Source: an uncultured Bacilli bacterium | GTDB taxonomy: Bacteria > Bacillota_I > Bacilli_A > RF39 > UBA660 | DNA length: 38,161 bases | Direction of reading: 5' to 3' | NCBI GenBank assembly: GCA_944359085.1 | Contig: CALVSQ010000008.1 | Span: 1 to 38,161, forward strand | Shown: positions 1-38,161 of the stretch, piece after piece | Layout: each line of letters begins with the position of its first letter | Position numbering within the stretch: position 1 is the first letter of the stretch | Made by a program: the position numbers and the translations under genes | The notes under the pieces: generated by a model | The model's database searches: none | The model's input: the letters and a program-made list of their open reading frames with translations, nothing else | Told to the model about the DNA's origin: nothing

Positions 1-36
1 AGTTTTATCTCGCATATTTATTATACAACATTTTTT

Positions 37-72
37 AAAAAAAGAAAAGACCATTGACTTTGTCAACAGTCT
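37..72 (-). terminator. Rho-independent terminator of the perR-rbr unit
   Basis: On the minus strand an 11-bp RNA stem (positions 72-62 with 58-48; two G-U wobbles, otherwise perfect) closes on an AAA loop and is followed by TTTCTTTTTTT (47-37). It lies 36 bp past the rubrerythrin stop codon and is a textbook intrinsic terminator. The remaining 36 bases at the window edge show nothing I can identify. Confidence 0.85.
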
Positions 73-73
73 G

Positions 74-101
74 AAGATTAAAATTATATAATTTTAATCT
101 T
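74..101. repeat. 28-bp perfect AT-rich palindrome after rubrerythrin
   Basis: Positions 74-101 read identically on both strands (half-site AAGATTAAAATTAT). It sits between the rubrerythrin stop codon and the terminator hairpin. In RNA it would form a second AU-rich hairpin, possibly protecting the 3' end; a protein-binding role is also possible. There is no direct evidence for either. Confidence 0.6.
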
Positions 102-107
102 TAGTTA

Positions 108-647
108 TTAATAATTTACTTTTCTTAATTCAAAATAACTTTGTGGATGTTCACATACTGGACATACTTTAGGTGCGGATTTACCAAAATGAACATGACC
201 ACAATTACGACAAATCCACATTTCTTCTGTACCTTTATTAAATACTTTTTCAGCTTTTACATTTTCTAATAAAGCTTTATATCTTTCTTCGTGATCTTTT
301 TCTATTTTAGCTACACTTTCAAATAAGAATGCTATATGATCGAATCCTTCTTCTTTTGCTTCTTTAGCAAATCCAGCATACATATCTGTCCATTCATAAT
401 TTTCACCAGCTGCTGCATCTTCTAAATTTTCAATAGTACTTGGAACATTGCCACCATGTAATAATTTAAACCAAATTTTAGCATGTTCTTTTTCATTACC
501 AGCAGTTTCTTCAAATATAGCTGCAATTTGTTCGTATCCTTCTTTTTTAGCTTTTGATGCATAATAAGTATACTTATTTCTTGCTTGAGATTCACCAGCA
601 AAAGCTGCCATTAAATTTTGTTCTGTTTTACTTCCTTTTAATTCCAT
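108..647 (-). CDS. rbr: Rubrerythrin
   Basis: A 179-residue cytoplasmic peroxide-scavenging di-iron protein that reduces H2O2 to water in anaerobes. The N-terminal ferritin-like four-helix domain shows the expected carboxylate/His ligands: E19 in FAGESQAR, the EKEH motif near residue 55, and a second E-rich helix with EKDHEERY. The C-terminal rubredoxin domain carries the [FeS4] ligands C146, C149, C162 and C165. The length is that of standard rubrerythrins. The reading frame opens eight codons further upstream, but those codons overlap the 3' end of the upstream regulator gene. The ATG at 647 has a well-placed AAGGATG ribosome site and leaves two bases after the perR stop codon, so I use it. 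It is evidently cotranscribed with, and probably controlled by, the upstream PerR-like repressor. Identification is very secure. Confidence 0.95.
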
Positions 648-649
648 AA

Positions 650-1015
650 TTAATTCATCCTTTCCATACAATCATTACATATTCCCATTAAAACAACATC
701 ACTACTTAATACTTTAAAATTATAATTATCTAAGATGTATTTATCAATATTTAATAAACCAATATCAATTATTTTCTCACATTTCATACAACACAAATGA
801 CAATGATCAGTATTTTTATCATATCTATCAATAGTTAAAGGTATTTTTTTAATTAACTTGCTCTCTACCAAACTATTCAAATTACGATAAACTGTACCTA
901 AACTTATATCTGGTATTTCTTTTTTTACTTGTTCATAAATCATATAAGCAGTTGGATGATCATAACTATTATTTATAATTTCAAGTATTTTTTGTCGCTG
1001 TTTAGAATATTTCAT
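650..1015 (-). CDS. perR: Fur-family peroxide regulator (PerR-like)
   Basis: A 121-residue DNA-binding metalloregulator of the Fur family. An N-terminal winged helix (residues 1-65, with TVYRNL at 41-46 in the recognition region) precedes a metal-binding dimerisation domain. All five positions that bind the regulatory Fe/Mn in B. subtilis PerR can be matched: H20 (HPTA), D66 (RYD), H71 and H73 (DHCH), and D84. The structural zinc site is C76, C79, C113 and C116. The Asp at position 84 and the next gene being rubrerythrin favour a peroxide sensor over Fur or Zur. The start has GAGGTGATTC directly before the ATG. A consensus promoter and a 25-bp inverted repeat lie just upstream, so autorepression is likely. 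The subfamily is an inference; the family is certain. Confidence 0.9.
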
Positions 1016-1025
1016 GAATCACCTC

Positions 1026-1050
1026 AGAAGTAGTAATCATTCCTACTTCT
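1026..1050. promoter_or_regulatory. Candidate Per/Fur box (autoregulatory operator)
   Basis: A 12-1-12 inverted repeat with 11 of 12 arm positions matching. The core on the minus strand reads TAGGAAT-G-ATTACTA, which has the 7-1-7 architecture of Fur-family boxes (the B. subtilis Per box arm is TTATAAT). It starts about 5 bp downstream of the -10 hexamer and ends just before the perR ribosome site, covering the predicted transcription start. That is ideal for repression of perR-rbr. Binding itself is inferred. Confidence 0.7.
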
Positions 1051-1055
1051 ATTTA

Positions 1056-1084
1056 ATTATATAATATTTATTTATTTAAGTCAA
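1056..1084 (-). promoter_or_regulatory. SigA-type promoter for perR-rbr
   Basis: On the minus strand, -35 TTGACT (1084-1079), a 17-bp spacer and -10 TATAAT (1061-1056). This is near-perfect consensus. The -35 lies inside the last codons of the upstream DUF1003 gene. The predicted start (about 1049) falls in the inverted repeat at 1026-1050. Confidence 0.85.
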
Positions 1085-1577
1085 TATCTTTCTCTTCTAA
1101 TTTTTTAATAATTTTTCTTTGATTAGAAATAATTAATTCAATATGATCGTGAAGTTGTTCTAATATTAATTCACTTTTTAAATCAATTCGATAGTCATTT
1201 TGATTTCGCAAACTATCTTTTTTGGCTTGTCTATTTTGACTCATCATAATAATTGGAGCTTGTAAAGCTGCAATACATGATAATAATAAATTTAATAAAA
1301 TAAATGGATATGGATCAACATTATCCCATAGATAAACATTTAATAATATCCAAATTATTAAAAATGATGTAAATCCAATTATAAAATACCAACTACCTGC
1401 TATAGCAGTTATCTTATCAGCTACTTTATCCGAAAATTTCATATTATTTTTATCTAATTTATCAACATCTACAGCAATTGGTTGATCAAATAATAATTCC
1501 ATTAATTCTTCTTCATCAATTTCTTCTTTACTTTTTAATAACATTTTAACTATTTCTTTTTTCTTACTCTTGTCCAT
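1068..1577 (-). CDS. DUF1003 family membrane protein
   Basis: A 169-residue protein with a charged cytoplasmic N-terminus (K/E-rich, about residues 1-60), two predicted membrane helices (about 63-85 and 93-115) and a hydrophilic C-terminal tail with coiled-coil character. The signature NLLLSCIAALQAPIIMMSQN followed by RQAKKD is the hallmark of DUF1003 proteins. Their function is not established, and I infer none. An in-frame ATG exists at 1589, but the ATG at 1577 is preceded by GATGGTGAT at proper spacing and lies downstream of the predicted transcription start, so I choose it. Its own promoter is just upstream, and its 3' end contains the -35 of the perR promoter. Confidence 0.85.
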   Translation of the reverse strand: MDKSKKKEIVKMLLKSKEEIDEEELMELLFDQPIAVDVDKLDKNNMKFSDKVADKITAIAGSWYFIIGFTSFLIIWILLNVYLWDNVDPYPFILLNLLLSCIAALQAPIIMMSQNRQAKKDSLRNQNDYRIDLKSELILEQLHDHIELIISNQRKIIKKLEEKDIDLNK

Positions 1578-1593
1578 TTTTATCACCATCTAA

Positions 1594-1622
1594 ATTATAC
1601 TTTATATTAACAAAAAAGACAA
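1594..1622 (-). promoter_or_regulatory. Putative promoter of the DUF1003 gene
   Basis: On the minus strand, -35 TTGTCT (1622-1617), a 17-bp spacer and -10 TATAAT (1599-1594). The predicted start near 1587 leaves a leader of about 10 bases before the ATG at 1577 and would exclude the ATG at 1589. Confidence 0.6.
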
Positions 1623-1650
1623 GAAAAAAAGATTCAAAAATAAATCTTTT
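1621..1650 (-). terminator. Weak terminator after the thioredoxin-like gene
   Basis: On the minus strand AAAAGATT (1650-1643) pairs with AATCTTTT (1634-1627) across an 8-nt loop, followed by TTCTT. The stem begins in the stop codon of the upstream gene. It is AU-rich, so efficiency is doubtful. Confidence 0.5.
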
Positions 1651-1879
1651 AAGCTAATAATAATTTTTTTATTTCCCTTATAGACAACACCTTTCCTTGA
1701 CTAACTATTTGGCCATTAATTACTAAGCCTGGAACATTTTTAATTCCATATTTATTTTTAGATGAATCATCTAATTTATCAATAACAGCATTACAATTAA
1801 TTTCTTCTACTGCTTTATCAACCATCTTAGACAATTTCATACCATTACTACAATTAGTTCCAATTATCTTAATATTTAT
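1649..1879 (-). CDS. Small thioredoxin-like redox protein, probable ATA start
   Basis: The first ATG (1840) gives only 63 residues and cuts off the beginning of a recognisable fold. Reading upstream in frame adds NIKIIGTNCSNG, which aligns with the start of the small thioredoxin-like family (TIGR00412, redox-active disulfide protein 2), whose members typically begin MNIKILGTGCPKC. A strong GAGGTGAG ribosome site (1890-1883) sits at normal distance from an ATA codon at 1879, with an ATT at 1873 as alternative, whereas the ATG at 1840 has no ribosome site. I therefore propose a 76-residue product. The C-terminal half (YGIKNVPGLVINGQIVSQGK) carries the family's cis-Pro segment. The active-site CxxC is reduced to CSNG, so only the first Cys remains. 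A -10-like TATAAT lies at 1908-1903. It could be a weakly translated or decaying gene. Confidence 0.65.
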   Translation of the reverse strand: MNIKIIGTNCSNGMKLSKMVDKAVEEINCNAVIDKLDDSSKNKYGIKNVPGLVINGQIVSQGKVLSIREIKKLLLA

Positions 1880-1957
1880 AATCTCACCTCATTTCTATAT
1901 CCATTATAAAATATAAATATAGAAAATATGTGTTAGATTAATGGGAAAATATGGTAA

Positions 1958-3121
1958 TTATTTTAGTATATTTTTTATTTTATTTTTTAATCTAATAGGT
2001 ATTAATTTAGAAACATTTATCTTAATTTTATTTTTAATAATATATTTTTCTCCAAAAGGTGTATATTTTTTTAAAACATAATCATATCCTTTAGTATAAT
2101 AATATTTCCAAAATTTTTTTCTATCATAAGGTTCTTCAGTTGGCCTTATCAAATTTACTTGTAAACAATCTTTTTCGTTGCTTTTAACATAAATAATATT
2201 ATTTTTTATTGCTTCAAATACTTTTTTTCCTAATTCAGTATTTAATAAAACTAATGATACACCTTTATTATCATCAAAATCATTTATTTTTATTCCCCAA
2301 TAATCACCGATTGTTATATCTGATACACGATTTATACTAGTAAATGAACATTCATAACAAGAAGGCCTTAAAGTTTTATCAGTATGAAATAAATATTTGT
2401 AACTTTGAGAAAAGGCAGAATTAAAATCAACACTATTATTTTTATATACTATTTTTTCTGTGTGATTGTTCCAACCATTTTCTTTAGTTCGAAAGTAATA
2501 CCACTTCATATTTTTTTTAATATTTTTAATATGTTCTCTCCATAATAATGGACTTGGAACACCATGACATATTAAATCACATAAAATTAATTTATTAATA
2601 TTTTGCTTTTTAAATAATAAATAACTTTTTAAACTTGCAATTTGACAAGGTGTACCAACAAACAAAACATATTTATCATTAATCAAATCATTTAAAACTG
2701 ATGAAAAAATGTTACCTAAATAACTTTGAACATATTTTGAACCTCTTAATTTAAACAATTCAGTCTTGCTCATTATTTTTTCATGAACAACATTAAAATT
2801 TTCATCAAAAGTAGCACCATAAACAACACCATTTAATGCCAAAACATAATCAGCTAATACACTAAAAATACCACCAGATGAACTTTCCATTCTAATCTTA
2901 TCATCTTTATTTTTACAAGCATAAACTAAAGGTAAATTATTTTTTAGTATTGGATTATTTAATATACATTCTTTTTTGCACAAACCACAATCAATACATT
3001 TAGTTTCATCAATATAAGGATATTGAAAACCTTCTTCATCTTCTAACATAGTTATAGCATTTTTAGGACATATATTATAACATAAAGTACAACCACAACA
3101 ATTTTTATTACAAATTTTCAT
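1958..3121 (-). CDS. FrhB-family (coenzyme F420 hydrogenase beta-like) iron-sulfur protein
   Basis: A 387-residue predicted cytoplasmic flavo/iron-sulfur protein. Two ferredoxin-type 4Fe-4S motifs lie at the N-terminus (C8, C11, C14, C18 and C42, C45, C48, C52). They are followed by the FrhB N- and C-terminal domains, with characteristic PCQIASLK and CHGVPSP segments. Members embedded in capsule loci are usually next to polysaccharide pyruvyl transferases, as here (one gene intervenes). Their reaction is not established; redox modification of a sugar is a guess. The open frame starts at a GTG nine bases upstream, but AGGTGG overlaps it and serves the ATG at 3121, which I choose. It is the last gene of operon B, and no convincing terminator is visible in the 78 bases after it. 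Confidence 0.88.
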   Translation of the reverse strand: MKICNKNCCGCTLCYNICPKNAITMLEDEEGFQYPYIDETKCIDCGLCKKECILNNPILKNNLPLVYACKNKDDKIRMESSSGGIFSVLADYVLALNGVVYGATFDENFNVVHEKIMSKTELFKLRGSKYVQSYLGNIFSSVLNDLINDKYVLFVGTPCQIASLKSYLLFKKQNINKLILCDLICHGVPSPLLWREHIKNIKKNMKWYYFRTKENGWNNHTEKIVYKNNSVDFNSAFSQSYKYLFHTDKTLRPSCYECSFTSINRVSDITIGDYWGIKINDFDDNKGVSLVLLNTELGKKVFEAIKNNIIYVKSNEKDCLQVNLIRPTEEPYDRKKFWKYYYTKGYDYVLKKYTPFGEKYIIKNKIKINVSKLIPIRLKNKIKNILK

Positions 3122-3136
3122 AAAAACCACCTATAC

Positions 3137-4642
3137 TCAAATTTTTAATAACATTTTAATCCTATTAAAAAATTTTTTTAAATCTTCTCTATCAAAAATA
3201 AAATCATTAACTATAATAACTAAAAACGATATTACTAAAATGACAACCCCACTTAAACACCAATCAATATAATTATAAATTTGAAAATCAATATTACTAT
3301 ATATATAAATGATAATACCCATTAAAACAAATAATTTTATTTGTTTTTTTAATGTTGTAGAAATCGATAAATGAGTTAATTTTTTAGGAATAAATATTAA
3401 TAAGTCAATATCGCGATATAAATTAGAAATAATCAGAGCTATTAAAATTCCAACTATTTTATATTTTGGAGTTAATATAATACCTATAAAAATTATTAAT
3501 AATCCTTGAAATGTTGTTTGCCATTTTGTTTCTTTATACAATCCTGCTGACATAACCAACATTCCTTGTGGAGTTTTTAAGTTATATAAAAGTCCATTTA
3601 AAACAAATAAAAATCCAACTAAAGGAAAATAATAATTAGTATCTAAATTAGATGCATAAATAGAAATAAATGGCATGATTAAGGCAAACGAACAAGAATA
3701 AATAATAATTAACAAATTATAATATATATATTCAAATTCTTTACTTGTTTCTTGCAATTTATTAGTTTCTTTTTTAGCAATAATATCACCAAAAGAAGTA
3801 TATAAACCATTTGTAAAAACTGAAAGTATACTATTTATTCCTTGAATCACCATATTATAAACAGTATATATACTAACTGTAATTAAATTAGTAAAAAAAG
3901 TTAATAAAATAACAGGAGTAGCATTTTGAATAACACCTAATATTTGTAGATATAGAGCATCCCATCTTTTATCAATTAATTTTTTGTTACTTTTTAAATT
4001 ATATTCAATATTTTTATAATGCTTCTTTCCATACACATATAATAATAATGACTTTAGAATAATAGATAATAAAGCAACAAGTCTAACCAAAATAATATTA
4101 ATCTTAAAATATGATAAAACAATTATAATAGCAGTGTTTAAAATATAATAAATTATAGAAATAATAGATATAATATAAGTTTTTTGATCTGCTGTAAATA
4201 AAACTCTATATTTAGCCATTGCAAAGAAATCAATGCAACCATTAAATCCAATTATTAATACCAAGAAAAATAAATCTAAATAAGAAAAGGAATTCAAATT
4301 AACAAAAAAAGGATAAATTAAAGCAAGCAAAAAAACTAAAATTGTAAATATATAGCCAGATAAAAAGTAAAAATGCTTAGCAGTTGAAACAACCTCACTT
4401 ATTTTTTTATTATCTTTCTTAGATAAAGGTACATATAAAGAATAAACCGCTGCACTAGCTAAACCAGCTTCAACTAAATTAAAATAGCTTATAAACTGTG
4501 TAATAGAAGTTATTAATCCATTAACATCAGAACCATAGCATTTAATTATAACTATAGGTAAAATAAAACCAACAAACATTAATAAACAATTTAAAATAGT
4601 TGTCGAAATAAAATTGTAAAAAAATATTTTTGTCCTATTCAT
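3137..4642 (-). CDS. wzx: Polysaccharide flippase (Wzx, MOP superfamily)
   Basis: A 501-residue polytopic membrane protein with about 12-14 hydrophobic segments across its whole length. The family is recognisable from the N-terminus: a TM segment ending in IKCYGSDVNGL, then the LVEAGLASAAVYSLY region typical of Wzx-like lipopolysaccharide or teichoic acid exporters. It should flip the undecaprenyl-linked repeat unit made by operon B across the membrane. It overlaps the end of the pyruvyl transferase gene by 8 bases, with AAAGG upstream of the ATG, indicating translational coupling. It is the first of two flippases in the window; the other, at 19785-21245, is of the WzxC/TuaB type and is clearly divergent, so they are not recent duplicates. 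Confidence 0.88.
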   Translation of the reverse strand: MNRTKIFFYNFISTTILNCLLMFVGFILPIVIIKCYGSDVNGLITSITQFISYFNLVEAGLASAAVYSLYVPLSKKDNKKISEVVSTAKHFYFLSGYIFTILVFLLALIYPFFVNLNSFSYLDLFFLVLIIGFNGCIDFFAMAKYRVLFTADQKTYIISIISIIYYILNTAIIIVLSYFKINIILVRLVALLSIILKSLLLYVYGKKHYKNIEYNLKSNKKLIDKRWDALYLQILGVIQNATPVILLTFFTNLITVSIYTVYNMVIQGINSILSVFTNGLYTSFGDIIAKKETNKLQETSKEFEYIYYNLLIIIYSCSFALIMPFISIYASNLDTNYYFPLVGFLFVLNGLLYNLKTPQGMLVMSAGLYKETKWQTTFQGLLIIFIGIILTPKYKIVGILIALIISNLYRDIDLLIFIPKKLTHLSISTTLKKQIKLFVLMGIIIYIYSNIDFQIYNYIDWCLSGVVILVISFLVIIVNDFIFDREDLKKFFNRIKMLLKI

Positions 4643-5681
4643 TTATACCAACCTTTAAAGATTGTGATAAAAATCTTAAACTTTTTTGTCTTTCATTTAA
4701 AAGAATTTTATTCACACTAGAATAATCAATATTATTAATGTTATTAATATCCATTCTATCTAATAATCCTAATTTTTCTAATAAATTAATTTGTCTTATT
4801 CCTCTAGTAGCATGAGGAATAACAATAAACTTTTTTTCAAAAATAATTGAAAAAACTGTACCATGAAATGAATTAGTAATCACAAAATCAGAATATTTTA
4901 TCATAGATAAAAATTGAGTTGGACTTAGCCTTTTTAAAAATAAACAATTTGGAATTAAAGGATTTTTTTTCAATATACTCTTTTTATAATAACAAATTAA
5001 TTTTTTATTTAATCTTTTTGAAATTATTTCCATAGAATTAATGAGCTTATCATTCATTTCTAAACAGTAAACAAAAATATAATTACTAAATTTATTTTGT
5101 TCGATAAGTTTATCCCATTGTTCTTTTGATAATAATAATGTTGGATCTAATGTTACATCGATATTACAAATTCCAATATTTTCAAGGATATCTTTAGCAC
5201 TTTCTTCTCTTACTGATATGCTATCAAAATCTTTTAAAATACTTAAATGTTTTTTTTCTTCATCTGAAATTTTTTCTCTACCAATACTTGCAGCATATGA
5301 TATTTTATTGTTTATATCAAAATCCAACATATATATATTTCTTTGATATCCTACTATCTCTTCATTCCATACTTGATCACTACCACATATAACATTAGTA
5401 TATTTCTTTACTTCTTTAGAAATTTCTTTTAAATTTTTGACCTTTTTAGTTAAATTATAATATTTCTTTGCGAATGATCTATATCCACTATAAAAATACA
5501 AATCTGTTATTTTTAATAAATTATCTTTTATTTTTCTAGATAATTTAGTATTAACATTTTTCAAATCATAATTTAGCAAATAAGTTTGTCCGTATTTAGT
5601 TAATGTTTCTTGTAAGGCATATGATTGTAACATTGCACCTATATTTTTTTCATTACAAAAAGTTACTATTAAATTTGTCAT
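4635..5681 (-). CDS. Polysaccharide pyruvyl transferase family protein
   Basis: A 348-residue cytoplasmic enzyme of the WcaK/CsaB-type family, which transfers pyruvate from phosphoenolpyruvate to form ketal groups on sugars. Supporting motifs are the N-terminal NIGAMLQSYALQ segment, the CGSDQVWNEE segment, SYAASIGRE, and the conserved C-terminal ITNSFHGTVFSIIF with its His near residue 270. Length matches the family. The ATG at 5681 is preceded by GAGGTGAAAAA, an excellent ribosome site. Some capsule-locus members are suspected to use other donors, so the pyruvyl assignment is by family only. It lies between the GT-D enzyme (9-base gap) and the flippase (8-base overlap) and near an FrhB-type protein, a combination commonly seen in such loci. 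Confidence 0.88.
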   Translation of the reverse strand: MTNLIVTFCNEKNIGAMLQSYALQETLTKYGQTYLLNYDLKNVNTKLSRKIKDNLLKITDLYFYSGYRSFAKKYYNLTKKVKNLKEISKEVKKYTNVICGSDQVWNEEIVGYQRNIYMLDFDINNKISYAASIGREKISDEEKKHLSILKDFDSISVREESAKDILENIGICNIDVTLDPTLLLSKEQWDKLIEQNKFSNYIFVYCLEMNDKLINSMEIISKRLNKKLICYYKKSILKKNPLIPNCLFLKRLSPTQFLSMIKYSDFVITNSFHGTVFSIIFEKKFIVIPHATRGIRQINLLEKLGLLDRMDINNINNIDYSSVNKILLNERQKSLRFLSQSLKVGINE

Positions 5682-5690
5682 TTTTTCACC

Positions 5691-6605
5691 TCATATTTTT
5701 TTAATAATAGAATTCACATATTCTTTATTATTATCAAATTGATTAAAAGTTTCTTGATTTGCTTCATTAGTATATTTCCCTAAAACAGCACATTTTTTCT
5801 TTGCTTTTTTCAAAAACCATTCATATTCAATATCAATATGCCCAATGTCTATAGCTTGATATCCTAACATTGCCAAATCGTATGCTAAAACTGTAGCAGT
5901 TGGACCTAAAGCAATTAATATTAATTTTTTTGAATCAATTTTTTTAGCTTCGCATAAAATTTCATTATATTTAGAAAAAGCATTAGTAGAAGGACATATT
6001 ATTCTTTTTAAAGATTTTACATTATCAAATAAATCATTATTAACCCCAAGTCGTGTAAAATTTCCTTCTATAACAACAACTTCTCTATTATTCCACATTT
6101 TTTTTAAATTTTGAAATTTATATTCTACGTTCTTGTTTTTGTAATCCATGTATGGCCTTGTAATACTTGCATTACAATAATTATAGTCAACATTTAATAA
6201 ATTAAATAGCTCTTTACTAAGAGAAACAGTAAAATTAACCCAAAAACTTTTTGCAGATATATTTAAAGAAGAGATATCTTGAATTTGTTTAGGAATACCA
6301 ATTAATATATTTTTATTATTTGACGTTAACACCTCTAATAATCTTTTACTTAACAATGGATTATTATCCTGAAATGATTGTTGTTTTTTGCCTAAAATCC
6401 ATTTAATTTCACCATCGCCAAAACGACATAGTGATAATTTTTTTTCTATTATTAAGTCTATCGTTTGTTCTTCAGAGTATATTTTATATTTTTTGAATTT
6501 ACTATTCAAATAATAATATCTAGGTAGATTAATTAAATATCTTAAGAAATCATATAATCTACATAAATTTTTATAAAATTTTTTAGGTAATATTTTTTTA
6601 ATCAT
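5691..6605 (-). CDS. GT-D (DUF1792) family glycosyltransferase
   Basis: A 304-residue protein containing the DUF1792/GT-D domain, whose characterised streptococcal members add a glucose during serine-rich-protein glycosylation. The diagnostic LCRFGDGE segment (RFGDGE at 61-66) and the acidic DIGHIDIEYEW segment near residue 257, corresponding to the family's DxE metal site, are both present. The basic N-terminus, about residues 1-40, may be membrane-associated. Its ATG overlaps the TGA stop of the preceding triple-fusion gene (ATGA), with GGAG seven bases upstream, so it is translationally coupled. There is no adhesin gene or SecA2 system in the window, so a role in polysaccharide repeat-unit assembly is more likely than protein glycosylation. 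Confidence 0.82.
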   Translation of the reverse strand: MIKKILPKKFYKNLCRLYDFLRYLINLPRYYYLNSKFKKYKIYSEEQTIDLIIEKKLSLCRFGDGEIKWILGKKQQSFQDNNPLLSKRLLEVLTSNNKNILIGIPKQIQDISSLNISAKSFWVNFTVSLSKELFNLLNVDYNYCNASITRPYMDYKNKNVEYKFQNLKKMWNNREVVVIEGNFTRLGVNNDLFDNVKSLKRIICPSTNAFSKYNEILCEAKKIDSKKLILIALGPTATVLAYDLAMLGYQAIDIGHIDIEYEWFLKKAKKKCAVLGKYTNEANQETFNQFDNNKEYVNSIIKKI

Positions 6606-9559
6606 AGTAAACTCCTTATTTTTTTTATTATCTTTCTAACTTTACAATATACTAATAAACCATTACTTTTTCTATTTAGAACCAAATATTTAAATATTTT
6701 ATATCTCAAAGAAATTTGATTTGTGTTAAACATTTTATCTAAATTTTTGATACTTAAAAATTCTTTTATATCTTCCTTATTTTGTAATAAATTACAATTA
6801 CTTTCTACTAAAATTATTTTTTTTAATTTTAGTAGTTCACTATCGCCAACTAAAACTTGAATTTGATTGATAGCTCTATTAAAATTACTAATATTTTCTT
6901 TTATTTTATTTTTATTATTAGTAATACTACTTTGATTAATTGTATAACCATATAAACAATCACCAACTAAAGAAATATTTTTAACTTTTCCTAAAACAGT
7001 TAACAAAAATACTGAATCTTCCATGTAATGTAAATCTTCTTTAAATTTTATATCATCTAATAATTTCTTTTCAAACATCCATGACCAAATAAAGCCACCT
7101 GCTTCATTATTTAAATATTTATTTATGAATTCTTTAGATGATATATCTTTATTTAATTCCTCTTTTTTAATAATTTTATTTTTTTTAATTATATAATAAT
7201 TACATTTAGCTATTCCATACTTTTTAACATTTTTATATAATTTTAATATCATATTTTTATCCAAAAAATCATCTGAATCAACAAATACTATATACTTACC
7301 ATTTGCTTTTTTCAAACCATTATTTCTAGATTTACTGACTCCAGAATTTTTTTGATTAATCAAAATAATTCTATCATCATTTTTTATATATTTGTCACAT
7401 ATTTCTTTAGAATTATCAGTAGAACCGTCATTAATCAAAATTATTTCTATTTTTTTGTATGATTGATTTATAATTGAATTTAAACATTTATCTAAATAAT
7501 TTTGGGCATTGTAAACTGGTACAATTATACTAATTAAATCTTTTTGTTCAATATCAGTTTCTATTATAAAGTTTTCAGTAGATTGATTAATATACGGATT
7601 AGCTTTATTTATTAAACTCAATACTTGAATTGATAATAAACAATTTATACTTGAAACTACAACGTTACTATCTCCAAATCCAAACGTCAAAATTATTAAT
7701 TGAGCAATCATTAATGCATTATTATTTTTTAATTTTGTTAAACTAAAATAATTTAATAAAATATATATAATAGTTCCTATAATTCCAAATCTTAGTAATG
7801 GAAATAAATAATAGGAATCTAAAGCAACTGGTATTCTCTCATAAAATCCAAATAATGTCGTTAAATATCCATTTTCAAAATAATATAGAAACGCAGTTAT
7901 TCTACCACTTAAAAACTTATCTAATAATTCTATTGGTAACGGTATTAAATCAAAACTTATTATACATAATAAAGCAAATGAAAAAATAATTAAAATTTGA
8001 TACAAATGGGGAATAATAAAATATAATAATTTCTTTAAATATTTGTTAAACATAAGTACCAATAAAAATAAAACTAAAGTAATAATTCCTGTTCTAGAAT
8101 AAGATAAGTAATATAAGACTAAACCAAAAAAACAAGACATAAACATAAATTTTTTACTTGTACCATAACCAATATAATAAGCAACGATAATGCCTGTATA
8201 ATAAAGCATGACAAATGCAACATTCATAAATCCCATTGCATATCTTATATTGTCATAACGAGATAAATTATGATCTGGTAAAATATCTATCATATTTAAA
8301 AATAAAGTTAAGATAAAGCATATTGTTAAAGAATGGAAAAAAATTTTTCCAATTTTTTTATAATCATCATTATAAAAAGATATAGCAATCATAACAGGAA
8401 AAACAAAATTAACGCTTTTCATATTAATCATTGTTATAGAAGATAATAATGATAATATGCATATAATTATAAAATCATTTAATTTTATTTGTTTAATTCT
8501 TTTTACAAAAACGATTAAACATAAAATAAATATTACAAATATCATTGGAAATAAAATATAATAATTTCGATAATTATATGCCAACAAAAATTTATATAAA
8601 ACAATTAAAAATATCTCTATTATTTGTATAATACTTATAATATTTAATTTTGGAATTTTTAAATTATTTATATAATCAACAACATTTTTTAAAGCATGAG
8701 CAAAAATTAATGTTAAAACAAAGAATAAAATTATACTAAATATATTATGCTTTAAAATTATTAAAGGTCCATCGATAAATGGATAGTGAACAATAAAAAT
8801 ATAATAAGACATACTATCTAAGTAATCAACAATTTTATTATTTTTAATAAAATTCATTTTATTAATAACACTAAAAATGCTTAGAGAAATTAATATATGA
8901 CTAACAGAACTAATTGTCGTTTCATAAAAATAACTATCATCTAATATAAATTTACCTAATATTCTAATTATAATTGCGATTGCAAAAGTAAGAAAACCAT
9001 AATTTAATTTATAATTTTCCTTTTTGAATATATATCCTAAAGAAAATGTAAATAAATAAAATCCCAATAAACTGATACTTTTATTGAAAAATCCAATAAA
9101 AATTGACAATAAGATTAAACCTATTGAAATTTTAAAAGTGTCCTTTTTATTTAATAATGGCAATAACAAATAACAAATCATTATAACCGAAACAAGCCAT
9201 AAATGACCTATCCCCATAATTCTACAAAAAAAATATTGTAAATTAAATATGTAAGAAAAAAAAGAATATATTGAAAAATTATCATAAAAAAGAGAATTTA
9301 AAAACATTATAACTAAAGAAAAAATTAATGACGGTAAAAATATTTTTTTAATTTTAATAAAAATCCAAGTTATAAATTTATCAATTTTTTTATTAGCATG
9401 TAAATATCCTGACAAAAATAAAAATATAAATACTCCAACATTAAAAAATTGGGCTAAATAATTTATAAAAATATTATTCGAATAATTACACAAATGACAT
9501 ATTATTATAAAAAGCATTGCTACTATTCTAGTCACTTGAATTGATACAACTTTTTGCAT
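6602..9559 (-). CDS. Triple fusion: acyltransferase-3 / Wzy-like polymerase / GT2 glycosyltransferase
   Basis: A 985-residue protein that appears to join three normally separate activities. Residues 1-295: an acyltransferase-3 (OafA-like) membrane domain with the family's R-x10-H motif (R11, H22) and FLFLSGYL. Residues about 305-650: a second hydrophobic block resembling O-antigen polymerases, with YSRTG near residue 488, a large extracytoplasmic loop with FLSGRITAF, and LLRFGIIGTIIYI near the end. Residues about 674-985: a GT2 glycosyltransferase with ISIIVPVYN, NDGSTDNS and FVDSDD. The reading frame is uninterrupted, and no ribosome site or start codon is visible at either junction. The polymerase assignment rests on topology and motifs and is the least certain part. 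The ATG at 9559 follows TAGGTG. The acyltransferase could O-acetylate the polymer the central domain makes. Confidence 0.82.
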   Translation of the reverse strand: MQKVVSIQVTRIVAMLFIIICHLCNYSNNIFINYLAQFFNVGVFIFLFLSGYLHANKKIDKFITWIFIKIKKIFLPSLIFSLVIMFLNSLFYDNFSIYSFFSYIFNLQYFFCRIMGIGHLWLVSVIMICYLLLPLLNKKDTFKISIGLILLSIFIGFFNKSISLLGFYLFTFSLGYIFKKENYKLNYGFLTFAIAIIIRILGKFILDDSYFYETTISSVSHILISLSIFSVINKMNFIKNNKIVDYLDSMSYYIFIVHYPFIDGPLIILKHNIFSIILFFVLTLIFAHALKNVVDYINNLKIPKLNIISIIQIIEIFLIVLYKFLLAYNYRNYYILFPMIFVIFILCLIVFVKRIKQIKLNDFIIICILSLLSSITMINMKSVNFVFPVMIAISFYNDDYKKIGKIFFHSLTICFILTLFLNMIDILPDHNLSRYDNIRYAMGFMNVAFVMLYYTGIIVAYYIGYGTSKKFMFMSCFFGLVLYYLSYSRTGIITLVLFLLVLMFNKYLKKLLYFIIPHLYQILIIFSFALLCIISFDLIPLPIELLDKFLSGRITAFLYYFENGYLTTLFGFYERIPVALDSYYLFPLLRFGIIGTIIYILLNYFSLTKLKNNNALMIAQLIILTFGFGDSNVVVSSINCLLSIQVLSLINKANPYINQSTENFIIETDIEQKDLISIIVPVYNAQNYLDKCLNSIINQSYKKIEIILINDGSTDNSKEICDKYIKNDDRIILINQKNSGVSKSRNNGLKKANGKYIVFVDSDDFLDKNMILKLYKNVKKYGIAKCNYYIIKKNKIIKKEELNKDISSKEFINKYLNNEAGGFIWSWMFEKKLLDDIKFKEDLHYMEDSVFLLTVLGKVKNISLVGDCLYGYTINQSSITNNKNKIKENISNFNRAINQIQVLVGDSELLKLKKIILVESNCNLLQNKEDIKEFLSIKNLDKMFNTNQISLRYKIFKYLVLNRKSNGLLVYCKVRKIIKKIRSLL

Positions 9560-9566
9560 AAAACAC

Positions 9567-11681
9567 CTACTTCATATACAATTTTTTTATTTTTTCTATC
9601 CAATTACTTTTATTAACAAATTTATCAATTTTAACAGAATTTTTAATATTTTCATATTTAAAAAATTTTGAAACATATTCATCAATATCAGAACATATAT
9701 ATTGTTTATTTTCTTCAAATATTTCTGCTAATCCACCTACTCCACTATTTAAAACAACTTTATCTAATATTAATGATTCAACAGCTGTCAAACCAAATCC
9801 CTCATAAATAGATGGCATTATACAAACTTTAGAATTTTTAATAATTGGAAAAGGATTTTCTACAAATCCAACTAATTTAATATTGTTTTCTAATTGATAT
9901 TCTTTTATTAAATTCAAACAATCTTTTTTTAATTCTCCATCACCAATCATTACAACTTTTATATTATTTCTTTTTTCTTTTATTTTTTTTATTATTTCTA
10001 TAAACATTAATGGATTTTTATATTCATTTAATCTACCTATAAAGTATAAATCATAATAATCACTACAATTAAGTTGAGATTTTTTTAATATTTTTTCTTT
10101 ATCAACATAATTGTAAATTGTTATATACTTGTTAATTATTTTATTTTTAAAAATTGCTTCATCTAAAACGCTATTAGAAACACCTACTATTTTTTTTATT
10201 TTTTTTAATCTACTAATATAAAGCAAACTTTTTAAATTATATGTCTTTGCAATTGGAGAATTTATATGTAAATGCGAAATTATTGTTCCCTTAAATGGTA
10301 ACAAAGTAGCAATTACGCTTGCTTTATAATCATGAGCATGAATAATATCTGGTTTATACTTTTTAACTATTCTATTTATTTCTTTTTTGTTTAGTTTATT
10401 AAATAATTCAAATTTAATATTATTTTTTAGTAATATGTTTTTTATATCACCATTTCTTGAACAATAAATAAAATCAGCATCATTAGATAAATTAGATATA
10501 ATATCACATACCACATTTTCAGCTCCAGATAATTTATTACTAGATAATAAATGTAATATTTTTGTTTTACTCTCAACTGTATAAATGTTTATCATGTCTT
10601 TCATAATATTATCAAGCAAATATCTTTTTATTTCTTGATTATTATTCTTTTTGAAAATTAAAGCTAATTTTTTATCATTGTATATTTTTTCAATGTTAGT
10701 AACTAAAGAATCTACATCACTAGTTCCAATTAAAAAGCCATTAAAATCATTTCTAACTAAGTCTCTATTTCCTCGACAATCAGTAGCAATTATAGGTAAT
10801 CCTACATACATTGCTTCCATTATATTGACAGGTAATCCTTCTCGCAAACTTGTTGAAACTGCCAAATTAGAAATGTTTAGAAGTTTTGGTATATCATCCC
10901 TAAATCCTAAAAAATGAATATTTTTTTCAAGATTTTTAGCATGAACTATTTTTTGATAATATTCATTATAGGAATCTATTCCTGGTAATAACAAATGAAT
11001 ATTTTTATATTTTGCAACCAACTTTTCCATAGCATATATTAGCATTATCTGATTTTTATTTTTATTTAATTCTGCTGGGTAAGTTATAACAAAATCTTCT
11101 TCATTCAATCCCAAACTTTTTCTTAATTCTATTTCATCTTTTTTTGTTAATTTAATATTAAATTTTTCTTCATTTATGCCTACCCCAGGAACATAATAAA
11201 TTTTTGTATTAAATTTACTTTTTGCTAAATTAAAATCCTCTTTATTAATTGTTATAATGGCATTAGTATAATTGGCTAATATCTTTTCAATTGGATAAAA
11301 TAATACCCAATTAATTAATGGAGCTCCTTTATAGAAATGAAAACCATGAGCAGTATAAATTACTTTTGTTCTACTAGTTTTTCTAACTTTGTTAGCTGCA
11401 ATTCTAGCTACAACACCTCCCATAGGAGTATGGGCATGAATAATATCATATTTTTCTTCTTCAACTATCTTTTTAAGTTCAAATATAGCTTTAATATTTT
11501 TTAAATTGAAAGGACTTCTTTTGATATTTATTTTAATTTTTTTATCACAATACTTTATTTTATTAGAAGAGTTAGTTGCAACATGCACTTCATATCCATT
11601 TTCTTTAAAAAATTTTAAAAAAGGTAAATGAAATAAATTTATATGAGAATCTAAAGTTGCAACAAATAAAACCTTTTTCAT
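9567..11681 (-). CDS. Two-domain GT4 glycosyltransferase (tandem GT4-GT4)
   Basis: A 704-residue cytoplasmic protein made of two complete GT-B folds of family GT4. Domain 1 (about 1-368) starts KKVLFVATLDSHI and includes AHTPMGGVVARIA, YTAHGFHFYKG and the E-x7-E motif EGLPVNIME. It resembles EpsD/CapM-type enzymes acting on a lipid-linked sugar. Domain 2 (about 372-704) starts ILHLLSSNKLSGAENVV, contains PDIIHAHDYKA, and has the E-x7-E motif EGFGLTAVE. Each half has both Rossmann-like lobes, so it probably adds two successive sugars. No start codon or ribosome site is seen at the junction. TAGGAGG precedes the ATG at 11681. It sits second in operon B, directly after the initiating sugar-phosphate transferase. 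Confidence 0.9.
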   Translation of the reverse strand: MKKVLFVATLDSHINLFHLPFLKFFKENGYEVHVATNSSNKIKYCDKKIKINIKRSPFNLKNIKAIFELKKIVEEEKYDIIHAHTPMGGVVARIAANKVRKTSRTKVIYTAHGFHFYKGAPLINWVLFYPIEKILANYTNAIITINKEDFNLAKSKFNTKIYYVPGVGINEEKFNIKLTKKDEIELRKSLGLNEEDFVITYPAELNKNKNQIMLIYAMEKLVAKYKNIHLLLPGIDSYNEYYQKIVHAKNLEKNIHFLGFRDDIPKLLNISNLAVSTSLREGLPVNIMEAMYVGLPIIATDCRGNRDLVRNDFNGFLIGTSDVDSLVTNIEKIYNDKKLALIFKKNNNQEIKRYLLDNIMKDMINIYTVESKTKILHLLSSNKLSGAENVVCDIISNLSNDADFIYCSRNGDIKNILLKNNIKFELFNKLNKKEINRIVKKYKPDIIHAHDYKASVIATLLPFKGTIISHLHINSPIAKTYNLKSLLYISRLKKIKKIVGVSNSVLDEAIFKNKIINKYITIYNYVDKEKILKKSQLNCSDYYDLYFIGRLNEYKNPLMFIEIIKKIKEKRNNIKVVMIGDGELKKDCLNLIKEYQLENNIKLVGFVENPFPIIKNSKVCIMPSIYEGFGLTAVESLILDKVVLNSGVGGLAEIFEENKQYICSDIDEYVSKFFKYENIKNSVKIDKFVNKSNWIEKIKKLYMK

Positions 11682-11689
11682 AATGCCTC

Positions 11690-12313
11690 CTACTCATAAT
11701 GTTGTAATTTTAGTGTATCTATTTCTTTTAACATATCTTCCTGAATAATTTCTGCATGACTTTTTTTAAATACAATTATTATGCTTAAAAAGAATATTTT
11801 TAAATCTAAAAATAAACTTAAATTATCAATATATTCAAGATCGTATTTTATTTTTGTAAAAACATCTAACCCATTACGTCCCATTACCTGTGCTAATCCA
11901 ACAATACCTGGTCTTACTTCAACTCTTCTTTTTTGTTCATCATTGAAATTTTTATAATAATCAACAATCCATGGTCTTGGACCAACAATTGACATATCAC
12001 CTTTTAATACATTCAACAATTGTGGAAGCTCATCTAATGATGTTTTCCTTAAAAATTTACCAATTTTTGTTACTCTTTTTTCATGACACATTGAAAATTC
12101 CTTTGATTTTTCAATGTTATTCATTGTTCTAAACTTATACATTGTGAAATTTTTACCATTAAGTCCCGTTCTTGTTTGTTTATATATAGCTGGACCTTTA
12201 TCAAATAATTTGATTAACAAATAGATAATTAATAGCAATGGCCAAAGTAAAAACAATATAGTGATAGAAATAACAAAGTCAATAAATCTCTTAATATAAT
12301 TTTTATATAACAT
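11690..12313 (-). CDS. Initiating sugar-phosphate transferase (PglC/WbaP-C type)
   Basis: A 207-residue monotopic enzyme of the bacterial sugar transferase family that moves a sugar-1-phosphate from a UDP-sugar onto undecaprenyl phosphate, the first step of repeat-unit assembly. It has the short form (no multi-TM N-terminus): a re-entrant hydrophobic helix at residues 12-37 (ending GPAIYKQTRTG), the catalytic Asp-Glu pair in TSLDELPQLLN (about residues 92-94), and the GDMSIVGPRPW and RPGIVGLAQVMGRNG motifs. Substrate cannot be read from sequence. It is the first gene of operon B; GAGGGG precedes the ATG and a plausible promoter lies about 30 bases upstream. TagO (30907) belongs to the unrelated polytopic superfamily, so the window encodes two different initiators. 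Confidence 0.93.
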   Translation of the reverse strand: MLYKNYIKRFIDFVISITILFLLWPLLLIIYLLIKLFDKGPAIYKQTRTGLNGKNFTMYKFRTMNNIEKSKEFSMCHEKRVTKIGKFLRKTSLDELPQLLNVLKGDMSIVGPRPWIVDYYKNFNDEQKRRVEVRPGIVGLAQVMGRNGLDVFTKIKYDLEYIDNLSLFLDLKIFFLSIIIVFKKSHAEIIQEDMLKEIDTLKLQHYE

Positions 12314-12344
12314 AAATACCCCTCACTTCAAACATGTTAATATA

Positions 12345-12373
12345 TATATATCATAGATTGTCTATAAAGTAAA
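12345..12373 (-). promoter_or_regulatory. Putative promoter of operon B
   Basis: On the minus strand, -35 TTTACT (12373-12368), a 17-bp spacer and -10 TATATA (12350-12345). Each hexamer matches consensus at 4 of 6 positions. It lies in the only sizeable gap (12314-12508) between operons A and B, downstream of the operon A terminator. Otherwise that gap is AT-rich sequence without recognisable features. Confidence 0.5.
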
Positions 12374-12471
12374 GAATAAGAAGTAAGATTTTTAAAATTT
12401 ATATTTGTTTATACTACATTTCAAAAAAATTGTAATAAGATTTTAAATTTTATAAATTTTTCTAGTATTAT

Positions 12472-12501
12472 AAAAGATCAAATTTTCAGATTTGATCTTT
12501 T
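12472..12501. terminator. Hairpin terminator after ugd (end of operon A)
   Basis: A perfect 12-bp stem (12472-12483 with 12490-12501) with a 6-nt loop. In the minus direction it follows the ugd stop codon by 7 bases and ends in four U within the stem. The plus direction has the longer T-run. It separates operon A from operon B. Confidence 0.75.
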
Positions 12502-12508
12502 TTATTTA

Positions 12509-13834
12509 TTATTTTCTTCCAATTGAACTATACATAAAATCACTCATAATATTTAAAGAATAACAATTTCTGCCATCATAAATTAATGGTTGTTTCATTA
12601 ACTTTTTATATTTGTTAACATCATAATTTTTTATTTCGGGCCATTCTGTCATTATTAAAGTGGCATCTGCATTTTCAATGGCATCATCTATATTGTTAAA
12701 ATAATTTATGGTACCAGTTATTCCATCTTGTTCTAATTTATAATTTATTTTCTTTTTAAAATTTTCAATTCCTACTGGGTCATATGCTTTTATATTAGCC
12801 CCAGCATCAAGTAATAATTCAATGTTATCTATTGAAGGTGCTTCACGAAGATCATCTGTTCCAGGTTTAAATGTTAATCCTAAAACTGCTATTGTTTTAC
12901 CTTTTAAATCAGGAATATCATTATGTAATTTTTCATATAATTTAATTTTTTGAGCCTTATTAACTTCAATACATGCCTTTACTGTTTTTAACTCAACACC
13001 TTCACTAACACTTAGCCAATGTAAAGCTTTTGTATCTTTTGGGAAACAACTTCCTCCATAACCAATTCCGGCATTTAAAAATTTATTACCTATTCTACTA
13101 TCTAAACCCATACCTTTAGTAACGTCTTCTATATTAGCACCTAATTTTTCACATAAATTTGCAATCTCATTAACATAAGAAATTTTTAAAGCTAAAAAAT
13201 CATTAGACGCATATTTTATCATTTCAGCACTTCTTCTATTTGTAGCTAAAAATGGTACATTATATGGCTCTTTTGTCAATGGTTCATACATTTTTGTTAG
13301 TATTTCTTTTGCTTTATCATCTTCTGTACCAATAACTATTCTAGAAGCATATAATGTATCTCTAACCGCAGTTCCTTGAGCTAAGAATTCTGGATTACTT
13401 GCAACATAGATATTTACATTATTTTTAACATGTTCCTTTAAATATTTTTCAACATTATCATTAGTTCCAATTGGGACAGTTGATTTTACAACAACCACGC
13501 AATCATTTTCTAAAACCTCAGCTATTTGTTCACATACACTATATACATAATCTAAATTAGCTGAGCCGTCTGCTCTTTCTGGTGTTCCAACACCAATAAT
13601 TATTATTTCTGCATTTCTATATGCATCTTTATAATTTGTAGTATATTCTATCCTTTCTTTATTTTTTAACATTAATTCTTCTAAATCTTTTTCATATATA
13701 GGACTTTTACCACTTTTCATTAATTCAACTTTTTTTTCATCAACATCAACACACTTAACATTATGACCAATATGTGCTAATGCAACTCCTGTGACTAATC
13801 CTACATATCCTGTTCCTGCTACTGCTATTTTCAT
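12509..13834 (-). CDS. ugd: UDP-glucose 6-dehydrogenase
   Basis: A 441-residue NAD-dependent enzyme that oxidises UDP-glucose to UDP-glucuronate. The Rossmann motif GTGYVG is at residues 7-12, the central-domain region includes STVPIGT and SNPEFLAQGTAV, and the catalytic Cys is C263 within GYGGSCFPKD. The C-terminal substrate domain has LTFKPGTDDLREAPS. It is full length and the catalytic set looks complete. AAGGAGGTAA precedes the ATG at 13834, one base after the rfbB stop codon. It is the last gene of operon A, whose first gene is a UDP-glucuronate 4-epimerase-like enzyme. The two together would supply UDP-GlcA and UDP-GalA. A UDP-ManNAc dehydrogenase is less likely, since the active-site surroundings match Ugd/TuaD. 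Confidence 0.95.
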   Translation of the reverse strand: MKIAVAGTGYVGLVTGVALAHIGHNVKCVDVDEKKVELMKSGKSPIYEKDLEELMLKNKERIEYTTNYKDAYRNAEIIIIGVGTPERADGSANLDYVYSVCEQIAEVLENDCVVVVKSTVPIGTNDNVEKYLKEHVKNNVNIYVASNPEFLAQGTAVRDTLYASRIVIGTEDDKAKEILTKMYEPLTKEPYNVPFLATNRRSAEMIKYASNDFLALKISYVNEIANLCEKLGANIEDVTKGMGLDSRIGNKFLNAGIGYGGSCFPKDTKALHWLSVSEGVELKTVKACIEVNKAQKIKLYEKLHNDIPDLKGKTIAVLGLTFKPGTDDLREAPSIDNIELLLDAGANIKAYDPVGIENFKKKINYKLEQDGITGTINYFNNIDDAIENADATLIMTEWPEIKNYDVNKYKKLMKQPLIYDGRNCYSLNIMSDFMYSSIGRK

Positions 13835-13835
13835 A

Positions 13836-14846
13836 TTATATTACCTCCTTATAAAAATTTTTATACAAACCATTTTCAATGTTATTTATCCACTCTTGAT
13901 TGTCTAAATACCAGTTAATAGTTTTAACAATACCTTCTTCAAAATTAACAGTTCTTTTCCAACCTAATTCTTTTTCTATTTTTGAAGAATCAATAGCATA
14001 TCTCATATCATGACCAGCTCTATCTTTTACAAATGTAATTAATTCTTCCGATTTATTTAACTCTTTTAAAATTATTTTAACTAAATCAATATTAGAATTT
14101 TCACTATTTCCGCCTATATTATAAACTTCACCAATTTTTCCTTTGTGCATAATTAAATCTACTGCTATATTATGATCTTTAACATAAATCCAATCCCTAA
14201 CATTTAACCCATTACCATAAACTGGAATATTTTCATTTTTTAAAGCTTTACTTATTACTACAGGAATTAATTTTTCTGGAAATTGATATGGTCCATAATT
14301 ATTTGAACACCTTGAAATTGTTGCTGGTAAACCATAAGTTCTTACATATGCCAAGACTAATAAATCAGCTGAAGCTTTGGAAGCTGAATAAGGACTAGAT
14401 GTCTTAATAGGTGTTGTTTCTTTAAATTTCAATTCTTTTTTATCTAAAGGTAAATCTCCATAAACTTCATCAGTAGATATTTGGTGATACCTTTTAATTC
14501 CATATTTTCTAGAAGCGTCCATTAAAATTTGGGTACCTATAATATTTGTTTTCAAAAAGACACTTGGATTTTTAATAGAATTATCCACATGGCTTTCAGC
14601 AGCAAAATTAATTACCCAATCAAAATTGTTTTCTTGAAATAATTTTTCTACTTCCTCTTTGTTGGTTATATCGCCTTTTACAAATTCAAAATTATTTTTA
14701 TCCAATATACAAGATAAATTTTCATAGTTTCCTGCATAAGTTAATGCATCATAACATACGAAATAATATTCTGGATACTTATTTATCATATAGTGTAAAA
14801 AATTGCTACCAATAAATCCAGCTCCTCCTGTTACTAATACTTTCAT
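13836..14846 (-). CDS. rfbB: dTDP-glucose 4,6-dehydratase
   Basis: A 336-residue extended short-chain dehydrogenase/reductase that converts dTDP-glucose to dTDP-4-keto-6-deoxyglucose. It shows the NAD-binding GGAGFIG at 7-13, DALTYAGNYENL (typical of RfbB rather than GalE), the catalytic TDE in STDEVYGDL, and YSASK. Length is normal. The ribosome site GAGGAGGAG is also the last three codons (Glu-Glu-Glu) of rfbA, followed by TAG and then the ATG. RfbC and RfbD (epimerase and reductase for rhamnose) are absent from this window. With a DegT aminotransferase two genes upstream, the keto sugar is probably aminated. Confidence 0.95.
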   Translation of the reverse strand: MKVLVTGGAGFIGSNFLHYMINKYPEYYFVCYDALTYAGNYENLSCILDKNNFEFVKGDITNKEEVEKLFQENNFDWVINFAAESHVDNSIKNPSVFLKTNIIGTQILMDASRKYGIKRYHQISTDEVYGDLPLDKKELKFKETTPIKTSSPYSASKASADLLVLAYVRTYGLPATISRCSNNYGPYQFPEKLIPVVISKALKNENIPVYGNGLNVRDWIYVKDHNIAVDLIMHKGKIGEVYNIGGNSENSNIDLVKIILKELNKSEELITFVKDRAGHDMRYAIDSSKIEKELGWKRTVNFEEGIVKTINWYLDNQEWINNIENGLYKNFYKEVI

Positions 14847-14847
14847 A

Positions 14848-15714
14848 CTACTCCTCCTCTAATAAAGATAATAGATATTTACCATAATCCGTCATTTTTA
14901 ATTGTTCACCTATTTCTTTTAACTTTTCATTTGAAATAAATTTTTTTCTCCAAGCTATTTCTTCAATACAAGAAATATAATATCCTTGTCTCGATTGAAT
15001 AGCTTCAACAAATTCAGCTGCTTTTAACAAATTTTGAGGTGTTCCAGTATCTAACCATGCTATTCCCCTTCCCATCATACTCACATTAAGATTATTTTCT
15101 TTTAAATAAGCTTCATTAATTGCAGTAATTTCTATTTCACCTCTTGGCGAAGGTTTTACATTTTTAGCTTTTTCAATAACAGTATTATCATAAAAATATA
15201 AACCTGGAATTGCTAAATTAGATTTAGGATTTTGTGGTTTTTCTTCAATTGAAACAATATTTCTATTTTTATCTAATTCTATAACACCAAAAGATTTTGG
15301 ATCTTTAACAGTACAAGCAAATATAGTTGCACCTTTGTTTTTTTGAGCATTAACCAAAATTTCTGAAAGATTACTTCCATAAAAAATATTATCACCTAAA
15401 ATTAAGCATACATTATCTTTACCAATAAATTTTTCACCAATTATAAAAGCATCTGCTAAACCTTTTGGTTTTTCTTGAATAGCATAAGTAAATTTAACTC
15501 CAATATTTGATCCATCGCCTAAAAGCTTTTTATAATCATCAATATCGTTCGGGGTAGATATAATTAATATTTCTTTTATTTCTGCCAAAAGCAATACTGA
15601 TAATGGATAATATATCATTGGTTTATCATAAAGTGGCAAAAGTTGCTTAGAAACTGATTTAGTCATTGGGTATAACCTTGTTCCTTTACCACCCGCCAAA
15701 ATTATTCCTTTCAT
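14848..15714 (-). CDS. rfbA: Glucose-1-phosphate thymidylyltransferase
   Basis: A 288-residue nucleotidyltransferase that makes dTDP-glucose from Glc-1-P and dTTP. The signature GGKGTRLYPMT is at the N-terminus, followed by SKQLLPLYDKPMIYYPLS and LGDNIFYG; EEKPQNPKSN and WLDTGTPQNL mark the sugar-binding region. The frame extends to a GTG at 15720, but GGAGGGG is too close to that codon and correctly placed for the ATG at 15714, which overlaps the TGA stop of the aminotransferase gene (ATGA). The C-terminal EEE doubles as the ribosome site of rfbB. First enzyme of the dTDP-sugar branch. Confidence 0.95.
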   Translation of the reverse strand: MKGIILAGGKGTRLYPMTKSVSKQLLPLYDKPMIYYPLSVLLLAEIKEILIISTPNDIDDYKKLLGDGSNIGVKFTYAIQEKPKGLADAFIIGEKFIGKDNVCLILGDNIFYGSNLSEILVNAQKNKGATIFACTVKDPKSFGVIELDKNRNIVSIEEKPQNPKSNLAIPGLYFYDNTVIEKAKNVKPSPRGEIEITAINEAYLKENNLNVSMMGRGIAWLDTGTPQNLLKAAEFVEAIQSRQGYYISCIEEIAWRKKFISNEKLKEIGEQLKMTDYGKYLLSLLEEE

Positions 15715-16814
15715 AACCACTTCCCCTCCATCTTTATTATATCACAAATAAAATCAACTTGATCAAAATTTAAATCTGAATACAATGGTAATGTTAGAAT
15801 ACCATTAGCTATTTTTTTTGCAATTGGCGTATTTGAAACATATTTTTTGTAACATTTAAAATCTGTTACTAATGGATAAAAATATTTTCTAGCAATTATT
15901 CCTTTTTCTTTTAATTTTTCGAATAATAAATCTCTTGATATTCCATATTTTTTTTCATCAATATAAATAGGAAAATAAATGTAATTAGCTTTTACATTTT
16001 TTTGTTTTTGCCAACATTTTATTCCTGGGATATCTTTTAATTTTTCTTGATATCTTTCAACTATTTTTTTTCTTTTTAATATTTCTTCATCAATATGTCT
16101 CAAATTACATATTCCCATAGCTGAATGAAATTCACTCATTTTGGTATTCATCCCTATATATTCACATTCCTCTTGATTTATAATACCAAAATTTCTTAAA
16201 CTTTTTATTTTTTCTTTTATATTTGAATTGTATAATAATGCTCCACCTTCTATAGTATGAAAAACTTTTGTAGCGTGAAAGCTCATCATTGATATATCAC
16301 CATAATTGCCAATAGTTTTTCCATTATACTCAACACCAAATGCATGTGCAGCATCATATATTACTTTTAAATTATGTTTTTTTGCAATTTTTTCTATTTT
16401 ATCTACATTACAAACATTACCGTAAACATGAACTGCCACTATAGCACCTGTCTTATCAGTTATCAGTTGTTCAATTTTATCTACATCAATTGTATAATCT
16501 TCTTCATTAATATCACAAAAAACAGGTTTTAAATTATTTTGAACAATTGCATTAGTTGTAGAAACAAAAGTAAATGGTGTTGTTATAACTTCTCCTTTTA
16601 AATCTAAACTATTAATAGCAGTATATAGTGCTAAATGTCCATTATTAAATAAAGAAACATTTTTAACATTTAAATATTTTTCTAATTGTTCTTCTAATTC
16701 ATTGTGCAAAATTCCACAATTAGTTAGCCATCTTGAATCCCAAAGTGGTTTTATTTCATTTATATATTCTTCAAATGTTGGCATTGAAGATCTCGTTACA
16801 TTAATTTTATTCAA
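15711..16814 (-). CDS. DegT/DnrJ-family sugar aminotransferase (VioA/RffA-like)
   Basis: A 367-residue PLP-dependent fold-type-I aminotransferase acting on nucleotide-linked keto sugars. The PLP lysine is K183 in SFHATKVFHTIEGGAL, with the supporting D154 in YDAAHAFG. The N-terminus has the SRWLTNCG pattern of sugar aminotransferases. Starts with TTG (16814) behind AAGGAGTGA; no in-frame ATG precedes it. With rfbA and rfbB directly downstream and no ketoisomerase gene seen, amination at C4 of dTDP-4-keto-6-deoxyglucose (a VioA-type reaction giving dTDP-4-amino-4,6-dideoxyglucose) is the most economical reading; the galacto isomer is possible. Regiochemistry and stereochemistry are inferred from context, not read from the sequence. 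Confidence 0.88.
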   Translation of the reverse strand: MNKINVTRSSMPTFEEYINEIKPLWDSRWLTNCGILHNELEEQLEKYLNVKNVSLFNNGHLALYTAINSLDLKGEVITTPFTFVSTTNAIVQNNLKPVFCDINEEDYTIDVDKIEQLITDKTGAIVAVHVYGNVCNVDKIEKIAKKHNLKVIYDAAHAFGVEYNGKTIGNYGDISMMSFHATKVFHTIEGGALLYNSNIKEKIKSLRNFGIINQEECEYIGMNTKMSEFHSAMGICNLRHIDEEILKRKKIVERYQEKLKDIPGIKCWQKQKNVKANYIYFPIYIDEKKYGISRDLLFEKLKEKGIIARKYFYPLVTDFKCYKKYVSNTPIAKKIANGILTLPLYSDLNFDQVDFICDIIKMEGKWL

Positions 16815-16827
16815 TTTTAGTCACTCC

Positions 16828-18123
16828 TTAAATATCAGAATAATCAATCAAATTTTCTATTACATCAACATCAAATACAGGAATATGTTTTTTATCAAAA
16901 ACTTCTTTTCTTTCTTTATAATAATTATCAATGAATATAGCCTTTTTATGTTTAATAAAATCTGATTTACTATCTAATTCATTTATAATTATTATTTCAG
17001 CAAAAATTGATTTATCTATTTTATATTTTTTTAATGAATCATAAATATTAGTACTATGCTTTGATATTAAATAAATTTTTTTATTTTTATTTAAACATTG
17101 ATAAATAAAAGCCATAGCTTTTGAATTAACTTTATTATTTATAATTAAAGTATCATCAAAATCAATATAAATATTATCATAAGAAAAATTTAAATTATAA
17201 GAATTTTTTAAACGTCTACTTAAAGTTAAATCATATTTATTATATAAAATATTTGTATCTAATTCTAATGCATCAAACAATGATAAAAGTGCGAAATTGA
17301 TTCCTAACGTACGATACAAAGCCATTGTCCCTGCTTGTCTAACAGAAAATTCCATTAATTTATATTTTCCATTAATATCTCTCTTTAACTGAAAAAACCA
17401 AGCACCTCTAAATACAAATGTATTGTTTAAATCTATAGCTATTTTTTCTATTTCTTCAGAAAGAGGAATTGTTTTTGATTCAAAAGAAATTCCCATAGTA
17501 ATTCTTTCTCTTGTTCTTGGGCCAACAAATAATAATTGTCTTTTAAAATTAGTGAAACAATCTACTGTAATTTCATCACCAGGTAAATTTTCACATATTA
17601 CTAAATCATTATTTGAGTTTAATTTTAAAAATAGTTCTTCATAATCTTTAGCTAAATAAGTTCCTTTTCCTCCAGCTCCAATATTTGGCTTTAAAAAAAC
17701 AGGATAATCTTTAACTTCATCAATATTATTATAAATTTTTGGACAATAAAATTTATTTTTTAAATTATCAAAAATCAATTTCTTACTATGAGCAATTCTT
17801 GTAGTTTCAAGTGGAGAGCAAACTATTTTGGCATTTATGTTTTTTTCATTTTCCATTAAAAATAATGCTATAGTATCATGAGTTGGAATTATCAAATCTA
17901 TTTGAAATTTATTAATTAAATCATTAAAATGATTTATAAAATTCTCATCAGATATATATAAATTTTCAATACAATAATTAGATTTAGGATATAATTCTTT
18001 ACCATAATCAATTAAAGAAGAAGCTCCAAATAAATTAAAATGAATATTATATTTTAACGAATCATGAATATTTATAGCATTTTCTCCACCTGCCGGAAAA
18101 ATTAATACATTATACTTCTTCAC
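16828..18123 (-). CDS. ATP-grasp ligase fused to a HAD-like domain
   Basis: A 431-residue two-domain protein. Residues 1-300 form a CarB-like ATP-grasp enzyme: an N-terminal pre-ATP-grasp lobe (KKYNVLIFPAGGENAINIH), the nucleotide-binding loop FLKPNIGAGGKGTYLAKD, and a metal-binding region near KLMEFSVRQAGTMALY. Residues about 312-431 resemble a small HAD phosphatase: DFDDTL as motif I, ISKHS as motif II and IFIDN as motif IV. ATP-grasp enzymes typically join a carboxylate, often an amino acid, to an amine through an acyl phosphate. Starts with GTG (18123) with GGAGG six bases upstream, inside the end of the DegT-like gene. With the aminotransferase and WbqC it may aminoacylate an amino sugar; this is inference. 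Confidence 0.8.
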   Translation of the reverse strand: MKKYNVLIFPAGGENAINIHDSLKYNIHFNLFGASSLIDYGKELYPKSNYCIENLYISDENFINHFNDLINKFQIDLIIPTHDTIALFLMENEKNINAKIVCSPLETTRIAHSKKLIFDNLKNKFYCPKIYNNIDEVKDYPVFLKPNIGAGGKGTYLAKDYEELFLKLNSNNDLVICENLPGDEITVDCFTNFKRQLLFVGPRTRERITMGISFESKTIPLSEEIEKIAIDLNNTFVFRGAWFFQLKRDINGKYKLMEFSVRQAGTMALYRTLGINFALLSLFDALELDTNILYNKYDLTLSRRLKNSYNLNFSYDNIYIDFDDTLIINNKVNSKAMAFIYQCLNKNKKIYLISKHSTNIYDSLKKYKIDKSIFAEIIIINELDSKSDFIKHKKAIFIDNYYKERKEVFDKKHIPVFDVDVIENLIDYSDI

Positions 18124-19057
18124 AAATTTCCTCCAAACTACTTATAATACAGTCCATATCTTCTTTAGAATATCGTTGATCAATTGGCAATGGTAAAATA
18201 TTATTTATATATTCTAATTCTATTTTACTTAAATTATTTTCTTCAACAATATTAGGCCACAATTTAGGTATATATATTTTTTTAGAAATCAAATAATCTC
18301 TTACTTTTTTTCCTTCATCAACATATAAAGGATACATAAAAGTTAAATTATTAGGTAAAGATAATCTCTGAAACTTTTTTAATTTTTCATTTAAATAATT
18401 AAAATTATCTATTCTTATTTTATAAGAATTTTTATAATCAATAGCTCCCATTATAATCTTAGAAAAATTTGACATTTTATAAATATTACCTTTATCAAAT
18501 TTTTTATCGTTATTAGAAAATTCTGTATAATAAGTGACTGCATTTTCTTCTAATCGTCCTATTAAATGTCCTATTTTATCATTAACAACATAGGGCTCTA
18601 TTTCATCGTTTTTTTTAATGTTACTGTATAAATATGCTCCGTCAGCAACTCCAAAATATTTTCTGCAATTATATATAGAATTTGTTACTGGCTTTTGAAA
18701 AAAAGAATGAGTATTATCTACTATTAAACTTTTATATTTATTCATCATCTTTTTTATTTTATCATTTGAAATCAATCCATAATAATTAACTAAATAAATA
18801 TATGAGTAACCATCATAATCATCAAGTATAGGCATAAAATCATTATCAATATGGTATAAAACAATATCACATTTTTCATCTACACAAGCTCTATAAACCA
18901 CTTCACACAAATAAATTGGTAAATAAATTTTTTTTATTTTATTAAATCTTATAAAATACTTTAATGCATTTCTTGAACTATTAAAATCAAGACAATTTTT
19001 ATGATAAGGCTGATTGATTAAACCTCCTAATTCAATATATCCACCTATTTCTTGCAT
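18110..19057 (-). CDS. Divergent DegT-like PLP-fold protein
   Basis: A 315-residue protein I recognise only as a distant member of the DegT/DnrJ aminotransferase superfamily. It keeps a plausible PLP Asp and its partner in LIVDNTHSFF (D114, H117; compare YDAAHAFG in the neighbouring enzyme), and a lysine, K133, followed by YFGVADGAYLY. In the true aminotransferase at 15711 the residues from Lys to the Gly pair are one longer, so the active-site loop here is altered. It is about 50 residues shorter than usual. It may be an atypical transaminase, a PLP enzyme with other chemistry, or a binding subunit. GGAG precedes the ATG. It overlaps WbqC by 13 bases and the ATP-grasp gene by 14, indicating a tightly coupled module. 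Confidence 0.65.
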   Translation of the reverse strand: MQEIGGYIELGGLINQPYHKNCLDFNSSRNALKYFIRFNKIKKIYLPIYLCEVVYRACVDEKCDIVLYHIDNDFMPILDDYDGYSYIYLVNYYGLISNDKIKKMMNKYKSLIVDNTHSFFQKPVTNSIYNCRKYFGVADGAYLYSNIKKNDEIEPYVVNDKIGHLIGRLEENAVTYYTEFSNNDKKFDKGNIYKMSNFSKIIMGAIDYKNSYKIRIDNFNYLNEKLKKFQRLSLPNNLTFMYPLYVDEGKKVRDYLISKKIYIPKLWPNIVEENNLSKIELEYINNILPLPIDQRYSKEDMDCIISSLEEICEEV

Positions 19058-19788
19058 AAAGTTTTCTCCACTTCAGATTCCATAAATTTATAATCATCTA
19101 AAAATTTTAAAATATCACTTGGTTGATTAAACATCATAACATCAATTATAGATAATCCCGGTTCAAAATAACCAATTCTTTGAACATAAGGTTGTAAGTT
19201 AATAGATTGAAATTTTAATTCGATATTCTTTTTATCATATTTTGTTTTATCGAAAAAACTAATTCCTCCTGGAGGATTCCAATATTCATTTACATTACCC
19301 ATAGCAACACAAATATTTAAAGCCCATTCGTCAGGCGCTTTTGCCTCTTCTATTTTTAAATTCATTTCTGAGAAAATCTTAATATTAGGACAAAATCCTA
19401 AATATTCACATACTACTTCTAAAATATGTTTATTTAAAACTACAATACTATCAGTATCAATATCTAAAGCTTTTTTTACAACTTCTATTGTTTGATTATA
19501 ATATGGAGCTTTTCTTTTATATTGAGTTAATTGGCTTAAAATTTTATTTTTCCAATCTTCACTATTTCTAATCTTAATATTCATAATTTTTGTATCTAAA
19601 GAATGTTTTTCTAAAGGAACTGCAACATATTGCCAATCTCCTCCTTGTTTTAATATTCTATTTCTTTCAATCCAACCATGTTTTATAAATTGTACAGTAT
19701 CAAATAATATAAATTCATCAGTATTTTTTATTAAGCTAAAATAACCTAAATATGGAAAAAAGTATGGTTGCATTATTCCTAATTTCAT
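19045..19788 (-). CDS. WbqC-family protein
   Basis: A 247-residue WbqC-like protein, recognised from its N-terminal signature KLGIMQPYFFPYLGYFSLI, then DEFILFDTVQFIKHGWIERN and a conserved C-terminal region with WNPPGG. WbqC proteins occur in O-antigen and capsule loci that make 4-amino-4,6-dideoxy sugars, and are thought to act on the amino group (acyl or glycyl transfer); biochemical proof is limited. Its start overlaps the flippase stop codon in ATGA form, and its end overlaps the DegT-like gene. The neighbouring aminotransferase, RfbA and RfbB fit such a sugar. Confidence 0.88.
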   Translation of the reverse strand: MKLGIMQPYFFPYLGYFSLIKNTDEFILFDTVQFIKHGWIERNRILKQGGDWQYVAVPLEKHSLDTKIMNIKIRNSEDWKNKILSQLTQYKRKAPYYNQTIEVVKKALDIDTDSIVVLNKHILEVVCEYLGFCPNIKIFSEMNLKIEEAKAPDEWALNICVAMGNVNEYWNPPGGISFFDKTKYDKKNIELKFQSINLQPYVQRIGYFEPGLSIIDVMMFNQPSDILKFLDDYKFMESEVEKTLCKK

Positions 19789-21245
19789 TTTAACGCCTCT
19801 TTCTTTTTTAAAAATGACCTTAATATTTCTATCATATAATTTAATGATTCCAATTTTAAAATATAAGCCAATCCAAAATATATAATTACTCCAACTAATA
19901 TTTGAATGATTAATAAAATATACATATTTAAATTAATAAAATTAAATGAATATACAATTATAAACATTATAATTGAAATAATTAAGCTTGGAAACAAATC
20001 TTTTACTTGTTCAAAATAATTATAATTTAATAACTTGCGATTAGGGAAAGAATTTATAAAAGTTGATAAAATAGCTACTAATACTTGTCCAATAGCCATT
20101 TGAAGAACACCAAATGGTAAAGTTACTATTAAAGCAAATAACCCAATAACTTTTTTAATTATTTCTAGTTTTAAAAAATAATCACTTTTTCCTAATGCTT
20201 TTATTACCTGTAGATTTGCAGTATTAATAGGATATAAAGCATATACAATACATAATAATTGCATGAACGGAACACACCCTAACCAATTTTCTGTTAGCAG
20301 TACTTTAACAACTGTTTCTGCCACAGCCGCCAATCCAAACATCATAGGAAATAACAACAACGAACTAGTTACTATAGATCTTCTAACCATTTTCTTTAAT
20401 TTGTCTTTTCTATCTTGTTGTTTTGAATAAGCGGGTAACATTACTGAACTTATTGCACCATCAACATTAACAGCAATTAATTTGGGAAATTGTTCACCTT
20501 TATTATAATTACCTAAAGTACTACTACTATAAAATTTACCAATAACTAAATTATAAATATTTTGATAAATAGTATCTAAAAGAGCTGAACATAATATTTT
20601 CCAACCATAAGATAACAATGACTTTACCCTATTAATTGAAAACATTAACTTTGGCTGCCAACCAGAAGTAAACCATAAAATAATAGTTGTTGCTATAGAA
20701 TTAGCAATTTGTTGACCTACTAGCGCCCATGGTCCAAATCCTTTATAAGCCATTAAGACACCTGTAGTCCCAGATATTAAAATAGCCACTAAACTACTTA
20801 AAAATAATTTTTTAAATTTCATTTCTTTAGCAATTTTTGCATTTTGAACCGAATTAATTGCTCCAAAAAATAATGTCAATGATATAACTCTTAATATCGA
20901 AGTAATAGCAGGCATATTATAAAAACTAGCTATAATAGGTGCGGCAAAAAACAATATCACATAACAAATTGACGCAATCAATAAGCTAATATAGAATACT
21001 GATGAAAAATCCAATTCATCAGAATCTTTTTTTTGAATCAATGATGTACTAAATCCTGTTTGAATAAAAACATTAGCAATTGCTGTAAAAACCAATATCA
21101 TAGATACTACTCCATAATCACTTGGAAGTAATAATCTTGCTAATATGATTGAAACGATAAATTGAACACCTTGAGTTCCAATACGCTCTAAAAATTTCCA
21201 AATTAAGGAAGAAATCACTTCATTTTTTATATTTTCATTTTTCAA
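19785..21245 (-). CDS. Polysaccharide flippase (WzxC/TuaB type)
   Basis: A 486-residue membrane protein with about 12-14 hydrophobic helices. The opening SSLIWKFLERIGTQGVQFIVSIILARLL, then LPSDYGVVSM, is typical of the TuaB/WzxC branch of the MOP exporters, which transport teichuronic acid, colanic acid and related units. Operon A encodes uronic acid synthesis (Ugd, epimerase), which suits such an exporter. Translation starts at TTG (21245) six bases after GAGGTGA; there is no usable in-frame ATG. It is the second flippase of the window and is coupled to WbqC by a four-base overlap. Confidence 0.9.
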   Translation of the reverse strand: MKNENIKNEVISSLIWKFLERIGTQGVQFIVSIILARLLLPSDYGVVSMILVFTAIANVFIQTGFSTSLIQKKDSDELDFSSVFYISLLIASICYVILFFAAPIIASFYNMPAITSILRVISLTLFFGAINSVQNAKIAKEMKFKKLFLSSLVAILISGTTGVLMAYKGFGPWALVGQQIANSIATTIILWFTSGWQPKLMFSINRVKSLLSYGWKILCSALLDTIYQNIYNLVIGKFYSSSTLGNYNKGEQFPKLIAVNVDGAISSVMLPAYSKQQDRKDKLKKMVRRSIVTSSLLLFPMMFGLAAVAETVVKVLLTENWLGCVPFMQLLCIVYALYPINTANLQVIKALGKSDYFLKLEIIKKVIGLFALIVTLPFGVLQMAIGQVLVAILSTFINSFPNRKLLNYNYFEQVKDLFPSLIISIIMFIIVYSFNFINLNMYILLIIQILVGVIIYFGLAYILKLESLNYMIEILRSFLKKKEALK

Positions 21246-21287
21246 AAAATCACCTCAAACTAGCTATTTACCAAAAAAAATCATCTT

Positions 21288-21309
21288 AATAAATATTAGT
21301 ATATTTATT
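21288..21309 (-). other. AT-rich hairpin in the longest gap inside operon A
   Basis: The 127-base gap 21246-21372 is the longest within operon A. It contains a 9-bp perfect stem (21288-21296 with 21301-21309) with a 4-nt loop. On the minus strand it is followed, after eight bases, by eight T. It might be a partial terminator or an mRNA stability element between the GT2 gene and the flippase. I see no convincing promoter here. Confidence 0.35.
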
Positions 21310-21372
21310 GAAATATTAAATACTAAAATTCACTTATACACCAAACAATTTTTAAGATACGTATGCTATATT

Positions 21373-22320
21373 TTATTTCTGCTTTTTAATTTTTAAATAA
21401 AGTTTATATATAACTTTACTGTTTTTTAATTGTAATTTTATTTTTTCATTTAATGATAATTTCTTATAATATTTTGCATATTTTTCTTTTTTTATTTCAT
21501 TTAAATCATTTTTATCCTTGAAATAGCAAAAACTTCTATATAAAATTTTATTTTTAATCAAATTATCATAAAGATATTTTGTTTCTTTGTTGAAAGAATT
21601 ATATATTTGAATTTCCATTTCAAAATTCTTTTGTTTAACAATATCATTATTTTTTTGAGCTACACTCCATGAATTAATAGCATTAGTTCTATAACATGAC
21701 ATCACATTATTAAAATGATAACAATTACCTTTAGACAATAAATGTAATTTTAAAGGTAAATCTCCTACTGTTGCTTCATAATAGTAATTTGGAAGTTTTA
21801 AAACATCTTTTTTTCTAAATAACATTGAAGAAGTATGCATACTAGAGTTATTAGATAAAAAATTTTCAATTGTTACAATTCCTTCTAAATAAGAATTTAT
21901 TAAATCTATTTTTTCATTATTTTCATTAATAATTTCTGTATTATGAGAACATAAACTTATTTTTTTGTGTAAATCCATATAATCGACTTGTTTTTGTAAT
22001 TTATTATCATCACACCAAAAGTCGTCTCCATCACATAATGCAATATACTTTCCTTTAGCTTTATCTAAAACTTTAACTAAAACAGAATTGGCGCACTTTG
22101 AATATTGATTCTCTTTTTCTAACATTAAAATAATTTTATCTGAATATTTTTTTTTATATTTTTTTAATATATTTATAGTACCATCAGTAGATGCATCATC
22201 ATGAATTATTATTTCAAAATCAAAATTTGTTTTTTGACTAAGAAAACTATTAATAGCTTGTTCTATATATTTTTCTTGATTATATGTAATACAACACACA
22301 CTTACTTTAATGTCACACAT
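21373..22320 (-). CDS. GT2-family glycosyltransferase
   Basis: A 315-residue cytoplasmic GT-A enzyme. The N-terminus has VSVCCITYNQEKYIEQAI, HDDASTDGT (nucleotide binding) and the metal-binding DxD-type motif CDGDDFW; the C-terminal third (YRSFCYFKDKN and a Lys-rich tail) is variable. It resembles EpsE-type and other capsule GT2 enzymes. Donor and acceptor sugars cannot be deduced. The ribosome site is weak (GGAAAT well upstream of the ATG), in contrast to most neighbours. It is the last gene before the 127-base gap. Confidence 0.9.
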   Translation of the reverse strand: MCDIKVSVCCITYNQEKYIEQAINSFLSQKTNFDFEIIIHDDASTDGTINILKKYKKKYSDKIILMLEKENQYSKCANSVLVKVLDKAKGKYIALCDGDDFWCDDNKLQKQVDYMDLHKKISLCSHNTEIINENNEKIDLINSYLEGIVTIENFLSNNSSMHTSSMLFRKKDVLKLPNYYYEATVGDLPLKLHLLSKGNCYHFNNVMSCYRTNAINSWSVAQKNNDIVKQKNFEMEIQIYNSFNKETKYLYDNLIKNKILYRSFCYFKDKNDLNEIKKEKYAKYYKKLSLNEKIKLQLKNSKVIYKLYLKIKKQK

Positions 22321-22323
22321 AAA

Positions 22324-22788
22324 TTAACAATCTATTTCCTTTTTTAAATTATTGATAAAATTAGTTGTATTTGATTTGAATGGAATCATTTTTTTTGTTT
22401 GAATTTTTTGTACTAATTCATCCAAATCGTCATTTTCATCTAGTTTTAATATATATCCTACTTCAGAAAAAATATCTACAATTTGTTTTTGATGATCATC
22501 TACATGCTCACCATACTTTTTTAATCTAGGACATGCTATTACTTTTTTTCCTTGTTTTATTGCTGTCACAATCGAACCGGTACCACCATGAGTTATTATT
22601 AAATCGGCTTGCTTTATTAATTTATCCATTTCCTGATAATCAACAAAATCAAGCATTTTCATTTTTTTACTTTTATATTTCGTATATCCAGCTTGAACAA
22701 TTATTTTATCATTTATATTACTTTTTTCAATCATATCTAATAATCTATTAAAAGATTGTTTTTGTGTGCCTAACGTTACTAATATCAT
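22324..22788 (-). CDS. pssE: PssE-like (Alg13-type) glycosyltransferase subunit
   Basis: A 154-residue protein equivalent to the C-terminal half of a GT-B fold, the catalytic, UDP-sugar-binding Alg13/PssE/Cps14G part. Typical segments are MILVTLGTQKQSFNRLLDMIE at the start and ADLIITHGGTGSIVTAIKQGK, which holds the nucleotide-sugar site. It should form a complex with the membrane-associated partner encoded immediately upstream. The ATG at 22788 shares its A with the TGA stop of that gene (TGATG), so the two are made stoichiometrically; a TTG three bases earlier is also possible. Usual role: second sugar transfer onto the lipid-linked primer. Confidence 0.92.
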   Translation of the reverse strand: MILVTLGTQKQSFNRLLDMIEKSNINDKIIVQAGYTKYKSKKMKMLDFVDYQEMDKLIKQADLIITHGGTGSIVTAIKQGKKVIACPRLKKYGEHVDDHQKQIVDIFSEVGYILKLDENDDLDELVQKIQTKKMIPFKSNTTNFINNLKKEIDC

Positions 22789-23252
22789 CAATAAATACCT
22801 CCAAAATATTTTGCTTTAGGATAAAATTCCAACATAGTTTCCCATTGTACTATAAATGTATTAGCAATTGGATAAACAAGCCTACCTGATAACGTAGGAC
22901 TTGTTCTTTTTGCATAACTTTCGATAAATATTATTTTTCTACCAAATAATCTACCAATATAGCACATTGGAACAGCTGTATGAGTTCCCGTTGTAACAAT
23001 AACATTAGGACGATATTTAAAAAACAAATAAAATGATTTAAAAATATTAAATAAAAAGATAAATACATATTTAAATAAATATTCTCGAGAACCATAAATT
23101 AAATATTCCATTTTGTATTTTTTTTTCATGTCTTTAGTAACGTCATTTTTTTCAGTAACTAAAACATAATTATAATCTTTAAAAATAGTTTTAAGTTCTA
23201 AAAGCTGTGTTAAATGACCTCCAACACTACTTATAAACATAACTCGTTTCAT
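22788..23252 (-). CDS. pssD: PssD-like (Alg14-type) glycosyltransferase subunit
   Basis: A 154-residue membrane-associated half of a split GT-B glycosyltransferase (PssD/Cps14F/Alg14). Landmarks are the N-terminal MKRVMFISSVGGHLTQLLEL, a hydrophobic stretch near residues 60-78 (YVFIFLFNIFKSFYLFF) that should anchor it, and VIVTTGTHTAVPMCYIGRLF followed by FIESYAKR. It recruits the catalytic PssE subunit encoded by the overlapping downstream gene to the membrane and helps bind the acceptor. The length is normal for split forms. Confidence 0.92.
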   Translation of the reverse strand: MKRVMFISSVGGHLTQLLELKTIFKDYNYVLVTEKNDVTKDMKKKYKMEYLIYGSREYLFKYVFIFLFNIFKSFYLFFKYRPNVIVTTGTHTAVPMCYIGRLFGRKIIFIESYAKRTSPTLSGRLVYPIANTFIVQWETMLEFYPKAKYFGGIY

Positions 23253-23259
23253 ATTAACC

Positions 23260-24045
23260 TCACATTATAAATTGTTTAATTAACCATTTTTTAAAATTTA
23301 AGAATGAAGTTTCATAGTTAATTCCTATTCTTGAAATTTCATACTTATCATTTTTTTTTGAAGATAAATTAGATTTATCAAGAGTAAATGCCATTTTATA
23401 ATTATTTTCTTCTAATACTTGCTTTATTTTTTCAGACGAAGTACCATATGGATAACAAAAAATATTAGTTTCAAATTTTTGCATTTTGATAAAATCATTT
23501 TTTACTTCTTCTAAAGATAAATCTTTTGTATTTAGATTATGTAAATCAAATGAATGACTATGAATTTCTAAATTAGGATACTCTTTTTTTATAGATTCTA
23601 ATAAATCTCTACCAATGAATTGCTGTTTTGCAGGATTATATTCTTCTGATACATCATTAATTTTATTACCAATAATAAACATAGTTGCTTTGAAATTATA
23701 TTTTTTCAAAATAGGTAAAATTTCATAATAAATTCCTAAATCACCATCATCTATAGTTATCATTACTGTTTTTATTGGATATTTTTTATCAGTATTTCGC
23801 CAATTTTCAAATTCACTCATTGATATGGTTTTATAATTGTTTTCATATAAATATTTCATTTGTTCTTCAAATCTTTCAACTGTATCTACCCATTTATTAT
23901 CTTTATAATATTCATTTTTTATTTCTTGTGGAACAATTTTATGATAAGCAAAAATTGCTATTTTTCTTTCTTTGAAATTAAAATATATACAAATGCCTAC
24001 AATCAATAATATTGATGTTAATATTAATATCATCAATTTTTTCAT
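23260..24045 (-). CDS. Membrane-anchored polysaccharide deacetylase (NodB domain)
   Basis: A 261-residue carbohydrate esterase-4-type enzyme with an N-terminal signal anchor (residues 4-23) placing the catalytic domain outside the cell. NodB motifs: MITIDDGD with D99-D100, and HSHSFDLH at 162-169, a variant closer to the SHxxDLH of PgaB/IcaB-type enzymes than to the plain H-S/T-x-x-H; FCYPYG marks motif 3. It should remove N-acetyl groups from the exported polymer or from peptidoglycan. The frame opens at an ATG at 24063 that lies within the preceding gene's end; the true start is the ATG at 24045, preceded by GAGGAG. Being inside operon A, the capsule is the likelier substrate. Confidence 0.88.
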   Translation of the reverse strand: MKKLMILILTSILLIVGICIYFNFKERKIAIFAYHKIVPQEIKNEYYKDNKWVDTVERFEEQMKYLYENNYKTISMSEFENWRNTDKKYPIKTVMITIDDGDLGIYYEILPILKKYNFKATMFIIGNKINDVSEEYNPAKQQFIGRDLLESIKKEYPNLEIHSHSFDLHNLNTKDLSLEEVKNDFIKMQKFETNIFCYPYGTSSEKIKQVLEENNYKMAFTLDKSNLSSKKNDKYEISRIGINYETSFLNFKKWLIKQFIM

Positions 24046-24052
24046 ACAAAAA

Positions 24053-27000
24053 TCACTCCTCATATATTTTTATAGTCTCATAATAAATTTTTTGATTATA
24101 CTGAATATAATCAAAATTATATTTAATTTTAAATCCTTCATTAATAAATTTTTTCATACCATCATAAATTGCTTCATCATTATTTGAAACTACTATTCCA
24201 TATTTATTTTTAATATCTTTTTTTGCATCAGAAACATTAGTTGTTACAATTGGAATATTAAGTACAAGAGCCTCAATAAACACAACAGGATATCCTTCTC
24301 TTATTGAAGATAATAAGAGGGCTGATGATTTATTTAAATATTTATAAGGATTTTTCTTTTTTCCTAACAAATGAATATTGTTAATGTTTAATTCTTTTAT
24401 TTTATCAATATATAACTGATGATCTTCCCCATCACCTACAAAAAGAACTTCAAATTTATATCCTTCTTTGTTCAATTTATTAGTAGCCTCAATTATTCTT
24501 ATAAGTTTTTTAGATTCTTCAATATGACGACATATATTAATAAAATATATAGTATTATTTTCAAATTTAAAATCATCTATTTTTTCATTAGATTGTAATA
24601 ATATTTTATCTCCATCTATTACATTATTTAATACATAAATATTATCTTTTCTATGAATTAATCCTACTAATGCTTTCTTTGCATCTTCTGAAACACAAAT
24701 AATTTTTTTAAATTTTTCATATTTACATTTTTTTATTCTTTTTTGCAGTATTTTTTTATTCATTCCATCAATTAAATTTGAATGAATGTAAACTATACTA
24801 TTTTCACTACTTAATCTAGTTAAAGAAGTTAGAATTGGATGCTGATAAGAATATGAAATAGCAATATCATATTTAACAAATATTTGATAAATATATCTAA
24901 AAATTAATTTTATAAATGCTGTTACTTTTCCAAATAAATTCCATTTATTTGGACATGCAATAATTATTTTAATATTTTTAGGTAATAATTCTAAATAATT
25001 CATATCACCCTTATATACTAAATATAACGTTAAATCATATTTTTCATTTAACTTAACATAATTAATTAAATTAACTAAAGCTTTTTCCATGCCTCCAAAA
25101 GATAACTTTGGCATATATATAATCATTTTCTTCTTTTTGTTACTGATTTTTTCTAAACCTTTAAAATAACTTTCTTTGTTACCATCAAATTTTTCGATTT
25201 CTTCCTTATATTTATCATAAATATTTTTATCATTTATAAAATCTAGCATTCCTTTTTCCAATCCTGAAATTGAATCATCTACCAAAAGACCCATTTTACC
25301 ATTTTTTAATGCTTCTTTTGTACCAGTAACATTTGTTCCTATACAAATTTTTTTCAAACATAAAGCTTCATTAATAACTCTTGGATATCCCTCATATAAA
25401 GAAGAACTAATCAAACAGTCACATTGCTTCATATATGGATAAGGATTAGATTTTACTCCGTGAAGTATTACCTTATCTTTAATATTATTTTTTTCAATTA
25501 AATCAATAACTTTTTTGCCTTCCTCAGTATCATACTTTCCTAAAAAATGTAACAAAACATTTGAATTTTTTTGAACTACTTTAGAAAAAGCTTCTATTAA
25601 TCTATCATATCCTTTTTGAGTATTAAAACGACCTACTGCCAAAAAATTAATCATATTTTGATCGAATTTATAATCTATTTTTACTTTTGCCTTTTTTACA
25701 ATATCATCAACATTAAAATAAGTATAAATAGTACTTGTTTTTCCTTCACAAAAAGGATATTTTTCTAAAAATTCTTGTGTAGTCAAATCAGAAACTGTAT
25801 AAATATAATCCATTTTTTTATAAGAATTTTTAACAAGCTGTTCTCCCCAAGGAATCTTATGAGCTTTTAACTTATGATTTTTTAAGCCTACTCTTATTGA
25901 TGCTATTTTAGTTGAGTTTTTATTATTACTAGATGCAATAAAAACTGATGGATATCCTTCTAAATAAGCAACTTCAGTATTATAATCATCTTTTATAGTT
26001 TTTTTATAAACATATTTTATAAATGGTCCTCCTATCATATAAAAAATATGATAAATTTTTTTCTTTATTTTGTTATAATTAGAATTTAAAATTTCATAAA
26101 CATTGATATTTTTATCCAATTTTTCTAATAAATGTCCTCTTTTTCGTAATAATACAATATCTACCTTATTTCCATTTTTTGATAATTCATTAACAACATC
26201 AACCATGCCAACTTCTGCTCCACCTATACTTAAATCATTTATCATAAATAAATAATCTCTTTTAATTTTTTTGTTTGTTTTTTTAGTAAATAAATTACTT
26301 GCGATAATTAAAAGAATAATTAAATAAAAAACAGTTTGAGCAAATTGCATAGTATATCCAACAAAGTAAAGTATCGCCAAAGATAAACCAAATCCAAAAC
26401 CTAAAATAAATTTAGAAATTGACATTTTTTTAATATTAAATAAACATTTTAAACCATTGATTGCAATATAACCTAATGGTAAAACTATTATTAATAAAAA
26501 TCCAACCAATCCATAACAATAAAATATAGTTAAAACATCAGTTTCTACCCAATTACAATTAGGCATTGTATCATGACCATAACCTAATATTTTATCCTTA
26601 ATAGGGCTTATAGAATATAAATATTTATTTAATGTTTTTTGAATTGTCCTATTATCGAAAACCGAACTCTTTATATCTCTATATTTATATAATGTATATA
26701 CCATTCTATTTTCAAAAGTAGATAAATCAGGATTTTCTTGCATTGTTAAATCTTCATAATCATCTATATTATCTTCTATTAAATTGATATCGCCAGTTTC
26801 ATCACCTTCAGAAATGCTTATTTGATTTTTAAAATTGGCATATCCATAAGTTAAATTAAATGTTGATATTAAAACTAAAGAAATTGTTATAAAATATATT
26901 GTATCCTTACTTATTTTTTTATCTTTTATTGAAACAATTATTTTCATTAATGTATAAAATAGGACTATAAATAAAGTCATAAATAAAGGTGTTTTTGTCC

Positions 27001-27661
27001 CTACCAAATAAAAAGGTGGAATCAAAATACAAGCAAAAAATAAATATTTATACCATTTATTTATATATTTTTTTTCAAAAATCGTGTAAATTATGACAGG
27101 TAAAGCATAAATAATTGAATGACCTATATAATGCGCTGAAACAGACCAACCACGCCATCCTTCCTTTCCTTTAGAAAAAATATACGTTAATGGCGATGTA
27201 TTAGTAATAACCGAAATAAAATATATTAACACCATTAAGCCAATAGCTAAAGTGAAAGAAATTAAGATTTTTTTTCTATCTTCTTTATTGACAATTTTAA
27301 AAATAAAATAAAAATTAATCAATTGTATTATAAAATATCCATAATTACACAAATATCTTATTTCATTAAACATATTACCATAAGATAGTTCAAAGAAATT
27401 ATTCCTTATATTTATCAAGTGTAAGATACAATAAATTCCATAAATAGATAAATAGATAAATGAAATTAACTTTTCTTTGGTTGAAATTTTATAACTGAAC
27501 AATAAATATAAATAAATTCCAATTGAAATTAATGGGCGAATAAATGATATGAATGGTAAATCAAAATTAATTACATTATTTAGAAAATAAATAAAAACAT
27601 CATATAAAGGTTGTAATATAATAAATAAAATCAAAAATTTTGTAAATTTATCTGTTTTCAT
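24053..27661 (-). CDS. Triple fusion: Wzy/O-antigen-ligase-like polymerase with two GT4 domains
   Basis: A 1202-residue protein, the largest of the window. Residues 1-460: about 11-12 hydrophobic helices with the layout of O-antigen ligase/Wzy polymerases, including a long acidic outer loop (about 275-370, with GYGHDTMPNCN) before the last helices. Residues about 472-830: GT4 domain 1, starting FMINDLSIGGAEVGMVDVV and containing EGYPRVINE (E-x7-E). Residues about 846-1202: GT4 domain 2, starting MIIYMPKLSFGGMEKALVNL, with EGYPVVFIE. The frame is continuous with no internal ribosome site at the junctions. Start ATG 27661 follows GGGTGAT; the frame opens earlier at a TTG I reject because it lies in the end of the preceding gene. 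It probably couples addition of two sugars to polymerisation at the membrane. Confidence 0.87.
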   Translation of the reverse strand: MKTDKFTKFLILFIILQPLYDVFIYFLNNVINFDLPFISFIRPLISIGIYLYLLFSYKISTKEKLISFIYLSIYGIYCILHLINIRNNFFELSYGNMFNEIRYLCNYGYFIIQLINFYFIFKIVNKEDRKKILISFTLAIGLMVLIYFISVITNTSPLTYIFSKGKEGWRGWSVSAHYIGHSIIYALPVIIYTIFEKKYINKWYKYLFFACILIPPFYLVGTKTPLFMTLFIVLFYTLMKIIVSIKDKKISKDTIYFITISLVLISTFNLTYGYANFKNQISISEGDETGDINLIEDNIDDYEDLTMQENPDLSTFENRMVYTLYKYRDIKSSVFDNRTIQKTLNKYLYSISPIKDKILGYGHDTMPNCNWVETDVLTIFYCYGLVGFLLIIVLPLGYIAINGLKCLFNIKKMSISKFILGFGFGLSLAILYFVGYTMQFAQTVFYLIILLIIASNLFTKKTNKKIKRDYLFMINDLSIGGAEVGMVDVVNELSKNGNKVDIVLLRKRGHLLEKLDKNINVYEILNSNYNKIKKKIYHIFYMIGGPFIKYVYKKTIKDDYNTEVAYLEGYPSVFIASSNNKNSTKIASIRVGLKNHKLKAHKIPWGEQLVKNSYKKMDYIYTVSDLTTQEFLEKYPFCEGKTSTIYTYFNVDDIVKKAKVKIDYKFDQNMINFLAVGRFNTQKGYDRLIEAFSKVVQKNSNVLLHFLGKYDTEEGKKVIDLIEKNNIKDKVILHGVKSNPYPYMKQCDCLISSSLYEGYPRVINEALCLKKICIGTNVTGTKEALKNGKMGLLVDDSISGLEKGMLDFINDKNIYDKYKEEIEKFDGNKESYFKGLEKISNKKKKMIIYMPKLSFGGMEKALVNLINYVKLNEKYDLTLYLVYKGDMNYLELLPKNIKIIIACPNKWNLFGKVTAFIKLIFRYIYQIFVKYDIAISYSYQHPILTSLTRLSSENSIVYIHSNLIDGMNKKILQKRIKKCKYEKFKKIICVSEDAKKALVGLIHRKDNIYVLNNVIDGDKILLQSNEKIDDFKFENNTIYFINICRHIEESKKLIRIIEATNKLNKEGYKFEVLFVGDGEDHQLYIDKIKELNINNIHLLGKKKNPYKYLNKSSALLLSSIREGYPVVFIEALVLNIPIVTTNVSDAKKDIKNKYGIVVSNNDEAIYDGMKKFINEGFKIKYNFDYIQYNQKIYYETIKIYEE

Positions 27662-27671
27662 GTTAATCACC

Positions 27672-28775
27672 CTACTCAAATAATTTTTTTACTTTTCTTA
27701 AATTGTCATCGTTTATTTTTTTAAAATTATTAGTTAAATTTTTATTATCATTTTTTTTGCTTAACCATATATTTAAACCTTCATCAATACTATTATCCAA
27801 ATTAGGAATAATTACTTTATCTGAATATTCATTCAGAATTTCTCTAACACCTGGAACATCTGTTGCTATAATACTTTTATTTAAAACCATTGCTTCAATT
27901 ACAACAGTCGGATAAGCCTCACTACGTGAACTGAGTAAAAAAGCATCACATTTTTTTATATAAGGATAAGGATTTTTCTTTAGTCCTAAAAAAATAACAT
28001 TATTAATTTTTTGTTCTACCAAACTATGCGTCAACTTATCTTTTAATAGTCCATCACCTATAATATAAAAATTTATTTTATTTTCATATTTTTGGGCAAT
28101 ATTTATAATTCTATCAAAACCTTTTTCTGATACAATTCTTCCAATTGATAAAATATTTAATTTGTCTGAATCAAATGAAATATTTTCCAAATTTGATTTG
28201 TTTATAATTTTATTAATATCAACATAATTATGAATTAATTCAATTTTTCCTTCACTTTCAGGAAATGTTTCTTCAAAAATATTAATACATGATTCACTAA
28301 CACCTATTATCTTATCAAAAGAATTACAAATAGTTGAATATTTTTCATATGTTGTCACATCATCTTTAGTAACACTAGCATGTATCCAAACTATTTTTTG
28401 ACTATTATTTGGACTCATTTTAACAATATTAGAAGGTAACCCAGCTAAAAAAGCAATTTCCGTATCATATTTAGTTTTCAAAATTTTTTTATATACATAA
28501 TTTACATACAATTTGCTTTTGCCAAAATATCTATAAATTAAACTTCGTTTAACTTTATTATAAAATTTTTCTAATGAAGATTTACAAAATTCATCACCTT
28601 TAGTTAAATATTTCAATTTTATATTAGGTGATATGCTTTTTAACAACTCTCCACGTTTTTCGATTAATAAAACTGTTATATCAAAATCTTTATAAATATT
28701 ATTTAAAATATCTACCATAACAGTCTCTGCCCCGCCTATTTGTAGGCTACCAATAACAAACAAAATTTTTTTCAA
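27672..28775 (-). CDS. GT4-family glycosyltransferase
   Basis: A 367-residue GT-B enzyme of family GT4. It begins KKILFVIGSLQIGGAETVMV (Gly-rich acceptor loop), contains ILSIGRIVSEKGFD at the start of the second lobe, and the E-x7-E motif EAYPTVVIE. It is similar in length and motifs to each of the two GT4 domains in the next gene, so the three may derive from one ancestor. No ATG is available; the product probably starts at TTG 28775 (GGTG seven bases upstream), although in-frame TTG and GTG codons exist up to 28787. The non-ATG start suggests lower expression than its neighbours. Confidence 0.9.
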   Translation of the reverse strand: MKKILFVIGSLQIGGAETVMVDILNNIYKDFDITVLLIEKRGELLKSISPNIKLKYLTKGDEFCKSSLEKFYNKVKRSLIYRYFGKSKLYVNYVYKKILKTKYDTEIAFLAGLPSNIVKMSPNNSQKIVWIHASVTKDDVTTYEKYSTICNSFDKIIGVSESCINIFEETFPESEGKIELIHNYVDINKIINKSNLENISFDSDKLNILSIGRIVSEKGFDRIINIAQKYENKINFYIIGDGLLKDKLTHSLVEQKINNVIFLGLKKNPYPYIKKCDAFLLSSRSEAYPTVVIEAMVLNKSIIATDVPGVREILNEYSDKVIIPNLDNSIDEGLNIWLSKKNDNKNLTNNFKKINDDNLRKVKKLFE

Positions 28776-28831
28776 TATTAACACCAATCTTTCTAATTTA
28801 GGGAGATTTTCAATTACTTAAATTAATAAAT

Positions 28832-29746
28832 TTAATGGTTATATTTATTAACTCTTTCTAAATCTATCCATTCACCTAAAATATCATTATACATATCTGG
28901 TGAAAATTTATCAAAACCTGCACTATCAAAAAAGGTTAATTCTCCAAAATAAAGCTGATCATTACATTCATAAAAATCAATTCTTACATGAGGAAAATTT
29001 TTACCTAAAATTTTACAGAACTGAATCATTTTTTCAAAATTTTTAGGTTTTTTTATTTTTTTATTATAATCAGGAAATGTTTGGTGCATATCAAGTTTAT
29101 TAAAACTCATATCATAAAAGCTTATTTTAGGATTTTTATTTCTTTCAGATATTATAAACATAATCTTTGGTTCTCCATTAAAGCAATAAAACTTATAATC
29201 AATAATACCTTTATATATTTTATCTTCCATATATTTTTCTGCTATTATACGAGGTTTTACATCTTTATAAGGCCATTCTCTCCACAAATAAAAATATTTT
29301 CTTTTTAATCTTTTACTTAAAAATTTTTTTGCTTTTGATATGTCAAAATTTTTTTTATTTTTACATATAACAACAGTTCCAGAATCGTGTGTTGTTTTTA
29401 AAACAAATTGATTAGGCAATTTTTCAAAATCTATATCATTAACATTATTATAAACATCTAAACATGGTATTAAATATTTTTCTCCAATTAATTTTTTTAC
29501 GTAATCTCTAACTTCATATTTATCAACCAATTTTGTATATAATGGATTCCTATCAAATAACTTTAACCATTGAAGCTTCTCTGTAAAGTTTTTAGGGTTA
29601 TCCAAATTTAAATCATCACCAGTTTTTTCTTTATATACATATTCCAAATATTTTTTATCATTATACGGAATAATTCCCTTTGAGGCCAAAAAAATTATTA
29701 TTTTTTTAGGATTTTTTATTATTTTAACTATTTTTTTTGTTAGCAT
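28832..29746 (-). CDS. TupA-like ATP-grasp protein
   Basis: A 304-residue protein of the TupA-like ATP-grasp family. Characteristic segments are NFTEKLQWLKLFDRNPLYTK, LVDKYEVRDYVKKLIGEKYL, PNQFVLKTTHDSGTVVICK (nucleotide loop) and FPHVRIDFYECNDQLYFGEL followed by TFFDSAGFDKF near the end, giving the metal-binding acidic residues. TupA is required for teichuronopeptide, a glutamate/glucuronate polymer of alkaliphilic Bacillus. Ligation of an amino acid to a uronic acid is therefore an attractive reading here, where uronate enzymes flank the operon. The ATG at 29746 is the first possible start (an in-frame stop codon is directly upstream), but the GAGG ribosome site is 12 bases away and a four-codon mini-ORF overlaps the start. 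Confidence 0.87.
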   Translation of the reverse strand: MLTKKIVKIIKNPKKIIIFLASKGIIPYNDKKYLEYVYKEKTGDDLNLDNPKNFTEKLQWLKLFDRNPLYTKLVDKYEVRDYVKKLIGEKYLIPCLDVYNNVNDIDFEKLPNQFVLKTTHDSGTVVICKNKKNFDISKAKKFLSKRLKRKYFYLWREWPYKDVKPRIIAEKYMEDKIYKGIIDYKFYCFNGEPKIMFIISERNKNPKISFYDMSFNKLDMHQTFPDYNKKIKKPKNFEKMIQFCKILGKNFPHVRIDFYECNDQLYFGELTFFDSAGFDKFSPDMYNDILGEWIDLERVNKYNH

Positions 29747-29767
29747 TTAAACATCTATCCTCTTTCA

Positions 29768-30730
29768 TTATTTTTGTTTTAAATGCCACTCAACGAATTT
29801 TTTAATTCCTTCTTTAAATGAAGTTTTAGGGGCATAATTCAATAGTTTTTTTGCTTTACTTATATCAGCATAAGTTCTTTCAACATCACCTGGCTGCATA
29901 GGTAATTGTTCAATTTTAGGTGTTACTCCTAAAACCTCACCAATAATGTCAATCATCTCTTTTAATGAAATTGGAGTTGAATTACCAATATTAATTATTT
30001 CATAGACATTGTCATTATTGAAAACATACTCTGTTGATTTTATAATTCCATCAACTATATCATCAACATAAGTATAATCCCTAGATGTAGAACCATCACC
30101 ATACATTGGTATTTCTTTATCTTCTAACATTAATCTCGTAAATTTGTTAATAGCTAAATCCGGTCTTTGTTTTGGACCATAAACTGTAAAAAATCTTAGC
30201 ATGATTATATTCATGTTAAATAATTTATGATAAACATGTGCCATAACTTCATTGCTTTTTTTTGTTGCTGCATATGGACTTATGGCATAATCAACTATAA
30301 AATCTTCCTTAAAAGGAACTTTATCACAATTACCATAAACACTACTTGAAGAAGCCATAACTAAATTTTTTATTGCATATTTTTTAGCCATTTCTAAAAT
30401 ATTTTGTGTTCCTAATCCATTTACTTCTTGGTATAAAATAGGATTCTCTATCGAAGGACGAACACCAGCCATAGCTGCCAAATGGACTATACAATCAATA
30501 TTATTTTCTTTAAAAACTTTTTCTAATTCTAAATAATTTCTAATATCCACTCTATACAAAAAATAATTTTTATTTTTTAAACTTTCTTTTATGTTCTTTT
30601 CTTTATATTTTGGATCATAAAAATCGCAAAAATTATCAATTACAACCACTTTGTTACCCATTTCTAATAATTTATCTGCTAGAGTTGAACCAATAAAACC
30701 AGCCCCTCCAGTAATTAAATATGTCTTCAT
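29768..30730 (-). CDS. UDP-glucuronate 4-epimerase-like SDR
   Basis: A 320-residue extended short-chain dehydrogenase/reductase. NAD-binding GGAGFIG at 8-14, then VVVIDNFCDFYDPKYKEKNI, a segment typical of UDP-glucuronate 4-epimerases (GalE has a different insert here), SSSSVYG, and YAATKKSNE with the catalytic Tyr and Lys; FFTVYGPKQRPD follows. It should interconvert UDP-GlcA and UDP-GalA. The frame opens at GTG 30745, but GAGGAGAG is positioned for the ATG at 30730, which I use. It is the first gene of operon A, whose last gene is ugd, the source of its substrate. UDP-glucose 4-epimerase activity is the main alternative. Confidence 0.87.
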   Translation of the reverse strand: MKTYLITGGAGFIGSTLADKLLEMGNKVVVIDNFCDFYDPKYKEKNIKESLKNKNYFLYRVDIRNYLELEKVFKENNIDCIVHLAAMAGVRPSIENPILYQEVNGLGTQNILEMAKKYAIKNLVMASSSSVYGNCDKVPFKEDFIVDYAISPYAATKKSNEVMAHVYHKLFNMNIIMLRFFTVYGPKQRPDLAINKFTRLMLEDKEIPMYGDGSTSRDYTYVDDIVDGIIKSTEYVFNNDNVYEIINIGNSTPISLKEMIDIIGEVLGVTPKIEQLPMQPGDVERTYADISKAKKLLNYAPKTSFKEGIKKFVEWHLKQK

Positions 30731-30763
30731 TATATCTCTCCTCACTAATATTCCATTAATCTA

Positions 30764-30769
30764 ATTATA
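30764..30769 (-). promoter_or_regulatory. -10 hexamer of the operon A promoter
   Basis: TATAAT on the minus strand, 33 bases ahead of the first gene of operon A. The -35 region is poor (TTTAAT at 16 bp is the best fit), so activity may be modest or need an activator. The rest of the 176-base divergent intergenic region (30731-30906) is extremely AT-rich, with no other recognised element besides the tagO promoter. Confidence 0.5.
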
Positions 30770-30846
30770 TAATATTTTCTTTAATATTAAAAGACTATTT
30801 ACATTATTTTACTAATTTTAATTATTTTTTTAATTATAATTAACAT

Positions 30847-30887
30847 TTGAAAATTATATAGACTAAAATATAAAAATTTGATAAAAT
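30847..30887 (+). promoter_or_regulatory. Putative tagO promoter(s)
   Basis: Two overlapping possibilities: TTGAAA (30847-30852), 16 bp, TATAAA (30869-30874); or TAGACT (30859-30864), 17 bp, TAAAAT (30882-30887). I cannot choose between them by eye. The leader is short and ends in GAGGTG before the tagO ATG. Confidence 0.5.
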
Positions 30888-30906
30888 TATTAATAGAGGT
30901 GTTAAG

Positions 30907-31977
30907 ATGTCAAACGAAACTTTAATTCAAGTATTATTAGTAACATTTGCGTGTTACCTATTTGTATATTTAATAGTTCCTATTGTCAAAAAAATAGCAA
31001 ATCATGTTGGAGCATTAGATATTCCAAACGAAAGAAAAGTTCATAAAATTCCAATACCACGATTAGGTGGATTAGCTATTTATACTGGTTTTCTATTCGG
31101 TTATATGGTATTTGGAAAACATACAGATGTTATGAACTCAATTCTAATAGGCAGTTTTATTATTATAATAACAGGAATAATAGATGATATAAAACCGTTA
31201 AGTGCTAAAGTAAAATTATGTGGTCAAATTGCTGCTGCTTTAGTAGTTGTGTTTTATGGAAATATTTTGTTATCTAGTATGAGTGCATTTGGAATATATA
31301 TTAATTTTGGAATATTATCATATTTAGTAACAATAATCTTTATTTTATCTTTCATAAATTGTATGAATTTAATTGATGGATTAGATGGGTTAGCTGCTGG
31401 AATTAGTAGTATATTTTTCTTGACAGTTGGTAGTATTGCTATATTTAAACATACCCAAGGATTAGATTTTATATTATGTTTTATTATGTTAGGTTCTTGT
31501 TTAGGATTCTTAAAATATAACGCTAATCCTGCTTCAATATTTATGGGCGATACTGGTTCTATGTTTTTAGGTTTTATAATAAGTGTTATTGCACTTTTAG
31601 GATTTAAAAACGTTACAATGACATCTATTATTATTCCATTTACGATATTAGCAATTCCTTTTCTAGATACTATATTTGCTATAATAAGAAGATATTTAAA
31701 AAATGAAAGTATTACTAAACCAGATAAATTTCACATTCATCATCAACTACTAAACATGAATTTTTCCCATAGAAAAACAGTATTGATAATATGTTTTATT
31801 GATTCATTATTTGCTTTAGCTTCTATTGTTTATGTATTAATAGACAATAAATTAGGATATCTATTATATGGAATTTTAATGTTATTAGTTCTAATATTTG
31901 TTTTAAAAACTAATATAATTATTGAACATGATAAAAGCAAATTTTCTCTTAACTTATTTAAAAAAAGAAAAAAATAA
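30907..31977 (+). CDS. tagO: Undecaprenyl-phosphate GlcNAc-1-phosphate transferase (TagO/WecA type)
   Basis: A 356-residue polytopic membrane enzyme of the MraY/WecA superfamily that puts HexNAc-1-phosphate on undecaprenyl phosphate, starting wall teichoic acid and many capsules. Visible catalytic motifs are D93-D94 in GIIDDIKPL, NLIDGLDGLAAG (D157, D160), FMGDTGSMFLG, and the His motif HIHHQLLN (276-279). About 10-11 membrane helices and a short Lys-rich cytoplasmic tail. Start ATG with GAGGTG. It is transcribed divergently from operon A, which lacks an initiator of its own, so TagO may prime that polymer. Its stop codon overlaps the terminator hairpin shared with the convergent gene. Confidence 0.93.
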   Translation: MSNETLIQVLLVTFACYLFVYLIVPIVKKIANHVGALDIPNERKVHKIPIPRLGGLAIYTGFLFGYMVFGKHTDVMNSILIGSFIIIITGIIDDIKPLSAKVKLCGQIAAALVVVFYGNILLSSMSAFGIYINFGILSYLVTIIFILSFINCMNLIDGLDGLAAGISSIFFLTVGSIAIFKHTQGLDFILCFIMLGSCLGFLKYNANPASIFMGDTGSMFLGFIISVIALLGFKNVTMTSIIIPFTILAIPFLDTIFAIIRRYLKNESITKPDKFHIHHQLLNMNFSHRKTVLIICFIDSLFALASIVYVLIDNKLGYLLYGILMLLVLIFVLKTNIIIEHDKSKFSLNLFKKRKK

Positions 31978-31998
31978 ATGGCTATAAACTAGCCATTT
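31961..31998 (-). terminator. Terminator shared by convergent tagO and the cohesin-like gene
   Basis: A perfect 9-bp stem AAATGGCTA/TAGCCATTT (31976-31984 with 31990-31998), loop of 5. In the minus direction it is followed by ATTTTTTTC and further T, giving a strong intrinsic terminator. The stem contains the last codons and stop codon of the minus gene and overlaps the tagO stop codon. In the plus direction the T-run is poor. Confidence 0.8.
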
Positions 31999-33433
31999 CT
32001 TCATCTCCTTTTGGAGTTTCTTCAACAACACCTTTATTCTTTTTAGCTAATTTTTTAGCTAATTTTTTTTCTTTTTTTAATTCTTTTTTAGTTTTACCCC
32101 CTAAAACATTTTCTAATGCATTATCATTTACATCAATAATATTCATACGCATTGTTTTATCTAAAAAATTTTTTTGTTGTTTATTTTTATTTGATAATAA
32201 TACTATAAATATAATATATGAAATTATTATGAATCCAAACATACCAATTAGCGCATTAAAATAAATATCAGTATTTATAGTTACGGTTTCATATATTTGT
32301 AATGTATTTTCTTTAGCATCATATTTATATAAATTTTTACTACCATTTTCTAAATTTAATCCATATATCAATGGATATTCATAACCTTCTTTAGAATAAG
32401 CAACTATTTCTTTATCAGCAATATTAATTTTAGTTTCTGTATATCCTTTAGGAATTAATGACTGATCCATATCTAAAATATAAATACCTAAAGAATTAAA
32501 TTTAGCTTCATTATATAAAGTGTAATTACCATCTTTATACAAATATAAATTAACATTACCACTACTATCTTTTAATCCTACTAAAGTAAAATCTACTGTT
32601 TGATTATAATAAGCAGGAACATCTTCTTCATTTATTTTAACAGTTGTTTCTTGATAATACATACTAGCAACAGGTAAAAATTCTTTTTGTCTAACAACAG
32701 TATACGTGTTACCATCTAAAGTTACTTCAATAGGATTCATCTCTTTAACATTAGCATTTATAATGTATGTTTTTGTACTACCATTTTGAGCAGTAACAAC
32801 TATCTTAATTTGATTCATTCCTTGGGATAAAGTAACTTTACCATCTCCATCAATAGAAGATTTACTATCTTCAGGTTCAGCTATAATATTAATTTCTGTG
32901 ACATCAAAATTTAAATCTATATTATATTCTAAAGTATCTTTATTAAATTCTAAATCATAACCTTCAATTTTTAAACTAGATAAATTATTATTTTTACTAT
33001 AAGTAGACTCTAATTCAGATTGCGTCATCATTTTGAAACTAGTGCTACCTGCTGATACACTCATATTTTTTTCAGTATCCATATCTAAAACACGAGCATT
33101 TTTAATACTAACAGATCCAGTTCCAGAAGACTTAGCTTTAAATTTAAATGTATATGTTTTTGATTTTGTATTTAAACTTGAGGCTGATTCAGCAACATAT
33201 AATCCACCAAAACTTGAACTTACAAAACTTAAGTTAGAAGAAGGAACTACATCAAAATTCCAAGATCCTAAATTAGCAGAAGATGATACTTTAACAGTTA
33301 CAGTTACTGTATCACCTACTATAACAGTTGATTTAGAAGAATAAACATTTATAGTTGCACTAGAAGCATCTACTTTATTTACAATTATAAAACTTAAAAA
33401 TATACTAAATATTATTAAACTAATTTTTTTCAT
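31982..33433 (-). CDS. Membrane-anchored protein with cohesin-like and cadherin-like domains
   Basis: A 483-residue type I surface protein. A signal peptide (1-24, cut near VDA/SSA) is followed by a cohesin-like beta-sandwich (about 25-135; STVIVGDTVTVTVKVSSSAN, then LSFVSSSFGG and KTYTFKFKAKSSGTGSVSI). Next is a cadherin-like beta-sandwich (about 150-235; LSSLKIEGYDLEFNKDTLEY), an uncharacterised Tyr-rich region (240-390), one membrane helix (about 392-414) and a cytoplasmic tail rich in Lys (KKELKKEKKLAKKLAKKNK). AAGGAGGG precedes the ATG. The upstream co-transcribed gene, 10 bases away, encodes a wall hydrolase ending in a dockerin, so this protein could hold it at the membrane. The cohesin call is by pattern and moderate; a carbohydrate-binding or generic Ig-like role is possible. 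Confidence 0.75.
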   Translation of the reverse strand: MKKISLIIFSIFLSFIIVNKVDASSATINVYSSKSTVIVGDTVTVTVKVSSSANLGSWNFDVVPSSNLSFVSSSFGGLYVAESASSLNTKSKTYTFKFKAKSSGTGSVSIKNARVLDMDTEKNMSVSAGSTSFKMMTQSELESTYSKNNNLSSLKIEGYDLEFNKDTLEYNIDLNFDVTEINIIAEPEDSKSSIDGDGKVTLSQGMNQIKIVVTAQNGSTKTYIINANVKEMNPIEVTLDGNTYTVVRQKEFLPVASMYYQETTVKINEEDVPAYYNQTVDFTLVGLKDSSGNVNLYLYKDGNYTLYNEAKFNSLGIYILDMDQSLIPKGYTETKINIADKEIVAYSKEGYEYPLIYGLNLENGSKNLYKYDAKENTLQIYETVTINTDIYFNALIGMFGFIIISYIIFIVLLSNKNKQQKNFLDKTMRMNIIDVNDNALENVLGGKTKKELKKEKKLAKKLAKKNKGVVEETPKGDEEMASL

Positions 33434-33443
33434 TATACCCTCC

Positions 33444-35441
33444 TTATTGTTTTATCGTTGAAGCACCTAAAATATGCTTTTGAACTTTTAATAAATCTAA
33501 AATATCTACAGTTCCATCTTTAGATACATCACTTGCTTTTATTTGTGTCTCATTTAAAGTTGAAGCTTTTAAAATATGTTTTTGAACTCTTAATAAATCC
33601 AAAATATCTATTTCACCATCACCATTAGTATCACCATAGATAACAACTTCAAAAGTTTTACTTTCGTCACCAACAGTAATTGTTACTTTATAACCAGTTC
33701 CAACAGAGCCATTTGCTTCTTTGCCATTTAAATCAGTTATTTTAACATCGGCTAAAGCATTTACATCTGTAACCGCTTTTATTATAGTCGAAGTATTAGT
33801 TAAACCAGTTACATAACCATCTTTAAAAGTACCAGATTTAATATTATTAATTGTATCATCCAAAGTCATACTTTCCGCATCCGTTAAGTTAACTGTTATA
33901 TTGTAAACTAATTTGTCACCATTTTGAGCAGTAACTGTAACAGGTATTACTTGACCATCTTTAGTAATTTTAACATCACCTGTTCCACCAACAGAAGACC
34001 TTGATTCAATAACACTAGCACCAACATTTACACTACCAGTACTTGCTGGTAAAGTAATTGAATAATCTGTTTTTAAACTATTAAAATTAGCCACACTTTT
34101 GCCATTTATAGTTAAAGATTTCAAATAATTTATTGGATTTTTTTCGCTAGGTATAGGTGATTTTTCTGGCATATTTTTATAAACAGGTATTGTAAATATA
34201 AAAAATTGTTCATACATCTTATTACCAAATATTTCTTTATATCCTTTATATGTAGAATTTGCTTCACTATATGGAGCTTCTATATTTTGCATATATTGAT
34301 GTGAATAAAAACTACAATTACTTATATTAGTTTTATCACAAACAACATCCCATTTTTGAAAATAATTAGTATCTTGTCCAACATTTATATAATTTTTACC
34401 AACTAAGCTAGAACCTCCAGTTATAGCTTTTTCTTCGGAATTCCAACCTTTGTTATATGCATATTCTAAGCCATTATAGACAACATCTTTTCCATCAGCA
34501 CCATAATTAAAGAAATTATAATAGCCATTAAATTGTGGATAGTTAGGGTAAGTTCCTTTTACTAAAGCACTTCTCGTATATCCAGTTTCTTGTAAAATAC
34601 GACTTGCCAAATAATATGGATTAATTTTATAAGTTGTACCCGCACTATAAATAACTTGTGCGAAAGATTTATCTCCTCCATCAACTTTTTCTTTAGCCAT
34701 AAAACTACCTGTCAAAATAGCAGAAACACCATCAAGAGTATGAGTAGAGGCACTGTATGATAGACTTTCAAACATAAATATTCTAGTTTCATTTAAGAAA
34801 TTTCTAGGATCTATATAATATGCAATTGTCTCTTCGCTAGCTGCATACCAAGTAGAACCTCCACCAGAAAAATCTGTAGAAAATTTATTTGTTTCATAAT
34901 TATAACTATCCATATGTTTTAATCCATCTCTTGAATTATTTGAGTCCCAAATTAAACTTTTACCTAATGTAGCTTCATTTTTAACAACTGTATTAAAATC
35001 TAATCTGGTGTCATATGCTTTAAATATAGCATTAGGATAAATTGTGTGTAATAATCTTAAAGAATCGTGATAACTTTCAGGAAATTTTTTTAAACTTTCT
35101 TCAAATTCTTCATCAGTTTGAACTTCAATCAATTTAATCATATCAGCACATGCATATCCAATACCAATATCAACTTCATCAAATTCAATTTTATACCATA
35201 AACTGCATTCGGAATTTGTTCCATCGTCAGGTTTATATTCAGCTAATATTTTAACTTGTTCACCCTCACCTAAACCATCACTTAATTTAGAATAACTTAT
35301 TCCAGCCCCAGCTCTTACTGATATACCATTACCTTTCTTAGAACTAACATAACCATATCGTACTTCTGAAGCCATAACAGGTGGTATTAAACTAACAAAA
35401 AGAAAAATAATAGCAAACATAACATTTATTATCTTTTTCAT
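33444..35441 (-). CDS. Secreted SH3b-glucosaminidase with C-terminal dockerin
   Basis: A 665-residue exported peptidoglycan hydrolase. Signal peptide 1-25 (cleavage near VMA/SEV); bacterial SH3 domain (about 27-105; GNGISVRAGAGISYSKL); a GH73-like N-acetylglucosaminidase domain (about 115-410) with the presumed catalytic Glu near residue 280 in LASRILQETGY and YNFFNYGA; a cadherin-like beta-sandwich (about 440-515); an X-type module (about 525-600); and a type I dockerin (603-665) with two calcium loops, D604-T-N606-G-D608-G-x5-D and D638-V-S-K-D-G-x5-D, each followed by LL-x-VQKHIL. It probably cuts glycan strands during growth or division and docks on the cohesin-like protein encoded next. 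An extended -10 promoter lies just upstream. Confidence 0.9.
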   Translation of the reverse strand: MKKIINVMFAIIFLFVSLIPPVMASEVRYGYVSSKKGNGISVRAGAGISYSKLSDGLGEGEQVKILAEYKPDDGTNSECSLWYKIEFDEVDIGIGYACADMIKLIEVQTDEEFEESLKKFPESYHDSLRLLHTIYPNAIFKAYDTRLDFNTVVKNEATLGKSLIWDSNNSRDGLKHMDSYNYETNKFSTDFSGGGSTWYAASEETIAYYIDPRNFLNETRIFMFESLSYSASTHTLDGVSAILTGSFMAKEKVDGGDKSFAQVIYSAGTTYKINPYYLASRILQETGYTRSALVKGTYPNYPQFNGYYNFFNYGADGKDVVYNGLEYAYNKGWNSEEKAITGGSSLVGKNYINVGQDTNYFQKWDVVCDKTNISNCSFYSHQYMQNIEAPYSEANSTYKGYKEIFGNKMYEQFFIFTIPVYKNMPEKSPIPSEKNPINYLKSLTINGKSVANFNSLKTDYSITLPASTGSVNVGASVIESRSSVGGTGDVKITKDGQVIPVTVTAQNGDKLVYNITVNLTDAESMTLDDTINNIKSGTFKDGYVTGLTNTSTIIKAVTDVNALADVKITDLNGKEANGSVGTGYKVTITVGDESKTFEVVIYGDTNGDGEIDILDLLRVQKHILKASTLNETQIKASDVSKDGTVDILDLLKVQKHILGASTIKQ

Positions 35442-35457
35442 ATCCTCACCTTATATA

Positions 35458-35466
35458 ATTATAACA
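35458..35466 (-). promoter_or_regulatory. Extended -10 promoter of the glucosaminidase gene
   Basis: TGTTATAAT on the minus strand (35466-35458), 16 bases ahead of the ATG. The TG-n-TATAAT form can work without a good -35, and I see none here. The short leader contains AAGGTGAGG. Confidence 0.6.
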
Positions 35467-35518
35467 TTTTTCGACATAATTTGTATACTAAAAAATAATA
35501 ATTACCACATTTTTACAT

Positions 35519-35551
35519 AAAAAAAGAAAGCCGTAATCCTACGAGCTTTCT
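35519..35551 (-). terminator. Orphan terminator upstream of the glucosaminidase gene
   Basis: On the minus strand AGAAAGC pairs with GCTTTCT and CGTA with TACG (stem 35551-35525, one bulged T, GGAT loop), followed by six U. It is a good intrinsic terminator, but no minus-strand gene lies upstream of it, only the plus-strand pgsA. It may end a small RNA, act as an attenuator in a longer leader, or stop antisense transcription from pgsA. Confidence 0.7.
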
Positions 35552-35569
35552 AATTGTATCATAAGATAC

Positions 35570-35596
35570 ATTATATTATATGCAAGTATTTGTCAA
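35570..35596 (-). promoter_or_regulatory. Possible minus-strand promoter feeding the orphan terminator
   Basis: Perfect TTGACA (35596-35591) with TATAAT at 35580-35575 (15-bp spacer, shorter than ideal) or 35575-35570 (10 bp, too short). A transcript from here would be only about 45 nt before the terminator at 35519-35551. Just before that lies a small hairpin TGTATC-TTAT-GATACA. Confidence 0.4.
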
Positions 35597-35620
35597 AAGT
35601 TACCTAAAATATGATAAAAT
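35590..35620 (+). promoter_or_regulatory. Putative pgsA promoter
   Basis: Extended -10 TGATAAAAT (35612-35620) with TTGTCA at 35590-35595, a long 19-bp spacer. The -35 overlaps the minus-strand TTGACA, so the two promoters would compete. The leader ends in AAGGAGGGGG before the pgsA ATG. Confidence 0.5.
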
Positions 35621-35644
35621 ACTTACAAGGAGGGGGAAATTTAC

Positions 35645-36415
35645 ATGATAAATGAGATTATAACACAATATAAAAAATATCGAAATGAATATATGGAAAA
35701 TTTAAAAAATGAAAAAAATAAAATTAAAAGAATCAAATTACAAATACCGAATATTTTAACAAGATCTAGAATTTTTGCACCTTTTATTTTAGTTCCTTGT
35801 GCTTTGACAGGTAATTTTGTTTTAGCTACAGTTATAGCAGCTTTATTAGGTTTAACAGATTGTTTTGATGGTTTTTTAGCTAGAAAATGGAATGCTACTA
35901 GTAACTATGGTCAAAAATTAGATGCTATTAGTGACAAATTATTTGCTATAGGTATTGCTATTCCAGTTTTAATTACTAATCCAATTTTAATATTACCAAC
36001 AATTATTTTAGAAACAATTATTGGAAGTATAAACTTTAAATCACAAATAAAAGGAAATAACCCAAAATCAACTTTATTAGGTAAATTTAAAACAACTGTT
36101 TTATATATATTTTTAGCTTTAATATATTTAACAAAAACTTTAAATATTCCATTATCATTATTCGGTCTTACGTGTGGCACAAATGTTTTACAATTAGTTA
36201 CCGCTGTTCAATATTATCTAATAGATAAGAAAAAAGATGAAAATAAAAAAGAAAATATAATTGAAAAAGTTGAAGAATTAAAAACTGATGATGAAGCCTT
36301 AAGTATTAGTCCTTATAAAAAACAAATTGAAGAGTTAAAAACTCTAAAAGAATCTCTAATACCAAATAAAGCCGAAGAAAAAGAAAAAACATACATAAAA
36401 ACACCTAGAAAATAG
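35645..36415 (+). CDS. pgsA: CDP-alcohol phosphatidyltransferase (PgsA-like)
   Basis: A 256-residue membrane enzyme of phospholipid synthesis, probably making phosphatidylglycerol phosphate from CDP-diacylglycerol and glycerol-3-phosphate. The complete family signature is present: D72-x2-D75-G76-x2-A79-R80-x8-G89-x3-D93-x3-D97. It is longer than the usual 180-200 residues because of a charged N-terminal extension (1-33, Lys/Glu/Tyr-rich) and a hydrophilic, probably coiled-coil C-terminal tail (about 196-256, rich in Lys and Glu). AAGGAGGGGG precedes the ATG. Its stop codon lies in the hairpin shared with the convergent rpoC. Cardiolipin synthase of the same superfamily is a possible alternative. 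Confidence 0.88.
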   Translation: MINEIITQYKKYRNEYMENLKNEKNKIKRIKLQIPNILTRSRIFAPFILVPCALTGNFVLATVIAALLGLTDCFDGFLARKWNATSNYGQKLDAISDKLFAIGIAIPVLITNPILILPTIILETIIGSINFKSQIKGNNPKSTLLGKFKTTVLYIFLALIYLTKTLNIPLSLFGLTCGTNVLQLVTAVQYYLIDKKKDENKKENIIEKVEELKTDDEALSISPYKKQIEELKTLKESLIPNKAEEKEKTYIKTPRK

Positions 36416-36423
36416 GTGTTTTT
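36397..36423. terminator. Bidirectional terminator between pgsA and rpoC
   Basis: A perfect 11-bp stem AAAAACACCTA/TAGGTGTTTTT (36397-36407 with 36413-36423), GAAAA loop, ending in five T on both strands. It serves both convergent genes. The pgsA TAG stop codon is in the stem, and the rpoC stop codon is one base away. Confidence 0.9.
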
Positions 36424-36424
36424 A

Positions 36425-38161
36425 TTAGTCCATTAATTCTTGCTCTAAAGCTTCTAATGGTTCATCATCAATATAAGGTATTTCTAAATCGTAATTATTT
36501 TTGCGATATTTTTTAGCACCAGTACCTGCTGGAATTAATTTACCAATAATAACATTTTCTTTTAATCCGTTTAATTCATCTACTCTACCATGAATTGCTG
36601 CATCTGTTAAAATTCTTGTTGTTTCTTGGAATGAAGCAGCAGATAAGAATGAATCTGTTTCTAAACTTGCTTTAGTAATACCTAATAATACCGGTCTGCC
36701 TAAAGCAGGAGTTTTTCCTTCTAGGATCAATTGTTTATTAGTATCAGCAAAATGATTTATATTAACCATAGTACCTGGTAAATAATATGAATCACCTGAT
36801 GAAATAATTTTAATTTTAGAAATCATACGTTTAGCAATAATTTCAACGTGTTTATCAGAAATACTAACACCTTGAGATTGGTAAACTTTTTGAATTTCTA
36901 ATAAGATATATTGTTGTACAGTAATTGGGTCAGTTACAACCAATAATTCTTTAGGACTGATAGCTCCGAATGTTAATTTATCTCCAGCTTCTACTTCTTG
37001 ATTAACTTCAACCAATAACTTAGCACCATAATTTGTTGTATGAACTTTAGTTTCAGCATCATTAGTAATAGTAATTTCATATTTACCATTAGATTCTTCA
37101 ATCTTAGTAATTTTACCATTAATTTCAGAAATAGTTGATTTACCTTTAGGGTTACGTGCTTCGAATAATTCTTGAACACGAGGTAAACCTTGAGTAATAT
37201 CGTCACCAGCAACACCACCAGAGTTGATAGTACGCATTGTTAACTGAGTACCAGGTTCACCAATTGATTGAGCAGCCATAATACCTACAGCTTCCCCTAC
37301 TTCAACAATTGAACCTGTTGCTAAGTTACGACCATAACATTTACAGCATACACCATGTTCAGTTTTACAAGTTAAAACTGTTCTAATAGGTACTTTAGTA
37401 ATACCAGCTTTAATAATTTTATCAGCTAATTGTTCAGTAATATAAGTATTTCTTTCAGCTATTACATCTTTAGTTTCAGGATTAATAACTCTTTTACTTG
37501 TATATCTACCAACAATACGATCTCTTAAACTTTCAATTACAGTATTATTTTTATCATCAATAAATGCTTCAACGATAACACCTTCAGTAGTACCACAATC
37601 ATCTTCTTTTACAATCATATCTTGTGATACATCAACTAAACGTCTTGTTAAGTAACCAGCATCGGCTGTTTTTAAAGCGGTATCAACAGCACCTTTACGA
37701 GCTCCATGGGTAGCTAAGAAGAATTCTGATACATTAGCACCTTCAGTGAAAGATGATGTGATTGGAATTTCAACAGCTTCACCAGTTGGTTTCATCATTA
37801 ATCCACGCATACCAGCCATTTGGTTGTAGTTAGACATGTTACCACGAGCACCTGAATCAATCATCATAGAAATAGAATTATCTTTATGAGTTTTAATAAA
37901 TCCTTCTAACTCACTAGCTATTTTATTTTTAGCTTCATTCCATGTATCAACAACATTTTCATAACGTTCTCTATCAGTAATTAAACCACGTTTAAATTGT
38001 TTATTGATAATTTCTACTTTTTCTCTTGCTTCAGCTAATACTTCTGGTTTAGTTTTAGATTCGATAATATCTCCAATACCAATAGATATACCAGATAATG
38101 TTGAATATTTGAATCCTAAATCTTTCATTTTATCAAGCATAACTGATGTTTCAGTTGTTTG
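36425..38161 (-). CDS. rpoC: RNA polymerase beta' subunit, C-terminal part (5' end outside window)
   Basis: The gene runs off the window: the frame stays open to 38161, and the first Met (38140) is internal (QTTETSV precedes it). About 578 C-terminal residues are present. Visible elements are the bridge helix region [20 protein letters not shown] followed by LTRRLVD, the second zinc site (Cys in EDDCGTTEG, then C-x6-C-x2-C in [13 protein letters not shown]), the trigger loop after [12 protein letters not shown], and the C-terminal [20 protein letters not shown] that follows it. Unusually, the trigger loop reads TMRTINSGG: the His that contacts the incoming NTP (E. coli H936; FHT in B. subtilis) is Asn, and the preceding Phe is Ile. 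Downstream is a convergent pgsA instead of the rpsL/rpsG genes common after rpoC. Confidence 0.97.

Follow-up and report, generated by a model that had tools for sequence, protein, structure and literature searches.

Can a single polypeptide carry three activities of surface-polysaccharide assembly that must work on opposite faces of the membrane? The question is raised by an open frame at positions 6602–9559 of the window, the whole 38,161-nucleotide stretch of DNA analysed here. An initial annotation proposed that an AT3 acyltransferase, a Wzy-like polymerase and a GT2 glycosyltransferase are joined in this one frame of 985 residues. This three-part composition was confirmed: the first and last parts match Pfam AT3 and GT2, and the part between them is Wzy/WaaL-like. 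With a probability of about 0.72, we infer from these domains that the gene encodes a single membrane protein with three functions, belonging to a surface-polysaccharide pathway of the Wzx/Wzy type; its activities and substrates are deduced in the same way. The gene, its parts and its neighbours are as follows.

3137–4642, reverse strand: probable Wzx flippase (weak match to PF01943, E = 0.13)
4635–5681, reverse strand: polysaccharide pyruvyl transferase (PF04230, 2.8e-36)
5691–6605, reverse strand: GT-D glycosyltransferase of the SP_1767 family (PF08759, 4.4e-86; TIGR03728), with a 4-base overlap with the fusion frame
6602–9559, reverse strand: AT3-Wzy-GT2 fusion, 985 residues in a single open frame
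6605–7543, reverse strand: GT2 domain, residues 673–985 (PF00535, 1.2e-37; DGSTD at 711, DSDD at 761, ED at 847)
7544–7594, reverse strand: polymerase/GT2 linker, residues 656–672 (low model confidence; no in-frame start or ribosome site)
7595–8641, reverse strand: predicted Wzy/WaaL-type polymerase domain, residues about 307–655 (WaaL fold, conserved columns, profile link to Wzy_C proteins)
8663–9559, reverse strand: AT3 acyltransferase domain, residues 1–299 (PF01757, 7.6e-20; ten predicted helices; R-X10-H)
9567–11681, reverse strand: GT4-GT4 fusion of 704 residues, whose halves are two separate genes in genomes G294 and G488
11690–12313, reverse strand: initiating sugar-phosphate transferase (Bac_transf; PF02397, 5.4e-65)

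The fusion frame begins with ATG, preceded by the ribosome site GTAGGTG, and holds no internal stop. Its junctions fall at residues 299–307 (about 8641–8665) and 656–672, close to positions 8650 and 7550 where they had first been placed, and the accompanying claim that neither holds a start with a ribosome site also stands. At the AT3/middle junction, all candidate starts are out of frame and their anti-SD pairing is weak (−2.9 to +1.5 kcal/mol, against a mean of −6.5 over the genes of the window). At the middle/GT2 junction, the sole in-frame start is a TTG at residue 647 with a pairing value of +0.6. This lack of ribosome sites and plausible starts disfavours an assembly error. An altered genetic code was considered and rejected, because all three stop codons are in use in the window (TAA 13, TGA 8 and TAG 7 times).

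An assembly or sequencing artefact that merges two or three genes would nevertheless be a natural concern, since the source genome (1.13 Mb) is a 68% complete MAG in 59 contigs and the full triple fusion was seen in this MAG only. Relatives of the frame argue otherwise. A scan of genome contigs with a single protein found no locus, and a scan with a two-sequence profile found two. In G294 (CANQIS010000020.1) and G488 (CANROQ010000003.1), which belong to another genus, AT3 and Wzy form one frame of 708 residues, and the G294 frame has 46.6% identity to that of the window over 678 residues. Comparison of the G294 and G488 frames gives dN/dS values of 0.26 for the AT3 half and 0.39 for the Wzy half, which indicate purifying selection on both. 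In these two genomes GT2 is a separate gene; in G294 it shares 11 bases with the end of the preceding frame, and the ribosome-site-like AAAGGTGATG lies ahead of its start. This site and start are replaced in the window by an open linker, a change for which a single indel is insufficient. Analogous Wzy-GT2 fusions occur in G265 and G383. Given the AT3-Wzy fusions in the two further MAGs, the purifying selection and the open linker, a frame error is very unlikely, and the AT3-Wzy-GT2 fusion is a real, uncommon architecture.

The operon around the fusion is collinear in the window, G294 and G488, in the order sugar transferase, GT4, GT4, AT3-Wzy, GT2 and GT-D, and in the window the two GT4 genes form one frame, as do Wzy and GT2. 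Thus, relatives share the AT3-Wzy part of the architecture but keep GT2 apart. The triple fusion probably arose stepwise within this conserved operon, AT3 and Wzy joining first and GT2 then being added at the C-terminus. The nearest named relatives at this locus are MAGs labelled as uncultured Bacilli; their isolate names contain ‘Lapin’, which suggests the rabbit gut as their source. When the relatives L031:5365–7491 and L067:4000–6126 are compared, the AT3 half has a dS of 0.21 but the Wzy half one of 0.58, a hint that the Wzy part has recombined or been exchanged.

The N-terminal domain matches PF01757 over residues 6–287 (71.7 bits, cut-off 31), and this part of the model forms ten long predicted helices across residues 5–299. 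The R-X10-H motif of AT3 proteins (PMC9833829) is present in helix 1 as R11 and H22. The RXXR motif, expected on the cytoplasmic face in helix 3, is replaced by a conservative K-I-K-K at residues 69–72; the corresponding residues are R-F-K-R in L031, R-L-K-R in L067 and R-L-K-K in the free-standing L046. RXXR is highly but not absolutely conserved among AT3 proteins (PMC9833829). The AT3 assignment is therefore drawn from the profile and R-X10-H, and acyltransferase activity is less certain. Two other unusual AT3 chains were seen, one joining AT3 to PMT_2 (L069:924–3422, 832 residues) and the other joining AT3 to PGA_cap and a GDSL lipase (L072:2317–5076, 919 residues).

Pfam recognises the expected AT3 and GT2 domains, but the middle third, some 375 residues between them, has no match in Pfam or NCBIfam. 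Specifically, the window domain has no match to Wzy_C (PF04932) or O-antigen_lig (PF13425), a profile of the middle block found nothing in a sequence search of the PDB, Foldseek without realignment gave the middle-block model nothing below 1e-3, and the sole NCBIfam match was a weak one to EpaQ in one homologue (E = 0.11). This absence of a family could be taken to mean that the block is simply extra helices of the acyltransferase. However, the Pfam AT3 profile is already nearly complete upstream of it (positions 3–321 of 326), and the block also exists as free-standing frames and has a WaaL-like fold. These observations contradict an acyltransferase origin, which had been named as the outcome that would overturn the polymerase assignment, and we reject this explanation as having next to no chance of being correct.

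Relatives of the middle block were found with its profile in 10 of the 386 genomes of the family. At seven loci the homologues are free-standing, in frames of 347–376 residues, and most of these stand in clusters that also encode an initiating sugar transferase and glycosyltransferases, often together with a flippase. All ten aligned sequences share R148, R153, G157, R203, R267, G278 and D295 (domain numbering), the Arg and Asp positions of the full protein being R434, R439, R489, R553 and D581. The AlphaFold model of the block (pLDDT 85, pTM 0.84) has WaaL (7tpg) as its best PDB match, with Z = 13.1 and an rmsd of 5.3 over 295 aligned residues. A Z near 13 can by itself be chance in helical proteins, so weight was placed on the gap to unrelated proteins (below 5) and on the consistency of clan, as the next six rows are FtsW/RodA chains (Z of 5.7–7.3), which share a clan with WaaL.

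Profile comparisons lead to the same family. Using hhalign, the middle block aligns with 95% probability to a Wzy_C-type group, a member of which (L034) matches Wzy_C at 1.1e-10. The homologue L097, from genome G096, matches both the middle-block profile (7e-45) and Wzy_C (1.2e-6) across identical residues, its Wzy_C score of 28.8 bits lying just below the cut-off of 31.7. In the GT-C1 signature, Arg residues on the outer face serve the diphosphate, and an Asp, Glu or His in the large loop towards the C-terminus serves the acceptor (PMC10920833). R489, R553 and D581 fit this signature, their equivalence to WaaL residues being taken from order and loop position, not from residue-level superposition. 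The proposal that the block is Wzy-like is thus borne out by the WaaL fold, the free-standing homologues and the profile link to Wzy_C, and the domain is classed as Wzy/WaaL-like by fold and homologues only.

The main alternative to a polymerase is an O-antigen-ligase-like domain that moves finished glycan to an acceptor. The top structural match is indeed the ligase WaaL, and ligases and polymerases have a common fold (PMC10920833). Yet the domain is the sole Wzy candidate of its cluster, in the window and in G294 alike, and by alignment an Asp, not the His of ligases, is conserved near the acceptor position. Moreover, glycans of Gram-positive cells are usually attached by LCP proteins. A ligase role is consequently improbable, and we read the middle block as a Wzy-type polymerase, polymerisation being predicted from the fold and the homologues.

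The C-terminal domain is matched by PF00535 over residues 677–834. Its predicted fold is that of GT-A glycosyltransferases, with Z = 29.0 to CgT and 25.4 to TarP in a PDB comparison of the full-length model that covered the GT2 part only. In a phylogenetic tree, the window GT2 groups with a GT2 from genome G007 (support 0.96) and apart from its positional counterpart in the G294 operon, so that the tree does not support orthology of these two genes. Relatives of the window GT2 are often adjacent to a Wzy that belongs to the family of the window Wzy.

How the three parts sit in the membrane was assessed using the full 985-residue model (pLDDT 85, pTM 0.59), which contains the ten AT3 helices and the WaaL-like helix set of the middle block and leaves the relative placement of domains uncertain. 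Helix sides were assigned with guidance from WaaL and the model, with the short helix at 386–394 counted as crossing by analogy with WaaL. The N-terminus was taken as inside, which puts 27 Lys and Arg residues in inner loops and 12 in outer loops. The ten-helix AT3 domain and the 12-helix WaaL-like domain are each predicted to begin and end in the cytoplasm, so that GT2 would be cytoplasmic while the polymerase signature residues and the acyl-acceptor site would face outwards. Activities on opposite faces, as the initial annotation held, are therefore predicted, but the supposed conflict between them disappears, because each active site is predicted to lie on the face where it is needed.

These features point to the following route. 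GT2 would add one sugar to an undecaprenyl-diphosphate-linked repeat unit in the cytoplasm, and Wzx would flip the unit. At the outer face, the central domain would then link repeat units, and AT3 would place on the same glycan an acyl group taken from acyl-CoA in the cytoplasm and carried through the membrane. The likely sequence is sugar addition inside, flipping, and then polymerisation and acylation outside. The earlier suggestion that GT2 adds the last sugar is not upheld, because the GT-D glycosyltransferase at 5691–6605 follows in the operon. The benefit of a single chain would be that the three activities are kept together at a ratio of 1:1:1, and functional coupling with fixed stoichiometry is possible.

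Whether fusion confers such an advantage can be judged in part from other fused proteins. In G097, of a third genus, AT3 is joined to O-antigen_lig in a chain of 773 residues (9e-23 and 3e-51, both far over the cut-off). This chain uses a different Wzy family, so AT3-Wzy fusions arose at least twice. In a class-wide search with the G097 protein, no further AT3-Wzy chain appeared among the matches listed, and its Wzy half was confined, among those matches, to the same family. Wzy_C matches are present in 241 genomes; counted by eye among the matches listed, at least about 27 are in frames of more than 700 residues. Among 20 such long loci that were read, most are Wzy-GT4, two are Wzy-GT4-GT2 and one is a YfhO-type protein. 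Wzy-GT fusions are thus common in the family.

This variety can be read in another way: the domains would be active, but compact, AT-rich operons would have produced a fusion of almost no selective consequence, with the activities independent and little gained. The family’s fusions include Wzy-GT4, Wzy-GT4-GT2, GT4-GT4, AT3-Wzy, AT3-PMT_2 and pyruvyl transferase-FrhB; furthermore, GT2 stays separate in G294 and G488, and the window GT2 does not group with that of G294. These points make largely neutral fusion a serious contender, at somewhat less than even odds. Weighing against it are the repeated origin of AT3-Wzy with different Wzy families and its retention in two genera, the frequent presence of a same-family Wzy beside GT2 relatives, and WadA as a functional example of such a pairing (PMC9938171). 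In a stronger form of coupling, the polymerase would prefer units that its own AT3 has just acylated and its own GT2 has built, thereby locking acylation to chain growth; we consider this more specific proposal doubtful.

WadA of Brucella, which combines a GT25 glycosyltransferase with a GT121 O-antigen ligase, is an experimental precedent (PMC9938171). Like the trifunctional protein proposed here, it places a cytoplasmic glycosyltransferase and a 12-helix, outer-face WaaL-type domain in one chain (PMC9938171, PMC10920833). In contrast, its glycosyltransferase is N-terminal, it is an LPS ligase and it has no acyltransferase, whereas the window protein has a C-terminal GT2 and a WaaL-type domain that is probably a polymerase. 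AT3-SGNH proteins such as OafB and OatA, which modify surface glycans, likewise have AT3 at the N-terminus of a longer chain (PMC9558356). Their partner is an SGNH domain rather than a polymerase and GT2, and the window AT3 needs no 11th helix because its partner starts in the cytoplasm.

The middle domain resembles the GT-C1 Wzy and BP-Pol families (GT119, GT121 and GT125–129) in predicted fold and in the Arg/Arg/acidic signature. Those families are mainly described as free-standing proteins, whereas the window domain is placed by fold at the level of the CAZy clan rather than in one numbered family. The G294 and G488 proteins are the direct relatives; their operon order is the same, but GT2 has its own, overlapping gene. 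A review of AT3 proteins lists SGNH and alanine racemase as the two partners most often fused to AT3 and makes no mention of Wzy (PMC9558356); the AT3-Wzy pairing adds an architecture beyond those it names. The fusion is thus a new combination of known kinds of domain, not a new kind of machine. From the fusions seen here, such two-faced chains would seem to be widespread within one family of gut Bacilli with small genomes. The timing of acylation relative to polymerisation, and the formation of complexes, are hard to test with separate partner proteins, and a natural AT3-Wzy fusion offers a ready-made complex for structural work and for comparison of split and fused forms.

Several observations concern the surrounding genes. 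The probable Wzx at 3137–4642 is 26% identical to L065:4055–5581, which itself matches PF01943 at 4.2e-4. GT4-GT4 chains are also present at L046, L061 and L064. In L062:2004–4373, a pyruvyl transferase and an FrhB-type protein are fused in 789 residues; their relatives in the window, at 4635–5681 and 1958–3130, are separate. The region 1958–31977 seems to comprise two adjacent Wzx/Wzy-type clusters, each with an initiating transferase, a flippase and a Wzy-type protein. It includes a second long chain, at 24053–27679, with O-antigen_lig/Wzy and two GT4 domains in 1208 residues; this frame starts with TTG and lacks a ribosome site, and its true start is uncertain. A 315-residue protein at 18110–19057, also in the polysaccharide region, has no Pfam match. 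Beyond the clusters, a 665-residue protein at 33444–35441 carries a C-terminal Dockerin type I domain and adjoins a Cadherin-like protein at 31982–33433.
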